IMG/VR virus record: IMGVR_UViG_3300009008_000024
Location: 16,802-80,801 of that record
DNA from: a virus
DNA length: 64,000 nucleotides
Strand: one strand, 5' to 3'
In this document: positions 1-64,000 of the stretch, in pieces
Position numbering within the stretch: the stretch's first letter is position 1
Layout of the letters: the number at the start of each line of letters is the position of its first letter
Notes under the pieces: generated by a model
The model's database searches: none
What the model was told of the DNA's origin: nothing
What the model saw: the letters and a program-made list of their open reading frames with translations, nothing else
Made by a program: the position numbers and the translations under genes

Positions 1-1
1 T

Positions 2-661
2 AAGTCCCCACGTGTCATGTGGAGGTTCTATGGTTATTATGGTGGAATAAACGCCGTAGGTAATATGTCAACTTACGGACAGTACGCAGATGACAGCACT
101 TGGCAAGTTGTCCCAGTTTGGCAAAATAAACTTCAAGCAATGGCGTATGAAGACGCCATGTATACAAGAATTTCACACTACTCTTTCGATATAAGAGATA
201 ACAGGTTGCGCCTATTTCCGACCCCTTCTGGTGTCGATTTCAGCAAAGTTTGGTTTGAGTTTACAGTAGACGAAGATCCTCTCCTAGATAAGGCAGGGAT
301 GGATACCGGCGCCAAGGGCGTAAACAATATGAATACTGCCCCTTTTGCAAATATTCCTTATAATAATATAAATTCTATCGGGAAGCAATGGATCAGGAGG
401 TTTGCCCTTTCTGTCTGTAAGGAGATGTTGGGGGTGATCCGCAGCAAGTTCGCCACAATCCCAATACCGGGCGAATCCGTCACTTTAGATGGTCCCGCAT
501 TGATAGCATCCTCTAAGGAGGAGCAAACCGCGCTGAGGGATGAGTTGAAGACGGTGCTAGATGAATTGACCTATGCAAAACTTGCGGAGAAGGATTCTGC
601 AATTGCGGGCAACACAGAAACGCTATTGTCAAAAATACCTCTTGCTATATATCCAGGATAA
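2..661 (+). CDS. Neck (head completion) protein, T4 gp13-like, 5' partial
   Basis: The reading frame is open from base 2, so the gene starts before the window; the first internal ATG is at 17. The visible part (about 219 residues) has a beta-rich first half and a helical second half ending in LAIYPG. Its place directly before gp14-like, gp15-like, sheath and tube genes matches the T4 order 13-14-15-18-19, and the pattern of a VWFEFT strand followed by a long helical tail resembles marine T4-like gp13 proteins as I remember them. The role would be joining the head portal to the tail. The assignment rests mainly on gene order. Confidence 0.6.
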   Translation, partial: KSPRVMWRFYGYYGGINAVGNMSTYGQYADDSTWQVVPVWQNKLQAMAYEDAMYTRISHYSFDIRDNRLRLFPTPSGVDFSKVWFEFTVDEDPLLDKAGMDTGAKGVNNMNTAPFANIPYNNINSIGKQWIRRFALSVCKEMLGVIRSKFATIPIPGESVTLDGPALIASSKEEQTALRDELKTVLDELTYAKLAEKDSAIAGNTETLLSKIPLAIYPG

Positions 662-674
662 GGGGGAGAGGTAG

Positions 675-1469
675 ATGGCAGACGAGAACATAACTTGGAC
701 ACAACCAACGAATCCGCCGCCTCCCCTCTTTATGGGAGGCAAAGAGCGTGATTTTGTAAAGCAGGTTAACGACGAACTTATTGAGCGCGTGATAGGGCAA
801 ACGATTTTGTACTATCCAGTAAGTCTCAAGCATACCAACTATCACTCTCTCTACGGCGAGGCGATTCACAAGAGTTTTTTGTCTCCTGTAAAAGTCAATG
901 CCCTTATTTCGTGGGAAGGTCAAACGACCAAGACTACAAACTATGGAATTGATAGGCGCTCGTCTTTGACCATTCATTTTCACAAGAGAAGGTTAACAGA
1001 GGATCAAGATTTGCAGGTTCAAGAGGGGGATTTTATATTATATGGAAGGTTATTTTATGAGATTGTTTCACTAAACGAACCACAACCACTGTTCGGGCAA
1101 ATAGACCATCAAATGGAAATCGCTGCCAAATGTATTCGTGCTCGCGATGGAGTTTTCGAAGAAGCGCCTCTACCAGAAGTGTCAATCACTAAATATCAAT
1201 TAGCGCAGGATCGTGTAGAGAACGTGTGTGTTCTCACTATTCCGGACGATTGTAAAATTTGCGTTCCAAAACTTTCCGCTGCTGATGTAGATTCTTTAGA
1301 CTATAGGACGTTGGAGGAGTTCACGTCAGATCCGTGTAAGTATGAGGGATATCAGTTTTACCTAACTGATGCGGGACCATCCCCGGTTGGTGCTTTTACC
1401 ATCTCGAACAAGTGGTATTTCAATGAAAAGTGTGTTTGGTATCCAAGTCCATTTTTTAGTACGCCTTAA
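675..1469 (+). CDS. Neck protein, T4 gp14-like
   Basis: 264 residues; starts 13 bases after the previous gene with a good ribosome site (GGGGAGAGG). The core carries the segment HFHKRRLTEDQD followed by GDFILYG and a YEIVSLNEPQPLFGQ block, which is the pattern I know from gp14 neck proteins of marine T4-like phages. Together with the preceding gp13-like and following gp15-like products it would form the head-tail neck. The last 80 residues look less conserved. Function is inferred from the motif pattern and gene order, not from a database search. Confidence 0.65.
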   Translation: MADENITWTQPTNPPPPLFMGGKERDFVKQVNDELIERVIGQTILYYPVSLKHTNYHSLYGEAIHKSFLSPVKVNALISWEGQTTKTTNYGIDRRSSLTIHFHKRRLTEDQDLQVQEGDFILYGRLFYEIVSLNEPQPLFGQIDHQMEIAAKCIRARDGVFEEAPLPEVSITKYQLAQDRVENVCVLTIPDDCKICVPKLSAADVDSLDYRTLEEFTSDPCKYEGYQFYLTDAGPSPVGAFTISNKWYFNEKCVWYPSPFFSTP

Positions 1470-1483
1470 GGAGGAGGAAGGAA

Positions 1484-2320
1484 ATGGCAGATAAAGAAAC
1501 TATCATTAATTTGCAACCATCGAATTTAGAAAACATTGATTTGGCAATGTTTAACTGGATTAATGAAAAATTAAATATTTTTTCGAATTCGAATAGGGGG
1601 TGGGAAAAGGTACCAGTTCTTTGGACCTCTGCCGAGCGTGCATTTCAATCTAAGAGGGATAAGAGTTTGCGCGATAAGGAGGGCGCCCTTATACTTCCAC
1701 TCATAACCGTGGAAAGAATTTCAGTGGAAAAAGATTTGTCCTTCAAGGGATCACTTCAGTCCAATATTTTTCCCATCAATGACGCGAAAGGGGGTTCGGT
1801 TGATTTGGATCGCGTCATCAATCAGACTAAGACAAAGAATTTTCAAAACGCGGACGCAAAAAGAAATTATGGTCAGATAAATTTCAAAGTCGCAAAAAAG
1901 AATAATAGAGTTGTTTACACTTATCGCTCTATTCCGATGCCTGTATATGTGACAGTGATGTATAAGATTATGTTGCGCGCCGAATATCAACAACAGATAA
2001 ATGAGTTGTCTCAACCTTTCATGGTTGCAACCGGAGGCATTAACGCCTTTATAATGAGGGAAGCGGGACATCGGTATGAAGGATTTATGCAGAAATCATA
2101 TGGTCAAGATGATAGTGTGGCGAACATGGAAGAAGAAGAGCGCATGTATCAAACGTCTGTTGAGATAAAAGTTTTAGGGTATCTTATAGGCGGAGCAGAT
2201 AATCAGAAAACGCCACAGATTGTTGAAAGGGAAAATGCCGTTGAAGTGAAACTCCCCAGAGAGCGCGTTATTGTTGGGGACACGCCCCCATGGGCAAACG
2301 GAAAGTATCTTCCCCTCTAA
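1484..2320 (+). CDS. Tail terminator / sheath stabiliser, T4 gp15-like
   Basis: 278 residues, close to the 272 of T4 gp15. A strong AAGGAGGAGG site precedes the ATG. The segment around residues 40-85 (VPVLWTSAERAF, then ILPLITVERIS) is typical of the tail completion proteins that cap the sheath and tube in marine T4-like phages. It lies immediately before the sheath gene, the expected position. The stop is followed by about 110 bases with no gene that hold a candidate late-promoter motif. Confidence 0.65.
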   Translation: MADKETIINLQPSNLENIDLAMFNWINEKLNIFSNSNRGWEKVPVLWTSAERAFQSKRDKSLRDKEGALILPLITVERISVEKDLSFKGSLQSNIFPINDAKGGSVDLDRVINQTKTKNFQNADAKRNYGQINFKVAKKNNRVVYTYRSIPMPVYVTVMYKIMLRAEYQQQINELSQPFMVATGGINAFIMREAGHRYEGFMQKSYGQDDSVANMEEEERMYQTSVEIKVLGYLIGGADNQKTPQIVERENAVEVKLPRERVIVGDTPPWANGKYLPL

Positions 2321-2358
2321 AATTCTCTATAGAATAAAACAGCATTTGCAATTTTTTA

Positions 2359-2371
2359 AAACTATTTACAA
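2359..2371 (+). promoter_or_regulatory. Candidate late promoter motif (AACTATTTACA)
   Basis: AT-rich gene-free stretch before the sheath gene carrying AACTATTTACA. It belongs to a set of ACTAnTTAT-like motifs found before other structural or late-type genes in this window. It lies about 60 bases before the sheath start codon. No sigma-70 -35 box is present here. Confidence 0.35.
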
Positions 2372-2432
2372 GAAGGAAAAACTAAGTTACGATTTAAGAT
2401 AATTAGGATTTTAATAAGGAGAGCACCGCACT

Positions 2433-5300
2433 ATGTCAGTTAATAAATTTAAGTTTGTGTCCCCTGGAGTATTCGTCTCGGAGATAGACAATTCACAATT
2501 GCCCGCGCTCCCCAGAGGGGTGGGACCAGTAATTATAGGGAGATCCATCAAGGGTCCTTCCATGCGTCCGGTTCAAATAGACTCCTTTTCTGAATTTGTT
2601 GAGACTTTCGGAGACCCTATTTATGGCGGCGGGGCATCAGACGTATGGCGTGTGGGACCGAATGTTTCAGCGCCATCTTATGCCACTTATGCAGCACAAG
2701 CTTATTTGAGAAACCAGAGTCCTCTAGTTTTCGTGAGATTGGCAGGCATCCAGGATTCAGAAGCTTCGACCAAGGCAGGCAAAGCAGGTTGGGAAGTATC
2801 CGGATTCAATCAAACCGCAGCAACTATGGCAGCAGGTCTCGGAGGCGGCGCATTTGGGTTGTTTCTGGGGAATAGTGGATCAACTGGGCATTTTACTGGC
2901 ACTCTTGCTGCAATCTTCTACGCTAGAACTGGTTCAGTCAGTCTAACAGGATCACTCCTAGATGGCACGACCGCCGAAGGAACGTGCGGGTTGTTTACAT
3001 CTTCCGTAAAAGACCAATTTACCGCAGTCGTCAAGGACGGCGACGGCGTTGTGTCCGACAAAGTAGTTTTTAATTTTGATGAAAATAGCAAACTGTTTAT
3101 TAGAAATGTTTTCAACACTAACCCGGCGCTCTGCAACAATGATACAAAGGTCAACGTAGCAGGTACCTCGAAGACATACTTTCTTGGGGAATCTTTCGAG
3201 AGGAGCGTGACGGATCTTTCTGGCGCCACTTCTGACGGGATCGGAGGGCAGGCAATCATATTGGGACTCCAATCTGGCAGTGTGGATCAGCATATCCAAC
3301 ATACGCAACTTCAAGATTCTTTTACGGGATGGTTTTTCTCTCAGGACTTGGGGGATTCATCTGCATATGATGCCCTGAATATGCCAAAACTTTTTAGGTT
3401 TGTTGGTCTAGGTGGCGGAGAGTGGCAGCAGAATAATTTGAAGATTTCTATTACCAGCATCACTCCGTCAAACAACGTTGCCAATCCCTTTGGTTATTTT
3501 ACCGTGGAGGTACGACAACTTGGAGATAGTGACAATAACAGAAAGCCAGTAGAAACTTTTAGTGACGTGAACTTGAATCCAAATTCGCCCAATTATATTG
3601 CGCGCCGAATAGGAGATTCATATACAGAGTGGGACGATGGAGATAAGAGATATCTCAGTTATGGGGATTATGTTAATCAGTCTCGATATATTCGGGTTGA
3701 AGTGGACTCGTCTGTGCGTGATGCTACCATGGATTCTAAACTTTTGCCATTTGGAGTATATGGTCCAACTAGGTGGAAGGGATTTACTGCTATTTCAGGC
3801 GGCGCTGGACCAGGAACGTTATCATCCACGGACGGCGTTGATTCGGGTGTGGCATACGTGATAGGAAATGACGAAGTGCCAGATAGTTTGTCTACCGCTG
3901 GAACATTTATGAACGTTGGCGCTAGCGATGTGACTGCATCGTTTGAGTTCCCAAGTGTTCCTACTAGGTTGCTTAGTAACGAAGGCATTATCACAAATCA
4001 AAAAGAAGCTTTCTTTGGCGCAACTGCCAACAAGAAATCTAGCAATCGAATTGAACCTAGCGTGAGAGACATGCTTCGAAGGAAGCCTCTAAATACAGGC
4101 GTCTTTTCAACCATTCCAGATTCACTAGAATATGCTTGGGTATTTTCTCTCGATGACTTGACAACTGGATCGACCTCTAATGGTGCAAATGCTGCATGGG
4201 TACCTGGTTCGCGCAGGACAGGTGATTCTTTCACCGCCTCTGGTTCATATCAGAGTGTGTTGACTACCTATGGATTCAACAGTTTCACCACTGTCATGAG
4301 TGAGGGGTTTGAGGGTATAAATATTCTGGAGAAAGAACCTTTCCGAAACTCCGCCATGAACGGCGTTGATGTGATTAGTAGTTACGAATATGCAACTCTA
4401 GACCGCGCCATTGATGCGGTAGCAGATGCTGATGTGGTGGAATGCAATATGATGAGCATTCCGGGTCTAACGAATACGAACCTTACGAGCAAATTGCTTG
4501 ATGTGTGCGAAGCACGCGCCGATTCACTGGCGGTCATCGATTTGCCGGGTGAGTATACTCCACCAGGCGAGGATGCATCAGAGAGCGCTACAGGGCGCCT
4601 AGGCAGTGTGCAAGATACGATTGATCAACTGGAGCAAAGGAACTTGAATAACAGTTATGGGTGCACTTACTACCCATGGGTTCAGGTGACGGACACTGTT
4701 ACAACGGGAGGATCCTTATGGGTACCCCCAAGTGTTGTGGCGCTTGGTACCTTGGCGAGCAGTCAGGCATCGAGCGAATTGTGGTTCGCCCCTGCCGGGT
4801 TTACTCGCGGAGGATTGACTGAAGGAAGTGCAGGTCTTCCGGTTACTAATGTTCGCGCCAGACTCAACTCTCAAGAGAGGGACGATTTGTATAACGCAAA
4901 CATCAATCCGATTGCACAATTCCCAGCGGAAGGTATAGTGATTTTTGGGCAAAAGACCCTTCAAGTTACGCGCTCTGCTCTGGATAGAATAAATGTGCGT
5001 CGTTTGATGATTTATGTGAAGCGTGAAATTTCTAGAATTTCTGCTACACTGTTGTTCGAGCAGAATGTCAATGCTACGTGGAATAGGTTCTTGGGTCAGG
5101 TCAATCCTTTCCTAGGAAGCATCCAGACGAGATTGGGGTTGACTGACTATAAGGTGGTGCTAGACCAGACCACCACAACGCCGGATCTCGTTGATAGGAA
5201 CATCTTATATGCTAAGATTTTCTTGAAACCTGCACGTGCAATTGAATTTATTGCCCTTGACTTTGTTATTACTAAGACGGGCGCAGGATTTGAGGACTAA
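2433..5300 (+). CDS. Contractile tail sheath protein (gp18-like)
   Basis: 955 residues. The N-terminus (FVSPGVFVSEIDNS, then IGRSIKGPSMRPVQI) and the C-terminus (LLFEQNVNATWNRF, and a final strand of VITKTGAGFED) are classical T4-type sheath features. T4 gp18 has 659 residues, so about 300 extra residues lie in the middle, probably an outer-surface insertion around residues 130-560 rich in Gly, Ser and Asp. The start is fixed by AAGGAGAG eight bases upstream. Sheath subunits polymerise around the tube and contract at infection. Confidence 0.95.
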   Translation: MSVNKFKFVSPGVFVSEIDNSQLPALPRGVGPVIIGRSIKGPSMRPVQIDSFSEFVETFGDPIYGGGASDVWRVGPNVSAPSYATYAAQAYLRNQSPLVFVRLAGIQDSEASTKAGKAGWEVSGFNQTAATMAAGLGGGAFGLFLGNSGSTGHFTGTLAAIFYARTGSVSLTGSLLDGTTAEGTCGLFTSSVKDQFTAVVKDGDGVVSDKVVFNFDENSKLFIRNVFNTNPALCNNDTKVNVAGTSKTYFLGESFERSVTDLSGATSDGIGGQAIILGLQSGSVDQHIQHTQLQDSFTGWFFSQDLGDSSAYDALNMPKLFRFVGLGGGEWQQNNLKISITSITPSNNVANPFGYFTVEVRQLGDSDNNRKPVETFSDVNLNPNSPNYIARRIGDSYTEWDDGDKRYLSYGDYVNQSRYIRVEVDSSVRDATMDSKLLPFGVYGPTRWKGFTAISGGAGPGTLSSTDGVDSGVAYVIGNDEVPDSLSTAGTFMNVGASDVTASFEFPSVPTRLLSNEGIITNQKEAFFGATANKKSSNRIEPSVRDMLRRKPLNTGVFSTIPDSLEYAWVFSLDDLTTGSTSNGANAAWVPGSRRTGDSFTASGSYQSVLTTYGFNSFTTVMSEGFEGINILEKEPFRNSAMNGVDVISSYEYATLDRAIDAVADADVVECNMMSIPGLTNTNLTSKLLDVCEARADSLAVIDLPGEYTPPGEDASESATGRLGSVQDTIDQLEQRNLNNSYGCTYYPWVQVTDTVTTGGSLWVPPSVVALGTLASSQASSELWFAPAGFTRGGLTEGSAGLPVTNVRARLNSQERDDLYNANINPIAQFPAEGIVIFGQKTLQVTRSALDRINVRRLMIYVKREISRISATLLFEQNVNATWNRFLGQVNPFLGSIQTRLGLTDYKVVLDQTTTTPDLVDRNILYAKIFLKPARAIEFIALDFVITKTGAGFED

Positions 5301-5308
5301 AAAATAAA

Positions 5309-5330
5309 AGTATTTACTAATTATAGTATA
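5309..5330 (+). promoter_or_regulatory. Candidate late promoter motif
   Basis: AAGTATTTACTAATTATAGTATAAC lies in the 59-base gap between sheath and tube genes. It contains both a TATTTA element like the other late-motif sites and an AT-rich TATAGTATAA segment. A separate promoter would allow more tube than sheath transcript. Confidence 0.3.
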
Positions 5331-5359
5331 ACGCTGGAGCAAAGAGGAGAAATTAAAGC

Positions 5360-5908
5360 ATGCCATTTTGGAAAGACGCACAGGTAGCAGATCCCAAGAG
5401 ATCATTTAGATGGGTACTCCAATTGGGAGTCGCCGGATTGTCGGAGAATATTTCTTATATTTGTAAGAAGGTTAGTAAACCTCAGATGAATATTGCCGAA
5501 GCAGAGCATAAGTTTCTTAATCATACGTTCTACTATCCTGGCAGCGTGACTTATGAAAAGATCACAGTTGACTTGGTTGACCCAGCGAATCCTCATTCTA
5601 CCGAACAATTGTTCAAACTAATACAGGACTCTGGTTATCAGTTGCCTTCAACTATTACGGATTCTGTGGGCGCCGATACTACTATGGCGAGCACAAACAG
5701 CAAGAGGCTTAGTACTAGTGCCATGAATAACGCTGTCATTGTCATGTTAGATGGCGATGGCAATACCATCGAGCGCACTATACTTAAAAATCCATGGATT
5801 TCCATGGTCAATTTTGGTGGTGACTTGGATTACGAGACTGAAGATCTGATGACTATCAGTCTGGAAATTAGGTTTGATTGGTTTGAATTAGAAACATTCA
5901 ATCCCTAA
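5360..5908 (+). CDS. Tail tube protein (gp19-like)
   Basis: 182 residues (T4 gp19: 163). It directly follows the sheath gene. Features of the tube family: a basic start with FRWVLQLG, an ICKKVSKP strand, the YYPGSVTYEKITV beta segment, and a C-terminus of alternating strands ending EIRFDWFELE. The protein forms stacked hexameric rings inside the sheath through which DNA passes. Ribosome site GAGGAG lies 12 bases before the ATG. Confidence 0.95.
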   Translation: MPFWKDAQVADPKRSFRWVLQLGVAGLSENISYICKKVSKPQMNIAEAEHKFLNHTFYYPGSVTYEKITVDLVDPANPHSTEQLFKLIQDSGYQLPSTITDSVGADTTMASTNSKRLSTSAMNNAVIVMLDGDGNTIERTILKNPWISMVNFGGDLDYETEDLMTISLEIRFDWFELETFNP

Positions 5909-5952
5909 TCCTCGATATTCCACTACTACAGAGAAGATAAAGAGAGGTTTTA

Positions 5953-6855
5953 ATGACAAGAAGAAATAACGAGAGTCGTCTCGGGATGCCCGCTCCAGGA
6001 GCGAAGCAACCCGAAGCAGACGTTCCGCCTGTAATTAATATGGCACAAGATTCCCCTAACCAACTATCGTATGTTGTTCCCACTGAACTGGTCGATCTAC
6101 CATCTAAAGGAAAGTTCTATCCAGAGGACAGTTCTCTTCATGGAGTATCGGAAATAGAGATGAAAGAGATGACGGCGAAGGAAGAGGATATTCTTACGAC
6201 AGAATCATACCTCAAGAAAGGCGTCCTTTTCGATAGACTTCTTCGAAGTTTGATTGTTGACAAATCTATTAAGACGGAGGAGTTGCTCGTGGGAGATAGG
6301 AACGCACTGCTAGTTGCCGCTAGAATTAGTGCCTATGGTCCCATTTATGAGACAGAAGTGACATGTCCTTTGTGTGATTTTGCACATAAGGATTATGGAT
6401 TTGACTTGGGATTGTGCCCGCCTCACGAACCCATAGATCTTGACAGTGACGAGGGCAAAGATTTATACAGTGGTGTAGAATACGGTGGCGGATCTAATTA
6501 TCTCGTAACTTTACCTAAATCGCGTGCAGTTATCGAGGTGAGATTGCTGAATGGCAAAGATGAATCTAATATAACCCGTTCCGCAGAGATGAGAAGGAAA
6601 AAGAAACTTCCGGAAAATGCTCTAACAGAGCACTTTAAGAGGGTGACCGTCTCTGTTAATGGCGTCACTGATTCTTTTGAGATTGACAATTTTATTAGGG
6701 GTATGCCAGCATCTGATTCGAGGCACTTGCGCAAGATATTCAAGAAGTTGACGCCTAATATTAATTTAACACAGGAGTTCGTCTGTGAAGATTGTGGATA
6801 CGAACAGGACTTGGAGGTGCCCATCTCCCCTCGGTTTTTTTGGCCTGACTCCTAA
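5953..6855 (+). CDS. Baseplate protein, T4 gp26-like, with zinc-finger pairs
   Basis: 300 residues. After a disordered N-terminus comes VDLPSKGKFYPE and a helical EMTAKEEDIL segment, the hallmark of the T4 baseplate protein (gp26) family in marine T4-like phages. Two cysteine pairs, CPLC near residue 138 and CEDC near residue 279, could bind one zinc ion. The gene ends FFWPDS, just after a run of seven T at 6835-6841. The position between tube and tape measure is where lambda-type phages carry tail-assembly chaperones, and a frameshift at the T run would fuse this protein to the next small one. Confidence 0.85.
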   Translation: MTRRNNESRLGMPAPGAKQPEADVPPVINMAQDSPNQLSYVVPTELVDLPSKGKFYPEDSSLHGVSEIEMKEMTAKEEDILTTESYLKKGVLFDRLLRSLIVDKSIKTEELLVGDRNALLVAARISAYGPIYETEVTCPLCDFAHKDYGFDLGLCPPHEPIDLDSDEGKDLYSGVEYGGGSNYLVTLPKSRAVIEVRLLNGKDESNITRSAEMRRKKKLPENALTEHFKRVTVSVNGVTDSFEIDNFIRGMPASDSRHLRKIFKKLTPNINLTQEFVCEDCGYEQDLEVPISPRFFWPDS

Positions 6856-6859
6856 ATAT

Positions 6860-7018
6860 ATGGAGCAAGTATATGAGCAGTTTCACTCTCTCAAGTATTA
6901 TGGTGGGTGGAGTTTGTTCGAAGCATACAACCTTCCGGTTCAACTGAGGGTTTGGTTTGCCAAGAGACTGGTCGAGCAGATGGAGATGGAGGCAGAAGCC
7001 TCCAAGGGTAGGAAGTAA
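6860..7018 (+). CDS. Small tail protein after gp26; possible frameshift extension
   Basis: 52 residues from the ATG at 6860, in the +1 frame relative to the preceding gene. The reading frame is open upstream through the T run at 6835-6841, so a +1 or -2 slip there would make a gp26-like fusion. No Shine-Dalgarno sequence precedes the ATG, which supports either coupling or frameshifting. The product is compact and helical, with the pattern GGWSLFEAYNLP then VWFAKRLVEQ, which I recognise from small genes at this place in cyanophage-type genomes. Function unknown; tail assembly is the likely setting. Confidence 0.7.
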   Translation: MEQVYEQFHSLKYYGGWSLFEAYNLPVQLRVWFAKRLVEQMEMEAEASKGRK

Positions 7019-7020
7019 TA

Positions 7021-7046
7021 AAAGAGCACCATCGGTGCTCTTTTAT
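7021..7046 (+). terminator. Intrinsic terminator
   Basis: A perfect 10-bp stem AAAGAGCACC / GGTGCTCTTT with a 3-base loop, followed by a T-rich tract. It begins two bases after the stop of the small tail gene and closes the neck-sheath-tube unit. Confidence 0.85.
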
Positions 7047-7057
7047 TTTGATATGTA

Positions 7058-7070
7058 TACTAATTATTGG
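7058..7070 (+). promoter_or_regulatory. Candidate late promoter motif (TACTAATTATTGG)
   Basis: Directly follows the terminator and precedes the tape-measure gene pair. It matches the ACTAnTTATT pattern seen at ten or so other unit heads. The start codon of the next gene lies 17 bases after it. Confidence 0.35.
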
Positions 7071-7086
7071 TAGCGGAGGAGTTTCA

Positions 7087-7431
7087 ATGGTTGAAAATGA
7101 GAAAGATCTTAGTCAGGTGGTGATTGACTTTTCAAAGGCACGAGATCAGGAAGGGAAATTGGATGAAGGGTGGTGGCTTATGTTCGGCGGACTACTGCGA
7201 TGGATCATGCCGTCCCTTTATAAGGGTTCTTTGTTGCCCCTGAAAGTAAAGGGAAGCGAAGCAGAGATAAAGAGTTTCGCAAATGTACTATCGAACGAGA
7301 AGAGGTACCTTACTTCTTGGAAAGAGAACGGATTAGATAGTCCATCAACATATAAAAATAAAACTTTGCTAGACAAGGCAGTTGAGAAATTTCAAAGAAC
7401 GACGGGACTAAAATGGCCCTTCAAAGGGTAA
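7087..7431 (+). CDS. Conserved tail-region protein, function unknown
   Basis: 114 residues from the ATG at 7087, chosen because GGAGG stands nine bases upstream; the ATG at 7048 has no such site and would lie in the promoter region. The protein is helical and ends GLKWPFKG. The middle segment (SEAEIKSFANVLSNEKRY, then LDKAVEKFQR) matches a small family always found just before the tape measure in marine T4-like phages, as far as I remember. It probably helps tail assembly, but this is inferred from position only. Confidence 0.75.
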   Translation: MVENEKDLSQVVIDFSKARDQEGKLDEGWWLMFGGLLRWIMPSLYKGSLLPLKVKGSEAEIKSFANVLSNEKRYLTSWKENGLDSPSTYKNKTLLDKAVEKFQRTTGLKWPFKG

Positions 7432-7444
7432 TGTGGAATAAGTA

Positions 7445-9847
7445 ATGGCAGATTTTGACAATGAAAGATCCAGGCTACTGTCGCAGATTGAAGATCTGAA
7501 GAGTCAAATAAAAGAGATTCAGGGCGATGGCAGATTAGATGAAGCGAAACAAGAGAACGAACTTCTAAGGGAACAACTGAAACTTAGGCAACGACTTATT
7601 GATCTAGAGGTTGAGCGCTTCAAGGAATTGAAGAAATCTGGTGTGATCGACCAACAAGCATTTGATCAGAGCATCGAAGCCGCACGTAACCAGGAGGCAT
7701 CGTATGCCAAACAGCAAGCAGCAATTGATAAACGAAGCAGGTCTATTGGTCGTGAAGCAAAAAGTCTAGAGACAACCGACGCCTTGGTGGATAGCATAGG
7801 GACAAAATTTGGATTATCCACCAGCAAGGCTGGTGGCATGTCGAAGCAAATTTTTAATGCATGGAAAGGCATGGTAAAACTTGATGGTTTTACGAAGGGT
7901 ACTGCGAAGTTGTTTCGAAACTTGGCTGATAGTGTCTTGTCCGCAGTGCACCCGATGAATATTTTAGAGTCTCTCGCTAGCGCCATATGGAAAGAGTCAA
8001 TTGAATATTTTTTCAGGATAGATGAAGCAATATCGAAGATGAATGCTACTATCGCGGACGGCGGAAAGACTGCCCGCGCCGCAGGCAAAGCAGTTAGGTT
8101 CGGAATGGGCGTGGATATTGAGCAGGCAACTGCCGCCGCAGGCGGATTGGCGAGTTCTTTTACTGCATTTACCTCTATGAATGAAAAAGCTAAGACATCG
8201 CTCATAGGTATGTCCGCGGAACTAGAAAGAGTGGGTCTCGGCGCAGGCGAAAGCGGAAAGGGAATGAACTTTCTGACTAGATCGATGGGGATGACAGCGA
8301 AGAAGGGAGTTAAGGTGTGGAAGGGGTTAGCAGCATCCGCCTCCGCCTTCGGTAAGACAGTGCCAGAGATGTCGAGCGACTTTATGTCTGCCTCTAAAGT
8401 CTTGATGGCGCATGGTCCGAAAATGATATCTGTCTTTAAAGATTTGGAAGCAACTGCCATGGCAAGTGGTCTGGCGCTGGACACCCTTTTGAGTGTAGCA
8501 GGAAAGTTTGATACGTTCGATAGTGCAGCAGGCGCAGTTGGCAACCTAAACGCCCTGTTAGGAGGCGACTATTTGAATACTCTCGAAATGATGAACATGA
8601 CAGAGAACGAGAGGATAAGTGCCCTCAAGGGATCCCTTGAAATGGCAGGCAAGAATTTCGATCAAATGGAAAGGTTTGAGAGGAAGGCGATTGCGGAACA
8701 GATGGGAATGGACGAGGCGCAATTGGCGCAAATGATGAACGCATCAGGAAAAGAAGCGCGCAAGGCACGCCGTGAAGCTAAGAAGAGGGAGAAGGATCAG
8801 AAAGCATACAATAGGATGGTCAAGTCAACGGTATCTATCACTGAAAAACTAAGAATGCTCTTTACTTCCATCTTCGCCCATACCGGACTTATGCAGATGT
8901 TTAGTAAAGCTTTCGGAGAACTCTTCAAACAATTGAGACCAGGCGCTCCTCTTGGCAAGGGCATCCGAGAGTTGACTGGATTTATAGGGGACTTGATGGC
9001 GGCGGGAATAGCAATAGGAATAAGGTGGTTTAAGAAACTTATCGGTACCGGCGGAGAGTTGACGCTGAAGATCAAAGAATGGAAAGGGAACCTAAAAGAA
9101 TTCTGGAAAGCATTCAAGAAGGGCGGTCCAGAAGCAGACGCAGCAATGGAGAAACTAAAGGGGCAAATAAAGGATACTATTCTAGAATTTACAGGAATGA
9201 AAGATGTCTTCACGGGTGAGACTGCACAAGAAAACTTCAAACTAGGGGTCAAAAAATTTGTTAAATACATAAAAGGTCCAACCTTTACTCCCGTTAGAAA
9301 GGCCATTGCCGATTTAATCATAAAACCAATTGGTCAGGCGATGTCGAACATCGGACAACACATGGCGAATCAGGACAACACATTCGGCAATATTATGACA
9401 CGGCAGTTAGGTAACGCACTCAAGAGTGCCGGCGACGCCGCCCAAATGGAGGGCAAGAATTTTGCCAAGACGATGGACGATGGTCTCGTCGGATCGACCA
9501 AAGATGCCATCAACAAATTAGAAAGCCCCGATGTATTAAATACTGGTTCCCCTTCGAAAACATTCATAAAACTCGGAAAATCAATTAATGACGGATTCAA
9601 GATAGGGTTGAAACCAGGATCTTTTATAAAGATGTTCGACGAGTTGATAGAGTCTACTGATAGTTGGGCAGAGTCGCTCAAGGAAGTGGCAGACCAAGTT
9701 GGAGATATTGCATTTGCAACTTCTGGACAAGGTGGCAAAGGCGGAATTTCTTCCAGGGTTGTACTGGAATTAGACGGAAAAGTTTTAGCAGAATATGTAA
9801 TAGATACAGTTAACAAGAGAGCAAGGAGACTTGCCATCCCAGGATAG
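7445..9847 (+). CDS. Tail tape measure protein
   Basis: 800 residues. Residues 1-110 are a charged coiled coil; the middle is rich in Ala, Gly, Met and Lys with long helices and several hydrophobic stretches (for example around 480-530); the C-terminus has TGSPSKTFIKLGKSINDGF, a motif common at the end of tape measures. Tape measures set tail length and are ejected at infection. Position after the tube and before the baseplate genes fits. The Shine-Dalgarno sequence is weak (GTGGAATAAG), suggesting coupling to the previous gene, whose stop lies 13 bases upstream. Confidence 0.85.
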   Translation: MADFDNERSRLLSQIEDLKSQIKEIQGDGRLDEAKQENELLREQLKLRQRLIDLEVERFKELKKSGVIDQQAFDQSIEAARNQEASYAKQQAAIDKRSRSIGREAKSLETTDALVDSIGTKFGLSTSKAGGMSKQIFNAWKGMVKLDGFTKGTAKLFRNLADSVLSAVHPMNILESLASAIWKESIEYFFRIDEAISKMNATIADGGKTARAAGKAVRFGMGVDIEQATAAAGGLASSFTAFTSMNEKAKTSLIGMSAELERVGLGAGESGKGMNFLTRSMGMTAKKGVKVWKGLAASASAFGKTVPEMSSDFMSASKVLMAHGPKMISVFKDLEATAMASGLALDTLLSVAGKFDTFDSAAGAVGNLNALLGGDYLNTLEMMNMTENERISALKGSLEMAGKNFDQMERFERKAIAEQMGMDEAQLAQMMNASGKEARKARREAKKREKDQKAYNRMVKSTVSITEKLRMLFTSIFAHTGLMQMFSKAFGELFKQLRPGAPLGKGIRELTGFIGDLMAAGIAIGIRWFKKLIGTGGELTLKIKEWKGNLKEFWKAFKKGGPEADAAMEKLKGQIKDTILEFTGMKDVFTGETAQENFKLGVKKFVKYIKGPTFTPVRKAIADLIIKPIGQAMSNIGQHMANQDNTFGNIMTRQLGNALKSAGDAAQMEGKNFAKTMDDGLVGSTKDAINKLESPDVLNTGSPSKTFIKLGKSINDGFKIGLKPGSFIKMFDELIESTDSWAESLKEVADQVGDIAFATSGQGGKGGISSRVVLELDGKVLAEYVIDTVNKRARRLAIPG

Positions 9848-9872
9848 GATGGGTAAGTAGGAGGAACTAGAC

Positions 9873-10985
9873 ATGGCAGGAAGCATCCAGTTAGACAGTA
9901 GCGATCTTCGAGTGGCAGATTTGGGTACAAGTACTGCTGAGGGCGAAAAGATTGAATATGAGACCAGAGAGACCTCGAAGAAGGGCGATGCAGGTCTTGT
10001 GCACGGCACCGGAGATGTCTTCAATGTCAGCAGTACCCCAGTCAGTCCCCCGAATGGACCCTATGGTAGTTACAATAGTGCAACAGACAATCTGGCAAAC
10101 AAGAAGCGGCAGTTTATCGAAATTTTGCATGTTCCAACTCAGTTAAATGTTTTCTTTAAATCTTTCGTTAATACTTTTCAGGATAGTTATAATACGGAAT
10201 ACAACAAGGAATCTGTTTTTGGTAGGATGGACCCGATTGCCACATTCAAGAGAACTGGGCGCGTAATAACGCTGGCATGGTCCGTACCATCCTCTGGTCT
10301 TGAAGAAGCGAAAGAGAATCTGGCAAAGATGAATAGATTAGTTCAATTTCTATATCCAGTTTATGATACTCCGACCAACGGCGCCGGCGGAGCAACAACT
10401 ATGCGCTCTGGTCCCATTTTCAAGATTAAGATGGGCAACCTAATTATGAAGCCGGGTCATGACTCAATTGATGCACCCGCCGCCGATGCGGGACTACCCG
10501 GGATCATAGAGGGGTTTAGTTATGCGCCGAAACTAGAGCATGGTGTCTTCGATCCAGGAGTCGTTACTGGAGATGGATCGCAAGTAACGCGCGCCACCAA
10601 CAACTACAAAAGTTGGAGCAGTACCGATCCAACAAGAAGTGGCAACGTCTCTTATGATGGTTCTCTCTATCCCAAAGTGGTTGAAGCACAGATAACGTTT
10701 ACGGTCCTACATGACACTCCCTTGGGTTGGGAAATGGACGGGTCGAACAATCCCAAACTTCGGAACGCAAGAGATGCTGGTGACAAGGCAACGAGATTTC
10801 CATATGGCGGAGATAATGCTCCGTTCGATCCTATAACCGGCAAACGAGTGGCGCCATATGTAGAGCAGGCTGATTGGAAATCTTACTTAGACTTGCAAAA
10901 GGATCTTATTCTCCGCCGCGTCGAGGTTCGTGCGAATAAACTTCTTCAACCCGCCAAAGATGTGAAGCAATTTTTTGGAGGATAG
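9873..10985 (+). CDS. Baseplate / tail structural protein next to LysM gene
   Basis: 370 residues. Residues 1-70 are polar and probably disordered. The core has GRMDPIATFKRTGR followed by a helix and QFLYPVYD, a pattern that I associate with a baseplate protein family encoded just before LysM (gp53-like) genes in marine T4-like phages. The C-terminal third has QITFTVLHDTPLGW, a strand pattern typical of tail-tube-fold proteins. It may initiate the tube or sit in the hub, as gp48/gp54 do in T4, but I cannot tell which. Good GGAGGAAC ribosome site. Confidence 0.6.
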   Translation: MAGSIQLDSSDLRVADLGTSTAEGEKIEYETRETSKKGDAGLVHGTGDVFNVSSTPVSPPNGPYGSYNSATDNLANKKRQFIEILHVPTQLNVFFKSFVNTFQDSYNTEYNKESVFGRMDPIATFKRTGRVITLAWSVPSSGLEEAKENLAKMNRLVQFLYPVYDTPTNGAGGATTMRSGPIFKIKMGNLIMKPGHDSIDAPAADAGLPGIIEGFSYAPKLEHGVFDPGVVTGDGSQVTRATNNYKSWSSTDPTRSGNVSYDGSLYPKVVEAQITFTVLHDTPLGWEMDGSNNPKLRNARDAGDKATRFPYGGDNAPFDPITGKRVAPYVEQADWKSYLDLQKDLILRRVEVRANKLLQPAKDVKQFFGG

Positions 10986-10988
10986 TCT

Positions 10989-11333
10989 ATGACATCTAGA
11001 TATGACAATAGGAGTGCTGCGATCAACAATGCACCAATGTATCGTGCACTGCTGAAAAAGAGGGGTGTAAATTTTATACGCCAATACAAGACTCCATCTA
11101 TGTCTTTTCCTACGCCAATTGAGACTGGTAACATTAAGGAAATTGACTATACTTGGAAAGTCGGAGATCGCTTCTTCAAGTTAGCAAACCAATATTATGG
11201 TGATCCTACTTTATGGTGGATTGTTGCGTGGTATAATCAATCTCCCACAGAGTCTCATATCTCTACGGGTCAAATTATTCAAGTACCTCTCCCATTGGAC
11301 GCTGTTCTGCCTTTGTTCATGAGAGGGTCATAG
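10989..11333 (+). CDS. LysM-domain baseplate protein (gp53-like)
   Basis: 114 residues with one LysM domain: GDRFFKLANQYYGDPTLWWIVAWYN followed by ITTGQ-like IST GQIIQVPLP. LysM modules of this type occur in T4 gp53 and in XkdP/tail protein X-like baseplate proteins, where they connect hub and wedge rather than bind free peptidoglycan. The ATG follows the previous stop by 3 bases and is served by TTGGAGGAT. Assignment to gp53 itself is inference; the LysM fold is clear. Confidence 0.8.
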   Translation: MTSRYDNRSAAINNAPMYRALLKKRGVNFIRQYKTPSMSFPTPIETGNIKEIDYTWKVGDRFFKLANQYYGDPTLWWIVAWYNQSPTESHISTGQIIQVPLPLDAVLPLFMRGS

Positions 11334-11355
11334 GGCGCAAGGGGAGGAATAGCAA

Positions 11356-14331
11356 GTGGCGGATAAGAAACCAAAGGGTCGCGATAAGCCTTCTGTTGGA
11401 AGTCCCAAGAAGAGGACAAAGCCTAGGCGCCGCCTAAACAGGCGCGGACTGACTGCGGAACAATACTACCAAGCAGAACTGAAAGTCTTCACAGAGAAGA
11501 GAGATCAGAAACTGAGCGATGCCGAAATAAATCTCGCACAAGGACTGATTGGTCAAGACGAACATGACAATGAAGTATATAATGCTAATATCGAATTTGA
11601 AAATAAGGTAAACGGCGCCAAGGGCAGGCGAGGCATGCCGTCTAAGAAACCTAAGACTGTTGCCGAAAAGAAAGAAGGGACCGTAACGGATGAAGATGAA
11701 AGCTGGCGAGATATGCTTGAGAAGCAGACTGACCAGAACTATATATCGCTAAATTTGTTGGCATTTTCTGACTTAGATGGCAGACCACTTCCATCTAGAC
11801 TCAAAAATATCCTGCTAGTCTCTAACTATAAAGGGAATTTATTAAATAAACTTACATCCAGTTCGAGATTACAACCCCTAATGAATGCAACGCCCTTTGA
11901 ACTAAGTCAACTCACCCCTTACTTTCGAATCTTTAAGAAAAATAGCGTAGGGGGTGTAGAAGAGTTTGAGTTCATGGATCACCTCAAGTGGAGTTACAAG
12001 GTGGGAGAGGAGGAGCGGATCCTAAATAGTTCAATGGGTCAGGGAGTAGGGTTCAAGTCTTTTGATTGGGAGACGACTGGCACCAACTTGTTTAGCGCAC
12101 CACGAACTCTCATGGCAACTCTGAACCTACACTTTCAATCCATAAGCGAGTTAGCTAGGAGCGCGAGAATAGACGAAGACGGCACCGTCAACTGGAAAGA
12201 CTTGATAGTCCCAAACATAGAGAGTAACTCTATACCGCGCGGATGTCCCACGGGACACCCCGAGGTGGATGACCTGCTGGTCAAGAATTTGGGATACGAG
12301 CAGATCAAAAAGTGGGAACAAGATCCAAAGACAAGACCAGCAACTGACCGTAAATTTGCCCTAATGGTAGAAGTGGGGTGGAAATACGGACTAAACAGCA
12401 CCCTCTCTCCCGAGTTCAAGACGGCAGTAAACCAGAGTCGTATAAATTTAGATCTGACCTTAGTTAACCATAAGTTTTCTTTTCGCGATACGGGTCAAAT
12501 TGATCTGCAAATTAGTTACGTTGCGCGCCTAGAAAATATTATGAATGATTATAGTGCAAATCTCTTCAATTTAGATGCAGATGGTCAAAACAATCAAATA
12601 CAAAAAGAACTTTTAGAACTGAAAGAACAGATCAAAGCAATGCAAAGTTCTATTGATAGTCCATACGGTGCATTTAGTTGTGCCGAGAATGCGAATTTAT
12701 CTACGCCGCAACAAAATAATCTAGACAAGGCAGCGACAGAACTCCAGGAGAAGATAGATAAACTTGCGGAAGAGTCTGAGCAGTTAGCGAGAAGACTGAA
12801 GGTCTCTATGTATGGCAAATTTACGCAGCACTTGGTGAAAACCAACCAACTGTTATATGTGGATGTGCCTGAGCAGTTATATGCCTATGGCACGCTACCT
12901 CTCAAAGGGACTGGGAAGGTAAGTTGCAGGACTCTTGGTCACACTGAGGGAACTATACCGGGAATTAATCTCGCCACCGCAGCACCCGATGTGGTTGCTG
13001 GAATTAGTACGAGAGACAAGGATGCCGAAGAGGATAAGGTAGATTCCACGAAGATTCTCTCAAGCATTAATCCTGGATTTGGGACTAGTGTCGCCAAGGA
13101 AGAGGGGAATAAGAGAGTGCCATTTTTCTATCTAGGTACCTTGATAGATTTCTATGCCGGCACGCTCCCACTGCATGACGCAAACGAGGTTGATAGGTTT
13201 GAGATAGTTTTAGGAGACATGGTTTTTCTAGACTATAAATCGATTGGGGAAAACAGGGAGGATAACGTCTCCCTCGACAGCGACGAGGACGACTCAAGTC
13301 TTAGTGACGAACAGAGATCTGCCAAGGCAAAAGAGAATAATCGGATAGCAGACTTGGCAAGGCGAAGAGTCATTTCAAATGCAAGTTACAGGGTCCGCCG
13401 CAATTTGGCTTATATACCCATATCTTTTGAGGCATACACACAGTGGTTCACTGACGAGGTTATCAACAACGACGCTAGCGTTTTTACTTTCAAGAATTTT
13501 GTCCGTTCACTTACGACCAAGTTGTTGGTTGGCGCTCTCCAGTCTGCATCCGGCGGACAGATCAGTAAAGATCTACAGCGCGCTCTCAAGGAGAGAACAC
13601 AGGTGAAGGCAGGAGTGGTGGGCGGATTCAACAGGCACATAAAACCAAAAGTCATGAATGTGGAAAGGGTAGATCCCCGCAATGGGGAGAGCACATTTCT
13701 AATCAGTCCGACCCCCATAGTGCCCGAACTCGTAGGTTCTGAGGATGATAATAAGCAATACTTTGTCCTGTATGTCTCGCGCCTGCCTTTTGCGTCTCAA
13801 GAGGTGAACGAGGCAAAGAATGCAGAAGAGGGACTTTATCACCTATACATTGGCGCAGACAAAGGAATTGTCAAAACAATCGATTTGGAGAAGGAGGCGA
13901 ACAATAGGATTCGAGATGCCAACATTATGAGAGCATATAATGTGGGAGGGAATGGATTGGGAATTATCCAAGAACCGTACAATGCTAGTGTAAAGGTATT
14001 CGGGAGTGGGTTTTTTCAGCCCGGACAGTATGTTTATATCAATCCCACTAACATTGGGCTGGGGACTAGTCATGAGAGATATTCTATTGCCCGGGAATTA
14101 GGGATTGGCGGGTTCTATTTAATTACGAAAGTTTCTACAACTGTTAGTGACGGGAAGTTGGAAACTAATTTAAGGTGCATTTTTCAAAACTATGGGTATC
14201 TTCCAGATCCGCTTCTCGGATCACCCGTTGGGCAAGATCCGGTTGTGGAAATTGGGGACAATACCGCAGCGAATGCAGCAGCAAATGCCGCAGCAAACGA
14301 AGTGTATGTTGATGATATATTGGAGGAGTGA
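11356..14331 (+). CDS. Large baseplate-region structural protein, unknown role
   Basis: 991 residues, GTG start served by GGGGAGG. Residues 1-100 are Lys/Arg-rich and disordered. Residues 120-330 hold conserved-looking segments (DLDGRPLPSRL, TPYFRIFKK, HLKWSYKVG). A coiled coil covers about 415-490 (LLELKEQIKAMQSS and EKIDKLAEESEQ). The last 100 residues form a beta domain (SGFFQPGQYVYINP, GGFYLITKVSTTV, TNLRCIFQNYGY). Large proteins like this occur in the baseplate cluster of marine myoviruses. It may replace the gp27/gp5 hub, but I recognise no lysozyme or needle domain. Confidence 0.7.
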   Translation: MADKKPKGRDKPSVGSPKKRTKPRRRLNRRGLTAEQYYQAELKVFTEKRDQKLSDAEINLAQGLIGQDEHDNEVYNANIEFENKVNGAKGRRGMPSKKPKTVAEKKEGTVTDEDESWRDMLEKQTDQNYISLNLLAFSDLDGRPLPSRLKNILLVSNYKGNLLNKLTSSSRLQPLMNATPFELSQLTPYFRIFKKNSVGGVEEFEFMDHLKWSYKVGEEERILNSSMGQGVGFKSFDWETTGTNLFSAPRTLMATLNLHFQSISELARSARIDEDGTVNWKDLIVPNIESNSIPRGCPTGHPEVDDLLVKNLGYEQIKKWEQDPKTRPATDRKFALMVEVGWKYGLNSTLSPEFKTAVNQSRINLDLTLVNHKFSFRDTGQIDLQISYVARLENIMNDYSANLFNLDADGQNNQIQKELLELKEQIKAMQSSIDSPYGAFSCAENANLSTPQQNNLDKAATELQEKIDKLAEESEQLARRLKVSMYGKFTQHLVKTNQLLYVDVPEQLYAYGTLPLKGTGKVSCRTLGHTEGTIPGINLATAAPDVVAGISTRDKDAEEDKVDSTKILSSINPGFGTSVAKEEGNKRVPFFYLGTLIDFYAGTLPLHDANEVDRFEIVLGDMVFLDYKSIGENREDNVSLDSDEDDSSLSDEQRSAKAKENNRIADLARRRVISNASYRVRRNLAYIPISFEAYTQWFTDEVINNDASVFTFKNFVRSLTTKLLVGALQSASGGQISKDLQRALKERTQVKAGVVGGFNRHIKPKVMNVERVDPRNGESTFLISPTPIVPELVGSEDDNKQYFVLYVSRLPFASQEVNEAKNAEEGLYHLYIGADKGIVKTIDLEKEANNRIRDANIMRAYNVGGNGLGIIQEPYNASVKVFGSGFFQPGQYVYINPTNIGLGTSHERYSIARELGIGGFYLITKVSTTVSDGKLETNLRCIFQNYGYLPDPLLGSPVGQDPVVEIGDNTAANAAANAAANEVYVDDILEE

Positions 14332-14345
14332 GGGGGAATGCATAG

Positions 14346-15560
14346 ATGAAGATTACTTTTGCTACCAACGATAGTTTGACGAAGGAACTGTTCCTACAAA
14401 GGCAGGAGTATATCAATCACTATCCCGCCGGCATAAAGGACTATAGGAAAATTGATTTCTGGTACGATGAGATGCTCTTTGGCAGGGTTGATCGGCAGGG
14501 AGATGTGGTATACCCCTCAGAAGCATTCATGAAACAACTGCGATCAGAGGATGAAACTTATTTCGTTCTCAATTTTGTGGCAGATGCATATGAGTCCTTT
14601 CGAAGGGATATGGATTTCCAAGAAACTCAAAAGCACTTTGTTGTTAGAGATGGCACCCCATTCATGGATCGGTTTGAACCAACACGATCTTGGATCAGCA
14701 TCAATACAAATTATGATAGATATGTGCTCGATTATTATAATAGTTTTTTGCTCCCCTTTATGTCCGATCCTTCTCGCGTTGTGGACATAGGTGATTTTGA
14801 TGATTTTGTGATTGCTTTTACTCGCCTAATAGACCGAACTTCGCTAGCAATTCCGTTTACTAAGACAGAATACATTGCCAGCAAATATTCCTCTCCTCTT
14901 GTGAGCGGATTGGTGGTAGAGTTTGCAGAGAAGGATCATGGCGACGATCCCAAGAAGATACTAGAATTTGTAAATGATATTAATTTTGAATTGTACCGCG
15001 AGATTGCCAGTCGAAATGGGTTTGCAGTAGATATGAATGCGCCCTGGCGCCTAATAGCAGATGTTGGATCTAACGCCATGACATCATTTATGAAAAGTTA
15101 CAACATTAATTTAGAGACAGTGTTTCCAGAATATTATTATAAATCTTCGCTCCTAGACATTCCTACCCTGAAGGTTCACGTGCGAAACTTCTACAATTCT
15201 TTTGTAAGGGCGTTCCCCAAGATGCGCACCCAAGAAGTCAGCACTAGGAACGGCAAAAGTATTAGCTTGACAAAGGTCGAGGAACGTGTTATGATGAGGA
15301 GGGATTTTTATGAGTCGAGGTATACCAATTTGTTTTGGATCCGCCTCTATACTTATATCAGGGCAAAAGAGACTAATCGAGACTGGGATCAGTACAAGTT
15401 TGATCACGTAGTGCAGAGGGCAAGTGATTTCTTTGTTTATTCCGGAGAACGGACAGCGCTTAAGTTCATAAACAAGGAAGTAAGGCGCGCCCCCGGAGAG
15501 TATCTTCAGGTTGATGAATACCGCAGGGGAAATTTCAAGTTCAAGAGAAAGAGAGAGTAG
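14346..15560 (+). CDS. Conserved phage protein of unknown function
   Basis: 404 residues, mostly helical, rich in Tyr, Phe, Asp and Arg, without signal peptide or membrane helix. I see no catalytic motif. A central APWRLIADVGSNAM segment near residue 233 and a basic tail (NFKFKRKRE) stand out. It follows the baseplate genes and precedes the DNA polymerase, so it could be a virion or ejected protein. Its 3' part contains a perfect host-type promoter for the next gene. The ATG follows GGAGGAGTGAGGGGG. Confidence 0.7.
   Translation: MKITFATNDSLTKELFLQRQEYINHYPAGIKDYRKIDFWYDEMLFGRVDRQGDVVYPSEAFMKQLRSEDETYFVLNFVADAYESFRRDMDFQETQKHFVVRDGTPFMDRFEPTRSWISINTNYDRYVLDYYNSFLLPFMSDPSRVVDIGDFDDFVIAFTRLIDRTSLAIPFTKTEYIASKYSSPLVSGLVVEFAEKDHGDDPKKILEFVNDINFELYREIASRNGFAVDMNAPWRLIADVGSNAMTSFMKSYNINLETVFPEYYYKSSLLDIPTLKVHVRNFYNSFVRAFPKMRTQEVSTRNGKSISLTKVEERVMMRRDFYESRYTNLFWIRLYTYIRAKETNRDWDQYKFDHVVQRASDFFVYSGERTALKFINKEVRRAPGEYLQVDEYRRGNFKFKRKRE
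15267..15295 (+). promoter_or_regulatory. Sigma-70-type promoter inside the upstream gene
   Basis: TTGACA at 15267-15272, a 17-base spacer and TATGAT at 15290-15295. It sits in the coding sequence of the preceding gene, 267 bases before the polymerase start, and would let the polymerase and FtsZ-like genes be read early although they follow late structural genes. Confidence 0.6.
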
Positions 15561-15561
15561 A

Positions 15562-16752
15562 GTGAGTAATGTTTTTACTGTTTTAGATTCCAAGAAAGAA
15601 TGCTTGGGGTACTATTATGATGGCGATGTGTGGGAACATAAAACTGGGAATCAATTTATAACATGGGACTATAAACCATCCTTCCACGAGGATGGTTTGG
15701 AGTATATGAAGATATATTCTGATGGAAGATCTTTATCGGATGTCTGTCCTTCCCACCTACAAGAAGAGTGGGATCGCATGCAAGAGAGGAAAGACGCTTT
15801 TCAGAGGGCAGTTGTAACCGCCAAGGTAGATGGAGAAAATGTGTGTGCTTATGACGTTTTTCCGCGATGGTTTTTGAAGGAGTATTCTCAAGTAAAATGT
15901 GAGATTATAGAATGGGTATTTCAAAATACGGAAAAACCACTGAATTATTCTAGGGCATTGGGTCTAGAGAGACTCTTTGCAGAAATAAAGAGCAACCCCC
16001 TGAATGTCGATTTGAGCACTATGAGGCGTAAAACTTCCTCTCTTGCGGCTAGGCAGCAATTGAAGAAGTTGAATTCCACACGCAATTCAGTTGGGTACAA
16101 TCAGTACAGTTCAGTGACTGGGCGCCTCACCTTGGAGAAGGGAAGTTTTCCTATCTTAAACCTGCCAAAGGATTTTCGAAAGATCTTGAAACCTAATGGT
16201 GATTTTTTCGTAGAATTCGATTATAATGCAGCAGAACTGAGGACGATGCTGGCGATCATGGGGATGGATCAACCGGAAGGAGACATTCACGAGTGGAATA
16301 GTCGCAATGTTTTTGGAGGAGGGTGCACGAGAGAGGAGGCAAAGAAGAGAATTTTTGCATGGTTGTATAATCCAGAATCGAAGGACGATCTTCTGAACGA
16401 AACCTATGATCGAGACAAGGTGCTCTCCCAATACTGGGATGGTACCCGAGTGACGACTCCATTCGGCAGGGAAATAGAGGCGCGCCAACATTATGCTTTA
16501 AACTATATCATTCAAAGCACCACCAGCGATTTGGTTCTAGAGCAGGTGCTCAAAGTGTATGATTTTATTGAGGAATCGTCGTCAAAAATAGTTTTTTTGA
16601 TCCACGACAGTTTTGTGCTTGACATTCCCGCCGACATGCGCTATAATATACCAGAGATCAAAAACATATTCGCATCGAATCGGTTTGGGAATTATAGGGT
16701 TGGAGTAAAGGTCGGAAAAGACTTCGGCACCATGAAGGAAATCAAGTTTTAG
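15562..16752 (+). CDS. Compact family-A DNA polymerase (Pol I-like)
   Basis: 396 residues from the GTG at 15562, placed two bases after the previous stop; the longer frame start at 15511 lies inside the previous gene. The C-terminal half is a polymerase domain: SSVTGRLTLEKGSFPILNLP, motif A FVEFDYNAAELRT, motif B-like TREEAKKRIFAWLYN, and motif C IHDSFVLD. Motif B has one extra residue (RxxxKxxxFxxxYN instead of RxxxKxxxFxxYG), and motif C reads HDS where DNA polymerases usually have HDE. No 3'-5' exonuclease domain is visible; residues 1-170 are not recognised. The phage also encodes a full DnaE, so this enzyme is probably specialised for priming, repair or gap filling. Confidence 0.85.
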   Translation: MSNVFTVLDSKKECLGYYYDGDVWEHKTGNQFITWDYKPSFHEDGLEYMKIYSDGRSLSDVCPSHLQEEWDRMQERKDAFQRAVVTAKVDGENVCAYDVFPRWFLKEYSQVKCEIIEWVFQNTEKPLNYSRALGLERLFAEIKSNPLNVDLSTMRRKTSSLAARQQLKKLNSTRNSVGYNQYSSVTGRLTLEKGSFPILNLPKDFRKILKPNGDFFVEFDYNAAELRTMLAIMGMDQPEGDIHEWNSRNVFGGGCTREEAKKRIFAWLYNPESKDDLLNETYDRDKVLSQYWDGTRVTTPFGREIEARQHYALNYIIQSTTSDLVLEQVLKVYDFIEESSSKIVFLIHDSFVLDIPADMRYNIPEIKNIFASNRFGNYRVGVKVGKDFGTMKEIKF

Positions 16753-16764
16753 TGGAGATTGCAA

Positions 16765-17610
16765 ATGATTAATGTTATTGGATTGGGAAATGCGGGATGT
16801 AAGATCGCCGACTTGCTAGGAGAATATGATCCCTACGCGGTGTATAAGATTGATCCGGGTTTGGAAAAAAAGAAAAATAATTTTTCCATCGCCCGTCGCG
16901 AAAAACCAGAAGATTATGAAAGCAAACTTCCCGCCAGAACGATTAGCGCTCTTAGGAAAATCAAAGGTCCGGTTGTCTTGATTGTCGGGGGAGGCGGAAA
17001 GATATCGTCCGCCACCTTGCGCATACTAGAATGCGTTCAAGAAAATCCTATTGAGGTGATGTACATCAAACCAGATCCTTCGGTGACCAGCGCCGCATCT
17101 ATTGGGAGAGACAAGATAACATTTGGAATATTGCAGCAGTATGCCAGATCTGGCGTCTTTGAAAGGATGTATATAGTCGCTAACGCGGACATTGAGAAGG
17201 CGATTGGCAATGTTCCGGTTTCTACCTACTATGAAACCATAAATGCTAGAATAGCATCTACTTTTCATATGTTGAATGTCTACAAAAATACGCCCGCCAA
17301 TTTTTCCAGTTTTTTCGAACCGGATGACATCTCTCGCATCTCTACCATCGGAGTTGGGAGCATGGATAAGGTGGTAGATCAGATGTTTTTTGGGATTGAT
17401 TATGTGGGCGAAAAAAACTATTATTTTGCGATAAACCAGAAACAATTAGAGCAAGATCCATCACTGCTCAACAACATCAAGCGGAGGGTGAAACAAAAAG
17501 ATAAAACTATTAGGGTGGGGTTCGGAGTTTATCCCACTCCCTATGAGGAAAACTACATTTATATACTAGCAAGCACAAAAATCATACAAGGAGTAAATTA
17601 TGATGAGTAA
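16765..17610 (+). CDS. Putative FtsZ/tubulin-superfamily protein
   Basis: 281 residues from the ATG at 16765; GTGGAGA lies seven bases upstream, whereas the TTG at 16759 is too close to it. The order of elements follows FtsZ: VIGLGNAGCKIA at residues 4-15 (T1 loop), VVLIVGGGGKISS at 70-82 (T4-like glycine loop), YIKPDPS then GRDKITFGILQQY at 100-125 (like the KPF..EG..R segment), MYIVANADIEKA at 135-146 (like IVIPNDRL). The canonical GGGTGTG is altered to GGGGKIS, and I cannot find the T7 NxDxxD loop, so GTP hydrolysis is doubtful. It is translated with the polymerase. Possible role: a cytoskeletal filament or a decoy for host FtsZ. Confidence 0.55.
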   Translation: MINVIGLGNAGCKIADLLGEYDPYAVYKIDPGLEKKKNNFSIARREKPEDYESKLPARTISALRKIKGPVVLIVGGGGKISSATLRILECVQENPIEVMYIKPDPSVTSAASIGRDKITFGILQQYARSGVFERMYIVANADIEKAIGNVPVSTYYETINARIASTFHMLNVYKNTPANFSSFFEPDDISRISTIGVGSMDKVVDQMFFGIDYVGEKNYYFAINQKQLEQDPSLLNNIKRRVKQKDKTIRVGFGVYPTPYEENYIYILASTKIIQGVNYDE

Positions 17611-17866
17611 AATATATGCAGGAATGTTTATGAAGAAGAACAATGATATGAGGCACATGACTTTTGTAAAATTGTCAGATATGCCAGAGTCTTTTCTAGC
17701 GTCCAAAATTAAAGATGGTAAAAAAGAAAAGAGCATGCCAGAGGGAATGGAATTGGTGTGGGATCTGGACAAGGCAGATTTCCGCGTCTTTAATTATTCT
17801 GCGCAAATAGGCGCCCTACGCGAAATTGATATGACCGACGAAGAGAGAGACAAGTTGTTTGGGTAG
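17600..17866 (+). CDS. Small conserved phage protein, unknown
   Basis: 88 residues; starts inside the end of the FtsZ-like gene (11-base overlap), with AAGGAG upstream. Basic first half (MKKNNDMRHMTFVKLSDMP) and an acidic second half with ELVWDLDKADFRVFNY, a WDL...RVFN pattern I remember from small proteins of cyanophage-like genomes. No known domain. Translational coupling suggests shared expression with its neighbour. Confidence 0.7.
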   Translation: MMSKIYAGMFMKKNNDMRHMTFVKLSDMPESFLASKIKDGKKEKSMPEGMELVWDLDKADFRVFNYSAQIGALREIDMTDEERDKLFG

Positions 17867-17876
17867 GCGCCCTTAA

Positions 17877-17915
17877 GTGCTCCCGCGAACTATTTATAAT
17901 AGATCAAAGGAGCAC
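17877..17915. promoter_or_regulatory. Late-type motif flanked by a 7-bp inverted repeat
   Basis: GTGCTCC at 17877-17883 and GGAGCAC at 17909-17915 are perfect inverted copies around GAACTATTTATAATAG (17887-17902), the best example of the candidate late promoter motif. The right arm overlaps the ribosome site AAAGGAG, so a stem could also affect translation if transcription began upstream. Confidence 0.4.
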
Positions 17916-17922
17916 ACCACTT

Positions 17923-17961
17923 ATGAAAAAAGTTAAAGGGAATGTAAGGGGGTTGGAATAG
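17923..17961 (+). CDS. Possible 12-residue leader peptide
   Basis: ATG with AAAGGAG about 9 bases upstream encodes MKKVKGNVRGLE and stops at TAG, whose G is the first base of the GTG of the next gene. A tiny frame with a good ribosome site ending on the next start suggests coupling, but it could equally be chance. Confidence 0.3.
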   Translation: MKKVKGNVRGLE

Positions 17962-19619
17962 TGAGTGAGATGAAAATCTTATTAGAGAATTTTAAAAAAT
18001 ATCTCCATGAAGAAGAGAGGGAAGAGTTGCAAGAAGGCATTCTTCGAGATTTGTTCAATAAACTTCCGGTGGGAAAGATATTTAAACGTATTTCCAATAA
18101 TGCGCGCCGCGAATGGGGAGGTCACTCTTCCTGGGAGATGGAAGATGCGCATAGGCACATGCTCGCCGCCGCTTACTTCACCGATGAATTTGGGAAATTG
18201 ACCGCCACCAGCTTGGGCACTGGTCATGAGATAAAAGGAGTCCTTAAAAAACTTTTACAGGGGCAATTCGGTGGATCCGGATGGAAAATGGATCACGCGA
18301 ATAATGAGTTGGGCATGGCGATTGCTCAACAATATCCCGATAAATCTCTTGCCCACTATAATAAGATAGTCTTTAACAAAATTAAGGATGGCGACTTTTA
18401 TCTGGAAGATGGTCGCACTAAATATAAGGATGCCCCTCATAAAAGGGGAGACGCCCTCGCCTCCCTACAGAGTATAGAGACAGATCACCCCGACCAAAGT
18501 CGCGCACTTGAAGAAGGTGCGTGGGACACCGCAAAGGACACCGTAAAGGATACAGCCAGGAGTTTGAAGAAGCGATGGGACACTGCATTCGCAGACGACG
18601 CAGATGCTCCCGACACGGCCCCAAAAGACAATGCTCCCGACACGGCCCCAAAAGACAATACGCCCGTCCCCTCCCCCAAGAAAAAGAAGATAAAGAAGAG
18701 AAGGAGGAAGAAATCTCCTTATACTGAGCAAATGACAAAACAATTGACCTATTTGGCGGATAATGCAAAACGTGCGGGAATTAATGAAAATTTTGTAGTG
18801 GTTGATGACGTTAATGGTGGAATGTATGTGTTTGCGCCCGACTTTAAACAACTGGCACGTTTTCCTGTGATCACAGGCGGCGATGCGGGGGAGGTAGATG
18901 AATTTAATTTTGCCGATTGGTTGCGACAAGAAGATATGCTCCCGACGTTCAAGGACGCTAAAAAGAATATAAAATCCGACGATGAATTTGATCGGGAGAG
19001 GGGGGAATATGTGTATGGGAGACTTTTTGAAGCATTTCTCAAAGCGAGAGCTGAGGCAGGTCATAAGATCACCCCATCTGGCGTTTTTACTATCAGCAAA
19101 ATACGGGCAGGCGAAGATATAACAGATACCTATAATTATGGTACCAACATATTTTCGTTGTCTCCGGGAATCGACCCCCAAACTCTCCCCACTGTGCGCC
19201 TCGCTAAATCCCTTGCCGGCAAAGATATACAAGGAGGTAGCACCATAGCGATGCATGGTACTGGTAATCCAGATCGTATAGCGGCTCTCAAAAAGGCGAA
19301 CTCTTATGCAAGAAGAGGAGATTTCGACAAGGCGGCGAAAGCATTAGGACAGACTCCCAGTTATGGATGTATAAATTTAGAGAATCGCAATGCCAAGAAA
19401 CTGGCCAAGTACATGTCTCCCGGGTCACAAGTCTTTATTTTGCCCGAGGACGACACAATCGTAAGGGTGGGTACCTTTAACAGGTTCACACAAGAACTAG
19501 AAAACATTACTATGATGGCAGGAAAATGTTTTGACAAAGTTGTTGATTTCTTTGACAATGATCCGGTAATTCCCAAAGCGGAAATTGAAAAGAAATATAA
19601 GAAACATAGAATTACTTAA
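17961..19619 (+). CDS. L,D-transpeptidase-like (YkuD) protein with capsid-targeting-like leader
   Basis: 552 residues; GTG start served by AAGGGGG. The N-terminus MKILLENFKKYLHEEE (after MSE) resembles the short leaders that target internal proteins into T4-like heads. Residues 20-180 are unknown. Then comes a linker with Lys-Asp-Thr and Ala-Pro-Lys repeats and a poly-basic stretch (about 185-252). The C-terminal domain holds MHGTGNP with His432 and PSYGCINLENRNA with Cys470, the HG...S-x-GC(I)N signature of YkuD L,D-transpeptidases, which make or exchange 3-3 peptidoglycan cross-links. About 38 residues separate His and Cys, more than usual. No signal peptide, so delivery with the virion or during lysis is plausible. 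Confidence 0.75.
   Translation: MSEMKILLENFKKYLHEEEREELQEGILRDLFNKLPVGKIFKRISNNARREWGGHSSWEMEDAHRHMLAAAYFTDEFGKLTATSLGTGHEIKGVLKKLLQGQFGGSGWKMDHANNELGMAIAQQYPDKSLAHYNKIVFNKIKDGDFYLEDGRTKYKDAPHKRGDALASLQSIETDHPDQSRALEEGAWDTAKDTVKDTARSLKKRWDTAFADDADAPDTAPKDNAPDTAPKDNTPVPSPKKKKIKKRRRKKSPYTEQMTKQLTYLADNAKRAGINENFVVVDDVNGGMYVFAPDFKQLARFPVITGGDAGEVDEFNFADWLRQEDMLPTFKDAKKNIKSDDEFDRERGEYVYGRLFEAFLKARAEAGHKITPSGVFTISKIRAGEDITDTYNYGTNIFSLSPGIDPQTLPTVRLAKSLAGKDIQGGSTIAMHGTGNPDRIAALKKANSYARRGDFDKAAKALGQTPSYGCINLENRNAKKLAKYMSPGSQVFILPEDDTIVRVGTFNRFTQELENITMMAGKCFDKVVDFFDNDPVIPKAEIEKKYKKHRIT
18606..18659 (+). repeat. Tandem repeat, 2 x 27 bp, in linker
   Basis: Two identical 27-base copies beginning GCTCCCGACACGG, each encoding nine residues APDTAPKDN, in the flexible linker of the L,D-transpeptidase-like protein. 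Identical copies indicate recent duplication. Confidence 0.9.
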
Positions 19620-19665
19620 GAGTAGTCAATTTTTATAATATACCAAATGCAGAAAGTGAGAAAAA

Positions 19666-20274
19666 ATGCTAAAAATTATTTTAGGAGTGGGAATGGTTTG
19701 CGCGGGAACGCTGATCGGGCCCGGAAAAGTTTACGATTTAATGACCAACCAAAAAAGCGTTGCCGACTATACGGCAACATTAAAGATTGTTAAATCCTTA
19801 GAAGATGGCAAACTTTCCCAGTTAGAGAAATCAACATATCGTCGTGATGGGTACACAAAAAAATACAATAGATATAAGAAAATTAGAATAAGATATTTGG
19901 ATAGGTATCGTTATGTTGTGGGGAAACATCGATTAAATCACTTTCTGTGTAGGGATAAGCGTGTGAAATATAGTCCCACGACTTATGTAATAATTAACCC
20001 CCAACTTTTAGAAAAAGTGATGTTAATTGATGAGGCGAGTGGTGGTCAATTTTTTATTACATCTGGGCACCGCACTCCCACCTACAACGCTACCCTCCAC
20101 GGTGCCACCAAGAACAGTCGCCACCTAGAAGGGCGAGCAGTTGATCTTATCCCTATTAATATTTCATTAAAAGAATTGGGAAAAATTATAAGAAGTGTAG
20201 AAAAGGCGCGCCCGGATCTTAAAGGGTATATGCATATTTATGAGAAGCATGTCCACACGGATGTCGCCCGTTGA
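19666..20274 (+). CDS. M15-family peptidase, likely endolysin
   Basis: 202 residues. N-terminal hydrophobic segment (residues 2-20) could be a signal peptide or signal-anchor. A basic Tyr/Arg-rich middle is followed by a peptidase M15A-like core: FITSGHRTPTYN, SRHLEGRAVDL with His153 and Asp160, and HVHTDV near the end; these give the zinc ligands His, Asp, His of D-Ala-D-Ala carboxypeptidase-like enzymes. Such phage enzymes cleave peptidoglycan cross-links during lysis or entry. It directly follows the L,D-transpeptidase-like gene. An AT-rich TTTTTATAATATA precedes it. Confidence 0.8.
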   Translation: MLKIILGVGMVCAGTLIGPGKVYDLMTNQKSVADYTATLKIVKSLEDGKLSQLEKSTYRRDGYTKKYNRYKKIRIRYLDRYRYVVGKHRLNHFLCRDKRVKYSPTTYVIINPQLLEKVMLIDEASGGQFFITSGHRTPTYNATLHGATKNSRHLEGRAVDLIPINISLKELGKIIRSVEKARPDLKGYMHIYEKHVHTDVAR

Positions 20275-20313
20275 ATTATATGCCCCCCCTCAAAATATTT
20301 CTTAAATAAAGGC

Positions 20314-20342
20314 TTGACAGAGTGATCTGCCTGTGCTATAAT
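20314..20342 (+). promoter_or_regulatory. Sigma-70-type promoter for the ssDNA-binding gene
   Basis: Perfect TTGACA (20314-20319), 17-base spacer, perfect TATAAT (20337-20342), followed by a run of seven G and the ribosome site AAGGAG. The strongest consensus promoter in the window, placed before the replication operon. Confidence 0.9.
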
Positions 20343-20375
20343 GGGGGGGTCGCTTAGACAGAAAAGGAGAAAAAA

Positions 20376-21110
20376 ATGGCAATTGATATGAAGAAAATGC
20401 AAAGTAAATTTAATAACTTGAAGGCGCGTAGTGGCGGAGGTTCCTGGTGGAAACCGAATGATGGGACGCAAACTGTTCGCATTCTTCCCACCGATGACGG
20501 GGATCCTTTCAAGAGTTTTTACTTTCACTACAATATTGGCAAGGAAAATGGTTTTCTTTGTCCAAACAACAATTTTGGCGACGACTGTCCTGTCTGTAAT
20601 TTTGTGAAGAGTCTTTACCGTGAAGGTGACGACGAATCCAAAAATATGGCGCGCCAGTTGAACGCTAAAAGTCGCTTCTTTTCGCCCGTGTTAATTCGCG
20701 GCGAAGAGGGCGAGGGTACCCGCGTTTGGGGGTATAGCAAGACTGTGTATGAAACCTTACTTAGTTTAGTGCTTAATCCTGAATACGGAGACATCACCGA
20801 TCTGGAAACAGGCGTAGACCTGGATCTTCAATACGGTAAGCCGCCAGGGGGTCAATTCCCCGTCACTAAGTTGACCCCACGCCGCCAGTCTAGTTCACTA
20901 TGTAAGGACTTGAGCGACGATAGATGCAAGGAGTTGCTGGATGCTATCCCTGATTTCAGCACCTTGTTTGAGCGGAAAACTTCCGAGGAAGTACAGAAGA
21001 TGCTAGATGAGCATCTAGCCGGTGATAGTCCTGAAGGTTTTTCTAACGAAACACAGAAATATACTTCGGACGCGGATAAGGTAGATCAAGCATTTAGCGA
21101 TCTTCTTTAA
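20376..21110 (+). CDS. Single-stranded DNA-binding protein (gp32-like)
   Basis: 244 residues. Matches the T4-like gp32 plan: basic N-terminus for cooperativity, WWKPNDGTQTVRILP at the start of the OB fold, a zinc-binding CPNNNFGDDCPVC region near residues 63-75, and an acidic C-terminal tail (DADKVDQAFSDLL) that recruits replication partners. It coats single-stranded DNA during replication and recombination with the UvsX-like recombinase encoded next. Confidence 0.92.
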   Translation: MAIDMKKMQSKFNNLKARSGGGSWWKPNDGTQTVRILPTDDGDPFKSFYFHYNIGKENGFLCPNNNFGDDCPVCNFVKSLYREGDDESKNMARQLNAKSRFFSPVLIRGEEGEGTRVWGYSKTVYETLLSLVLNPEYGDITDLETGVDLDLQYGKPPGGQFPVTKLTPRRQSSSLCKDLSDDRCKELLDAIPDFSTLFERKTSEEVQKMLDEHLAGDSPEGFSNETQKYTSDADKVDQAFSDLL

Positions 21111-21155
21111 TCCCAACCCACAGGGAGGCACAGGGTTATCAGGTGTCTCATCTTT

Positions 21156-21227
21156 GTCTCTATCGTCTAATGGTTAGGACGCTGCCCTTTCAAGGCAGTA
21201 ATAGGAGTTCAAATCTCCTTGGGGACA
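21156..21227 (+). tRNA. tRNA-Glu (UUC)
   Basis: 72 bases. Acceptor pairs GTCTCTA with TGGGGAC; D-stem GTCT/GGAC; anticodon loop CTTTCAA (anticodon TTC at 21189-21191); T-arm AGGAG-TTCAAAT-CTCCT. CCA is not encoded. It lies between the ssDNA-binding and recombinase genes. Confidence 0.93.
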
Positions 21228-21257
21228 CAACACCATATAAGAGGGGAATTCTGTTCC

Positions 21258-22376
21258 ATGGCGAGACTTAAATCTAAAGCAGGCAAACTTAGCATTAGCG
21301 AGATGCGAAGTTTGATCAACAAGAAGGCTGGGATGCCGGTGGCACACGATCTGTCCTCGGAGAATCCCACAGAGGTGACCGATTGGATTCCTACGGGATC
21401 AACATGGTTGAACGGCATTATTTGTCGCGGTCAAATGGCGGGTATTCCGGTGGGAAAACTGACTGAGATTGCCGGCATGGAAGCGAGTGGAAAGAGTTAT
21501 ATGGCAGCGCAGGTTGCCGCCCACGCCCAGAAAAAGGGCATCGATGTGATTTATTTTGATTCTGAATCTGCGATTGATCCTGGGTTTTTGGAACACAGTG
21601 GAGTTGATCTCGGAGGCATTTTATACCTACAGGCGATATCTGTAGAATTTGTTCTAGAGACAATTGAAGAACTGCTGAAGACAAACAATAACAAGATGTT
21701 GTTTATATGGGACTCTCTTGCACTTACGCCGGCAGTCAGTGATGTGGAGGGAACATTCAATCCCAACGAGTCAGTAGCAGTTAAGGCGCGCGTTCTTGCC
21801 AAGGGCATGTCCAAGTTGGTGGTATCTCTTGCAAATGCACAGTCCACACTTTTGGTCTTGAATCAACTCAAGACCAACCTTCAAGTTCAAAACCCGAAGT
21901 ATGCAACGGATAGTGAAAAGTATGTATGCCCAGGCGGCAAGTCTATGGCATATGCATATAGTTTGCGCATTTGGTTGACAGGCAGAAGAGGCGCCAGTAG
22001 TTATATTATGGATAGCAAGGGGTATCGAGTGGGGAATGAAGTCAAAGCAAGACTAGAAAAGTCCAGGTTTGGTACGGCTGGTCGCATTTGTAACTTCAAG
22101 ATTCTTTGGGGAGAAGATGTGGGTATCCGAGATGATGAGAGTCTTTTTGAGGCGATTAAGAGTTCCGAGCACCTCAAGAGCGCCGGCGCCTGGTGGACAT
22201 TGACTCACAGCGATGGATCGGAAGAGAAATTTCAGGCAACTAAATGGAAAGACCTTATGCAGGGCGATAAGTTCCGTGCGCGGGTTATGCAATTGCTGGA
22301 CGAAGAAGTTGTTCTTAAGTTCGACAAGAGGTTGGTAGAGGCAGATCACTTCTATCAGGAAGAAGAAGAAGAATAG
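21258..22376 (+). CDS. UvsX/RecA-like recombinase
   Basis: 372 residues from the ATG at 21258, preceded by GAGGGGAA; the earlier in-frame ATG at 21219 overlaps the tRNA. Walker A GMEASGKSY near residue 81, Walker B-type MLFIWDSLAL, and LLVLNQLKTNLQ match the T4-like UvsX/RecA core. The C-terminus is acidic (EEEEE). It catalyses strand exchange in recombination-dependent replication together with the gp32-like protein. Confidence 0.93.
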   Translation: MARLKSKAGKLSISEMRSLINKKAGMPVAHDLSSENPTEVTDWIPTGSTWLNGIICRGQMAGIPVGKLTEIAGMEASGKSYMAAQVAAHAQKKGIDVIYFDSESAIDPGFLEHSGVDLGGILYLQAISVEFVLETIEELLKTNNNKMLFIWDSLALTPAVSDVEGTFNPNESVAVKARVLAKGMSKLVVSLANAQSTLLVLNQLKTNLQVQNPKYATDSEKYVCPGGKSMAYAYSLRIWLTGRRGASSYIMDSKGYRVGNEVKARLEKSRFGTAGRICNFKILWGEDVGIRDDESLFEAIKSSEHLKSAGAWWTLTHSDGSEEKFQATKWKDLMQGDKFRARVMQLLDEEVVLKFDKRLVEADHFYQEEEEE

Positions 22377-22393
22377 TGCCCTGAGCACCACAG

Positions 22394-22416
22394 CGCCCCC
22401 GAGAGGGGCGTTTTTT
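22394..22416 (+). terminator. Intrinsic terminator after recombinase
   Basis: 6-bp stem CGCCCC / GGGGCG with loop CGAGA and six T. It follows the recombinase stop by 17 bases. The next 90 bases to the exonuclease gene hold a small TCTCC-TCGC-GGAGA hairpin but no clear promoter. Confidence 0.85.
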
Positions 22417-22506
22417 GGTATTCCCATACTCTCGTCTCCTCGCGGAGAACCATTCGTCACGACGCACCTCAGAGCGCGCCACGCACAGATAAGAAAAAGA
22501 GAAAAA

Positions 22507-23484
22507 ATGAAAAGATTGATGATACTTGATGGCAACAACGCCTTCATACGACACTACATAGTAAACCCTTCCATATCTACGAATGGACAACCAGTGGGAG
22601 GACTAATAGGTTTTCTCAGGGGATTGCAGAAACTTTCTAGGTCCATCCGTCCGGATGGCATTGTTGTAGTTTGGGACGGCGCCGGCGGCAGCAGAAAAAG
22701 AAAGTCCATGGTGAAAACCTACAAGGAAGGAAGAAAACCAGTTAGATTAAATCGCAATATTCGAAATCTGGACGATAACGAAGAGGCAGAGAATGCTATG
22801 TGGCAGCAACTTAGGGTAGTAGAATACTTGAATGAGACGCCAGTGGTACAATTTATGTTTCCAGAAGTTGAAGCAGACGATATAATAGCTAGAACTTGTC
22901 AACTGGAGACATTTAGAGAGTGGCAAAAGGTGATTGTATCCAGCGATAAAGACTTCATCCAGTGCTGCAATGCCAACACCATTCTTTATCGTCCCATTCA
23001 AGACGAGATTGTGAGCGAAAAGGCGGTGGTAGAGAAGTATTCGATCCATCCTACTAATTTTGCACTGGCACGTGCCATAGCAGGAGACAAGTCTGATAAT
23101 CTTCCAGGAATTCCAGGAATAGGGTTGGGCACCATAGCGAAGAGATTGCCGGCACTAAAGGATGCGGAAGCGGTATTGCTCACCGACCTAGAAGAGTACT
23201 GCGAGGGCAAGGTAAGTGAGGGGAGCAAGGTGAAGTTCTATAATCTCATTCTAGAGAATGTTGATTTAATTAAATTGAACTATAAAGTGATGCAACTCTA
23301 CAGTCCATCCATCTCAGTTCAGACAAACACGTCTCTTGTTTCCACATTTGAAGACTACGCGCCCCAATTTAGGCAGACGGAATTGATTAAGATGCTTTTT
23401 GCGGATGGGTTTCCTCAAGTAAATCTGGATGAAATTTATAGTGTTTTTAGGAAGATTGTGAGAGAGCACAAAGAAAACACTTGA
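22507..23484 (+). CDS. 5'-3' exonuclease / RNase H (FEN family)
   Basis: 325 residues. Metal-binding motifs of the FEN/T4 RNase H family are present: MILDGNNAF near the start, VVWDGAGG near residue 56, FPEVEADDIIA near 120, VSSDKDFIQ, then AGDKSDNLPGIPGIG with a helix-hairpin-helix. T4 RNase H removes RNA primers and flaps from lagging strands. Located between recombinase and helicase genes. The promoter of the helicase overlaps its last codon. Confidence 0.88.
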   Translation: MKRLMILDGNNAFIRHYIVNPSISTNGQPVGGLIGFLRGLQKLSRSIRPDGIVVVWDGAGGSRKRKSMVKTYKEGRKPVRLNRNIRNLDDNEEAENAMWQQLRVVEYLNETPVVQFMFPEVEADDIIARTCQLETFREWQKVIVSSDKDFIQCCNANTILYRPIQDEIVSEKAVVEKYSIHPTNFALARAIAGDKSDNLPGIPGIGLGTIAKRLPALKDAEAVLLTDLEEYCEGKVSEGSKVKFYNLILENVDLIKLNYKVMQLYSPSISVQTNTSLVSTFEDYAPQFRQTELIKMLFADGFPQVNLDEIYSVFRKIVREHKENT

Positions 23485-23509
23485 CACTTTAGCAAAAATA
23501 CTGTATGAT
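23481..23509 (+). promoter_or_regulatory. Sigma-70-type promoter for helicase
   Basis: TTGACA (23481-23486), 17 bases, TATGAT (23504-23509). The -35 box overlaps the stop codon of the exonuclease gene. Confidence 0.85.
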
Positions 23510-23536
23510 CAGATCATTATTGAAAGACGGGAAATT

Positions 23537-24907
23537 ATGATCGAAAAAGAAAATAAGACATTTGGTTCGTTTGGGAAATCGTTCCAAGAGTCATTGGCAA
23601 AATTAATTTTAGAAGATTCCAAGTTCGCTTCTCAAATCGGAGAAGTTCTTGATATTAATTTTTTTGAATTGCGGTACTTGCAAGACTTTGTAGAAAAGGT
23701 CTATTCTTATAGAAGAGAATATACCACTCATCCCAATCGGGACACATTCGAGAGTATGCTAAAGAATGAGTCTTCCGGCGACAATAGTGCTGTAAAGAAA
23801 CAGGTTAGGGACTTCTATGTAAGAATGGTGTCGGGAAGATGCGGAGATGTAGATGAAGAATATGTTAAATTAAATTCTTTGGATTTCTGTAGAAAGCAGA
23901 AACTGCAAGAGGCGATGCTTCAGAGTGTGAGACTCATGCAGGACTCTTCTTTTGATGAGATAAGCAAAATTATCAATGATGCTCTCAAACTAGGACTTAG
24001 CACAGATTTTGGATATGACTTCATTGAGGACTTTGAGCAGAGATACCAACTAACTTGTAGGAATCCGGTTTCTACTGGGTGGGTAGAGATAGATAAGATC
24101 CTCCGCGGAGGTCTGGGAAGTTCTGAGTTGGGGGTAGTTATTGCTCCAACGGGCGTAGGCAAGAGCATGGTCCTTACCCACCTAGGCGCGCGCGCAATCG
24201 AGTCGGGAAAAACAGTCGTGCATTATACTTTAGAGTTACAAGATGTAAGCATCGGGAACAGATATGATAGTTGCATAACGGGGATCAGACTTAATGAGTT
24301 GTTTGCGAAAAAAGATGAAGTTCTAGGGGAGATACGCAGTATTCCTGGGAAACTTCTCATAAAGGAATATCCTACGAAATCCGCCACGACGCAGACAATA
24401 CGCAATCACTTAGAGAAGTTGAGGCAAAGAGATATTGAGGTGGGAATGGTGATTGTGGACTACGGTGATATTTTAAGACCTATTTCTGTTTCAAAAGAGA
24501 AAAGGAATGATCTCGAAACTATTTATGAAGAGTTGAGGGCAATTGCTCAAGAATTTGAGTGCCCGGTCTGGACCGCCTCACAAACAAACAGGAGTGGAAT
24601 TAACGCAGAAGTTATTACCATGGAATCCATAAGCGAAGCGTATTCAAAGTGCTTTGTTGCGGACTTTATTTTTTCAGTTTCGAGGACGGTTTCAGACAAG
24701 ATGAACAACACCGGCAGAATTTTTATAGCTAAAAACCGTAATGGTATTGATGGAGTGGTATATCCTATTTTTATGGATGCTGCAAACGTTGATATCAAGG
24801 TCCTTCCTCAGATCAATATCGCTCCTGATGATGAGAAGATGACCGGCATTCAAGTGCAATACAAGAAGTGGCGCGACAAGGAACAACAAAGAAAAGAAAA
24901 GGAGTGA
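23537..24907 (+). CDS. Replicative DNA helicase (DnaB/gp41-like)
   Basis: 456 residues. N-terminal helical domain to about residue 170, then a RecA-fold motor: VIAPTGVGKSMVLTH (Walker A), VVHYTLELQD, VGMVIVDYGDILRP (Walker B), and VWTASQTNRSG (DnaB H3-type sensor), followed by an arginine-finger region. It unwinds the fork on the lagging strand. I see no primase gene in the window. Stop is six bases before the reductase gene. Confidence 0.92.
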   Translation: MIEKENKTFGSFGKSFQESLAKLILEDSKFASQIGEVLDINFFELRYLQDFVEKVYSYRREYTTHPNRDTFESMLKNESSGDNSAVKKQVRDFYVRMVSGRCGDVDEEYVKLNSLDFCRKQKLQEAMLQSVRLMQDSSFDEISKIINDALKLGLSTDFGYDFIEDFEQRYQLTCRNPVSTGWVEIDKILRGGLGSSELGVVIAPTGVGKSMVLTHLGARAIESGKTVVHYTLELQDVSIGNRYDSCITGIRLNELFAKKDEVLGEIRSIPGKLLIKEYPTKSATTQTIRNHLEKLRQRDIEVGMVIVDYGDILRPISVSKEKRNDLETIYEELRAIAQEFECPVWTASQTNRSGINAEVITMESISEAYSKCFVADFIFSVSRTVSDKMNNTGRIFIAKNRNGIDGVVYPIFMDAANVDIKVLPQINIAPDDEKMTGIQVQYKKWRDKEQQRKEKE

Positions 24908-24913
24908 AAATAA

Positions 24914-26770
24914 ATGGAATTATCTAGCAAGATCTTAAGTGATGTGACAGTGTTTATGAAGTATGCACGTTTTAGGGAAGACTTGGGCAGGAGAGAGACG
25001 TGGGAAGAGTTGGTGACTAGGAACATGGAGATGCACATCAGGACTTATCCCGACTTGCAAGAAGAAATTAGAGAATCTTATAGGTTTGTGTATGAAAAGA
25101 AGGTACTTCCATCAATGAGGTCACTTCAGTTCAGTGGGCGCCCAATTGAAATATCTCCAAATAGAATTTATAATTGTGCGTATCTTCCGGTAGACGATTG
25201 GCGCGCCTTTAGTGAAATTCTGTTCCTTCTCTTGGGCGGAACGGGAGTGGGATACAGTGTGCAGCAGCACCACGTAGAAGTTCTTCCTGAGATCAGGAAG
25301 CCGAATATGTCTCGGACTCGTCGATATTTGATTGGAGATAGTATTGAGGGTTGGGCGGATGCAGTAAAGATCTTGATGAAGTCTTATTTTTTCGGCACTT
25401 CCAATATTAGTTTTGATTTTAGTGACATTCGCGCGAAAGGATCTAGGTTGGTAACCAGTGGTGGCAAAGCGCCTGGACCTGAACCCCTCAAGATTTGCCT
25501 ACAACAAATAGAGAGTATCTTGAGCGAGAAAGAAGATGGTACCCAACTAAGACCAATAGAGGTGCATGATATTGTTTGTCATATAGCAGACGCCGTTCTT
25601 GCTGGCGGTATCCGTCGAGCCGCCCTTATTTCGTTGTTTTCTGCCGACGATGAAGAGATGATATCTTCGAAGTATGGTAATTGGCATGAGAGAAACCCCC
25701 AGCGCGGACGCTCTAATAACAGTGCAGTCTTGCTGCGACACAAGGCAGATAGAGAATTTTTCAATGGACTTTGGGAGAAAATTAAACTAAGCAATAGTGG
25801 TGAACCAGGCATTTACTTCTCCAACGATAAGGACTATGGCACTAACCCATGTTGCGAAATTGCGTTGCGACCTTTTCAGTTTTGTAATCTATGCGAGGTT
25901 AATGCCTCTAATGTAGAAGATCAGGAGGATTTTGATGAGCGGATCCGCGCCGCCGCTTTTATCGGCACCCTCCAGGCAGGTTATACTAATTTCCACTATT
26001 TGAGACCTGTTTGGCAACGCACTACTGAAAAGGAAGCGCTTATAGGAGTTAGTCTTACGGGAATTGCCTCAAGGAGATTGGAGCATATTGACCTAAAGGG
26101 AGGAGCGACCGTCGCGAAAAAGGTAAATCGAGAAACTGCCGAGAAGATTGGTATAAATCCCGCAGCGCGAATAACGACTATTAAGCCTGCTGGTACAACC
26201 TCTTTGGCACTAGGTTGTAGTTCTGGTATTCATGCTTGGCATAATGATTATTATGTGCGCCGCATTAGAGTCGGCAAGAACGAATCTATCTACCCCTACC
26301 TTTTGGAGAACCACCCGGAATTGATAGAGGATGAGTTTTTTAGACCTCACGACACAGCAGTCATTTCGGTACCGCAAAAGGCGCCCGCCGGCGCTGTCCT
26401 AAGACATGAGTCTGCATTTTCTCTCTTGGAGAGGGTAAAGGGTTTTTATGAGAGGTGGATCAAGCCGGGTCATGCCCGCGGACAAAATACTCACAATATT
26501 TCCGCGACCATTTCTTTGAGAGAAGAAGAGTGGGATGAGGTCGGTGATTGGATGTGGGAGAATCGGGCATGCTATAACGGATTATCGGTCCTTCCTTACG
26601 ATGGCGGATCGTATATGCAATCTCCATTTGAGGATTGTGATTTGGAAACGTATGAAAAGATGATGGAATCGCTAAAGTCAGTGGATTTGACGCAGATTAG
26701 CGAGGAAGAGGACAACACAGATCTCAAGGGAGAGGTGGCATGTGCCGGAGGCGCGTGTGAAATAAGATGA
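24914..26770 (+). CDS. Class II (adenosylcobalamin) ribonucleotide reductase
   Basis: 618 residues. Signature segments of monomeric B12-dependent ribonucleoside-triphosphate reductase: RIYNCAYLP with the first redox Cys, LLLGGTGVGYSVQQHH, NPCCEIALRPFQFCNLCEVN around the thiyl and second redox Cys, KPAGTTSLALGCSSGIHAWH, and the C-terminal CAGGACEIR shuttle cysteines. It converts ribonucleotides to deoxyribonucleotides without oxygen dependence but needs cobalamin from the host. Shorter than the about 739 residues of the Lactobacillus enzyme. Expressed with the helicase. Confidence 0.92.
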   Translation: MELSSKILSDVTVFMKYARFREDLGRRETWEELVTRNMEMHIRTYPDLQEEIRESYRFVYEKKVLPSMRSLQFSGRPIEISPNRIYNCAYLPVDDWRAFSEILFLLLGGTGVGYSVQQHHVEVLPEIRKPNMSRTRRYLIGDSIEGWADAVKILMKSYFFGTSNISFDFSDIRAKGSRLVTSGGKAPGPEPLKICLQQIESILSEKEDGTQLRPIEVHDIVCHIADAVLAGGIRRAALISLFSADDEEMISSKYGNWHERNPQRGRSNNSAVLLRHKADREFFNGLWEKIKLSNSGEPGIYFSNDKDYGTNPCCEIALRPFQFCNLCEVNASNVEDQEDFDERIRAAAFIGTLQAGYTNFHYLRPVWQRTTEKEALIGVSLTGIASRRLEHIDLKGGATVAKKVNRETAEKIGINPAARITTIKPAGTTSLALGCSSGIHAWHNDYYVRRIRVGKNESIYPYLLENHPELIEDEFFRPHDTAVISVPQKAPAGAVLRHESAFSLLERVKGFYERWIKPGHARGQNTHNISATISLREEEWDEVGDWMWENRACYNGLSVLPYDGGSYMQSPFEDCDLETYEKMMESLKSVDLTQISEEEDNTDLKGEVACAGGACEIR

Positions 26771-26783
26771 AAGCAAAAAAAGC

Positions 26784-26812
26784 TTGACACGTAGAAGTGA
26801 ATCTGGTAAAAT
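26784..26812 (+). promoter_or_regulatory. Sigma-70-type promoter
   Basis: TTGACA (26784-26789), 17 bases, TAAAAT (26807-26812), before the small gene / GroES / ThyX operon. Confidence 0.82.
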
Positions 26813-26841
26813 AAGAATGCTCATAAAAAAAGGAGATTATT

Positions 26842-27120
26842 ATGGCAACTAATTTGAAGATGGTCAGCCCGATTAAGGTAGATGACCAAAAAGAAGAAAA
26901 AATTGTAGATTACATAAAATCAATTAAAGCGCTGGAAGAGGAGATGGAACCCTACAAGGAACAGAAGAGAGAACTGAAGAAGAATTATGTAGAAAATGGA
27001 TGGTTGACGAAAGAAGAAATAAGCACGGCGGTAAAGGCGTTTAGACTAATGAAGGGCGAAGTCGATTTAGATCAAATGAGAGATTTTTTCAACCTGTATG
27101 AAAGGACAAAGGTGATCTAA
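26842..27120 (+). CDS. Small helical protein, GapR/DUF2312-like layout
   Basis: 92 residues. A charged helix (VDYIKSIKALEEEMEPYKEQKRELKKNY is the long segment at 23-50) is followed by GWLTKEEISTAVKAFRLMKG and a final short helix. This helix-turn layout resembles GapR-type DNA-binding proteins, in which an N-terminal coiled coil pairs subunits around DNA, but similarity is only by layout. AAAGGAG precedes the ATG. First gene of the GroES-ThyX operon. Confidence 0.75.
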   Translation: MATNLKMVSPIKVDDQKEEKIVDYIKSIKALEEEMEPYKEQKRELKKNYVENGWLTKEEISTAVKAFRLMKGEVDLDQMRDFFNLYERTKVI

Positions 27121-27121
27121 C

Positions 27122-27448
27122 ATGGTACAACTAAGATATGTGCCATTGAATCGCCACCTCCTGCTGGAGGACGTAGACTTGGCAGAGAAGTCGCCCTCCC
27201 CCGTCTTAGTGCCGGATGAATACAAGGTTGTCAGGAACTTTGGCATCTATTCTATTGTGGAGGCTGCCATTGACTGCGATACCTTCTTTCAGAATGGAGA
27301 AATGGTGGTGGTGGAAGAGAGCATGGTAAGGGAGGTGGAACTCCCGGGCGATAAAAAATATTATGTCCTCCCCGAAAATTTGGTTATTTTAAGAGTTAGC
27401 AAAGCAAAAGAAAGTTCCCACTATGGAAATCCCTACAACGAAGATTGA
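27122..27448 (+). CDS. GroES-like co-chaperonin
   Basis: 108 residues, one base after the previous stop. YVPLNRHLLLEDVD at the N-terminus, a VPDEYK mobile-loop region near residue 32, a GEMVVVEE segment and the closing YVLPENLVILRV strand match the GroES/gp31 fold. It would cap a GroEL ring; the phage's own GroEL is encoded 13 kb downstream. The 3' end overlaps the ThyX gene by 26 bases. Confidence 0.85.
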   Translation: MVQLRYVPLNRHLLLEDVDLAEKSPSPVLVPDEYKVVRNFGIYSIVEAAIDCDTFFQNGEMVVVEESMVREVELPGDKKYYVLPENLVILRVSKAKESSHYGNPYNED

Positions 27449-28151
27449 TCTATATAACGATGGCATTGGCACAGTAGAGTATGTGGAGCACATGGGCAGC
27501 GATTTATCAGTGGTAAATTCTGCCCGCGTTTCCTTTGGCGCCCACAAAGAGATATTGGAAGAGAAGGATGAGAAACTAGTTTCTTATCTGGTGAGGCACA
27601 AGCACACATCTACGCTTGAACATTGCCTCATTACCTTTCGCTTTGTGGTGCCACTCTTTGTTCGCTCGCAACATCACAGGCACAGAACTTGGTCGTACAA
27701 TGAAATATCTCGTCGATACACAGACGTTGATATCAGTTTTTATGAACCAAGAGAGTTTAGGACGCAGCACGAAAGCAATCGGCAATCTAGCAATGAGTCT
27801 GGACATATAGACCCGCGCATTTCTCTCATAGACGAATTGCCAGATGGTCACCTTTATTATGAAGACTCTGCGCACTCCTTGATAAGAGAACACCACCAGA
27901 AAAGCATGGTGCTATATCAGTCCCTTGTGGCTGCCGGGGTTTGTCGAGAGCAAGCAAGAGGTGTGCTGCCACAGAATATGTATACTCAATACTATGGCAC
28001 AACGAACCTAAACAACTTGCTAAAGTTTATTGACTTGCGAACTCACGAGGGAGCACAATGGGAGATACAAAAGGTTGCCGAAGCTTGTTTGGAAATAGCA
28101 ACTGAACTATTCCCCGTCACTGTTGGTGCATATAGAAAATCAAGAGAATGA
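27423..28151 (+). CDS. thyX: Flavin-dependent thymidylate synthase (ThyX)
   Basis: 242 residues. Contains the ThyX signature RHRX7S as RHRTWSYNEIS followed by RRY near residue 95, an HTSTLEHCLITFRF segment, and the C-terminal block REQARGVLPQNMYTQYYGT and LRTHEGAQWEIQ. Makes dTMP from dUMP using FAD and methylene-tetrahydrofolate. It fits with the class II reductase and dUTPase in a phage nucleotide pathway. Confidence 0.95.
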   Translation: MEIPTTKIDLYNDGIGTVEYVEHMGSDLSVVNSARVSFGAHKEILEEKDEKLVSYLVRHKHTSTLEHCLITFRFVVPLFVRSQHHRHRTWSYNEISRRYTDVDISFYEPREFRTQHESNRQSSNESGHIDPRISLIDELPDGHLYYEDSAHSLIREHHQKSMVLYQSLVAAGVCREQARGVLPQNMYTQYYGTTNLNNLLKFIDLRTHEGAQWEIQKVAEACLEIATELFPVTVGAYRKSRE

Positions 28152-28921
28152 GCATAGTATACCAATATAACAAAATAATTATTGGAGGGTCTTTGTCGGC
28201 ATTGCTGTACGGGCACAGAAACAAAATTCCTGTAGTATACGCTACTCCGAGAGTTCCTTTGTTTTTTGAGTCTGATAGCGCAGGCAGAAGTAAGCAAGAA
28301 TTATGGCATAAACTATCTTTCCAATTATCATTAGCGGGGTTGATGCCGATGTCAGATAAGGTAGTAAGTCTCAGGATTGAAGACGACGGCATATTAAAGG
28401 CGTTTACTGATGATCCTTTTTACGCCACATTTCAATGCGGGGAATTTATTGTGTTTGACGACACCAACCTTGAAGGGTATGATTCTGAGATCGAGCAGTC
28501 GCACAAATACCGGGTACTTGATTGGATCAACGACAGGAAGAGTTCTCCTCATGATGTTGACTATCTTGAATCCGATGAGGATTTTGTGAAAGAGGTATAT
28601 TTTTATCCGTCTAAGAGGATAGATGGAAATTGGAGCGGCAAGAAGGATATCCTAGCAATATCTTACTTGACGCACGATCAGATTGATAGTGTGGAATACT
28701 GCGACACATATGTTAAGTTTAAGGTGTTGCACATGATGAAGGACGCTGGCATTGTTGGACCAAAGAACGGCAAGAACAAGAGGGATCCTACAAAGCACAA
28801 CTACTTGTCCATCAAACTGGAAACATCCAACCGGGAAGTGGAACCAGTTATACGAGGACCATACCATGAAGAGCAACTTTTGAAGGGGTTTGAATTGAAC
28901 CATAGGCATCTAGATGGATAA
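28148..28921 (+). CDS. Conserved phage protein with Rossmann-like N-terminus
   Basis: 257 residues, ATGA overlap with thyX. The N-terminus YNKIIIGGSLSALLYGH resembles a dinucleotide-binding beta-alpha-beta start (IIGGxxSAL), but the rest does not match a known oxidoreductase to my eye. C-terminal half has conserved-looking KDILAISYLTHDQID and KRDPTKHNYLSIKLE. It is coupled to the next gene by an 8-base overlap, so the two probably act together. Function unknown. Confidence 0.7.
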   Translation: MSIVYQYNKIIIGGSLSALLYGHRNKIPVVYATPRVPLFFESDSAGRSKQELWHKLSFQLSLAGLMPMSDKVVSLRIEDDGILKAFTDDPFYATFQCGEFIVFDDTNLEGYDSEIEQSHKYRVLDWINDRKSSPHDVDYLESDEDFVKEVYFYPSKRIDGNWSGKKDILAISYLTHDQIDSVEYCDTYVKFKVLHMMKDAGIVGPKNGKNKRDPTKHNYLSIKLETSNREVEPVIRGPYHEEQLLKGFELNHRHLDG

Positions 28922-29861
28922 GAAGCCGTCTAACACAACATACTTTAGTTTAGCGGGCGTCGTGCCTATCGCTGGTGAAAAACTGGATTATAATTTTCCA
29001 TGGCATGATAGCATGATGCCTATTGGTAAAAATTATCTTGCAGTGGAGCGTAGCGTATATGAGTGTGCTGTTGTGGGTTGTGAAAGTATTTGGATTGTAT
29101 GCCACAAAGAGATGCAATCTCTCATCCGCCACCGCCTAGGCGATTGGATATCAGATCCTGCAACATCGCCCGGGGTAAAGGCGCACTTTGTCAAATTTCC
29201 ATCGCAACACACGAAGTATATACCCATCTATTATGTCCCTATCCACCCAAAGGATAGGGACAAGAGAGACTGCCTATCTTGGAGTGTGGTGTATGGTGCG
29301 ATGAGAGCTTTTTCGTTGTCCAAAATAATTAGCAAGTGGACGGTGCCAGATAAGTACTATGTCTCATTTCCATATGGAGTGTACGATCCTACGCAATTGC
29401 AGAAGTACCGCAGAGATATATCAAGCAAGAAGGAGTTTCGCCTATCTTATAGGGGAGAGACTGTTAGAGACGGGAAATATCTCTCTTTTACGTTTGACGC
29501 TGAAGATTGGAAAAAATTCAGAAGAGTTATACGAAGTGGCACTGGGAAATACGAACCAGGTTCGTATTTTGATGAGGAAGAAGGCGCCATAAAAGGAAAC
29601 ACCCTTCCTGTAAGCGAAAGGTATAGCGCCAAACACTTTTCCTTACAGGAGGTATTCGGATGTCTCTCAGCGCAACCCCATGATGATCACGAAATTGATT
29701 GCTATTATGGCGTAGATAACTGGGAAGACTATTGTGCATACATGAGCGCCGAAATGCCCAAGATTTCCAAGAGACCAGATTATATTCTGAAGTATCACGA
29801 GCATAATCCTTTTGGGAAAGACAGGGAAGAAATCGTATGCAGCGATGAAAAAAATACTTGA
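28914..29861 (+). CDS. Nucleotidyltransferase-like (NDP-sugar pyrophosphorylase fold) protein
   Basis: 315 residues. FSLAGVVPIAGEKLDYNFPWHDSM is followed by PIGKNYLAVERSVYECAVVGCESIWIVCH, which parallels the sugar-nucleotide pyrophosphorylase pattern (start strand, P-x-K-P-ml, helix, GI-ii-v). Then PIYYVPIHPKDRDKRDCLSWSVVYGA. I remember this family from many marine T4-like phages. Substrate unknown; DNA or surface sugar modification is possible. Four basic/acidic tail residues end in a promoter for the tRNA genes. Confidence 0.7.
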   Translation: MDKKPSNTTYFSLAGVVPIAGEKLDYNFPWHDSMMPIGKNYLAVERSVYECAVVGCESIWIVCHKEMQSLIRHRLGDWISDPATSPGVKAHFVKFPSQHTKYIPIYYVPIHPKDRDKRDCLSWSVVYGAMRAFSLSKIISKWTVPDKYYVSFPYGVYDPTQLQKYRRDISSKKEFRLSYRGETVRDGKYLSFTFDAEDWKKFRRVIRSGTGKYEPGSYFDEEEGAIKGNTLPVSERYSAKHFSLQEVFGCLSAQPHDDHEIDCYYGVDNWEDYCAYMSAEMPKISKRPDYILKYHEHNPFGKDREEIVCSDEKNT

Positions 29862-29886
29862 CATTTCCTTGGTATTGTGTTATGAT
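29858..29886 (+). promoter_or_regulatory. Sigma-70-type promoter for tRNA genes
   Basis: TTGACA (29858-29863), 17 bases, TATGAT (29881-29886), 17 bases before the first tRNA. The -35 box overlaps the end of the nucleotidyltransferase-like gene. Confidence 0.85.
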
Positions 29887-29902
29887 GTGGTATCTTAGAC
29901 AG

Positions 29903-29987
29903 GCCGGGATGGCGGAAATGGTAGACGCAGTGGACTTAAAATCCATCGTTCTCTCTGAACTTGAGGGTTCAAGTCCCTCTCTCGGTA
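29903..29987 (+). tRNA. tRNA-Leu (UAA)
   Basis: 85 bases, class II with a long variable arm. Acceptor GCCGGGA with TCTCGGT (two G-U pairs), anticodon loop CTTAAAA (anticodon TAA at 29937-29939), T-arm GAGGG-TTCAAGT-CCCTC. CCA not encoded. Confidence 0.92.
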
Positions 29988-29992
29988 TTTTT

Positions 29993-30068
29993 CTACCTGT
30001 AGCTCAGTGGTTAGAGCATCCGTCTTATAAGCGGGAGGTCGATGGTTCAATCCCATCCAGGTGGACCA
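29993..30068 (+). tRNA. tRNA-Ile (UAU) with encoded CCA
   Basis: Starts five bases after tRNA-Leu. Acceptor CTACCTG with CAGGTGG, D-stem GCTC/GAGC, anticodon loop CTTATAA (anticodon TAT at 30026-30028), T-arm GATGG-TTCAATC-CCATC, discriminator A, CCA at 30066-30068. It reads AUA codons, which bacteria normally read with a lysidine-modified CAU tRNA. Confidence 0.88.
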
Positions 30069-30076
30069 GGTAACAC

Positions 30077-30104
30077 TAGACAGTGGATGTGTGGTGTTTA
30101 TAGT
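30077..30104 (+). promoter_or_regulatory. Weak sigma-70-like promoter before Hsp20
   Basis: TAGACA, 16 bases, TATAGT. Weaker than the other promoters; the Hsp20 gene may also be read from the tRNA promoter. Confidence 0.35.
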
Positions 30105-30169
30105 GAGATTGCGCTGCCGTTTTGGAGCGCATTAACCAAGTCATACTTGCTTATAAAGGAGAAAATATT

Positions 30170-30598
30170 ATGACTAATCCAATGATAAAAAGAGTGAACT
30201 ACCCTTCAATTGTAGGGAGGGGCACTTTCGATCAATTTTTCAACCAGATTTTCGAGGATCCATTTACAATGGTGAAGAGGTCAACAGAGGGATATCCCCT
30301 CACAGACCTGTACAAGGATGAAGAGGAGAATCAGGTTATTGAAGTAGCATTGGCGGGGTTTTCAAGAGACGAGTTGAACATTGAGGTTAAAGATAACTCA
30401 ATTACTATCTCGTGCGAGTCCGCCGGAACAGATGAGCAGCAGCGAAGGATTGCGCGTAGGTCTTTTACGCGGTCTTTCGTCGATTACGATCATCAACTCG
30501 ACATGAGGAAGTCGGGCGCCTCATTTGAAAATGGGTTGTTGAAAATTGTTATTCCGCCTACGGAAGAAGCAAAACCGACTGTTATTGATATCCAGTAA
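30170..30598 (+). CDS. Small heat shock protein (Hsp20/alpha-crystallin)
   Basis: 142 residues from the ATG at 30170, served by AAAGGAG; the longer frame from 30122 lacks a ribosome site. FDQFFNQIFEDPF at the N-terminus, PLTDLYKDEEENQVIEVALAGFSRDELNIEV as the first strands of the crystallin domain, and ASFENGLLKIVIP, the A-x-x-x-n-GvL motif, near the end. Holds unfolded proteins; common in marine T4-like phages. Confidence 0.93.
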   Translation: MTNPMIKRVNYPSIVGRGTFDQFFNQIFEDPFTMVKRSTEGYPLTDLYKDEEENQVIEVALAGFSRDELNIEVKDNSITISCESAGTDEQQRRIARRSFTRSFVDYDHQLDMRKSGASFENGLLKIVIPPTEEAKPTVIDIQ

Positions 30599-30641
30599 TA
30601 GTTAAAGCAAATGAAGTTACCCTGCTGGTAGTGGGTGGAAC

Positions 30642-30672
30642 GGGCAACTTGGTTGGGAGTTGCCCACTTTTT
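30642..30672 (+). terminator. Intrinsic terminator after Hsp20
   Basis: 8-bp stem GGGCAACT / AGTTGCCC with an 8-base loop, then AC and five T. Confidence 0.75.
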
Positions 30673-30742
30673 GGGGAAGAAAAGTGTCGTGGAGAAGCAT
30701 AAGTGAAGTCCGGCGACTTAGTGAAACATAGGAGACTGAAGA

Positions 30743-30958
30743 ATGAAAAGAAAAGTAAAAAATAAAGAATTTTTAGATGCCCTGAAGAGTCATTACAGGG
30801 CAACAAGAGACAAGAGTCTCGTAACTTTAAAACTATATTTAGACCAACCGCTAGCGGTTGCAGATCACGAAGGTGTGATCGAGAGTATGAGCAAGTTAAC
30901 TCAGCAATTGTCGGAAGCTGAAGAGTCACTTAAAACTCTAGAAACTCACTTCGAGTAG
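30743..30958 (+). CDS. Small coiled-coil protein, unknown
   Basis: 71 residues, Lys-rich start (MKRKVKNKEF) and two helices, the second a heptad-like LTQQLSEAEESLKTLETHF. ATAGGAG lies ten bases before the ATG. It precedes DnaE by 14 bases and may be expressed with it. No domain recognised. Confidence 0.7.
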   Translation: MKRKVKNKEFLDALKSHYRATRDKSLVTLKLYLDQPLAVADHEGVIESMSKLTQQLSEAEESLKTLETHFE

Positions 30959-30972
30959 AAAGATAAATTCCA

Positions 30973-33900
30973 TTGGAAAGAAAAGAATCAAAAATTCCCT
31001 TTGTTGGATTACACGCACACAGCGTGGCGAGTGTGTTTGACGGGTTAGGATATCCAGCAGAGCATATGGATTTCGCATATCAGAATGGCATGGATGCGCT
31101 CGCGCTTACTGATCATGGAAACATGAATGGTTTAGCATATCAGGTGATGCACGCGAAGAAGATGAGCGAGGAAGGAAAAGACTTTAAACCAATATTTGGA
31201 TTAGAGGCATACTTTATACCCTCCATCGATGAATGGCGCCGCGACTATGATAGGATAAAGGAAGAGCGCGCAAATAGCAAGGGAAGGGGAAAGAGTATTG
31301 ATGGTGATGTAAGTGGTGTTACGGTTGAGGTGGAGGAAGATACCAAGAGTGTAACAAAGAACATTCTCAATCGCCGCCGCCACATGGTCTTGCTAGCACA
31401 AAATCAAAAAGGACTCCATAACCTCTTCCAATTGGTCTCTAAGAGTTATCGTGACGAAAACCACTATAGGTTTCCGCGCATGGATGCGGCGCTGCTTAAA
31501 GAGCATAACGAAGGAATTATTGCTTCTTCTGCGTGCTTGGGAGGGGTGTACGCTGGTGACTTTTGGGAAAACCGAGAAGAGGGATCTGACAGTGTTCTGA
31601 GGGCGATGAGAGATACTACCGAAACTATGTTGGATATATTTGGGGATCGATGGTACGCCGAGGTTCAATGGAATAGGATCAAAGAACAGCATCAACTAAA
31701 CAAATATGTCATTCAGGTTGCCGAAGAGTTTGGCATTAAACTAGTAAGTACGGCAGATAGTCACTACCCCAACCCTTCTTTATGGAAGCAGAGAGAAGTA
31801 TATAAGCAAATTGGATGGAAGGGAATTAAAAATGAAAGCAAACTGCCTGATAGTCTTGAGGAGATGCCTTATCAACTTTACCCAAAGAATGGCGATGAGA
31901 TGTGGGATTCGTACAAAAAGTATTCAGAAGCCTGTGGATTCGAATATGATGATAATGTGGTGCGCGACTCTATCACCGAAACATATCACATTGCCCACGA
32001 AAGAATATCCCGGTTCCTACCAAGTAACGAGGTACGGCTTCCAAGTTTTGTGGTCCCCGATGATAAAACCGCCGCCGCAACCCTTGTTGATTGCGCGACT
32101 GAGGGACTTCAGCAAGCCGGCTTTGGTAAAGACGCCGTTTATGTAGAGAGGTTGAACGAGGAACTAGAAGTAATTAACGCTAATGATTTTGCGCAATATT
32201 TCCTAACAATGAAAGCGATATCCGATATTGCAATATCGAAGCAGTTAGTCGGGCCAGCGCGTGGCAGCGCCGCCGGATCTTTGGTCTCATACGTTCTTGG
32301 AATTACCCAGATTGATCCCATTGAACACGATTTGCTGTTCGAGAGGTTTATGACGAGGAATCAGAAGGATGTCGGATTTCCAGATATTGACTATGACGTT
32401 TCAGATCCGATGGAACTAAAGGAAGACTTGATCGAGGAGTGGGGAGAGGATAAGGTAGTTCCTATTTCTAATTGGAATACGCTTCAATTGAAATCACTGA
32501 TCAAAGACATTAGTAAGATGAACAATATCCCCTTTCAGGAAGTAAATGTTGTTACCATGCGAATGATGCAGGAAGCAACGCCTGCCGCAAAGGCAGCAAA
32601 AGGAATGGCGGCAGGACTCTATATACCAGACTTTGAAGAGGTAAAGAAATATAGTGCGTCACTCGGCGATTTCTTCAGGAAGTATCCTGAGATAGAATCG
32701 CACGTAGATGCTTTGTATGGGCAAATTAGGAGTTGCTCTCGCCATGCAGGTGGAATAGTTGTGGGCGACGACCTAGATAAGTGTATGCCCCTCATCAACA
32801 GTGGAGGCGTTAGACAGACTCCATGGAGCGAGGGTCAAAATGTTAGGCACCTGGAACCAATGGGGTTCATTAAGTTCGACATCTTGGGTTTGGCGTCTTT
32901 ACGCATGATGGAGAGTGCTATTCGGCACGTCCTCAAGCGACATTATGGAAACAAGGATCCGTCCTTTGCAGATGTTAGGGATTTTTATGATGAAAAATTA
33001 CACCCCAAGGTAATCGATCTGACAGACCAGAAAGTATATAAAAATATTTTCCACAAAGGGAAGTGGGCGGGAATATTTCAGTTTACTGAAGGTGGAGCAC
33101 AGCGATTTTGCCAGCAGGCAAAACCAACCAATATTGTGGACTTATCTGCTATCACGAGTATTTATAGACCTGGACCTTTGTCTGCTAAGGTAGATCAGCA
33201 TTACGTTGAGGCGAAGAAGAATCCAGAGAGCATTCAATATGCGCACCCCATAGTGAGGGAAGTCACACAAGAGACTTACGGGTTTCTTATCTTCCAAGAG
33301 CAAATAGCTATGTTGGCGCATCGACTGGGGCAAGATCTAAGTTTGGATGAGGGCAATCTTTTGCGCAAAATTCTCACTAAGAAGGGCGCCGGAAAGGCGA
33401 AAATTAAGGCAAAGATTCACCGGAAATTCATTGAGGGTTGCTGCACCAAGCATGGCATAGATCCATCCACTGCGCAAAATCTTTGGGACAAGTTTGAATA
33501 TTTTTCTGGGTACGGGTTCAACAAGAGTCATGCCTTGAGCTATAGCATCTTATCCTTTCAGTGTGCGTGGTTGATGACTTACTATCCAGTTGAGTGGACT
33601 GCCGCCTTCTTAGACAAGGAACCAGAAACACGCAAAGAGAAGGCAATCAACATTGCTCAGAGCATGGGGTTTGGCATAAAAAGGTTGGATGTCAATACTA
33701 GTGGATTTTCGTGGGAAATAGATGAGGCGGGAGAGACGCTCATACAACCCCTTACCAGTGTGAAGGGGTTGGGCGCCGCAGCAATAAAAGAGATCATAGA
33801 TTATCGTCCTTTCGCCACCGTGGAGGAGTTCCTGTTTCACGACCGCATGTCATATTCAAAAGTAAACAAGAAGAGTCTTGATGCGTTGGTGAGATCTCAG

Positions 33901-34404
33901 GCGATGAACAACTTAATTGATGAAAGGTTCGTAGGACTTAAGCATTTCTGGACGGCAGTTGTTTCGGAAAGACCCCGAAAAGAAAAGAATCTAATTGAAA
34001 ACATTTCAAAATTCTCAGATGTAGGAAATTTTTCTCCTGAAGAAAAGTTAGAATATTTGATTGATCTGACTGGACTGTTTCCATTCGATTTGGTTATGTC
34101 ATCTGAAATCAAACAAAGACTGGAAGATAAGTATGTTCCTCCGATTAGCGAGTACGATCCAGATTTGGGAGTGGTGTGGTTTATCCCGAGGAAGGTGATT
34201 CCGAAGAAAACGAAGTTCGGGAAAGATTGGTGGCTCGTAGAGGTGATAGACGAGAACAGCACAGTCACTGCGATCAAGTGTTGGGGCGTGAGGAGCACAG
34301 ATGTTATACATCTCAACCGCCCGTATATGGCAAAGTTAGAGTGTGATCCAGTATGGGGGTTTAGCACTAGAAGTATACGGCACACTTTTAGGTTGTTGGG
34401 GTAG
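30973..34404 (+). CDS. DNA polymerase III alpha subunit (DnaE type)
   Basis: 1143 residues, TTG start with a weak ribosome site; no better start fits the PHP domain. PHP domain begins at once: LHAHSVASVFDG with His14 and His16 and LTDHGNMNGL, an intact metal-binding pattern that could support proofreading. Polymerase core: GPARGSAAGSLVSYVLGITQIDP, LLFERFM, and PDIDYDVSD with the catalytic Asp pair; CSRHAGGIVVGD; YRPGPLS; and SGYGFNKSHALSYSILSFQ. An OB-like region closes the protein. This is likely the main replicase. A DnaE instead of the family-B gp43 is unusual for a T4-like virion. Confidence 0.95.
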   Translation: MERKESKIPFVGLHAHSVASVFDGLGYPAEHMDFAYQNGMDALALTDHGNMNGLAYQVMHAKKMSEEGKDFKPIFGLEAYFIPSIDEWRRDYDRIKEERANSKGRGKSIDGDVSGVTVEVEEDTKSVTKNILNRRRHMVLLAQNQKGLHNLFQLVSKSYRDENHYRFPRMDAALLKEHNEGIIASSACLGGVYAGDFWENREEGSDSVLRAMRDTTETMLDIFGDRWYAEVQWNRIKEQHQLNKYVIQVAEEFGIKLVSTADSHYPNPSLWKQREVYKQIGWKGIKNESKLPDSLEEMPYQLYPKNGDEMWDSYKKYSEACGFEYDDNVVRDSITETYHIAHERISRFLPSNEVRLPSFVVPDDKTAAATLVDCATEGLQQAGFGKDAVYVERLNEELEVINANDFAQYFLTMKAISDIAISKQLVGPARGSAAGSLVSYVLGITQIDPIEHDLLFERFMTRNQKDVGFPDIDYDVSDPMELKEDLIEEWGEDKVVPISNWNTLQLKSLIKDISKMNNIPFQEVNVVTMRMMQEATPAAKAAKGMAAGLYIPDFEEVKKYSASLGDFFRKYPEIESHVDALYGQIRSCSRHAGGIVVGDDLDKCMPLINSGGVRQTPWSEGQNVRHLEPMGFIKFDILGLASLRMMESAIRHVLKRHYGNKDPSFADVRDFYDEKLHPKVIDLTDQKVYKNIFHKGKWAGIFQFTEGGAQRFCQQAKPTNIVDLSAITSIYRPGPLSAKVDQHYVEAKKNPESIQYAHPIVREVTQETYGFLIFQEQIAMLAHRLGQDLSLDEGNLLRKILTKKGAGKAKIKAKIHRKFIEGCCTKHGIDPSTAQNLWDKFEYFSGYGFNKSHALSYSILSFQCAWLMTYYPVEWTAAFLDKEPETRKEKAINIAQSMGFGIKRLDVNTSGFSWEIDEAGETLIQPLTSVKGLGAAAIKEIIDYRPFATVEEFLFHDRMSYSKVNKKSLDALVRSQAMNNLIDERFVGLKHFWTAVVSERPRKEKNLIENISKFSDVGNFSPEEKLEYLIDLTGLFPFDLVMSSEIKQRLEDKYVPPISEYDPDLGVVWFIPRKVIPKKTKFGKDWWLVEVIDENSTVTAIKCWGVRSTDVIHLNRPYMAKLECDPVWGFSTRSIRHTFRLLG

Positions 34405-34405
34405 T

Positions 34406-35158
34406 ATGTATTTGAATATGGATTGTCTGGATTTCCTTGGGCGGGTAGAGAGTGATTCTGTCGATCTAGTCCTCACTGATCCTCCATACTTTGAGATAAT
34501 AAAGGATGGGTGGGATAACCAGTGGGAGAGTGAAGGGGAATATCTTGAATGGTGTGAGAGATGGACATCTGAATGTGTCCGCGTTTTGAAACCGGGAAGG
34601 TGCCTTTATGTGTGGGGGACTACGAAGACTGATACTTTTTTGAAGTACAAATTGAATGTTCTCAATTCTCAAGAGGAATTGCATTATCAGAATTGGATTG
34701 TTTGGTCCTATGATTGGGGGGGAAGAACCAGAAAAACTTTCCCAAGAAAGCACGAAGATTTGTTGATGTATTCAAAGGGAAAAGAATTTTTGTTTAATGC
34801 AGACGATGTGCGCATACCCTATAAGATGGCAAAGAACATAAGGGGAAACGCTCAGAATAATCCGCTCGGCAAACTTCCAACTGATGTGTGGCATAAAAAT
34901 AACCACACTATGTCGATAGAGTATGCCGGTTGGCACCCCACCCAAAAACCACTAGAACTCTTAGAGAGGGTCATTAGGGCACACACCAACCCCGGCGACG
35001 TTGTGTTGGATATTTTTGGCGGATCTGGTTCGACTATGATAGCGTGCGAATTGGCAGGCAGAAGGTTTGTTGGGTGTGAACTAGACATAGGATACTATGA
35101 GAAATCTAAGGAGAGGATGGAAAAGATTGTTCCTCTTCTCAAAAAAAGGAGTAAGTAA
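34406..35158 (+). CDS. DNA adenine/cytosine-N4 methyltransferase
   Basis: 250 residues from the ATG at 34406, one base after the DnaE stop. Motif IV VDLVLTDPPYFE near residue 20 and motif I VVLDIFGGSGSTMIACELAGRRFVG near 205 appear in the order IV then I (beta-group, N6_N4_Mtase family). The HPTQKPLELLERVI block before motif I is typical. DPPY favours adenine-N6 methylation. Target sequence unknown. Probably protects phage DNA from host restriction. Confidence 0.9.
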   Translation: MYLNMDCLDFLGRVESDSVDLVLTDPPYFEIIKDGWDNQWESEGEYLEWCERWTSECVRVLKPGRCLYVWGTTKTDTFLKYKLNVLNSQEELHYQNWIVWSYDWGGRTRKTFPRKHEDLLMYSKGKEFLFNADDVRIPYKMAKNIRGNAQNNPLGKLPTDVWHKNNHTMSIEYAGWHPTQKPLELLERVIRAHTNPGDVVLDIFGGSGSTMIACELAGRRFVGCELDIGYYEKSKERMEKIVPLLKKRSK

Positions 35159-35159
35159 G

Positions 35160-35306
35160 ATGAAAAAAATTATGATAGCATGCTTTTTATGCTTGACATC
35201 TTGTGCAGAAGATGATAAACTGATATGTAGCGAAATGGATGGTGGCACTGTGGATTCGGGATGTCTCGATGAGCAAATCGTTGCATTTCCAGATTTGCTG
35301 AACTAA
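35160..35306 (+). CDS. Small lipoprotein
   Basis: 48 residues, ATG one base after the methyltransferase stop with AAAGGAG upstream. MKKIMIACFLCLTSC is a short lipoprotein signal with lipobox LTSC (Cys15), then an acidic mature part (AEDDKLICSEMDGG). Mature form of about 34 residues anchored to a membrane. Role unknown; superinfection exclusion or lysis are possible for such phage lipoproteins. Confidence 0.7.
   Translation: MKKIMIACFLCLTSCAEDDKLICSEMDGGTVDSGCLDEQIVAFPDLLN
35193..35221 (+). promoter_or_regulatory. Possible internal promoter
   Basis: TTGACA (35193-35198), 17 bases, TAAACT (35216-35221), inside the small lipoprotein gene. The -10 is imperfect. It could drive the ParB-like and dUTPase genes. 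Confidence 0.4.
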
Positions 35307-35325
35307 TAGAAAGGAAAGTGAAAGA

Positions 35326-35499
35326 ATGGTCAAGATGGAACTAGTGAGAGATCCTAGTGGTGCCGAGGATGATTTTGTTATCGTCTATAATGATGGTGAA
35401 ATCACTGGGTATCGCGAGACATTGTTTGAAGTAGAAATTGACAGGAGCAAAAACCATATAAAACCAATTAAGGAAAAGGAGAAGAGTAGTGAAGAATGA
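35326..35499 (+). CDS. Small acidic protein, unknown
   Basis: 57 residues, ATG at 35326 served by AAGGAAAG. Begins MVKMELVRDPSGAEDDF and is rich in Glu, Asp and Lys. It overlaps the GTG of the next gene by 11 bases. The tight coupling and ribosome site support a real gene despite its size. Confidence 0.6.
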   Translation: MVKMELVRDPSGAEDDFVIVYNDGEITGYRETLFEVEIDRSKNHIKPIKEKEKSSEE

Positions 35500-36397
35500 A
35501 AATAATGTGCGAAATTTAAACCGCGCAGTGCAAAATTTAAATTTAGGGAAAGTCCCGCCAACTCATGGTTGGGAGATAGTCGATGCCACAGTCGCCAAAG
35601 ATCTGCTAGCGAAAAATAAAGGCAATCGTACTGTGAATAAGCAAAAGGTAAAATATTACAAGAGAATTATTGAAAGTGGGGAATTTAAGGATTATTCTGG
35701 CGATCCCATTTGCATTGATACTAATGACACTCTCATCAACGGACAGCATAGACTGAAGGCAATCCTGGAAACTAACTCCCAGTTCGTGATGGGGGTTATG
35801 CGAAATTGTCTACCGGAGATTGCCAATGTCATGGATCAGGGCATGCCACGTAGTGTGTCGGACTTGTTAGATATCAAGCATGGTGCGCAGGACATCAAGT
35901 ATAAGAACATGCTATCATCGGATGCGAAAAGAATCACGAAGGGATTTGGAACAAACTCTTATCTGGCGCCGTCAAACAACGAAATAAGCGACTTCGCCAT
36001 AAAGTATAAGGAAACATTTTATGAATTCTACCAAGCCATGGCGAAGAGTAAGTATAGTCAGGTTACGGTGAGGTCAGCCTTTATTGGATTCGCGATTCTT
36101 TATCCGGGTCGAAAGGATGATATTCTTGGGTGGTGCAAATCGCTAGTGGATAACACATTTGCGGAAAAGAAGGATCCTCTCAACCTCTTCAGCAAGAAGT
36201 TTGATGAGTTGGAGGCAAAGAAGAGGAAAGACAAAGACTTGAGAGTCAAGACCGTGATTTTCTATTCGTATGCCCTAGCAATGGTGCAGGCAAAACTTGA
36301 TGGTAAACCAATCAAGCGATTGAAGCCATTGGAATATTGCCCGCTTACGCAAACGACAATGAGCACGACAGATGGCGCCGCCGGTGGCAAAAAATGA
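35489..36397 (+). CDS. ParB/sulfiredoxin-like domain protein
   Basis: 302 residues, GTG start served by AAGGAGAAG. Residues 50-110 show the ParB-like pattern: VKYYKRIIESGEF, then DPICIDTNDTLINGQHRLKAI, the D-x-LINGQHRL box that binds nucleotide in this fold. The C-terminal two-thirds are helical. Phage proteins of this kind are often annotated as ParB-like nucleases; no catalytic role is proven. It overlaps the dUTPase gene by ATGA. Confidence 0.7.
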   Translation: MKNENNVRNLNRAVQNLNLGKVPPTHGWEIVDATVAKDLLAKNKGNRTVNKQKVKYYKRIIESGEFKDYSGDPICIDTNDTLINGQHRLKAILETNSQFVMGVMRNCLPEIANVMDQGMPRSVSDLLDIKHGAQDIKYKNMLSSDAKRITKGFGTNSYLAPSNNEISDFAIKYKETFYEFYQAMAKSKYSQVTVRSAFIGFAILYPGRKDDILGWCKSLVDNTFAEKKDPLNLFSKKFDELEAKKRKDKDLRVKTVIFYSYALAMVQAKLDGKPIKRLKPLEYCPLTQTTMSTTDGAAGGKK

Positions 36398-36945
36398 TCT
36401 TAGAGTATACTAGAACTAGGGAGAATGTTATTCCGCCGACTAGGGCAAACCCAAGTGATGCAGGGTTGGACTTGTTTTTCAACCCAGAAGATGGGCAAGA
36501 AATAACATTACAACCGGGAGGTACCGCCTTGTTCCAGACTGGATATAGGTTTGGCATCCCACATGGTTATTGCCTGGAGGTAAAGAACCGTTCAGGCAAT
36601 GCGTCTAAGCGAAGTTTGCTTGTGGGAGCATGCATCATCGACCCAGGTTATGACGGAGAAGTCTTTGTTAATTTACACAACGTAGGCAAAGAGGAGCAAA
36701 CAATTTACTTGGGCGACAAGATTGCCCAAGTAGTGATGTACCCGGTTGTACACTTTAAGGCATTCGAGAAGCATGACAAAGATTTGTACAATTATTATCC
36801 TATTGCTATGAGCGACAGGAAGGATGGCGCCTTGGGGAGTACTGACAAGAAAGGACGCCAGGGAGAACTCTTCGCGGATAATACTGTGCGAGAGTCTACT
36901 TTGCGATATGCTGACATGTATTTCGATCATGAAGGCGAAAGATGA
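36394..36945 (+). CDS. dut: dUTPase (trimeric type)
   Basis: 183 residues from the ATG at 36394 in an ATGA overlap. The five dUTPase motifs are present: SDAGLDLF (1), NRSGNASK (2), IIDPGYDGEVFVNLHN (3), GDKIAQVV (4) and a GALGSTDKKG form of motif 5 (GSTG is usual). Hydrolyses dUTP to dUMP, feeding ThyX. A 20-residue extension after motif 5 is unlike the usual short tail. Confidence 0.93.
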   Translation: MILEYTRTRENVIPPTRANPSDAGLDLFFNPEDGQEITLQPGGTALFQTGYRFGIPHGYCLEVKNRSGNASKRSLLVGACIIDPGYDGEVFVNLHNVGKEEQTIYLGDKIAQVVMYPVVHFKAFEKHDKDLYNYYPIAMSDRKDGALGSTDKKGRQGELFADNTVRESTLRYADMYFDHEGER

Positions 36946-36954
36946 ATAAGTTCG

Positions 36955-37019
36955 GACTCTACCCTTTCCCAGGATGAGTCGTATGCTATAGCACGGGATG
37001 ACGGCTCGGAAAGACGAGC
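36955..37019 (+). other. Gene-free palindromic region before tRNA-Gly
   Basis: Between dut and tRNA-Gly lie several inverted repeats: GACTC/GAGTC, GAGTCG/CGGCTC, the palindrome TGCTATAGCA (36984-36993), and a hairpin GCTCG-GAAAGA-CGAGC (37004-37019). No coding frame or promoter fits. It may be a structured leader or processing signal for the tRNA. Confidence 0.4.
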
Positions 37020-37024
37020 ACTTT

Positions 37025-37096
37025 GCGGGAGTAACTCAGTGGTAGAGTGTAACCTTGCCAAGGTTGAAGTCGTGGGTTCGAATCCCATTTCCCGCT
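37025..37096 (+). tRNA. tRNA-Gly (GCC)
   Basis: 72 bases. Acceptor GCGGGAG with TTCCCGC, D-stem ACTC/GAGT, anticodon loop TTGCCAA (anticodon GCC at 37057-37059), T-arm GTGGG-TTCGAAT-CCCAT. CCA not encoded. Confidence 0.93.
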
Positions 37097-37130
37097 CAAT
37101 CAGTACAATATAGAAAGGAAGGATCTGAAA

Positions 37131-37610
37131 ATGGATAAGCATACTAAGGAAGTAATGTTTAGCAGCAATGAAACATCTTGGGCAACCCCTCAAGGTTTTT
37201 TCGATATACTGGATGATAGGTTCAGGTTTGATCTTGATCCATGTGCATCGCCAGAAAATGCAAAATGCAAGAAGTATTATACAGAAGAAGACGATGGGTT
37301 GTCAAAAAGTTGGGGACGGAATAGAAACGTCTTTGTGAACCCCCCATACGGAAGGGACATAAAGAGGTGGATTCAAAAATCATACGAGGAAGCAAAGAAC
37401 AACGGCAATACGGTTGTAATGCTTATACCGGCGAGGACTGACACTTCCTATTGGCACGAATATTGTATGAGGGCAGCAGAGATATACTTTGTGAAGGGTA
37501 GATTGAAGTTTGGAGATGCCAAATCCGGCGCTCCTTTCCCTTCTGCGGTTGTGGTGTTTAATTGGTACCACCGCGGCCTTGCGCCACTCGTGGGGTCAAT
37601 AGAGAGATAG
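37131..37610 (+). CDS. Phage Dam-type DNA N6-adenine methyltransferase
   Basis: 159 residues, typical length for the phage Dam family (PF05869 type). SSNETSWATPQGFFDILD at the N-terminus, FDLDPCASPENAKC, and the catalytic NPPYGRDIKRWIQKS near residue 65; AMLIPARTDTSYWH-like VMLIPARTDTSYWHEY and SGAPFPSAVVVF follow. Second of three methyltransferases in the window. AAAGGAAGG precedes the ATG. Confidence 0.92.
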   Translation: MDKHTKEVMFSSNETSWATPQGFFDILDDRFRFDLDPCASPENAKCKKYYTEEDDGLSKSWGRNRNVFVNPPYGRDIKRWIQKSYEEAKNNGNTVVMLIPARTDTSYWHEYCMRAAEIYFVKGRLKFGDAKSGAPFPSAVVVFNWYHRGLAPLVGSIER

Positions 37611-37623
37611 GGAACTAGTTATT
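37611..37623 (+). promoter_or_regulatory. Candidate late promoter motif (GGAACTAGTTATT)
   Basis: Lies between the Dam stop and the GTG of the next gene, only four bases before that start. If it is a promoter the transcript would be nearly leaderless, so the motif may act differently or the start may be further on. Confidence 0.3.
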
Positions 37624-37626
37624 TGT

Positions 37627-38280
37627 GTGACAAAGATATTGCCGCATACGTGCTTTGTGATGATATTGTTCGCGAACATTTCACTTGGTTGTTTCGCGAT
37701 ATCATCTAAAATGCACATATGGAATAGGATTGACGGGACATACGACTGTGTTACACCCAGCGACTTTACTCGTATTCCGGGATTCAAATTTACATACCAA
37801 AAGCAGGATAATTGCAAACTGTATCCCAAGGAGGCGGTGTCTATTGGACTGAATGTTTTTTACCTTTATTGGTATGCGGCTTTTGGTGATACCGCTGACG
37901 CTGTGTTGAGTAACCTCAACAATCTTATAATAGAGTGGCGCACCGAGAAGATGACATTCCGGAATGGGTATCAAATGGACGGCACATTCGTGCCAGAGGG
38001 TGTAGCTATAGGGTTGGCACATGGGAAGGGTCTTATACAGGTATATGTCCCAGAAGGCGCTTCTATAGAAGAGACTTCTTTTGTTCATGAGTTGATTCAC
38101 ATTTCCATTAATGCTGCCTCTGGAACGGATCATGGGGATCCGGATCACGAGGGAGATAAATACCCGGGATGGACTGCTAGGCATACTCAATTGATACCAG
38201 AGATCAACAGCGCTTTACGCGCAATTATGGAAATAAGACATGGTTCGGAAGATCAGAAAGAAATCGACCCTCGACAATAA
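37627..38280 (+). CDS. Exported putative zinc metallopeptidase
   Basis: 217 residues, GTG start. N-terminal signal sequence with a hydrophobic core (residues 8-21) ending SLGC at Cys22, an imperfect lipobox, so either lipidation or ordinary cleavage is possible. The active-site motif HELIH begins at His154 and a further His-rich DHGDPDHEGDKYPGWTARH follows, suiting a zincin. Likely acts in the periplasm or at the outer membrane. I cannot name the family. The end overlaps the next gene by 41 bases. Confidence 0.7.
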   Translation: MTKILPHTCFVMILFANISLGCFAISSKMHIWNRIDGTYDCVTPSDFTRIPGFKFTYQKQDNCKLYPKEAVSIGLNVFYLYWYAAFGDTADAVLSNLNNLIIEWRTEKMTFRNGYQMDGTFVPEGVAIGLAHGKGLIQVYVPEGASIEETSFVHELIHISINAASGTDHGDPDHEGDKYPGWTARHTQLIPEINSALRAIMEIRHGSEDQKEIDPRQ

Positions 38281-38497
38281 GAGGGCACAAAAAGAATTAC
38301 AAGCAAAATTAAATATGTTCGACCGTCTGCCCGATGAATGCAGCGCGTGTTGCGATCCATTCAATAAGGCAGATAGAGAGATGGTGACTACGTGGAATGT
38401 GGTTGTGCGCAACGAAGAGAAAGTAGTTAGACTTTATTGCCCATCTTGCTGGCAACACGCCATAAGCGTGTTGGAAGAATACGCTCAAAAGCAATGA
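38240..38497 (+). CDS. Small zinc-finger protein, conserved in T4-like phages
   Basis: 85 residues. Basic start, then FDRLPDECSACCDPFNKADREMVTTWNVVV and LYCPSCW; CxxC at about residues 34-37 and CPSC at about 71-74 could bind one zinc. I remember near-identical sequence patterns in cyanophages, always uncharacterised. Starts within the end of the metallopeptidase gene. Confidence 0.75.
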   Translation: MVRKIRKKSTLDNKRAQKELQAKLNMFDRLPDECSACCDPFNKADREMVTTWNVVVRNEEKVVRLYCPSCWQHAISVLEEYAQKQ

Positions 38498-38796
38498 TAA
38501 TAGGATTTGAAGATAAAGATAGCACCTATGCTAATCTCTTAATTAAGTTAAAGCACGAAGGCATCACTAAACGAGAGTTTTTTCGGGGTGTCGTATCCTC
38601 TTTTCTAGAGGAGGATCCTTTGTTTATGGAATATATTCTATCATTCAAGAAGAGAAAAAATTTATATACGATGACTAGGCAGAAAATACTTGACAAAGAG
38701 AGAGAATTGCTGTACAATAAAGAAAAACAATTTGGACTATCAAAAGACGAGATAGAAGATTTGTTTGACATGTTTGATGAGGAGTTGGGTATATAA
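38494..38796 (+). CDS. Small helical protein, unknown
   Basis: 100 residues from the ATG at 38494 (ATGATAA overlap with the previous stop). Contains LLIKLKHEGITKREFFRGVV, a ribbon/helix-like pattern possibly for DNA binding, and a charged C-terminus ending EEDLFDMFDEELGI-like acidic residues. A sigma-70-type promoter for the next gene lies inside it. Confidence 0.65.
   Translation: MIIGFEDKDSTYANLLIKLKHEGITKREFFRGVVSSFLEEDPLFMEYILSFKKRKNLYTMTRQKILDKERELLYNKEKQFGLSKDEIEDLFDMFDEELGI
38690..38718 (+). promoter_or_regulatory. Sigma-70-type promoter inside upstream gene
   Basis: TTGACA (38690-38695), 17 bases, TACAAT (38713-38718). It would drive the sigma-region-4-like gene at 38798. Confidence 0.6.
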
Positions 38797-38797
38797 C

Positions 38798-39061
38798 ATG
38801 AAAGAATGTGCTAATGAGTGTGTGGCAGCGAACAAGAATTGTAATAAAAAGGAGTGCCGCCTTTGGATGGATTGTGATGAAGATTTGAACTGTAGTTTGG
38901 TCTCTATAGAGAAGAATGGGGCGATGACCCTTCATCAGGTGGGAGATAAATTAAACCTAAGTTTTGTCCGCATTAAGCAGATACAAGATTTGGCACTTGA
39001 TAAAATTGATAAAGATAAGTTGCGAGATGAATTTTTTGTTCTCGATGATGGCTTTTTCTAG
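38798..39061 (+). CDS. Sigma-factor region 4-like small protein
   Basis: 87 residues from the ATG at 38798. A Cys-rich N-terminus (CANECVAANKNCNKKEC) precedes NCSLVSIEKNGAMTLHQVGDKLNLSFVRIKQIQDLALDKI, which has the shape of sigma-70 region 4 (helix-turn-helix with T-L-x-x-v-g-x-x-l-n-l-S-x-x-R-i-x-Q-i). It may redirect host RNA polymerase or act as a partial sigma. No region 2 is present. Confidence 0.7.
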   Translation: MKECANECVAANKNCNKKECRLWMDCDEDLNCSLVSIEKNGAMTLHQVGDKLNLSFVRIKQIQDLALDKIDKDKLRDEFFVLDDGFF

Positions 39062-39066
39062 TTTTT

Positions 39067-39084
39067 GAAAACTATTTATAATCG
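39067..39084 (+). promoter_or_regulatory. Candidate late promoter motif (AAACTATTTATAAT)
   Basis: GAAAACTATTTATAATCG, almost the same as the site at 17887. 48 bases before the next start codon. Confidence 0.45.
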
Positions 39085-39131
39085 TAAAAGTGTAGCATAT
39101 CATATTTGCACACAAAAGGAGATCTTCTATC

Positions 39132-40229
39132 ATGACTAAAAAGAAAACATTGCTCAAGGAAGGGACTGTACGCCAATTTATGAAATTGGCGAACATAGAA
39201 CCTCTCACTCCCGGTTTCGTCGAGAAACTTTATGAAGGAGAGGAAGTCCAAGAAGAGGAAGTCCAAGAAGAGGAAGTCCAAGAAGAGGGCACCAAGAAAG
39301 ATGACGAACTCAATGATACGGAAGATGACGGTGCGCGCGGCGAGAAGAAGGGCGATGAAGCATATGTAAACGAGCAAGAAGAGGTAGAAGTCGAAGACGA
39401 AGTGGAACTTGGCGGCGAGGAAGTACTTGGCGGCGAGGAAGAGGAAGAGGTGGATGTTACTGCTCTTGTTCGGGCAATTGCTGATGCTGTAGAAGCGCAC
39501 ACTGGAGTCTCTGTCGATGTGGCAGATGAGGACGCGGGCGAAGAAGTAGAACTTGGCGCGGAAGAAGAAGTAGAACTTGGCGATGGCGAAGAAGTAGAAC
39601 TTGGCGCCGAAGAAGAGGTCGAAGAATTAGAGGAAAGCGAAGAGGTCCAAGAAGAGACCCAAGATTTGGAGGAGATAATCTCCACCATCGCTGAAAACGT
39701 CACAAAGCGTCTCGAAGAGATGGCAAAAAAAAAAATAAAAATGCATGAAGGTCCGTGGGACACTTGGTCCAACGCGATAGATATGGGATTGGGCGGCGGC
39801 GGCGGCAAAGAGTTTGAAAAACAAGATTATGCCGCTAAGGTTGCTCACGGAATGGCACAACGCGCCAAGAGACTCCCGTCTGAAGACCCGGCACTCTCGC
39901 GCAAGAAGCACGCAGCGCGCAAAAAGCGTGGAGAAAAATCAAAGCGCGCACGAACAGGATATGAAGATATCACCACTGCTATAAAGGCGCACCCTAATGC
40001 TCCCGAGGGATTCGGGGGTGGTCAAAAAGATGTAGATGAACTCGCATCCGCCCTGGGATTACGCGCTGGAAAAGATTTTAGAAATTATCCTCAAATGAAG
40101 AAAGCAGTATTGAAAGCGCTCGACGGAACGCCAAAGGCACCTGAAAAGAAACTCCCCGGCAATAAACGCCCAGGAGGACCGCGAAAGGTTATCCAACCAA
40201 GGCGCCTTACCATGAGAGACGTTTCATGA
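39132..40229 (+). CDS. Acidic internal / prohead-core candidate protein
   Basis: 365 residues. The leader LLKEGTVRQFMKLANIEPLTPGF resembles N-termini I know from cyanophage virion-core proteins, thought to be cut by the prohead protease. Residues 38-180 are extremely acidic with EEVQE and VELGxEEE repeats; residues 200-365 are basic and contain QRAKRLPSEDPALSRKKHAARKKRG. Such acidic-then-basic proteins suit scaffold or DNA-packing roles. A run of 11 A at 39725-39735 lies near the centre. Preceded by a good late motif and ATCTTCT-spaced AAGGAG. Confidence 0.7.
   Translation: MTKKKTLLKEGTVRQFMKLANIEPLTPGFVEKLYEGEEVQEEEVQEEEVQEEGTKKDDELNDTEDDGARGEKKGDEAYVNEQEEVEVEDEVELGGEEVLGGEEEEEVDVTALVRAIADAVEAHTGVSVDVADEDAGEEVELGAEEEVELGDGEEVELGAEEEVEELEESEEVQEETQDLEEIISTIAENVTKRLEEMAKKKIKMHEGPWDTWSNAIDMGLGGGGGKEFEKQDYAAKVAHGMAQRAKRLPSEDPALSRKKHAARKKRGEKSKRARTGYEDITTAIKAHPNAPEGFGGGQKDVDELASALGLRAGKDFRNYPQMKKAVLKALDGTPKAPEKKLPGNKRPGGPRKVIQPRRLTMRDVS
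39243..39287 (+). repeat. Tandem repeat, 3 x 15 bp, coding
   Basis: Three identical copies of GAAGTCCAAGAAGAG encoding EVQEE in the acidic domain. Further imperfect GTAGAACTTGGC repeats follow at about 39547-39605. Confidence 0.95.
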
Positions 40230-40258
40230 TGATCGATATAGTTGATAAACAGTAAAAT

Positions 40259-40284
40259 AAAAAACCACCTTCGGGTGGTTTTTT
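40259..40284 (+). terminator. Strong intrinsic terminator
   Basis: Stem AAAACCACC / GGTGGTTTT with the tetraloop TTCG and a T tract; palindromic enough to work on both strands. It separates the acidic core gene from the GroEL promoter, which begins three bases later. Confidence 0.93.
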
Positions 40285-40286
40285 GC

Positions 40287-40315
40287 TTGACAAACGATCA
40301 AAATGTGTATATAAT
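40287..40315 (+). promoter_or_regulatory. Sigma-70-type promoter for GroEL unit
   Basis: Perfect TTGACA (40287-40292), 17 bases, perfect TATAAT (40310-40315). Followed at 40334-40350 by GGAAAACTAATTATTGA, a late-motif-like site, so GroEL may be read both early and late. Confidence 0.9.
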
Positions 40316-40383
40316 ATACGTGAGATCATTTTAGGAAAACTAATTATTGAGGGTGAATAAATTATTATGGAATATATGCGGCA

Positions 40384-40602
40384 ATGTTTTTCTTTTTTCG
40401 CGCAATTGTTTACGAGGTGTACTACGGGATTCTCCTGCTCCCACTCCTATGTGCGCATAAGTACTACTGGAAGAAGGTATTACACTTCAAGGACAAGAGG
40501 AAAATAAGGAGATTAGCATATTATTTCTTAAAATCTCAAAAATATGAAAGGAAGATAGAGATGAATAAAATCGATAAATATCGGAGGATCAATGGCGACT
40601 AA
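40384..40602 (+). CDS. Small membrane protein before GroEL, doubtful
   Basis: 72 residues with a hydrophobic N-terminal half (IVYEVYYGILLLPLLCAH) and a basic C-terminal half. Its end overlaps the GroEL start by 11 bases and contains the GroEL ribosome site. No good ribosome site stands before its own ATG; another short frame begins at 40367. Could be an untranslated leader. Confidence 0.4.
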   Translation: MFFFFRAIVYEVYYGILLLPLLCAHKYYWKKVLHFKDKRKIRRLAYYFLKSQKYERKIEMNKIDKYRRINGD

Positions 40603-42187
40603 GCACTATCTCAGCACAAAAGATGGTTTAAACCAGAAAATTTTAGAGGGGGTTAATAAGTTAGCAGACAATGTTGCTGCTACGATGGGACCGAAAGGGA
40701 GAAATGTTATACTTCATGCGCCCGGACACAACCCCATGATTACCAAGGATGGAGTAACTGTTGCCAAATTTGTGGATTTTGAAGATCCCTTTGAAAACGT
40801 TGGCGCCCAAATAATTAAACAAGCAAGCGAGGAGACCAACAGCAATGCTGGGGATGGAACTACGACCGCGACAGTTCTTGCCCGGGCAATTTTAGTAGAG
40901 GCACAGAAGCATTTGGTAGCAGGTCTTTCGCCCGTTGAACTCAAGAGGGGCATTGATAAGGCAACTGAAATTATGGTCGAGAACCTGAGAAGCGATGCGC
41001 GCAAGGTAACAAGACTGGAAGACATAGAAGACATTGCCACAATTTCTGCCAATGGCGATAGGACAATAGGGAAACTTCTTTCTACTGCGATTGACATGAT
41101 AGGTAACGACGGCAGCATAACCATCGAAGAGGCAAGATCCCTAGACACTTCTCTGGATGTCATGGAAGGATTCAGGTTTGATAGTGGGTATACTGCAACT
41201 GCCTTCGTCAATGATGAGAGGAGGGGTCTGATGCGATATGATAACCCCCTCTATTTGGTGACAGATGAGAAGATTGAGTTTGTTGAAGATATCCTTCCCG
41301 TTCTAGAACTGGCGGCGCGAGACGGTAGACCACTCATAGTGGTGTGCGAAGAGGTGGAGGGTCAGGCGCTAGCTGCCATGATCATGAATGCAGTCCGCGG
41401 CACCATGAAGGTTGCAGCGATAAAGGCGCCCAACTATGGCGAAGAGCGCAGGAATATTTTAGAGGATCTTTGCGTGAGTGTGGGTGCAACTTTTGTTTCC
41501 CGCAGTTCAGGCATGCAGTTGAAAGATGTGAAGTTGCAGCACCTAGGAAGTTCCAAGACAATTGAATGCGAGAAGTTTTCTACCACCATAGTAGGTGGGA
41601 AGGGGGAAGAGGATAAGGTGCAAGAGAAGATCGATGCGCTTAAGAGTCTTTTCGAGAAAACAAGTGGCATGCATGAGTGCGAAAGGATACAAGAGAGAAT
41701 AACGAGATTGGCGAGCGGAATTGCTGTCATTAGTGTTGGTGGCGCCACAGAAATAGAGATGACTGAGAAAAAGCACCGTGTCGAAGACGCACTTGAGGCG
41801 GTAAAGTCGGCACAAAAAGAGGGTATCGTGGTAGGCGGCGGAATGGCACTCCTAAGCGTTGCTTCTCGATTGAACCTGGCAGATTTTTGTGAGGAAGGCA
41901 CAGAAGAATCATGCGGCGCTAGCATTGTCTTGAGAGCGGTTGCGGCACCTCTGCGCCAAATGGTAGAAAACGCAGGGGGCAAGCCAGATGTTATATTGAA
42001 CGCAGCAAGAGAGTTAGATGCTGGTCGCGGATTTGATTTGCGTAAGGATTTTGGAGAATGCGAGGCAGTGGATATGTTCGAAGAGGGGATCATAGATCCA
42101 CTAAAGGTGGTAAGATCTGCACTTCAGAACGCTGCATCGGCAGCAGGAACTCTTTTGACTAGCAGTCATGCGATTATATCCAAATAG
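40592..42187 (+). CDS. groEL: GroEL-type chaperonin
   Basis: 531 residues. Near the N-terminus NVAATMGPKGRNVIL and ITKDGVTVAKFVDFEDPFENVGAQIIKQ; the ATP site NAGDGTTTATVLARAI at about residues 84-99; GYTATAFVNDE; and IVVGGGMALL near residue 410. Lacks the Gly-Gly-Met tail. Phages usually encode at most a GroES substitute; a full chaperonin beside a GroES-like gene allows host-independent folding, perhaps of the unusually large sheath or capsid proteins. GGAGGA precedes the ATG. Confidence 0.97.
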   Translation: MATKHYLSTKDGLNQKILEGVNKLADNVAATMGPKGRNVILHAPGHNPMITKDGVTVAKFVDFEDPFENVGAQIIKQASEETNSNAGDGTTTATVLARAILVEAQKHLVAGLSPVELKRGIDKATEIMVENLRSDARKVTRLEDIEDIATISANGDRTIGKLLSTAIDMIGNDGSITIEEARSLDTSLDVMEGFRFDSGYTATAFVNDERRGLMRYDNPLYLVTDEKIEFVEDILPVLELAARDGRPLIVVCEEVEGQALAAMIMNAVRGTMKVAAIKAPNYGEERRNILEDLCVSVGATFVSRSSGMQLKDVKLQHLGSSKTIECEKFSTTIVGGKGEEDKVQEKIDALKSLFEKTSGMHECERIQERITRLASGIAVISVGGATEIEMTEKKHRVEDALEAVKSAQKEGIVVGGGMALLSVASRLNLADFCEEGTEESCGASIVLRAVAAPLRQMVENAGGKPDVILNAARELDAGRGFDLRKDFGECEAVDMFEEGIIDPLKVVRSALQNAASAAGTLLTSSHAIISK

Positions 42188-42204
42188 GGAACTACTTATA
42201 AATA
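42188..42204 (+). promoter_or_regulatory. Candidate late promoter with T4-type TATAAATA
   Basis: GGAACTACTTATAAATA directly after the GroEL stop. It ends in an exact T4 late box TATAAATA (42197-42204) and combines it with the ACTAnTTAT motif of this phage. The next start is 19 bases on. Confidence 0.5.
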
Positions 42205-42222
42205 TTGCACGGGGGAATCGTT

Positions 42223-42501
42223 GTGGCGTCAACAAAAGAAACAAAAGAAGTTTGTTTAACAATGCTGGATGGGAAATTGGATATGCTGGACATGAAAATA
42301 GATGAGTTAAAAGAAAAGCAAGAAGACATGGCCGAGGACATATCAAAGGTGAAAGAGGCAGTTTACCACCCGGATGAAGGATTGTACGCTAGGTTACGAG
42401 AATTAGAATCATGGCAGAAAACTTCTACTCGGTTCATATGGATGCTAGTGTCTTCTACCCTCGGAATATTCGCCTATATTGTTACTAAAATTTTATCTTA
42501 A
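42223..42501 (+). CDS. XhlA-like membrane-anchored coiled-coil protein
   Basis: 92 residues from the GTG at 42223, with GGGGGAA upstream. A coiled coil (LDMKIDELKEKQEDMAEDISK) leads to a single C-terminal membrane helix (FIWMLVSSTLGIFAYIVTKIL). This is the layout of haemolysin XhlA and similar holin-associated proteins, so a lysis role is possible. It has its own late-type promoter candidate. Confidence 0.7.
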   Translation: MASTKETKEVCLTMLDGKLDMLDMKIDELKEKQEDMAEDISKVKEAVYHPDEGLYARLRELESWQKTSTRFIWMLVSSTLGIFAYIVTKILS

Positions 42502-42509
42502 TTTTTTAC

Positions 42510-42538
42510 TTGACAAGCGGCGCAAGATGCGATATAAT
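42510..42538 (+). promoter_or_regulatory. Sigma-70-type promoter
   Basis: Perfect TTGACA (42510-42515), 17 bases, perfect TATAAT (42533-42538), before the small-gene cluster beginning at 42570. Confidence 0.9.
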
Positions 42539-42569
42539 ATATTATTAGAAAATGGAAGGAGATCTTTTA

Positions 42570-42887
42570 ATGGTAAAAGAGGTTAAAATATCTCTAAGGG
42601 GAGCACTAGAAGATCTCCCGGAAGAGATGGCAGAGTTGCTAGAGATAGCATCTGCCAAGATGAGGGGCGGCACCTCTGTCCTGGATCGAGCAGTGAAAAG
42701 ATTGGCGGATAGCGGAAGCATCAAGCATGCTCTGGTAGACTTGGAAGAGGTAAGGTTGCTTCTTTATAAGTTAGATAATAGAATAGGAGATTGTATGAGT
42801 ATCCTAGAGGGATATGCCCAGCACCATTCGGGCGCTGAATTATTGCCCGAACCAGATCTCCCGCCGGAGATGAAAGAGGATGAGTAG
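42570..42887 (+). CDS. Small helical protein, unknown
   Basis: 105 residues from the ATG at 42570, served by GGAAGGAG; the earlier ATG at 42552 is inside that site. Helical throughout with an acidic Pro-rich tail (LLPEPDLPPEMKEDE). No motif recognised. First gene after a perfect early promoter, so it is an early product. Confidence 0.7.
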   Translation: MVKEVKISLRGALEDLPEEMAELLEIASAKMRGGTSVLDRAVKRLADSGSIKHALVDLEEVRLLLYKLDNRIGDCMSILEGYAQHHSGAELLPEPDLPPEMKEDE

Positions 42888-43176
42888 TGTCCCCTATGAG
42901 AGAGGAGATCTGGTATACTTGCGCCAAGGATGCCTCCTGTTTGATTGGGTGGATTTTAGAGCGGCGCACAGATGCTCGCCAGATGATTACGGCATGGCGA
43001 TGGCAACACTTGGTTACGCTAGAGTGAGCAAACCATCGGTGGGCATGATTCTCCAAAGGAGCGATCATATGGAGGATAAATATGTGGTTTTCTGGAAGGG
43101 CAAATTACATATTGTGCATGCGCGCGAGTGTCGTGGACTAAATAATAAAAAAAGAAAGGGCAAAAAATGCTTATAA
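42880..43176 (+). CDS. Small GDLV-type beta protein, unknown
   Basis: 98 residues, overlapping the previous gene by 8 bases. RGDLVYLRQG then a VGMILQRS strand and YVVFWKGKLHIVHA: the pattern GD(L/I)V...G(l/i)-(V/I)...V.W of a small SH3-like barrel that recurs in at least six genes here. Basic C-terminus (NNKKRKGKK). Function unknown. Confidence 0.65.
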   Translation: MSSVPYERGDLVYLRQGCLLFDWVDFRAAHRCSPDDYGMAMATLGYARVSKPSVGMILQRSDHMEDKYVVFWKGKLHIVHARECRGLNNKKRKGKKCL

Positions 43177-43463
43177 AACTTATAGAAGTAACAAAAAGGG
43201 CGAGCGTGGGAAGTAGTCGCGGATATGACATGGGAGAAGTTTTTGTAAACCCGGAAAATATTGTAAACATCCGGGAAGACACTAGTCTCAATTCCCTCTT
43301 TCAGGAGGGAAAATTACCGTGGAAAGAACTCAATGAATACACTACATTTTCTACAATCACATTAAATAGCGGAGGATTCTCTTCTACTGTTACTGTAGCG
43401 GGTTCCCCCTCTCAAATACAAGAAAAGTGTTATGCTACGAAAAAGCAACTATTGAGGGGGTGA
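43167..43463 (+). CDS. Small conserved phage protein, unknown
   Basis: 98 residues; starts within the end of the preceding gene. MLIKLIEVTKR, VFVNPENIVNIREDT, EGKLPWKELNEYTTFSTITLNSGG and a final TVAGSPSQIQEK helix. The INI-rED-then-LNSG pattern is familiar from small early proteins in T4-like phages. No enzyme motif. Confidence 0.7.
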   Translation: MLIKLIEVTKRASVGSSRGYDMGEVFVNPENIVNIREDTSLNSLFQEGKLPWKELNEYTTFSTITLNSGGFSSTVTVAGSPSQIQEKCYATKKQLLRG

Positions 43464-43466
43464 AAG

Positions 43467-43727
43467 GTGGTAGAATATATTCATGTCTATTGCAAGGTGG
43501 AATGTCCCTTTTGCAAGGATGCGATCACTCTCTTGGAGGAAGAGAAGAGGGATTTTGTGGTGACTGTCATTGATCACTGCAAACCATTTGAGGACGGAAT
43601 TAAAAGGGAATTGAATTTTAAGACAGTCCCTATAGTTCTCAAGCATCGCGCCGACGGAAAAGTAGAGATGATCGGTGGGTACACCGAGTTGCGATCTTAT
43701 ATTCAAAAAGAGAAAGGAGCAAAATGA
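43467..43727 (+). CDS. Glutaredoxin-like protein
   Basis: 86 residues, GTG start. YIHVYCKVECPFCKDAITLLEE places the redox motif CPFC at residues 13-16, and FKTVPIVLK gives the cis-proline loop, followed by IGGYTEL in place of the usual IGG-xD-L. It could reduce the class II ribonucleotide reductase. Its stop overlaps the next ATG. Confidence 0.9.
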   Translation: MVEYIHVYCKVECPFCKDAITLLEEEKRDFVVTVIDHCKPFEDGIKRELNFKTVPIVLKHRADGKVEMIGGYTELRSYIQKEKGAK

Positions 43728-44122
43728 TTATTTGTAGTTTGAGGGATATTTCCTGCACACCGGAGGAATTCCGCAAGGGCAGGTACCATGGTTCGAATTT
43801 TTGGGATCTGAAAGGTTTCGCGAAGAGTTGCTGGGTGGTAGCCGCCTATATCGACTATGATAGTACCGATCAGTTATGTCAGGCGCCTCCCTGGAAGACA
43901 GAGGAAGATATCATGAATGAGTGCGTCGAGTATCTCAATAGACCCCCCAAGAGGAAGAAGTATGAGAAGAAAGAGCAGAATTCTCCTTACGGAAATTTGT
44001 CCATCTATCAATACACCTTCAAGAAGGGGGAGACCGGAAAATCATATATAGAAGCGCTTCTGGTTACCGACCAGAGGGAGAATGTGCATTTTTGGGGAAA
44101 AGGCAAAAGCGATAAGTTGTAG
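43724..44122 (+). CDS. Unknown protein
   Basis: 132 residues, ATGA overlap with the glutaredoxin gene. Begins MIICSLRDISCTPEEFRKG; has a Trp-rich centre and a Lys-rich segment (PPKRKKYEKKEQ), and ends in a beta hairpin-like ENVHFWGKG. No family recognised. Codon use is like its neighbours. Confidence 0.65.
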   Translation: MIICSLRDISCTPEEFRKGRYHGSNFWDLKGFAKSCWVVAAYIDYDSTDQLCQAPPWKTEEDIMNECVEYLNRPPKRKKYEKKEQNSPYGNLSIYQYTFKKGETGKSYIEALLVTDQRENVHFWGKGKSDKL

Positions 44123-44123
44123 A

Positions 44124-44137
44124 GGAAACTAGTTATT
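44124..44137 (+). promoter_or_regulatory. Candidate late promoter motif (GGAAACTAGTTATT)
   Basis: Same form as the sites at 37611 and 46992, in the gap after a stop codon. Nine bases before the next ATG. Confidence 0.35.
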
Positions 44138-44145
44138 TTATGGTC

Positions 44146-44487
44146 ATGAAAAGAATAATGGAGAATTTTAAGTATTTTGTGCGAGAGAGCACAGAGATGC
44201 CCGACTTTAAATTTGAAGCAATTCTTAAAAATGCTAGCACGAAGGAACGAGGAAAGCAAGATATTTTGAATGATATCCGCGCTCTCAAGGGGATAACGGT
44301 GGTATATATCGTGTCGGCAGAAAAGCCGCGAGCAGGAGAGGATATGTCTCTCTTGTCCCTCAAGGTAGATAGGTATGTGCTGGGGCATGCCTCGGTTAGT
44401 AGTATAATTAGCGAATTAGTAAAGAACATCAAGAGGATGGATGGTGTCCTTTCTTTTGCTGTCAAGGGTATTCCGGAACAAATATGA
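44146..44487 (+). CDS. Virion-protein candidate with capsid-targeting-like leader
   Basis: 113 residues from the ATG at 44146. N-terminus MKRIMENFKYFVRESTEMP mirrors the MKILLENFKKYLHEE leader of the L,D-transpeptidase-like protein. The body ILNDIRALKGITVVYIV, then LSLKVDRYV and a VKNIKRMDGVLSF end, has the ferredoxin-like strand-helix pattern of small conserved proteins in vibrio and marine T4-like phages. Preceded by a late motif. Probably packaged; function unknown. Confidence 0.65.
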   Translation: MKRIMENFKYFVRESTEMPDFKFEAILKNASTKERGKQDILNDIRALKGITVVYIVSAEKPRAGEDMSLLSLKVDRYVLGHASVSSIISELVKNIKRMDGVLSFAVKGIPEQI

Positions 44488-44488
44488 G

Positions 44489-44695
44489 ATGGACGACAGT
44501 ATTCTTTATGTGAAGAGTGTGTGTATGGTTTGCAGGAATCGTACATATGCGTGCGATTATTGCAATGGCGAGGGAAGAACTTTTATAGAGGCATCAGATA
44601 AGACAATAGCAGATTGGATAAAGAGAGTGGAAGTGAGCAGAAGAAACAATATAATAGAGAGTGCTATGGAAGGGGACCAGAATGAGACTGGATAA
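44489..44695 (+). CDS. Small DnaJ-like zinc-finger protein
   Basis: 68 residues from the ATG at 44489, two bases after the previous stop. CMVCRNRTYACDYCNGEGRTF has two CxxC pairs and the CxxCxGxG form of DnaJ zinc repeats. The C-terminus is helical. It may bind nucleic acid or unfolded protein. Overlaps the next gene by 14 bases. Confidence 0.65.
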   Translation: MDDSILYVKSVCMVCRNRTYACDYCNGEGRTFIEASDKTIADWIKRVEVSRRNNIIESAMEGDQNETG

Positions 44696-45026
44696 GAAGG
44701 AAAAGAGTGTGATAAAGAAAGAAATTAAGGAAGAGGCATACGGCAGATATAGCGAAATGATGGACTCTATGCTGAAGAAGTCCTACTACCAAGGATTTAA
44801 GTCAACGCTGAGTACATTCCTTTCTTTGAGTATGTGTGCTGAGGCGACAAAAAATAACCTAATCAAGATGGGTGGCGACAAGGACTTGATCGATTCCGCG
44901 CGCGCCACCATTATCGAAGAGATTTGGAATCTCATGGATTTATACGAAAAGGGCATATTTCAACAACTAGTTCAGAAGCATGAGCAGGAAAAAGAACTAG
45001 AAAAAGAAGAGACTGGTAAAGGGTAG
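44682..45026 (+). CDS. Helical protein, unknown
   Basis: 114 residues from the ATG at 44682, with GGAAGGGGA upstream. Basic N-terminus (RLDKKEKSVIKKEIKEEAYGRY), then two hydrophobic helices and an acidic Glu/Lys tail. No motif. Directly precedes the large lipoprotein gene. Confidence 0.6.
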   Translation: MRLDKKEKSVIKKEIKEEAYGRYSEMMDSMLKKSYYQGFKSTLSTFLSLSMCAEATKNNLIKMGGDKDLIDSARATIIEEIWNLMDLYEKGIFQQLVQKHEQEKELEKEETGKG

Positions 45027-45040
45027 AATCTGGGATACAT

Positions 45041-46987
45041 ATGGCGAGACACACCTATTTAGCACTTTTATTTTTATTTTTGTTGCATGGGTGTTCGTGC
45101 GATGAGAATCTAACATATGTGTGTCCGCCTCCCCAACCTTGCGTAAATCTTTCTGATGGCGGAATAGAAGTGTTGGACGAGAGTTTCATCTCTCGCACGA
45201 AGGGTGAATGCCGATTAGGATACACTGACTGCGATGAGGAAAACAAAGACATCTGCATTGGTCAAATAAACCCAACAGAAGAGACATGTGACGGTTTGGA
45301 TAATGATTGCGACGGCATAGCAGATAATGGGTTGTTTATAGATGAAGACAATGATTCATTCAACGATCCAGATTCTTGCTTGGGACCAAAAACAGATTGC
45401 GATGATGACGACCCAGCAGCATTTCCAGGCAATGAAGAAGTGTGTGACGGCGTGGATAATGATTGTGATGGCGAAATAGACAACATAGGACCATTCGAAT
45501 GTTGGACTGGTGGAGAGAGCGCAGTATTTAATGAGAATTCTCCATGTAGGACAGGTGTTGTAGAGTGTGTTGATGGTGCATGGTCAGGGTGTTTGGGGCA
45601 AGTTTTCCCAGTGCCAGAACAGTGTGATTTAATAGACAATGATTGCAATGGAGAAGTTGATGATTCTCCATGGGGAGAGGGAGAACCATGTGGACCGCAA
45701 AGCACCATAGGGCAGTGCTCATATGGTTATGGGGTGTGCGTCTCGGGCGAGATGTATTGTATCGATGCCGTCTATCCGCAGAATGAAGCATGTGATGCTG
45801 TTGATAATGATTGCAATGGGTTTGTTGATGAAAATTTAGAAAGACTTTGCGAAACTGAATGTGGGTATGGCGTAGAAGAGTGCTCTGGTGGCATTTGGGA
45901 TAATTGTAGTGCTCCTGCGCCGCAGGATGAGATATGCGACATGATCGACAACGACTGCGACGGAGAGGTGGATGAGGGATGTTTGTGCATTGTAGGCGAT
46001 TCTAGGACGTGCCAGGAGGAGAATATGTATGATCCTGTAAGCGGAGAGCATAGGAATTGTGGTATCGGGGTAGAATATTGTGATATTTTTGGAATGTGGG
46101 GAGACTGCTACTGGACAGGCATTCAGGCCGAAGTTTGTAATAACTGGGACGATGACTGTGACGACATAATAGATATGATGCAGTCATCTTGTGGAAATCA
46201 GGATAGTTCTACGGTGGGAGTTGGCGAATGTAAACTTGGCACCACCACATGCATAGAGGGTGAGTGGGGAATATGCGAAGGTGAAATATCTCCCATGGAA
46301 GAAGTGTGTGATCAACTGGACAATGACTGCGATGGAGAGATTGATGAAGATCTGAACTCTCATGAGAAAGTTGATATGGTATTTGCTATTGATATATCTG
46401 GTTCCATGTGCAATTATGTAGACGCACTGGCGCAGGGAATAATGGCATATATTGCCGACTTCGAAGATACGGAACATAGGTTTGGGTTGGTTGTGTTCCC
46501 CCCTCCCAACTATTCACCAGTAGGGGAATATCAACCCAGGTATCAAGTAATGACAATTCCTCCTCTTGTTGACGTGACATCTTTCTTATTTGAATTGGCA
46601 AATCTAGATTGTAATGGCGGAGGATCAGAACCAAGTTATGATACGATGTATGATCTGGTGCGCCCCGACGACCCAGCTGGCATAGGGTGGAGAGACGATG
46701 CCTATCCCTACATAATAATGATTACAGACGAACCGGCACAGTCTTGGGACAACCTAGGAGAATCCAATATTGCTCCCCACACCAATAATTGTGCAATAGG
46801 CGAATGTGTTGCCGGCGATAAGATAGAAGTGTTTGTTATTTCAAAACCAGGATATCTGTGGAGTTGGGACGATGTTATTTATGGAGACTTCGACAGATAT
46901 TTTGCTATAGATCCAGCAGAAGGAAGTAGGTATACTATAATGCTGCAAGAAATTTTTACAAACGTGTGTTTGCCAGAAGGAGAGTAG
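45041..46987 (+). CDS. Large MopE-repeat / VWA lipoprotein
   Basis: 648 residues. Signal peptide LALLFLFLLHGC with lipobox Cys18. Residues about 80-445 hold seven copies of the CDxxDNDCDGxxDE motif (putative metal-binding, as in MopE and many deltaproteobacterial surface proteins), separated by Cys-rich GxCxxG...C..G.W..C modules. From about residue 447 comes a von Willebrand A domain with VFAIDISGSM, an intact MIDAS DxSxS, and YIIMITDEP. No C-terminal anchor. It would sit lipidated at the cell surface or periplasm. Highly unusual for a phage and probably of bacterial origin. Preceded by a weak ribosome site. Confidence 0.9.
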   Translation: MARHTYLALLFLFLLHGCSCDENLTYVCPPPQPCVNLSDGGIEVLDESFISRTKGECRLGYTDCDEENKDICIGQINPTEETCDGLDNDCDGIADNGLFIDEDNDSFNDPDSCLGPKTDCDDDDPAAFPGNEEVCDGVDNDCDGEIDNIGPFECWTGGESAVFNENSPCRTGVVECVDGAWSGCLGQVFPVPEQCDLIDNDCNGEVDDSPWGEGEPCGPQSTIGQCSYGYGVCVSGEMYCIDAVYPQNEACDAVDNDCNGFVDENLERLCETECGYGVEECSGGIWDNCSAPAPQDEICDMIDNDCDGEVDEGCLCIVGDSRTCQEENMYDPVSGEHRNCGIGVEYCDIFGMWGDCYWTGIQAEVCNNWDDDCDDIIDMMQSSCGNQDSSTVGVGECKLGTTTCIEGEWGICEGEISPMEEVCDQLDNDCDGEIDEDLNSHEKVDMVFAIDISGSMCNYVDALAQGIMAYIADFEDTEHRFGLVVFPPPNYSPVGEYQPRYQVMTIPPLVDVTSFLFELANLDCNGGGSEPSYDTMYDLVRPDDPAGIGWRDDAYPYIIMITDEPAQSWDNLGESNIAPHTNNCAIGECVAGDKIEVFVISKPGYLWSWDDVIYGDFDRYFAIDPAEGSRYTIMLQEIFTNVCLPEGE

Positions 46988-46991
46988 AACT

Positions 46992-47006
46992 GCCAACTAG
47001 TTATTG
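46992..47006 (+). promoter_or_regulatory. Candidate late promoter motif (AACTAGTTATTGG)
   Basis: Follows the lipoprotein stop and precedes the next ATG by two bases; same ACTAGTTATT core as at 37611 and 44124. Confidence 0.3.
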
Positions 47007-47008
47007 GT

Positions 47009-47299
47009 ATGATGTCTATTCGCGAATTCAATAAAGATGTAGTTGAAAAAAAGCTTGACATTGCCCATGGTGATCTGGTATACTTAAGGGGAGATTTAGG
47101 TTTCCGGGCGGGAATAGGCGTTGTTATATCAACGGAGAGATGGAGTTTTGACGTTTTTGATCTGCCTTTTGCCACCCAAGAGAGATGCTTTTTTATGGAC
47201 AGTGGATCGCCGCCCGCCCTAGTTGGAGGGGTGCTGGTATACTGGTTCGGAATAGAGAAAGAGATGTGGATGGAAGATCAAGATCTTTCTCCGCTGTGA
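47009..47299 (+). CDS. Small GDLV-type beta protein, unknown
   Basis: 96 residues. After a helical start comes AHGDLVYLRGDLG, GIGVVIST, and VLVYWFGIEKEMWM: the same small barrel pattern as the protein at 42880. No clear ribosome site before the ATG. A promoter-like sequence lies inside its 5' part. Function unknown. Confidence 0.65.
   Translation: MMSIREFNKDVVEKKLDIAHGDLVYLRGDLGFRAGIGVVISTERWSFDVFDLPFATQERCFFMDSGSPPALVGGVLVYWFGIEKEMWMEDQDLSPL
47055..47084 (+). promoter_or_regulatory. Possible internal promoter
   Basis: TTGACA (47055-47060), 18 bases, TATACT (47079-47084), inside a coding sequence; could drive the peptidase gene at 47312. Confidence 0.35.
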
Positions 47300-47311
47300 A
47301 AGGAAAAAATA

Positions 47312-47812
47312 GTGTTCAACATGCTTCTTGTTCCCGCAATGTTTTCCCTAGTAGGAAATTCGCTAGATGCTTCGGCGCGCCAACCCATCGTAGTTACTGC
47401 ATACTTGGAAGGGCGCCCCTCGCCACTAGTGGTTAGTCCAATTCAGCAGCGGGATAGAAAAAATAGAAAGATGTTCTTGTCTCGTCGCGCAGCAGAAAAC
47501 TTTAGAGATATGATGGTAGACGCCGCGCGCCAAGGAATATATATACGAGCAGTGTCCGCATATCGAACCCATCATGAGCAGCGTATCCTAAGAAGGAGAC
47601 TGGGGAGTGTTGCAGCACCACCCGGGTGGAGCAATCACCAGCAAGGCATATCAGTAGACATTGCCGGAACGCGCCGCACCATCAAGGGCAAGAAATATAG
47701 GACAATTTTGTTTTGGTGGTTGAAGAGAAATGCGAAAGAATATGGATTTTATAATGATGTTCCGGAAGAACCGTGGCATTGGACGTTTAAGGAGGTAAGA
47801 GAATATGGATAA
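47312..47812 (+). CDS. VanY-like D,D-carboxypeptidase (M15B)
   Basis: 166 residues, GTG start served by AAAGGA. N-terminal hydrophobic signal (MLLVPAMFSLVGN). Core motifs: AVSAYRTHHEQ, PPGWSNHQQGISVDIAG with zinc ligands His and Asp, then KEYGFYNDVPEEPWHWTF with the catalytic Glu and third His ligand. Cleaves D-Ala from or within peptidoglycan peptides, probably as an endolysin or accessory lysis enzyme. Overlaps a small membrane protein gene. Confidence 0.88.
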   Translation: MFNMLLVPAMFSLVGNSLDASARQPIVVTAYLEGRPSPLVVSPIQQRDRKNRKMFLSRRAAENFRDMMVDAARQGIYIRAVSAYRTHHEQRILRRRLGSVAAPPGWSNHQQGISVDIAGTRRTIKGKKYRTILFWWLKRNAKEYGFYNDVPEEPWHWTFKEVREYG

Positions 47813-48041
47813 AGAGGAGGAAGGGAAGAGGAGTATGAGGCAATATCATTATGTTACAGTAATTTTGTTTGCTTCCTTGCTTGTCTTTTTGATTGCCCAG
47901 AACATACTTGCAGTTAAGTTGGTTTTGATGGGCACTGTTTGCGTAAAGGCATATGGATTTATATATAAGGAAATAAAATATGAGTTTTATTCCTGTATCA
48001 TCTATATGATGCTTTTGGCGTACTTATTATTCTACCAATAA
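47805..48041 (+). CDS. Two-helix membrane protein, holin candidate
   Basis: 78 residues; 8-base overlap with the VanY-like gene, served by GGAGG. Charged N-terminus (MDKEEEGKRS), then membrane helices at about 17-42 and 58-77, C-terminus very short. Adjacent to a peptidoglycan peptidase, so a holin role is reasonable, but the N-terminal charge pattern is not decisive. Confidence 0.65.
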   Translation: MDKEEEGKRSMRQYHYVTVILFASLLVFLIAQNILAVKLVLMGTVCVKAYGFIYKEIKYEFYSCIIYMMLLAYLLFYQ

Positions 48042-48049
48042 GGTACAAC

Positions 48050-48223
48050 ATGTTTGATCGTATGAAAAGATATATATTATATATACTTTTTAGGATGTTG
48101 AGGGTGGATATAGACTTTCAGCGTAAGTGTAAATATTGCTTCAATGAGAGGACGTGGCAAACAAAGGGTGGAGAGTTAGTGTGTGATAAACATAACATTT
48201 TAGTTAAAAGGAGAAAAAAATGA
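48050..48223 (+). CDS. Small basic zinc-ribbon protein
   Basis: 57 residues. Basic amphipathic start (MFDRMKRYILYILFRMLRV) and CKYCFNERTW...LVCDKH with Cys and His ligands. Ends in KRRKK, overlapping the next ATG. ACAAGG-like ribosome site AAGG lies seven bases before the ATG. Function unknown. Confidence 0.55.
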   Translation: MFDRMKRYILYILFRMLRVDIDFQRKCKYCFNERTWQTKGGELVCDKHNILVKRRKK

Positions 48224-48522
48224 GTATTCAGAGCACAATTGTAGAGGCGGTTAACCGCGCGATGAGTTCGCAAAACAGGGAAACTGCGGTACCAACCGCA
48301 GATCTGGCAAGGATGATTCAAGAGGGAGAATCCCAGATTGAAGATCTATTCACGCGCCTAAAAGAGGAGAAGCGCCAATCAATGATATTGAAAGATAGAG
48401 TTGTATCTCAAAAAGATACTATTGATAGACAAAAAGATACTATTGATAGACTATCAACTAATGTTTACGAACTAAAACGGGAACTAGACAAGAAGAGGAG
48501 CATGCGCAATGAAAGAAAGTGA
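48220..48522 (+). CDS. Coiled-coil protein, unknown
   Basis: 100 residues; ATGA overlap, good site AAAAGGAG. A long coiled coil from about residue 35 to the end, containing a duplicated QKDTIDR unit. Basic C-terminus (DKKRSMRNERK). May be structural or a spanin-like partner, but it has no signal peptide or membrane helix. Confidence 0.65.
   Translation: MSIQSTIVEAVNRAMSSQNRETAVPTADLARMIQEGESQIEDLFTRLKEEKRQSMILKDRVVSQKDTIDRQKDTIDRLSTNVYELKRELDKKRSMRNERK
48410..48451 (+). repeat. Tandem repeat, 2 x 21 bp, coding
   Basis: Two identical copies beginning AAAAAGATACTATTGATAG, each encoding seven residues of the coiled coil, so the heptad phase is preserved. Confidence 0.95.
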
Positions 48523-48916
48523 TGAACTAATTCGTATGCTTAGGGAAATTTTAAAAAACAATTTGACAAGCGAAGCGGGTTCTGCTATTTTAGGACAAAT
48601 GGCAAGATCCCATTCTGATCCGGAGGAGAAGGTGCTTACTGTTTCAGTATATGACAAGGCGGATGACGACTCACTGTTGCCCATACCGACCCCATTGCAC
48701 GAATTCAAGTTTGCTGCTCATGAATATGAGTTGGCACTCGAAACCATGTCAACATATGATACAGATAAATTTGATGTCTCTATTATTTTTGGCAATTTTT
48801 CAAAAAGGGCAGCGAACTCAATTCACATCAGTCCTTACTTTGAATTCATATCTGCTCAGGCGCCAACAGATAGTGTGCTGAGTGGCACCAAATCAGAATA
48901 TGTGGGTGAGGCATGA
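48509..48916 (+). CDS. Unknown protein
   Basis: 135 residues, starting within the end of the coiled-coil gene. Helical N-terminus (LIRMLREILKNNL), then a beta-rich part ending DKFDVSIIFGNFSKR and an acidic tail. No motif recognised. ATGA-type overlap with the next gene. Confidence 0.6.
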   Translation: MKESDELIRMLREILKNNLTSEAGSAILGQMARSHSDPEEKVLTVSVYDKADDDSLLPIPTPLHEFKFAAHEYELALETMSTYDTDKFDVSIIFGNFSKRAANSIHISPYFEFISAQAPTDSVLSGTKSEYVGEA

Positions 48917-49257
48917 TCACCAAGGGTTCTCTTATACGACACAAGACCTTATCGTATCCAAAGAGTGATTTCCCAGTGCTGGGAATAGTCGTTTGCGCCG
49001 GCGATTTGGGCATTGCGGGTGATTTGGTGAGGGTATTTTGGTTCCAAAGCAGTCGTGACCAAACCATGGGGCATTTGGGATGGCGCCGCCCTTCCATCCC
49101 ACCTGTTGTGAAAACTGCGAACGTTATGCTTCATGAAGAATACGCGCCAAGAAGTCAAAAGGTGGATCGACCAATGCATCCACTTCTGAAAGATCCCTTC
49201 GACAACCTGCGCGATATGCAGAGGAGAGGGGGTGGCGACGCATGCTATTTGAAGTAA
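48913..49257 (+). CDS. Small barrel-type protein, unknown
   Basis: 114 residues. ITKGSLIRHKTL, LGIVVCAGDLG, VRVFWFQSS: a variant of the recurring small-barrel pattern, here followed by about 45 residues of Pro/Arg-rich tail. Overlaps the next gene by 16 bases. Function unknown. Confidence 0.6.
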   Translation: MITKGSLIRHKTLSYPKSDFPVLGIVVCAGDLGIAGDLVRVFWFQSSRDQTMGHLGWRRPSIPPVVKTANVMLHEEYAPRSQKVDRPMHPLLKDPFDNLRDMQRRGGGDACYLK

Positions 49258-49463
49258 GCAATCCCAGTACTGGGCACGTGTATGATGATAGAGTTCCCCT
49301 GGAAAAGGCAGTAAACATGATTGCGGGAGATAAGGAAGAAAATGAGCAGCACTTAATTGTTCTAGAGGAGGATGCAGAGATGATGTGTAGATCGAAGCAT
49401 ATTCCCTCTTTCAAGTTGGCACTAAGAAAGGTTTCTTTGGGAGAAATTATCGAAGGTGGGTGA
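49242..49463 (+). CDS. Small acidic protein, unknown
   Basis: 73 residues: a beta N-terminus (LFEVSNPSTGHVYDD), a helix, then a strand LIVLEEDAE. Last gene of the cluster that begins at 42570. The 136 bases after it hold a strong early promoter and no gene. Confidence 0.6.
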   Translation: MLFEVSNPSTGHVYDDRVPLEKAVNMIAGDKEENEQHLIVLEEDAEMMCRSKHIPSFKLALRKVSLGEIIEGG

Positions 49464-49519
49464 AAAACCTATGTGATATCATGTAGTTACGTTAAATTTC
49501 GGAAATCTTGAAGAAGTAC

Positions 49520-49548
49520 TTGACTTTTGTGACTAAATGTGCTATAAT
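49520..49548 (+). promoter_or_regulatory. Sigma-70-type promoter
   Basis: TTGACT (49520-49525), 17 bases, perfect TATAAT (49543-49548), before the unit that runs to the MoxR/VWA cassette. Confidence 0.85.
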
Positions 49549-49599
49549 ATTAAGCGAGCAGGGATCAACTGCACGGTTTTTTGAGAGGGGAAGGCACCG

Positions 49600-50265
49600 A
49601 TGATGACAACGATAGGCATACGTCTTGAGCAATTGCTTGAAAAGGTGACTGCGGCAGGAGATTCTTACAAGGTAAAACTGACAAAATCATTTATGGATCA
49701 ATATTGCAATGGTCACACTCTTTCGGCGCGCCAGGTGCAATTGTTGGAGGAGTGGGAGCGCCAATATGATGACAATAAAATGGCGCTTTTGGCAAAATGG
49801 AAAGAAGAATACTTGGCATCTGATAGCATGCAGGCGCTAATGAAACTCGCGATCAGATATTATAAAGGGATGAACTACTTCCAGGCGGTGCAAAATGAAT
49901 TCACCAATTGGCATGCCGATCCTTCCAACGAAGGAAAGATGTGGATTCCCACCCAAAGCACCTTCATGAAGATGACGCAAAATCCTTATTTTGAACGCTA
50001 CAGGGAGGAGGTGTCATCTAGTCCCAAATTTTCTGCTGGCGATTGGGTGACCGGTCGAGCATCAACGCGCAATTCGGGCGTCCTTCTTATGATTGTCAAG
50101 CAGACCGAAAAGGTACAAGCATTTAAGGGGGGCAAACAATATTTGGCACTAAGGATTGCCCAACCTTCATTCAGCAAGACCTGGAAGACTTCCAACGGAA
50201 TTACATGTCGTGTTGACGAGCGTGATATTAAAAAATTCAAGGTAAAGAAAGGAAAGCGAGCATGA
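49600..50265 (+). CDS. Unknown two-domain protein
   Basis: 221 residues. Helical residues 1-120 (LSARQVQLLEEWERQYD is an interaction-like helix), then a beta domain FSAGDWVTGRAS, GVLLMIVKQ, and LALRIAQPS. The sequence ends in a basic KKFKVKKGKRA. GAGAGGGGAAGG gives a good ribosome site. First gene of the unit that ends with the AAA+ cassette. It may bind nucleic acid. Confidence 0.65.
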   Translation: MMTTIGIRLEQLLEKVTAAGDSYKVKLTKSFMDQYCNGHTLSARQVQLLEEWERQYDDNKMALLAKWKEEYLASDSMQALMKLAIRYYKGMNYFQAVQNEFTNWHADPSNEGKMWIPTQSTFMKMTQNPYFERYREEVSSSPKFSAGDWVTGRASTRNSGVLLMIVKQTEKVQAFKGGKQYLALRIAQPSFSKTWKTSNGITCRVDERDIKKFKVKKGKRA

Positions 50266-50981
50266 GCAGGTGGGGTAGAGCAAAAGTAACGTGTAGTTAC
50301 TGTTATGGTACCGGACACAATAAGAGGGGTTGCGAAACTTACAAGAGGGATGCACAAGAAGGTCGCGTTCCAAAATTCAGACAAATAAAAAAGCGCAGGT
50401 GCTCCTATTGTGGCACAGCCGATCATGACCGTCGCAGTTGTGAATCGTTACATGATGACAAAATAAGTACAATATTGGCGAACAGGGAGTGGATCAGGTT
50501 GGTAGTGGGAGATTTGGAGAAAAGCGGAGTGGGCATTGGCACACTCATTAAATACAGTCCGCGCGGCGTCGGTAGGGGATGGATATTGGGAATGGTTACT
50601 GGGTTTAGGTGGAAAAACTTGTCCATCAACTACCCGACCAAAGCATGGATCCAGATCCGGAATTTTGGCGGCAATACTCCTGAAAATCTAATGCCACCTG
50701 GGTATTCCCCACGTGAGGTGGGATATATTTCTTTGAGAGACATACATCGCCCCGTCCTTGCTGATCGTCAAGGAACACCAGTCGCCGCGCGGGTATTGAA
50801 ACCCAACATTAAATTAGAGGGAAGCATTGCCGAGAGTGAGGTCTTCAAGATTGTATCTCCAGTTTGTTCTAATTTGACAAACCAGGCACCACAGAATATC
50901 TTGGCAGGCGGAGATGGAATAGGAGAGTTTTATGAGGGCAAGAGGAGTAAGGACTATTATGTGAACTTCGAAAAAGACTAG
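50262..50981 (+). CDS. Double zinc-knuckle (CCHC) protein
   Basis: 239 residues, ATGA overlap. Two exact CX2CX4HX4C knuckles: CSYCYGTGHNKRGC near residue 11 and CSYCGTADHDRRSC near 47, the retroviral Gag type that binds single-stranded nucleic acid. The rest is a beta domain with GIGTLIKYSPRG, GWILGMVTGF and WIQIRNF. It probably acts on RNA or ssDNA; such knuckles are rare in phages. Co-transcribed with the MoxR cassette. Confidence 0.75.
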   Translation: MSRWGRAKVTCSYCYGTGHNKRGCETYKRDAQEGRVPKFRQIKKRRCSYCGTADHDRRSCESLHDDKISTILANREWIRLVVGDLEKSGVGIGTLIKYSPRGVGRGWILGMVTGFRWKNLSINYPTKAWIQIRNFGGNTPENLMPPGYSPREVGYISLRDIHRPVLADRQGTPVAARVLKPNIKLEGSIAESEVFKIVSPVCSNLTNQAPQNILAGGDGIGEFYEGKRSKDYYVNFEKD

Positions 50982-51049
50982 ACGCATACAGAGAACGCTT
51001 ACATTTTAACACAAATTTTTACCAAAAGACACACAAGAAGGAAAAAAAG

Positions 51050-52159
51050 ATGGCATCAATTGATTTCAAGACACTCTCTTCGGTCGCTTCGATTGTACTG
51101 GACGCACGTCTTCCCATTATTTTGCGGGGGCGCCATGGCATTGGGAAGTCTGAGATTGTATATCAACTAGAAAAGACACTGAAATATACAAATGGGGTTA
51201 TCGAGCGCAGAGCGTCTCAAATGACAGAGGGAGACTTGATGGGGTTGCCGTCAATCGAGGGCAACTCTACTAGGTGGAATCCGCCAGACTGGTTCAAGTA
51301 TGGGTGCGATAATCCAGTTCTCATCTTTCTCGATGAGGTTGATCGTGCCCCGCAAGAGGTGCGACAAGGCATTTTTCAGTTGAACGATAGTCGCGAACTT
51401 AACGGGCATAAGTTGCACCCCGACACGGTGGTTGTTGCTGCCATTAACGGGGGAGAGCACGGTGCCGAATATCAGGTAGGGGAAATGGATCCTGCCGAAC
51501 TGGATCGTTACACGGTTTTTGATATTGAACCCACGGTTGAAGATTGGTTGTCATGGGCAAAGGGTACCGTAAGTGATATAGTGTGGGACTTCATAAACAA
51601 TCACCGGAATCACTTGGAGCACGAGGAATCCTACGAACCAAACAAGGTATATCCTAGTCGCAGAAGTTGGACAAGGTTGGACAAGGCACTACAATTGGCA
51701 TCCCTCCATGAAGGAGACATGAAAAGTCCGCTAATTTCCGTTCTTGCCCAGGCATTTGTTGGTTTCGAAGCAGCAGTTAAATTCAGAGATTTTGCTTCTA
51801 ACTGGGAAAGGCAGGTGTCTTTATCGGATATTCTTGAAGAGGGGAAATTCTCTCTTGTAGAGGATTTCACTATCAACGAGCATGGTGCCATGGTTGAGAA
51901 GATGGAGCAAGAGGACATTTTTAAATCTAAACTAACTGAAAATCAGCGCAACAACCTTGCCGAGTACATGTCTAGGATTCCTGGGGAATTAGCAATGAAG
52001 TTGTTTACTAGTTTTACTAATGAGATTGTAAATCTTCAGGATGAAGAGAAGATATCCGAGATTGTCAGTTTTATGGAGCACAAGTTGGATGAAAAGGGAA
52101 TCATGGTCAAGGAGTATTTGGTAGATTTGATTTCCGGAGAATATCAAGAGGAGGGATGA
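51050..52159 (+). CDS. MoxR-like AAA+ ATPase
   Basis: 369 residues. Walker A GRHGIGKSE with Lys33, then MTEGDLMGLPSIEG, Walker B VLIFLDEVDRAPQEV, GHKLHPDTVVVAAINGG (sensor 1) and EMDPAELDRYTVFDIEP (arginine finger), all typical of the MoxR/RavA family. The C-terminal 150 residues are helical. MoxR proteins act as chaperones with VWA partners; such a partner is encoded two genes downstream. AAGAAGGAAA precedes the ATG. Confidence 0.92.
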   Translation: MASIDFKTLSSVASIVLDARLPIILRGRHGIGKSEIVYQLEKTLKYTNGVIERRASQMTEGDLMGLPSIEGNSTRWNPPDWFKYGCDNPVLIFLDEVDRAPQEVRQGIFQLNDSRELNGHKLHPDTVVVAAINGGEHGAEYQVGEMDPAELDRYTVFDIEPTVEDWLSWAKGTVSDIVWDFINNHRNHLEHEESYEPNKVYPSRRSWTRLDKALQLASLHEGDMKSPLISVLAQAFVGFEAAVKFRDFASNWERQVSLSDILEEGKFSLVEDFTINEHGAMVEKMEQEDIFKSKLTENQRNNLAEYMSRIPGELAMKLFTSFTNEIVNLQDEEKISEIVSFMEHKLDEKGIMVKEYLVDLISGEYQEEG

Positions 52160-52162
52160 TAA

Positions 52163-52621
52163 GTGCCATATAAAAGCATACACACCAAGAACGTTAATGT
52201 TCTTCGGAAATGGGCAAAGAATAATCACTCCATCACCACAGTCCTCGACACGGGTCAGCAAGATAGATATTTGTTGAGTGAAAGAATTATTGTCATAAAC
52301 GACGGACAGTCTGATGAGAATAAGTGTTATTCGCTGCTGCATGAATTGGGGCACCTCATGAACCGTTCTAAGAGAGAGAAGCAGTTTTGTAAGAAATATG
52401 ATTTATTGCATAAGGCGGAGGCAACGGGAGAGACCCCCAGAACATACGCATACCGCATTCAAGTTATAGAGGAAGAGATAGGGGCATGGAGAAACGGGCA
52501 GGCATTGGCAGAAAGACTAAACCTTAAGATCGATTTTGATAGGTACAATAACTATGCTTCTAGGTGCGTGATGTCCTATGTGGACTGGGCGGCAGAAAGA
52601 GATTGGAAAGACCATGTTTGA
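52163..52621 (+). CDS. HExGH zincin-like protein (IrrE/ImmA-like), copy 1
   Basis: 152 residues, GTG start three bases after the AAA+ gene. LLHELGHLMN holds the metal motif from His60, and a later helix EEIGAWRNGQALAERL supplies the third ligand Glu; the tail RCVMSYVDWA is shared with the paralogue at 58900. Compact HExGH proteins of this type resemble the N-terminal domain of ImmA/IrrE. Overlaps the VWA gene, so the three genes form one cassette. Confidence 0.8.
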   Translation: MPYKSIHTKNVNVLRKWAKNNHSITTVLDTGQQDRYLLSERIIVINDGQSDENKCYSLLHELGHLMNRSKREKQFCKKYDLLHKAEATGETPRTYAYRIQVIEEEIGAWRNGQALAERLNLKIDFDRYNNYASRCVMSYVDWAAERDWKDHV

Positions 52622-53759
52622 TTTGAACTTTAGCATATACTCTCTTCTCCACGATGAACCATTTTTTGCGGCACTGTCTAGATCAGTAGACAAGCGCGCT
52701 AGCAATGCTATTCCTACGGCAGGGGTGTGCGTAGACGAAGACACGGGACACTTTATACTATATTATAACCCGGAGTATTTTCAAAAACTTTCACAGACCA
52801 AGAGAAAGGGAGTTTTGAAGCATGAGTTTTATCATCTGATCTTTGAGCACGTTACGTCTAGACTTCCGGCGCAAGGACTTACAGTGCTGTGGAATATCGC
52901 AACAGACTTAGCGATCAACTCCTATCTGCCAGACCAATTGCCAGAAGGTTGTTGTATGCCAGGGGAAGGGAAATTTGCAAAATTTCCCCTGCATAAGACA
53001 GCGGAATGGTATTTTGAACGTCTCCAGGAAGATGAAGATTTTCAAAATGATGGCAGCAATCCCGGAGAGGGTCAGTTTGATAATCATGGCGGGTGGGGAG
53101 AAGTTAGTAACCAGACCAAAGAGATAGCAAAGGAGCGGTTGAAGGGGATGGTGAAGTCTGCCTCAGAGGAATGCGCTAGCGGAAAGGGATGGGGCAGTGT
53201 AAGTACTTCGGTACGCCGGGATATTATTGATAGAATAACCTCTTCTCCTCTCGATTGGAAGAGGGTGTTGCGTTATTTTGTCAAAACATCTCAGCGCGCA
53301 GACAAGGTGTCTACAATCAAGAAGATCAATCGCAGGTATCCCTACGTGCATGCTGGGAGGAAGACATCTAGGCAAGCAAAGATTGCCATCAGCGTTGATC
53401 AATCTGGCAGCGTTTCGGATGGGATGCTCTCTGCTTTCTTCAGGGAGTTGGGCGAGTTGGCAAAGTTGGCAGAGTTTACAGTCATTCCTTTCGACGACCA
53501 GGTGTTTGAAGACAAGGTATTCGTGTGGAAGAGGGGAAAGTCTCACGCAAGGGAGAGGGTGTTGTGTGGCGGCACCAATTTTGATGCTCCTACCAAATAT
53601 GCAAACGATCATGGATTTGATGGGCACATTATTTTGACGGATATGTATGCTCCCAAGCCTATAGCAAGTAAGTGCCAGAGAATGTGGATGACGGATAGAA
53701 ATGGTGGATCAATGCCCTATTTTAAAACAAACGAGAAGATAATTGTTATTGACGCATGA
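52614..53759 (+). CDS. DUF2201-type zincin plus VWA protein
   Basis: 381 residues from the ATG at 52614 (8-base overlap). N-terminal putative metallopeptidase domain: KHEFYHLIFEHV with HEFYH at residues 70-74 and a TDLAINSY helix. A helical linker follows. The C-terminal VWA-like domain has AISVDQSGSVSDG with Asp262 (DxSxS MIDAS) and FDGHIILTDMYAP. This pairing is that of DUF2201 proteins encoded beside MoxR ATPases in bacteria. The AAA+ partner may remodel this protein or its metal site. Target unknown. Confidence 0.88.
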   Translation: MFDLNFSIYSLLHDEPFFAALSRSVDKRASNAIPTAGVCVDEDTGHFILYYNPEYFQKLSQTKRKGVLKHEFYHLIFEHVTSRLPAQGLTVLWNIATDLAINSYLPDQLPEGCCMPGEGKFAKFPLHKTAEWYFERLQEDEDFQNDGSNPGEGQFDNHGGWGEVSNQTKEIAKERLKGMVKSASEECASGKGWGSVSTSVRRDIIDRITSSPLDWKRVLRYFVKTSQRADKVSTIKKINRRYPYVHAGRKTSRQAKIAISVDQSGSVSDGMLSAFFRELGELAKLAEFTVIPFDDQVFEDKVFVWKRGKSHARERVLCGGTNFDAPTKYANDHGFDGHIILTDMYAPKPIASKCQRMWMTDRNGGSMPYFKTNEKIIVIDA

Positions 53760-53762
53760 AAA

Positions 53763-53773
53763 TACTAGTTATT
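53763..53773 (+). promoter_or_regulatory. Candidate late promoter motif (TACTAGTTATT)
   Basis: Follows the VWA gene stop by three bases; 25 bases before the next start codon. Confidence 0.3.
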
Positions 53774-53798
53774 AATTGAAACAAGGAGGCGCTTGAGC

Positions 53799-54008
53799 AT
53801 GAAATTGTCTGGTTCTTATGGCGACATTTCAGATGAAGAATTTCTTCCAGATGTCTCTCCCCTTACAGAGGCAAGTTGCACACTTCAGGATTACATGAAT
53901 GCTTGGGTATTATACAACAATGACCTCCAAAAAAGATATAGTTACGAGGAATGCCTCTTCGAGGTGATCAAGGAGCGCGCCGTTTCTATTCAAGAAACTA
54001 AACAATAG
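53799..54008 (+). CDS. Small acidic protein, unknown
   Basis: 69 residues from the ATG at 53799, chosen because AAGGAGG lies nine bases upstream; the TTG at 53793 is also possible. Contains a Tyr-rich helix (LQDYMNAWVLYNNDLQKRY). No motif recognised. Confidence 0.65.
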   Translation: MKLSGSYGDISDEEFLPDVSPLTEASCTLQDYMNAWVLYNNDLQKRYSYEECLFEVIKERAVSIQETKQ

Positions 54009-54019
54009 GGAGAAAAGCG

Positions 54020-54466
54020 ATGTCGAATGAAAAAACCGAAATTTTCTTTGAGAAGGAAGAGTTGCCCAAAAAAGAGTCTATAGATAGGGTCTATAGTGAG
54101 TTTGGGGGCAGTGAAACTGCGCCGCCGCATGCTAGGAAGTTTATAATGTCTAGGGATGGTCTGGCAGACTTGGCACGTAAAGGGATTCGTAGAAATAACG
54201 AAAAGAAAAGATCTCAAAAGATGACGAAAAACCCTTCCGAAACCTTCAAGAGGAAAGTCGGAGTCCTATCCGAGCATGTAATTGAATGGTGCAACTATAA
54301 GGCGTCAAAGGGTGAGTGGCGCCACGAATATGATCTTTCGAAACTTGAAGAGGAATATTTTATTCCTGTGCTAAGAGAAGTAAGGACCAAGATGAAAGAT
54401 GTAATCATAATAGTGCATGAAACTCAGCGCAAGATTGTTATAGAGTGGGGTAGTGGTGAAGTTTAG
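54020..54466 (+). CDS. Unknown protein
   Basis: 148 residues. Acidic N-terminus (FFEKEELPKKES), a Lys/Arg-rich middle with RRNNEKKRSQKM, and a C-terminal helix-strand part (LREVRTKMKDVIIIVHETQ). Possibly nucleic-acid binding. GGGAGAAAAG precedes the ATG. Overlaps the next gene. Confidence 0.6.
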   Translation: MSNEKTEIFFEKEELPKKESIDRVYSEFGGSETAPPHARKFIMSRDGLADLARKGIRRNNEKKRSQKMTKNPSETFKRKVGVLSEHVIEWCNYKASKGEWRHEYDLSKLEEEYFIPVLREVRTKMKDVIIIVHETQRKIVIEWGSGEV

Positions 54467-54695
54467 TATCACAAATTTAGAGAGAGTGGCGAGAAAGTTC
54501 GAAGCGTTTGGTATAGTGGTTGAACCGGAATTATATGCTGGAAAATATTTCATTACGCATCGCAAGGTAGGCGATAGGACTAGATATACTATCCGTCAGA
54601 TAGACGAAGACGGAAGCACGAGCGTCTTCGGGAATGTAAACGGGTTTTCAACAAGGTGGGGTGCAGAAAGATGGTTGGTGGGAAGAAGATGGTAA
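54453..54695 (+). CDS. Small unknown protein
   Basis: 80 residues, GTG start (a second GTG follows directly). FSITNLERVARKFEAFGI, a beta core and a Trp/Arg-rich end (WGAERWLVGRRW). No domain recognised. Confidence 0.55.
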   Translation: MVKFSITNLERVARKFEAFGIVVEPELYAGKYFITHRKVGDRTRYTIRQIDEDGSTSVFGNVNGFSTRWGAERWLVGRRW

Positions 54696-54781
54696 TAAAA
54701 GAGGCGGGCGTAGTGGCGTTTTGTTATCTAATTATAATCTTTGATGCTATGGTAAAGGCAACGGGATGGAAAACGAAGTGA
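54689..54781 (+). CDS. Possible 30-residue membrane peptide
   Basis: ATG at 54689 overlaps the stop of the previous gene; one hydrophobic stretch (AGVVAFCYLIIIFDAMV) and a basic end. Its end overlaps the next gene by 16 bases. Tiny, so uncertain. Confidence 0.35.
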   Translation: MVIKEAGVVAFCYLIIIFDAMVKATGWKTK

Positions 54782-55167
54782 TTAGCACATTCTCCTCCGA
54801 AATGACTTTTGGAGAATTTGTGGAGGGGATATATAATAAGGACAAGTTTCCCTTTGATAAATATCTGAGGTTTTCGTCGAAGACACAGGGAGACAAAATA
54901 GGTAAACTTATAATGGAATTGTTGGAGGAATCTTCTTTTGTGTATGATTCGACCAAAAGGTACGAAGATTCACATGTCACAACGCGCGCATATGTCTCCA
55001 AATATCACGAATACAGTGGAGACGCCGATCCTGATCCCCAAAATACGTGGGGTTGGGAAATGATAGTAGAATTTAGGGTGTTTGGTACGCGGAAAGACAG
55101 ACTATTAGCGCCCGGAATTCCTTCCCACAGTACAATAGAGATAGAGTGTATGGGATATCCATTTTAA
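54766..55167 (+). CDS. Unknown protein
   Basis: 133 residues, GGCAACGGG upstream is a weak site. Acidic N-terminal helix (STFSSEMTFGEFVEGIYN), centre with KIGKLIMELLEESSFVYD, and a beta C-terminus MIVEFRVFGTRK. No family recognised. Confidence 0.55.
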   Translation: MENEVISTFSSEMTFGEFVEGIYNKDKFPFDKYLRFSSKTQGDKIGKLIMELLEESSFVYDSTKRYEDSHVTTRAYVSKYHEYSGDADPDPQNTWGWEMIVEFRVFGTRKDRLLAPGIPSHSTIEIECMGYPF

Positions 55168-55188
55168 ATTATAGAAAGGAAGAAGAGA

Positions 55189-55713
55189 ATGGAAAAGAGT
55201 ATTGACTGGAGCATGTTTGATTGGAGTAGAATTTTTGGCGTAGTATCCTCAGTAGAGGGAATGAAACGCAATCAAACTAGACCGCTTCGTACAGAGATTA
55301 TTGAAATGTCAATTGATAAATACAGCAACGGTCAGTTGAAGTATGTGGGAGATAGTGCAGACGGGATGGATTTTATAGGAGTCGATGGACTAAGGTATGA
55401 GTGTAAAAGCGCCGGTTCGCTTTTTCCAAAAACTGTTCCACACACTAGGGAAATGGTCTTGAAGAATCATCGTTCTAGGCAGCAAGAAGTGGAGCAGACC
55501 TTTGATTATATGATATTGGTGGATACTGGCAAGAACCGTGTTGGCATATGCGATTGGAATTCGTGCAAGACATCTAATAAAGATGCGGTTGTGATGTTTA
55601 AAGTTGATGTGGAGGACATCACAGTTGTTGCTAAGGACGTAATTCCTGATTCTGCTTTAGCGGGGATTGATATGGAAAAATGTATAACCTCTCTCATCAG
55701 AGAGAGTATTTGA
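55189..55713 (+). CDS. Possible PD-(D/E)XK nuclease
   Basis: 174 residues, AAAGGAAG upstream. The segment GDSADGMDFIGVDGLRYECK at about residues 54-73 gives a D...ExK active-site pattern (Asp in MDF, then Glu-Cys-Lys), and HRSRQQEVEQTFDYMILVD looks like the following helix and strand. Type II restriction enzymes and repair nucleases share this core. It may attack host DNA or foreign phage DNA, or serve recombination. Not proven by motif alone. Confidence 0.55.
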   Translation: MEKSIDWSMFDWSRIFGVVSSVEGMKRNQTRPLRTEIIEMSIDKYSNGQLKYVGDSADGMDFIGVDGLRYECKSAGSLFPKTVPHTREMVLKNHRSRQQEVEQTFDYMILVDTGKNRVGICDWNSCKTSNKDAVVMFKVDVEDITVVAKDVIPDSALAGIDMEKCITSLIRESI

Positions 55714-55726
55714 AAGGGGCACAGAG

Positions 55727-55966
55727 ATGCTGAAAAAGATTAGAGGATTTATTGATAAGCGACCAGCGGGGTGGGTACTTTTTATGCTTACTATAAGTGT
55801 AATATGTACGGTGCTGTGTTTTTCAGGCGTGATTGTTTCGTTTGTGTATTCTAGCAGTTTTGTAGACGGACTAATTGGTGCCCTGTTTCCGATGTTTCTT
55901 GCCGCGATCAACGTTGTAGCGGTGGTAGCAAACGTGGAGCGATTATCACAAATTCCAAAGAAATAA
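55727..55966 (+). CDS. Small membrane protein, two helices
   Basis: 79 residues; basic start (MLKKIRGFIDKRPAG), membrane helices at about 15-40 and 46-67, basic end (LSQIPKK). N-in C-in layout. AGGGGC precedes the ATG. It could affect superinfection or lysis; no family recognised. Confidence 0.6.
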   Translation: MLKKIRGFIDKRPAGWVLFMLTISVICTVLCFSGVIVSFVYSSSFVDGLIGALFPMFLAAINVVAVVANVERLSQIPKK

Positions 55967-55996
55967 AAAATCTTCATTACACGATGAAAAAAGTCC

Positions 55997-56025
55997 TTGA
56001 CAAAGGAACTGAAATTTGGTATAAC
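55997..56025 (+). promoter_or_regulatory. Sigma-70-type promoter
   Basis: TTGACA (55997-56002), 17 bases, TATAAC (56020-56025), before the D12 methylase unit. Confidence 0.8.
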
Positions 56026-56086
56026 TAAGTTAGATTTTGGGAGAGAATTTTTCCCGGGATCAACATAGCAAAAGAACGGAGTTCGA

Positions 56087-57061
56087 GTGAAGGTCAAAAC
56101 ACCACTAAGATACCCGGGTGGAAAGAGCAGGGGTATGAAGGTACTAGATAAGTTTTTCCCAGAGAATATTAGCGAATATAGGGAACCGTTTGTAGGCGGC
56201 GGTTCTGTATTCTTATATGTACGACAAAAGTACGGACCAGGGGTGGAGTATTGGATCAATGATGGGTATCATAACTTGTATTGTTTCTGGGTTGCTTTGC
56301 GTGATGATAGCGAGCGATTAGTTGAAAAACTTATGGAGTTGAAGGTAGCGAATTCAGAACTCAACACCAAGAAGCAGATAGAAGAAATTATTGACTCTAA
56401 CCAACTTGGTAAGGAGCAAAAGAGAGAACTATACAAGAATCAAACATCTCGCGCAAGAGAACTGTTTTTGCATGCAAAAAGCAGCATTGAGGATAGCGAC
56501 GAGTTCATGAAGGGTGTGTACTTTTACATACTTAATAAATGTTCCTATTCGGGTCTCACCGAAAGTGGCACATTCTCCCCCCAAGCAAGCATTCAAAACT
56601 TTTCGGTTACTGGGATCCGAAAACTACGAGAAGTTTCTAAGTTGTTGCAGGGTGTAAAGATAACAAATTTGGATTACGCGGATGTGATGAATGGTGCGGG
56701 TAACGATACGTTCACCTTTCTTGATCCGCCCTACAAACTTCCCAAGAAGCAAAGCAACGCGCTGTATGGAAAGAATGGAGAACTCCACAAAAACTTTGAT
56801 CACCATAGGTTACATTATGTTGTGGGGAGTACTCGTGGCGCGAAGATGATAACCTACAATAACGAAGAGAGTTTGAGATACCTATATCAACACTGCCGGC
56901 AAGATGAATGGTCTTTGAAGTACGGAATGAGAATCGTTGAAAACCAGAGTGGTCTTCTGAAGGCAAAAGATTGCACAAACAACGAACTCCTTATAAGGAC
57001 TCACTGGCAGAACTTGCCGAATTTTACCACCAAAAGCAACAGGAGAGAAGATGACAAATAA
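56087..57061 (+). CDS. D12-class DNA adenine methylase
   Basis: 324 residues, GTG start served by ACGGAG. Motif I LRYPGGKSRG near residue 7, EPFVGGGSVFL near 40, NDGYHNLYCFW, and catalytic motif IV FLDPPYKLPKK near 210. This is the order of Dam/T4 Dam (D12, alpha class). Third methyltransferase of the window and a different class from the other two, suggesting several methylation targets. Overlaps the next gene by 11 bases. Confidence 0.93.
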   Translation: MKVKTPLRYPGGKSRGMKVLDKFFPENISEYREPFVGGGSVFLYVRQKYGPGVEYWINDGYHNLYCFWVALRDDSERLVEKLMELKVANSELNTKKQIEEIIDSNQLGKEQKRELYKNQTSRARELFLHAKSSIEDSDEFMKGVYFYILNKCSYSGLTESGTFSPQASIQNFSVTGIRKLREVSKLLQGVKITNLDYADVMNGAGNDTFTFLDPPYKLPKKQSNALYGKNGELHKNFDHHRLHYVVGSTRGAKMITYNNEESLRYLYQHCRQDEWSLKYGMRIVENQSGLLKAKDCTNNELLIRTHWQNLPNFTTKSNRREDDK

Positions 57062-57335
57062 AGAACTGCTAGAGGAGACAAGAAGAGCAATCGCGGAGGT
57101 GTTCGGCGAGTTTGTTCGTACCGAAGACATCAATGAGTCTATTTGCCCGACCAAAGATCATCCGGGAGGATGGGCGCCCGGATCCCACGTTGTCATAAGC
57201 ACTGAAAATGGGTTGCCGACTGATGCATATGAACCTTTTCTAGCAGAGAAGTGGATGGAAGTGACAGACAGGTTACCGGATGGATATTTTATTCAGACCA
57301 TTAACCCTGCCATTATGGCAGTTTACGATATTTAA
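57051..57335 (+). CDS. Small unknown protein
   Basis: 94 residues, begins inside the methylase gene after AGGAGAG. Acidic helix at the start (ELLEETRRAIAEVFGEF), then Pro/Gly-rich HPGGWAPGSHVVIS. Function unknown; early-type small gene. Confidence 0.6.
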   Translation: MTNKELLEETRRAIAEVFGEFVRTEDINESICPTKDHPGGWAPGSHVVISTENGLPTDAYEPFLAEKWMEVTDRLPDGYFIQTINPAIMAVYDI

Positions 57336-57347
57336 GGAGAACAGATA

Positions 57348-57647
57348 ATGAGTTTAGGATTAGGGTATCAAAAAGATGAAAACCGTACTGAGATAGAGGA
57401 AGTGGAATGGAGCAATGCCACTAAGTTTGTGTTGTGTCGGACACTGGGTGACCGATACGTTAGTGGCGACCCCCATAGATGGTCCATTACATGCGAAAGA
57501 GTTATTCAAGAGACCGGCGCCATAGAGCAGATCACCATCTTCTCAGCGGATACTGAATTCGCTGCCCGCAAAGCATTTAGGTCTCTGCGACGCATAACTG
57601 GTTACATCAACTGTGACAATGAAGTAGCAATACCAGGATTATTTTAG
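57348..57647 (+). CDS. Small unknown protein
   Basis: 99 residues, AAGGAG upstream. Beta-rich with EVEWSNATKFVLCRTL and HRWSITCERVI, then a helix EFAARKAFRSLRRI. No motif. Confidence 0.6.
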   Translation: MSLGLGYQKDENRTEIEEVEWSNATKFVLCRTLGDRYVSGDPHRWSITCERVIQETGAIEQITIFSADTEFAARKAFRSLRRITGYINCDNEVAIPGLF

Positions 57648-57658
57648 GGAGTATGTTT

Positions 57659-57847
57659 ATGAAGATAGTAGATATGATGATGATCGCAATTGTTGTTTTT
57701 TGCCTCTATGCTTTTGGCAGTGTCGTAATTTCTTGTACGAATTTTACTGCATCGCCTAAATACAAGCAAGAGCATCCGCCAGTTACTAGGGTAGTTTTTG
57801 AGACGCCTGCAATGATTGTGGTGAGAAATCCAGCAACTTTCGAGTGA
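57659..57847 (+). CDS. Small putative lipoprotein or membrane-anchored protein
   Basis: 62 residues from the ATG at 57659, served by AGGGAG. Hydrophobic segment from about residue 5 to 25 ending VISC, which fits a lipobox, then a short Pro-rich mature part. Either lipidated or N-terminally anchored. Confidence 0.55.
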   Translation: MKIVDMMMIAIVVFCLYAFGSVVISCTNFTASPKYKQEHPPVTRVVFETPAMIVVRNPATFE

Positions 57848-57863
57848 AAAGGGAGAAGGTCGT

Positions 57864-58160
57864 ATGAGCAATTTGCTTGTGGGTGATTTTATTAATTGTC
57901 GCGGAAATTGGGGGACTGAAGATATACAGTCTGTCGGGGTAATAGAGATTCTAGTAACATCGCAACCGCACCAATCATTAGACGATGGCGAAAGTGTTCG
58001 GGAGGTGCCATGGGACATGGTAAGAAAAAAGAGGGTAATCGTTGTCTTTCATGATGCTCGCAAGGATCAGGAGAGGTGGGCATACTCCTACCAGATTGCT
58101 CCCCTAGGAGATGATCCGAACCATTTCCACTCTCCGCTATACAACGCTAATTGGTACTAG
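57864..58160 (+). CDS. Small unknown protein
   Basis: 98 residues, AAGGGAGAAGG upstream. LLVGDFINCRG and SVGVIEILVTS suggest a small beta barrel; Asp/Arg-rich second half with RVIVVFHDARKD. Possibly another member of the small-barrel set. Confidence 0.55.
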   Translation: MSNLLVGDFINCRGNWGTEDIQSVGVIEILVTSQPHQSLDDGESVREVPWDMVRKKRVIVVFHDARKDQERWAYSYQIAPLGDDPNHFHSPLYNANWY

Positions 58161-58173
58161 GGGGATATATGAA

Positions 58174-58389
58174 ATGAGACAACATAAACTGCACATAATA
58201 GTCACCAACATAGATTGGGTGACCCGCGATGGCGGGGACGTTCTTCCGGACACTGAAGTGGTGCCCATTTCTTTCTGGGATCTAGAGGATGAAGGTGCCC
58301 TGTCTAAGACCGTTGACAATCATCTGTCACACAAGCACGGTCGCTTCGCGAAGAGGTATGACTTTGGATGGTGCAAGGAATCCGCATGA
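58174..58389 (+). CDS. Small unknown protein
   Basis: 71 residues from the ATG at 58174; GGGGGATATATG upstream. LHIIVTNIDWVT then VVPISFWDLED; ends in a helix-rich HKHGRFAKRYDFGW. ATGA overlap with the next gene. Confidence 0.55.
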   Translation: MRQHKLHIIVTNIDWVTRDGGDVLPDTEVVPISFWDLEDEGALSKTVDNHLSHKHGRFAKRYDFGWCKESA

Positions 58390-58598
58390 GTCAATACATG
58401 TATAAGAGGGGGGAACTTGTCTTTTGCTTGATTGCAGAGCATGCGCGCCCCGCTCTGATAATGACATCTCCCACTAGTTGGGACGACATAGTTGAAATAT
58501 ATTGTTTGGGCGAGAAAGGAAATCTTCAGATCAGGTGTAGCAGCGTAAAATTTCACTTTGCTCGCTGCATGCCTAACGGTAGAATCAAGTGGAATTAG
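58386..58598 (+). CDS. Small barrel-type protein, unknown
   Basis: 70 residues, ATGA overlap. KRGELVFCLIAE, ALIMTSPTSW, DIVEIYCLGEKG: GELV-type variant of the recurring small-barrel pattern. Overlaps the next gene by 10 bases. Confidence 0.55.
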   Translation: MSQYMYKRGELVFCLIAEHARPALIMTSPTSWDDIVEIYCLGEKGNLQIRCSSVKFHFARCMPNGRIKWN

Positions 58599-58900
58599 GA
58601 CTGGGCGACGTTATTGTCTTCTACAATACCGCAGATAAGAGAAAGTATTATGGGTGGATCATGGAGAGGGGCATGCCCCATACAACCGCGAAAGCAAAAA
58701 ACAAAACGCGCGCCGAACAGGGCGAACAACAAAGACTTTATTGCCCGGAGCAGTGGGTGAGGGTTGTCTGGTTAGGGGCAAAGAAACCCTTTGGGAACGA
58801 ATCAGATGTTTTGAACAAAACGTCCAGATTAATAAGCAGGTATGATATGAATTTGGTAGGGACTTCTAAGGTGCACACGTCTAAAGAGAGGGTACTATAA
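58589..58900 (+). CDS. Small barrel-type protein, unknown
   Basis: 103 residues, GTG start. LGLGDVIVFYN, YYGWIMERG and QWVRVVWLGAKK follow the GD(V)-G(l/w)-(V)W order of the small-barrel set; a charged loop (AKAKNKTRAEQGEQQ) lies between strands. Stop shares a base with the next ATG. Confidence 0.55.
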   Translation: MELGLGDVIVFYNTADKRKYYGWIMERGMPHTTAKAKNKTRAEQGEQQRLYCPEQWVRVVWLGAKKPFGNESDVLNKTSRLISRYDMNLVGTSKVHTSKERVL

Positions 58901-59364
58901 TGGTAACTGTAAGAGCGAAACACTTGGAGAGCGTATATAATTGGTATGGTTCGCAAGGGATTGAACTAGAGTTGGGTCAATTGCCATGCATTGATCTCTT
59001 GAATAACAGGGTAGTATTAGATAGCGCGTTGGACAACCAACAGTTACTCTTTGCTGCCCTTCATGAGGCGGGTCACTTCATTGTAAATAGCGCCGGGGAT
59101 TGGAAAGATAAGTATCCGGTAAGACAAGAGGTGCGTGATGGAATTATAGATAACAATGATCTCTTTTCGGGCATTGAATTGCTACATGAAGAATACGAAG
59201 CGTGGGAAGAGGGGAGAAAACTAGGCATTGAATTGGGTATCGGAAATCTAGGAACAGATGATGACTGGATCCAGCGAAAGGCAAACGCATTGGTATCGTA
59301 TGTTATGGCACTTAGCACACAGGTACAAGAGTTGGGCGAAAAGATTGATGTCGAAACCAACTAA
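58900..59364 (+). CDS. HExGH zincin-like protein (IrrE/ImmA-like), copy 2
   Basis: 154 residues. LFAALHEAGHFIVNS has the metal motif from His55; LHEEYEAWEEGRKLGIEL supplies the third ligand Glu; tail KANALVSYVMAL. Same plan and spacing as the protein at 52163, so the two are paralogues, but this one is not next to an AAA+ gene. Could degrade or sense a regulator as ImmA does. Confidence 0.75.
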   Translation: MVTVRAKHLESVYNWYGSQGIELELGQLPCIDLLNNRVVLDSALDNQQLLFAALHEAGHFIVNSAGDWKDKYPVRQEVRDGIIDNNDLFSGIELLHEEYEAWEEGRKLGIELGIGNLGTDDDWIQRKANALVSYVMALSTQVQELGEKIDVETN

Positions 59365-59369
59365 AACAG

Positions 59370-59398
59370 TTGACATATTGGTGATCATGTGATATGAT
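59370..59398 (+). promoter_or_regulatory. Sigma-70-type promoter
   Basis: TTGACA (59370-59375), 17 bases, TATGAT (59393-59398). Confidence 0.85.
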
Positions 59399-59451
59399 GG
59401 GTCATATCAAAAAAATAGGGGACTAATCCCAGAAGAAAGGCGAGATCAGAG

Positions 59452-59757
59452 ATGAGAAAGATAACCGATAGAGCATTTAAGGCATTTAGAGAAAACAAAA
59501 ACTTTTCATTAAGCAATACATGCGTGTCAAGCAATGAGGATCAAACGCTTATGTTTTTGCATGGTAACTGTATCGCGAAGAAGTGCCGTAAGAGTGGTAT
59601 TGTGGAAATTACTACAGCGGGATGGAATACGCCCACCACTAAAGAGAGGTTGAAACCGTTTGCGTGCGTACACACTATCAAGTACGAATTGCACTTGGAT
59701 GGCATGCCATGGACCGGCGAATGGACAACTATTTGCGACACCACACCATGGCGATGA
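59452..59757 (+). CDS. Small conserved phage protein, unknown
   Basis: 101 residues, GAAAGGCGAG upstream. MFLHGNCIAKK, IVEITTAGWNTPTTKERL and a Trp-rich end GEWTTICDTTPW: a pattern common to small phage proteins with 'LHGN..A' and 'GW.T.TTKERL', uncharacterised to my knowledge. Confidence 0.7.
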   Translation: MRKITDRAFKAFRENKNFSLSNTCVSSNEDQTLMFLHGNCIAKKCRKSGIVEITTAGWNTPTTKERLKPFACVHTIKYELHLDGMPWTGEWTTICDTTPWR

Positions 59758-59763
59758 CCAAGA

Positions 59764-59982
59764 ATGGCAGAGTATACAATAGCAAAAATGATTTGTGACT
59801 TTGAGCGTACACTAGAAGAATATACGAAGGGCAATACTGATATTGATATGCTTTTTAGGGAGTTTAGGCGCCTTAAGGCAGGAATACCCAGTGTGGTTTC
59901 GAGGTATTGTGATGATTTTTCGTCGCCAGAATACCATACAATATTGCGAGAAATGGAGAAAAAAGAAGATGTCTCAGACTAA
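59764..59982 (+). CDS. Small helical protein, unknown
   Basis: 72 residues. Helical (AKMICDFERTLEEY, LFREFRRLKAGI), acidic end. Overlaps the next gene by 14 bases. No motif. Confidence 0.5.
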   Translation: MAEYTIAKMICDFERTLEEYTKGNTDIDMLFREFRRLKAGIPSVVSRYCDDFSSPEYHTILREMEKKEDVSD

Positions 59983-60190
59983 GGAAGCAAAGCGGGCAGC
60001 AGCAGAAGCGCGTCAGATTGAATACGATAAATTGACATTGGAGCAGAAACTTGAAAGAGCATTAGTGTATGGGGATTACACTAAGCAGGTGTCGAAGTTA
60101 AAAAAGAAGATTGAAAGAGAGCAGAAAAAAGAGAGAGTTGCTCCAAAAAATCGCAAACCCAACGTAAAACCCAAGAAGAAAGAAAAGTAA
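59969..60190 (+). CDS. Small basic coiled protein, unknown
   Basis: 73 residues from the ATG at 59969. Lys-rich: EAKRAAAEARQIEYDKLTLEQKLERAL then KQVSKLKKKIEREQKKER and a Pro/Lys tail. Likely a nucleic-acid-binding or disordered protein. Confidence 0.55.
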   Translation: MSQTKEAKRAAAEARQIEYDKLTLEQKLERALVYGDYTKQVSKLKKKIEREQKKERVAPKNRKPNVKPKKKEK

Positions 60191-60249
60191 TGATTTTTTA
60201 TGCTATATGCTTTTTTCTGCTCTGCGCCATATGGCCAAACAGGTGGTAA
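60190..60249 (+). CDS. Possible 19-residue membrane peptide
   Basis: ATG overlaps the previous stop; MIFYAICFFLLCAIWPNRW is one hydrophobic helix. Could be a tiny phage membrane peptide or chance. Confidence 0.3.
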   Translation: MIFYAICFFLLCAIWPNRW

Positions 60250-60258
60250 GGGGCGCGC

Positions 60259-60357
60259 ATGTTTAAATTAATTGTGGTGCTATCTTTGGCATATATTTGC
60301 CTGAAGTTATCAGATATAACTGGCGATAAGCAGAGGAGAAGAGATGCTGAACCTTGA
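60259..60357 (+). CDS. Possible 32-residue membrane peptide
   Basis: ATG after GGTAAGGGG. Hydrophobic start (MFKLIVVLSLAYICLKL) and a charged end that overlaps the next gene by 14 bases. Coupled position favours reality slightly. Confidence 0.4.
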   Translation: MFKLIVVLSLAYICLKLSDITGDKQRRRDAEP

Positions 60358-60568
60358 TGATTATGTGTGGCAACGCGCCTGGTCACATATCCACGATGGA
60401 TACGTGAAGATTATTAAAGTGCGTGAAGATAGCAGAGGAATCGCAATCTATGATTGCGATTTGTGCGTACCCCCAAAGGATCATCCAACTGGCATGTGCC
60501 TGCACCGAAGAGAAGAACTAGGCGAGATCCAATGGATACCCTATAGGAATTCGCCTAGTGAGCACTGA
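60344..60568 (+). CDS. Small unknown protein
   Basis: 74 residues, AGAGGAGAAG upstream. YVWQRAWSHIHDGYVKI, IYDCDLCVPP and CLHRREELGEIQWIP; a Cys pair and His residues could bind metal. Early-type small gene. Confidence 0.6.
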   Translation: MLNLDDYVWQRAWSHIHDGYVKIIKVREDSRGIAIYDCDLCVPPKDHPTGMCLHRREELGEIQWIPYRNSPSEH

Positions 60569-60791
60569 ATATACATATCCAGTCCTAAAGGTTACAAAAA
60601 AACAAATTGAAAAACATGCCCTGCTGTGTAGTAGGTTTGATTGTAGCGCTAGGTTGCCTCAGCATGAAATAGTTGAAAGTGAGGAGGAGGCAGAACTAGT
60701 GGGAACATGGTATGGCAAAGGGAACCCCGAAAGGGGAAAACCAGGAATAATGTATATTACCATCTTTCCCGATGGTTCAAGTAGCAGATAA
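60558..60791 (+). CDS. Small unknown protein
   Basis: 77 residues, GTG start inside the previous gene. YTYPVLKVTKKQIEKHALLC, then a acidic turn and GKPGIMYITIFPDGS. No motif. Confidence 0.5.
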   Translation: MSTEYTYPVLKVTKKQIEKHALLCSRFDCSARLPQHEIVESEEEAELVGTWYGKGNPERGKPGIMYITIFPDGSSSR

Positions 60792-60803
60792 GAGGAGTCA
60801 TAT

Positions 60804-61145
60804 ATGGGAATACATAGTCAGGTTGTAGTGGCGCTAAAGACACGTGTTTATAACCAACTCTCCAGAGAGACGGTTGGGTGGTTGAATAAGTGTGATAGGG
60901 TGGAGGCAGTACCGGGAGAATTGGGTGGCATCTCTTTTCGGTGGTCTTTTACTAAGTGGGGGTATTGCAAGAGTTCGACCCTCCTATACGAAGAGTTGGA
61001 TGCAATTGACACGGAAGACTATTTAGTGCTAGTAGCATGCCATGACTATCCCTTTTCGGAAGAAGGTGATGTGGGTTGTTGGGATGAAAACCCCTGGAAC
61101 TACTACAAGCACACTGAAACAACAATAGAAGAGAGTGCAATATAG
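60804..61145 (+). CDS. Small unknown protein
   Basis: 113 residues, AGAGGAG upstream. MGIHSQVVVALKTRVY start, a Trp/Gly-rich centre (RWSFTKWGYC), then LVLVACHDYPF and an acidic end. The start pattern resembles small conserved phage proteins of unknown role. Confidence 0.6.
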   Translation: MGIHSQVVVALKTRVYNQLSRETVGWLNKCDRVEAVPGELGGISFRWSFTKWGYCKSSTLLYEELDAIDTEDYLVLVACHDYPFSEEGDVGCWDENPWNYYKHTETTIEESAI

Positions 61146-61149
61146 GCGA

Positions 61150-61362
61150 ATGTTTAATGTTGGAGATCTTGTTCGCTGGGAAGGCGCCGACGCCAATGAC
61201 GGTCATGCTTTTGAAGTCGAGGCATACGGCATTGTGGTGGGTATACAAGAGACGAACGTTAGGGTACACTGGATTGCAGGTACCGCACTAGACAAGTGGC
61301 GCGCATGGGGTCTTACTTGCTTTAGCGTCATGAACGAGCAATACTTAGAAAAAAAAGGATAG
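61150..61362 (+). CDS. Small GDLV-type barrel protein, unknown
   Basis: 70 residues from the ATG at 61150; a GTG at 61135 would add five residues. FNVGDLVRWEGA, AYGIVVGIQETNVRVHWIAG: the clearest GDLV...GIVV...V.W example of the small-barrel set. Function unknown. Confidence 0.65.
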   Translation: MFNVGDLVRWEGADANDGHAFEVEAYGIVVGIQETNVRVHWIAGTALDKWRAWGLTCFSVMNEQYLEKKG

Positions 61363-61366
61363 AAAG

Positions 61367-61726
61367 ATGCAAGATTTTCGTACACACTTACAAAAACACG
61401 AACAGTTTAGGAATGCCAATAAACTCATTGATGCTGGCGATTATAAACTATCCATCCAAGCAAATGAGGTGGCGTATTGTTCGCCTCGTCGTACCCTTGA
61501 TGATGTTTATGATTATAAGTCTTTTGAGGTTGTCATTAAGAGGTTTTATGGTGATAAAGCAAGCGTTTGGGTCCACCCTTCTTCTATTGAGGGGTTGGAT
61601 AAGAGGTTTGATGAGTTGTTTTGTAGAGAGGACAACATTGGTGGATATATGCAGGTAAAGGATATTCAAGAACTATACGAGTTTTTGTGTGGAGAGTGGG
61701 AAGGAGGATCCAATTATGAGGATTGA
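61367..61726 (+). CDS. Unknown protein
   Basis: 119 residues, AAAAAGGATAG upstream. DFRTHLQKHEQF helix, SIQANEVAYCSPR, FEVVIKRFYGDKASVWVHPS beta part, acidic end. Overlaps the next gene by 11 bases. Confidence 0.6.
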   Translation: MQDFRTHLQKHEQFRNANKLIDAGDYKLSIQANEVAYCSPRRTLDDVYDYKSFEVVIKRFYGDKASVWVHPSSIEGLDKRFDELFCREDNIGGYMQVKDIQELYEFLCGEWEGGSNYED

Positions 61727-61967
61727 TGTGTATGATAATCCAATTGGTACGAAGGTGTATGTAAAGATACACAATGATCGACCAATCATAGGCAATAAAT
61801 ACCGCAGTGCGGAAGTTTTGCTCAGATGCTATGCGCCCACCTACCCAACCAGAGAAGAGTGTTATATGGTACAATTTTGTGACAATGGGAGCAAGAAGGC
61901 AGTGCCGGTTAGTTTGTGCGTCAGGGGATATGATATGACAGATGAGATGAGAGAAAACATTTTATAG
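61716..61967 (+). CDS. Small unknown protein
   Basis: 83 residues from the ATG at 61716, with AAGGAGG upstream inside the previous gene. TKVYVKIHNDRPI and VLLRCYAP strands; ends in an acidic helix. No motif. Confidence 0.6.
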   Translation: MRIDVYDNPIGTKVYVKIHNDRPIIGNKYRSAEVLLRCYAPTYPTREECYMVQFCDNGSKKAVPVSLCVRGYDMTDEMRENIL

Positions 61968-61999
61968 TTAGGTCAATTCAAAAAACCGAACTAAACCTC

Positions 62000-62028
62000 T
62001 TGACATTCTGCTCTAAATGTGGTATAAT
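62000..62028 (+). promoter_or_regulatory. Sigma-70-type promoter
   Basis: Perfect TTGACA (62000-62005), 17 bases, perfect TATAAT (62023-62028). Confidence 0.9.
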
Positions 62029-62097
62029 AGGGAGGAAACAAGGGATCATTTATACCATTGATCTCTACTTAGGACACCTCCAGAAAAGGATCAAATA

Positions 62098-62520
62098 GTG
62101 ACTATTTTGACCACCCCGAACCAGAAAAAGCATTCTTATAGCGCCAACGTCAAGGCAATGACTGATCGTCAATTGGAGCAATTAAACATTCTTGTGAGAA
62201 AAGAGATCGGAGATCGATACCGCAAAAAGCATTGCGAAGGAATGTTCGAGTTTGATGGCAAACCAATGCACAAAGAGCAAGCGATAGAGGCGTTTATCTC
62301 TAATAGGAAGGAAAGGGAATCCTCTATCAAGAGGGCACTAGGAAATTTGCCTACAGATGCACAAAATTACCTTAAACATATGGGCGATTTGTACCGGCAT
62401 GCACTACGCAATAAGAACGAGCAAGGCGCTCATCGTATGCACGATTTAATGCTCAAGAAGTTGCTTGAGCACAATATGGCAGATAAGGCAGATAATATCA
62501 TCGAACAACTCTATTCATAG
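62098..62520 (+). CDS. Helical unknown protein
   Basis: 140 residues, GTG start. AMTDRQLEQLNILVRKEIGDRYRKK, MHKEQAIEAFISNRK, then ALGNLPTDAQNYLKHMGDLYRHALRN; helical throughout and basic. Could bind nucleic acid. First gene after a perfect early promoter, 70 bases downstream. Confidence 0.65.
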   Translation: MTILTTPNQKKHSYSANVKAMTDRQLEQLNILVRKEIGDRYRKKHCEGMFEFDGKPMHKEQAIEAFISNRKERESSIKRALGNLPTDAQNYLKHMGDLYRHALRNKNEQGAHRMHDLMLKKLLEHNMADKADNIIEQLYS

Positions 62521-62570
62521 ACAAAGATCGCCGGCAATTTTTTCACATACAAAGACAGAGGGTTAGAAGG

Positions 62571-62798
62571 ATGATGAAGGCGATGACAGTTTTAGTGGTG
62601 ATTGAGCGACTTATGACGTTTGCTTTTGCTGTGTTGTTGCTCACTAAAGGCGCAGCAGCAATTGACTTGGTTAAGGTAGACGTTTCTTGGTATGCTGTTT
62701 TTGCCCCTTTGGGGGTTAACTTGTTGCTGCTTCCGATTAGTATGCTAATCGTAAAGAGACAACTTGATACTATCAACCAAAAGGGAACATTATGGTAG
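62571..62798 (+). CDS. Small membrane protein, two helices
   Basis: 75 residues (a second ATG lies at 62574). Hydrophobic segments at about 5-28 and 41-62, short basic end. AGAAGG lies just before the start. Overlaps the next gene by 7 bases. Function unknown. Confidence 0.6.
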   Translation: MMKAMTVLVVIERLMTFAFAVLLLTKGAAAIDLVKVDVSWYAVFAPLGVNLLLLPISMLIVKRQLDTINQKGTLW

Positions 62799-63004
62799 CA
62801 AGGGGCGATATTGTAAAGTTTAAGCACATTTATAATAATTGTGACTTGAACTATAAATTGGGCATCTATATGGGCGAGTGCCCACCAATCGGACCTATGA
62901 ATGTGATAAATCATGCCGTATGGATACCCGGAATGGGTTATAGAATTATAGACAAGGGACTCTTAGGGAGTCTATACATGGTCGGAGGAAGTAAAGATGA
63001 CTAG
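62792..63004 (+). CDS. Small barrel-type protein, unknown
   Basis: 70 residues. VARGDIVKFKHI, KLGIYMGECPP, HAVWIPGMGYRII: a GDIV variant of the small-barrel set. Overlaps the next gene by 8 bases. Confidence 0.6.
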   Translation: MVARGDIVKFKHIYNNCDLNYKLGIYMGECPPIGPMNVINHAVWIPGMGYRIIDKGLLGSLYMVGGSKDD

Positions 63005-63230
63005 CGAAACAAGAAAAAACCTTACAACTGCGATGTTTAGTCCATCGTTTCCAGTAAACCCTATCCCATTTGCCAATGGTATTAGTGAGATGGTTATGAA
63101 TGGGGGGACAGACGCTATTAAAAGCGATGAAGTAAAGAAAGTTTTGTGGGTATTGATGGCACAAGCATACGGTCAGATGGCAACAATTGATCTTAGCGAC
63201 GAATGGTCACGGTTGTATGGTGCCGAGTAG
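62997..63230 (+). CDS. Small unknown protein
   Basis: 77 residues, CGGAGGAAG upstream. Begins MTSETRKNLTTAMFSPSF; has a helix DEVKKVLWVLMAQAYGQM. The 77 bases after its stop hold two TTTTTTACCC direct repeats and no gene. Confidence 0.6.
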   Translation: MTSETRKNLTTAMFSPSFPVNPIPFANGISEMVMNGGTDAIKSDEVKKVLWVLMAQAYGQMATIDLSDEWSRLYGAE

Positions 63231-63307
63231 GTTTTTTTACCCGGTTTTTTACCCATTTAAACGCCTAAAACGGCACTTTTGAAAGATAAAGAAAAAAAGG
63301 TATAAAG

Positions 63308-63451
63308 ATGCAAGAAGAAACGTGTAAAGTGTGTGAAGCGAGTGAGTATGATAAGATCATGACGGAAGAGTCAAATGGTGATACTATATGCACCGACTGT
63401 TATGAAGAGAAACATTATAACTCTTTAGAGTATAATGGGGAGGAGTGGTAA
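63308..63451 (+). CDS. Small zinc-ribbon-like protein
   Basis: 47 residues, AAAGGTATAAAG upstream. CKVCEASEYDK and CTDCYEEKH give two CxxC pairs 23 residues apart, a zinc-ribbon layout. Acidic overall. Confidence 0.6.
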   Translation: MQEETCKVCEASEYDKIMTEESNGDTICTDCYEEKHYNSLEYNGEEW

Positions 63452-63454
63452 AAG

Positions 63455-63667
63455 ATGCTTACGGATGTGATTAAAGTATGTGAAATTGATTGGGAAACAG
63501 ACGGTGAAGAAGTTGACTTGCCCAATAACGTGACAATTGATATTGCAGAACTTGATGCTTTTGAGTTGGAATCCGAAGAGCAGATAAACGAAGCAATTTG
63601 TGACCACTTGTCAGACACTTATGGTTACCTTGTAAGTGGGTATACTCGAATGAATTGGGCATATTAG
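63455..63667 (+). CDS. Small acidic protein, unknown
   Basis: 70 residues, GGAGGAGTGG upstream. VIKVCEIDWETDGEEVDLP, AELDAFELESEEQINEAICDHLSD, YLVSGYTRMNW. The 'LP..V.ID...L...' and 'D.LSD.YG' pattern is found in small phage proteins of unknown role. Confidence 0.6.
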   Translation: MLTDVIKVCEIDWETDGEEVDLPNNVTIDIAELDAFELESEEQINEAICDHLSDTYGYLVSGYTRMNWAY

Positions 63668-63680
63668 AAGGGAGGCGGGC

Positions 63681-63869
63681 ATGTTATTTAGTGATATTGC
63701 AACAGCAAAAGTGATGCCATATGAGAAGGCAGAGAGAATCGCAGAAGCGAACAACAAAGACGATCCAGAATGGGAATACATCGTGGAAAGGATAGTTTAT
63801 AATAAGCACTACCCAACCGCAGTTATTCGTGTACATGATGAAGATGGTCGTTGTTTGGGTTGGTTGTAA
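63681..63869 (+). CDS. Small unknown protein
   Basis: 62 residues, GGGAGGCGGG upstream. A helix (YEKAERIAEANNKDDP) followed by EYIVERIVYN and AVIRVHDEDGRCLGWL, which looks like a small alpha/beta fold. Confidence 0.6.
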   Translation: MLFSDIATAKVMPYEKAERIAEANNKDDPEWEYIVERIVYNKHYPTAVIRVHDEDGRCLGWL

Positions 63870-63899
63870 AAAAAGAGAAGAAAGAAAGGAAAAAGTATA

Positions 63900-64000
63900 A
63901 TGAAAAAAGGCGATAAAGTATGGTTCACCGATCCAGATGAAGATTTATCTAGTGGGTGGTATAATGTAGATTATATTTGTGGAGAGGTGTATTCTCTTAG
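63900..64000 (+). CDS. Small protein, 3' partial
   Basis: AAAGGAAAAAG precedes the ATG. MKKGDKVWFTDPDEDLSSGW is followed by YNVDYICGEVYSL and runs off the window. The GDKVWFTDPDE start is typical of small phage proteins with an SH3-like barrel. Confidence 0.6.
   Translation, partial: MKKGDKVWFTDPDEDLSSGWYNVDYICGEVYSL

Follow-up and report, generated by a model that had tools for sequence, protein, structure and literature searches.

A phage operon encoding a variant of the known MoxR/DUF2201-VWA chaperone pair with new partner genes

Results

The analysis of a 64,000-nucleotide stretch of viral DNA (positions 16,802 to 80,801 of IMG/VR record IMGVR_UViG_3300009008_000024, hereafter the window) identified a new form of a chaperone pair already known from phages, accompanied here by new partner genes. 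The locus is best read as an operon of five genes (49600-53759) behind a promoter at 49520, encoding in order the basic proteins U2 and CCHC, a MoxR-type ATPase, an M78 zincin and a DUF2201-VWA protein (Table 1). The interpretation that we prefer, at a probability of roughly 0.5, is that the operon encodes an ATP-driven MoxR-VWA remodelling machine with an accessory M78 protease and basic adaptor or client proteins.

Table 1. Features of the five-gene operon (window coordinates)
Feature	Position	Strand	Basis or remark
Promoter-like site, TTGACT-N17-TATAAT with extended -10 TG	49520-49548	+	consensus match only
U2, 221-aa basic protein, pI 9.6	49600-50265	+	linkage to MoxR-VWA
CCHC, 239-aa basic protein, pI 9.6, two zinc knuckles	50262-50981	+	conserved Cys/His, Pfam of family
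CCHC zinc knuckles, CX2CX4HX4C	50292-50333, 50400-50441	+	
MoxR-type AAA+ ATPase, 369 aa	51050-52159	+	Pfam AAA_5, phrog_1297, profile, N4 gp24 alignment; stop codon 52157-52159
MoxR Walker A	51128-51151	+	
MoxR Walker B DE	51332-51337	+	
M78/IrrE-like minimal zincin, 152 aa	52163-52621	+	PF06114, profile, fold; GTG start 52163, stop codon 52619-52621
M78 HELGH	52340-52354	+	
M78 EE	52472-52477	+	
DUF2201_N metallopeptidase-VWA fusion, 381 aa	52614-53759	+	Pfam, phrog_1314, invariant residues; ATG at 52614
HEFYH	52821-52835	+	
His79	52848-52850	+	
Asp98	52905-52907	+	
MIDAS DxSxS	53397-53411	+	
MIDAS Thr321	53574-53576	+	
MIDAS Asp343	53640-53642	+	

The record is an 80.8-kb contig of an uncultured virus, and its source was called a phage because it carries sheath, tube, baseplate and replication genes. 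This marine phage is contractile-tailed, and its structural genes occupy 0-19 kb of the window, about 30 kb away from the MoxR cassette, which lies behind the replication genes. No close isolate was found, the DNA polymerase being at most about 31% identical to those of isolates among the matches listed. Other genes detected in the window encode a full-length GroEL chaperonin (40592-42187), an adenosylcobalamin-dependent (class II) ribonucleotide reductase (24914-26770), a pair of DNA methyltransferases of the adenine/cytosine type (one N6_N4_Mtase, one Dam-like; 34343-35158 and 56087-57061), and a 648-aa protein with six MopE-type copper-binding repeats (PF11617) and no PHROG match (45041-46987).

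The original prediction, made from the letters of the DNA, had described a triplet of MoxR, HExGH and HEFYH-VWA genes at 51050-53759 with a 3-base gap and an 8-base overlap. The open reading frames lie exactly so; the M78 gene follows the MoxR gene after 3 nt, with AGGAGG just 5' of its start, and its end overlaps the DUF2201-VWA gene by 8 nt. The transcription unit begins 5' of this interval, with the promoter at 49520 and the U2 gene at 49600. The U2 and CCHC genes, overlapping each other in an ATGA, precede MoxR by a gap of 68 nt, and the scan of the window operon found no strong terminator-like sites between its genes. The promoter-like site, assigned by consensus match only, agreed with the sigma70 consensus at 11 of 12 positions, and the closest relative, L168, which has the identical triplet arrangement and matching genes on either side, has TTGACA-N17-TGcTATAAT, a match at all 12 positions, in the corresponding location. 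The plus strand of the window contains 14 sigma70 sites with at least 11 matches, compared with 0.4 in shuffled sequences, suggesting that the host RNA polymerase transcribes much of the phage. Near-perfect sites on this strand include those at 20314, 42510 and 62000. Production of the MoxR-VWA machine in early or mid infection is the best reading.

The MoxR protein matched AAA_5 in Pfam (9e-9) and the ATPase family phrog_1297 in PHROGs (8e-51), with the CobS-like phrog_249 at only 2e-9. Its family profile matched the solved structures of midasin (1e-27) and CobS (4e-7), as well as CbbQ/NorQ. Walker A and B, sensor 1, the Arg finger and sensor 2 were all found together with MoxR-like relatives, which places the protein among the MoxR AAA+ ATPases. 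The residues G30, G32, K33, S34, E96, N133, R153 and R205 were invariant in an alignment reaching out to phage N4, in which D95 was kept in at least 90%.

The DUF2201-VWA protein matched DUF2201_N (9e-16) and the DUF2201 VWA-like domain (2e-8) in Pfam, and phrog_1314 (1e-45). Both H70/E71/H74/H79/D98 of the zincin half and the MIDAS residues D262/S264/S266/T321/D343 were invariant in 18 VWA proteins including N4 gp25. The DUF2201_N half may either cleave or merely hold a metal. The predicted structure (pLDDT 84) had NorD of NorQD as its top PDB fold match, at a weak Foldseek E of 0.014. A conserved RRYP segment with an invariant R241 lies in a low-confidence stretch of the model immediately ahead of the MIDAS strand, and is a candidate VWA finger for the MoxR pore. 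A cobaltochelatase CobS/CobT reading was dropped, as Pfam found DUF2201 and no CobT domain in the VWA partner. The PHROG label of phrog_1314 is 'HNH endonuclease', and this is repeated in RefSeq (e.g., NC_023579.1 and NC_021772.1; loci L105 and L108). Pfam detected no HNH domain in the window protein and the phrog_1314 family aligns as zincin plus VWA; the label is probably a propagated misannotation. NCBIfam gave no usable match for the MoxR, M78 or VWA protein.

The two genes form a pair of the N4 gp24/gp25 kind, namely adjoining phrog_1297 and phrog_1314 genes, the second with HExxHxxxxH and a complete MIDAS. When each member was used as bait, the other was found in 73/75, 20/21 and 57/62 loci, and 373 and 207 isolate phage records gave matches to the pair. 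The core pair was thus already known, both from its identity with N4 gp24/gp25, listed as core genes of N4-like phages (PMC4193335; PMC7650795), and from jumbo phages of group 2.2, where a MoxR-metallopeptidase/vWA pair has been described as a chaperone and cochaperone proposed to act in virion assembly (Iyer et al. 2021, PMC7824862). The proposal that the phage encodes a MoxR and VWA module of the chaperone type was supported, although the original prediction had not connected the module with N4. Our literature search found no assigned function for gp24/gp25, and the CRISPRi-ART paper did not mention these N4 genes. In Vibrio phage 1.026.O (NC_049430.1; L104), the phrog_1297 ATPase had no DUF2201-VWA neighbour; a 659-aa phrog_1735 protein tagged COG4676 is encoded upstream and might stand in for the VWA partner.

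The M78 protein matched Peptidase_M78 (PF06114; 6e-7, above the cut-off), as did 25 of 39 family members, and HELGH and E104/E105 were invariant in the 39 homologues. With its motifs and those of its two neighbours intact and conserved, all three genes proved to encode what had been predicted. The additional zincin had also been thought to replace or regulate the metal-dependent step of the machine; replacement is not supported, since neither of the two zincins has lost its active site and the residues of each are invariant. The dN/dS values of M78 were 0.03-0.16 in the computable pairs, several pairs being saturated. In a profile search of the PDB the best solved relatives were IrrE/PprI, and the AlphaFold2 model (pLDDT 91.6) resembled IrrE, selecase-type minigluzincins and ArdC, with weak E values (0.03-0.06) at a probability of about 0.9-0.97. 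The protein thus has the HExxH with a downstream Glu, the M78 profile and, by a weak match, the IrrE-like fold that characterize the peptidase family. As a single 152-aa domain it has no HTH or GAF fusion, and the Pfam and PHROGs scan of adjacent genes revealed no HTH repressor partner. Judged from these sequence comparisons, the window zincin is a member of the M78 peptidase family outside the IrrE-DdrO regulatory system, and its family suggests protease activity.

Searching viral contigs with the single M78 protein returned nothing, and the use of family alignments did find members, 54 in distinct form. In 25 of these the M78 gene immediately follows MoxR on its 3' side; eight are tight triplets (including that of the window), two have a VWA gene at a distance of 2-4 kb downstream, and 15 lack a VWA gene in the examined stretch, although several of their contigs carry one elsewhere. 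A further 28 did not adjoin MoxR and one was at a contig edge; among the 28, a few loci possess the MoxR-VWA pair with M78 located roughly 5-9 kb downstream of it. On the M78 tree the MoxR-adjacent label required seven changes, at least four of them forced by well-supported branches, compared with 17.4 in shuffles; the count scored L153, which is really adjacent, as non-adjacent owing to an over-long ORF start. Among 91 distinct related loci, all on uncultured and often partial contigs, M78 occupied the gap between MoxR and VWA in eight, the gap in other phages holding other small genes or none. Conservation of the triplet in related phages, as originally expected, was therefore observed in a subset of relatives only, and for that subset the eight tight triplets pass the co-occurrence test that had been proposed; the occurrence and conservation of the triplet are not due to chance. 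Since M78 was present in the gap at 8 of 91 loci only and 28 of the 54 M78 genes were located away from MoxR, the partnership is not obligatory, and by these counts M78 is a recurrent but optional partner of MoxR-VWA. In freshwater phages M78 follows MoxR, the VWA gene is located elsewhere, and the zinc-knuckle gene was not detected. One locus (L122) has two differing M78 paralogues, at 3497-4051 and 4914-5411, 3' of a single MoxR gene. Small 'GDL' proteins of SH3-like appearance fill the MoxR-VWA gap, alone or beside M78, in L019, L022, L025, L082-L088 and others, and U2 as well as further small proteins near the locus show motifs resembling theirs.

Unbiased clustering of the genes around the 91 loci recovered U2 at 59 and CCHC at 53, the next real family reaching 23 and most other neighbours of the window six or fewer. 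A 'middle' cluster of 26 loci was set aside, as it seemed to be an artefact of reading the core genes out of frame. With CCHC as bait, MoxR was downstream in 57 of the 63 loci with room (within 300 nt in 36), and with U2 as bait 34 of the 38 loci with room had it no farther than about 6 kb away, figures that are inflated by the use of MoxR-linked copies as seeds for the bait alignments. The phages counted are related, so that conserved gene order can also mean common descent; the gene order itself varied, with U2 and CCHC before, between or after MoxR-VWA, which favours a functional link rather than shared order alone. U2 and CCHC, both overlooked in the original prediction, are more tightly linked to MoxR-VWA than the M78 gene is, and the reading of the triplet as a self-contained unit is not supported. 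The knuckle Cys/His residues were invariant in nine aligned CCHC members, and Pfam zinc-knuckle and zinc-finger matches were obtained in the family using a closer sequence set, the first alignment (A8) being too diverged. U2 had no match in Pfam, PHROG or PDB, nor did CCHC by tblastn against isolate phages. Both proteins are basic and probably nucleic-acid-binding.

Discussion

The window pair shares with NorQ/NorD, CbbQ/CbbO and RavA/ViaA a MoxR ATPase, predicted to form a ring, and a VWA partner. The NorQ/NorD mechanism has been solved by cryo-EM, the structures showing the VWA finger in the pore of the MoxR-family ring and a VWA rotation that stretches the partner (PMC13036017). NorD differs in lacking a zincin domain and in having a respiratory enzyme as its client. 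By analogy with NorQ acting on NorD, a MoxR hexamer would hold the DUF2201 protein by its VWA half and turn or tug the N-terminal zincin half and its cargo, so that the VWA half is twisted against the zincin half. The M78 accessory protease would work with the MoxR ring, cutting or conditioning clients that the ring has opened, and U2 and CCHC may be adaptors or themselves clients, probably directing the machine to nucleic-acid-bound protein. The observed parts of this model are the gene content, the intact active sites, the linkage and the conservation of the promoter; the MoxR hexamer and its docking onto the VWA partner are assumed from the families, where the present data provide genetic linkage only.

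As for the client, virion assembly is a tentative guess and a nucleoprotein a slightly more doubtful one, with the remaining probability falling to some other client. The nucleoprotein was suggested by the zinc-knuckle partner together with the ties of M78 relatives to ssDNA, PprI being activated by ssDNA (PMC10904395) and ArdC being reported to bind it (PMC7213743). In yeast Cdc48-Wss1, an AAA+ unfoldase acts with a small, ssDNA-activated zincin on chromatin-bound proteins (PMC4559962). It belongs to another AAA+ clade and uses another adaptor, and we propose a functional analogy, not homology. A counterpart in which MoxR and two zincins, tethered to phage DNA or RNA via CCHC and basic adaptors, strip or clip the proteins bound there during replication or transcription is a speculative and decidedly unlikely version.

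Among the alternatives, a chaperone-protease in which MoxR-VWA assembles and processes tail or other structural proteins is possible, if rather unlikely. It has been proposed for group 2.2 jumbo phages after p618/p892 of Acidianus two-tailed virus (PMC7824862), and the N4-like roseophage RPP1 encodes four virion proteins near its gp24/gp25 homologues, two of them with chaperone-like domains (PMC4193335); the window phage, contractile-tailed and possessing its own GroEL, would fit as well. However, the cassette is far from the structural genes, behind replication genes and under its own host-type promoter, N4 gp24/gp25 are middle genes, and the closest partners of the pair are not structural.

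Unlikely, too, is the explanation that M78 merely rides along as a passenger gene, the gap between MoxR and VWA being permissive and admitting various small unrelated genes that have no functional tie to the pair. The low frequency of M78 there, and the SH3-like 'GDL' proteins, zinc-knuckle genes or empty gaps found elsewhere, are consistent with it. Against it, M78 recurs beside MoxR in several separate branches and also in the freshwater phages, its spacing is overlapping or near zero, and it is under purifying selection.

We consider it still less probable that the machine serves host takeover, dismantling or degrading a defence, transcription or envelope complex of the host while M78, in the manner of IrrE/ImmA, cleaves a host regulator. 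Relatives of M78 do cleave repressors (PprI/DdrO; PMC10904395), the promoter is of an early type, and the patchy spread of M78 is expected for host-directed proteins. The core pair is, however, near-universal in N4-like phages and not patchy, and PADLOC gave no real match, the zincin being weakly capP-like (6e-4). The host defence or envelope targets originally suggested thus found no evidence here, the analysis pointing to no host target and to nearest partners that are basic and probably nucleic-acid-binding.

A metal-insertion chaperone that loads a phage or host enzyme as NorQD or CobST do, with the zincins and zinc knuckles as clients, is improbable: the NorD fold match, the adenosylcobalamin-dependent reductase, the CobST known in tailed viruses (PMC8651126) and the earlier term metalloprotein chaperonin for a phage MoxR pair (PMC2147016) are outweighed by a VWA protein without a CobT model match, a MoxR closer to phrog_1297 than to phrog_249 with a family profile far closer to midasin than to CobS, and the presence of the pair in N4, a B12 link not being seen in this analysis.

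The MoxR-VWA remodelling machine with accessory proteins, our preferred reading, extends the known pair. N4 gp24/gp25 of Schitoviridae likewise adjoin and have the same invariant residues, with about 22% identity to the window proteins, but N4 has no zincin gene inside the pair and no zinc-knuckle or U2 gene alongside. The group 2.2 jumbo phages have the same two-gene architecture, and the passage describing it (PMC7824862) mentions no separate M78 zincin, zinc-knuckle protein or U2. The window M78 shares the HExxH plus Glu and the fold and profile similarity with IrrE/PprI and ImmA, but is a minimal domain compared with PprI (about 290-300 aa; 8slm is described as HTH-fused). An M78 protease and two basic partner proteins beside the core pair appear to be undescribed. 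The gp24/gp25 pair is a core feature of N4-like phages and widespread beyond them; CCHC, U2 and, in some lineages, M78 are the first concrete adaptor or client candidates for it, and these new partner genes make the function of the pair open to testing.
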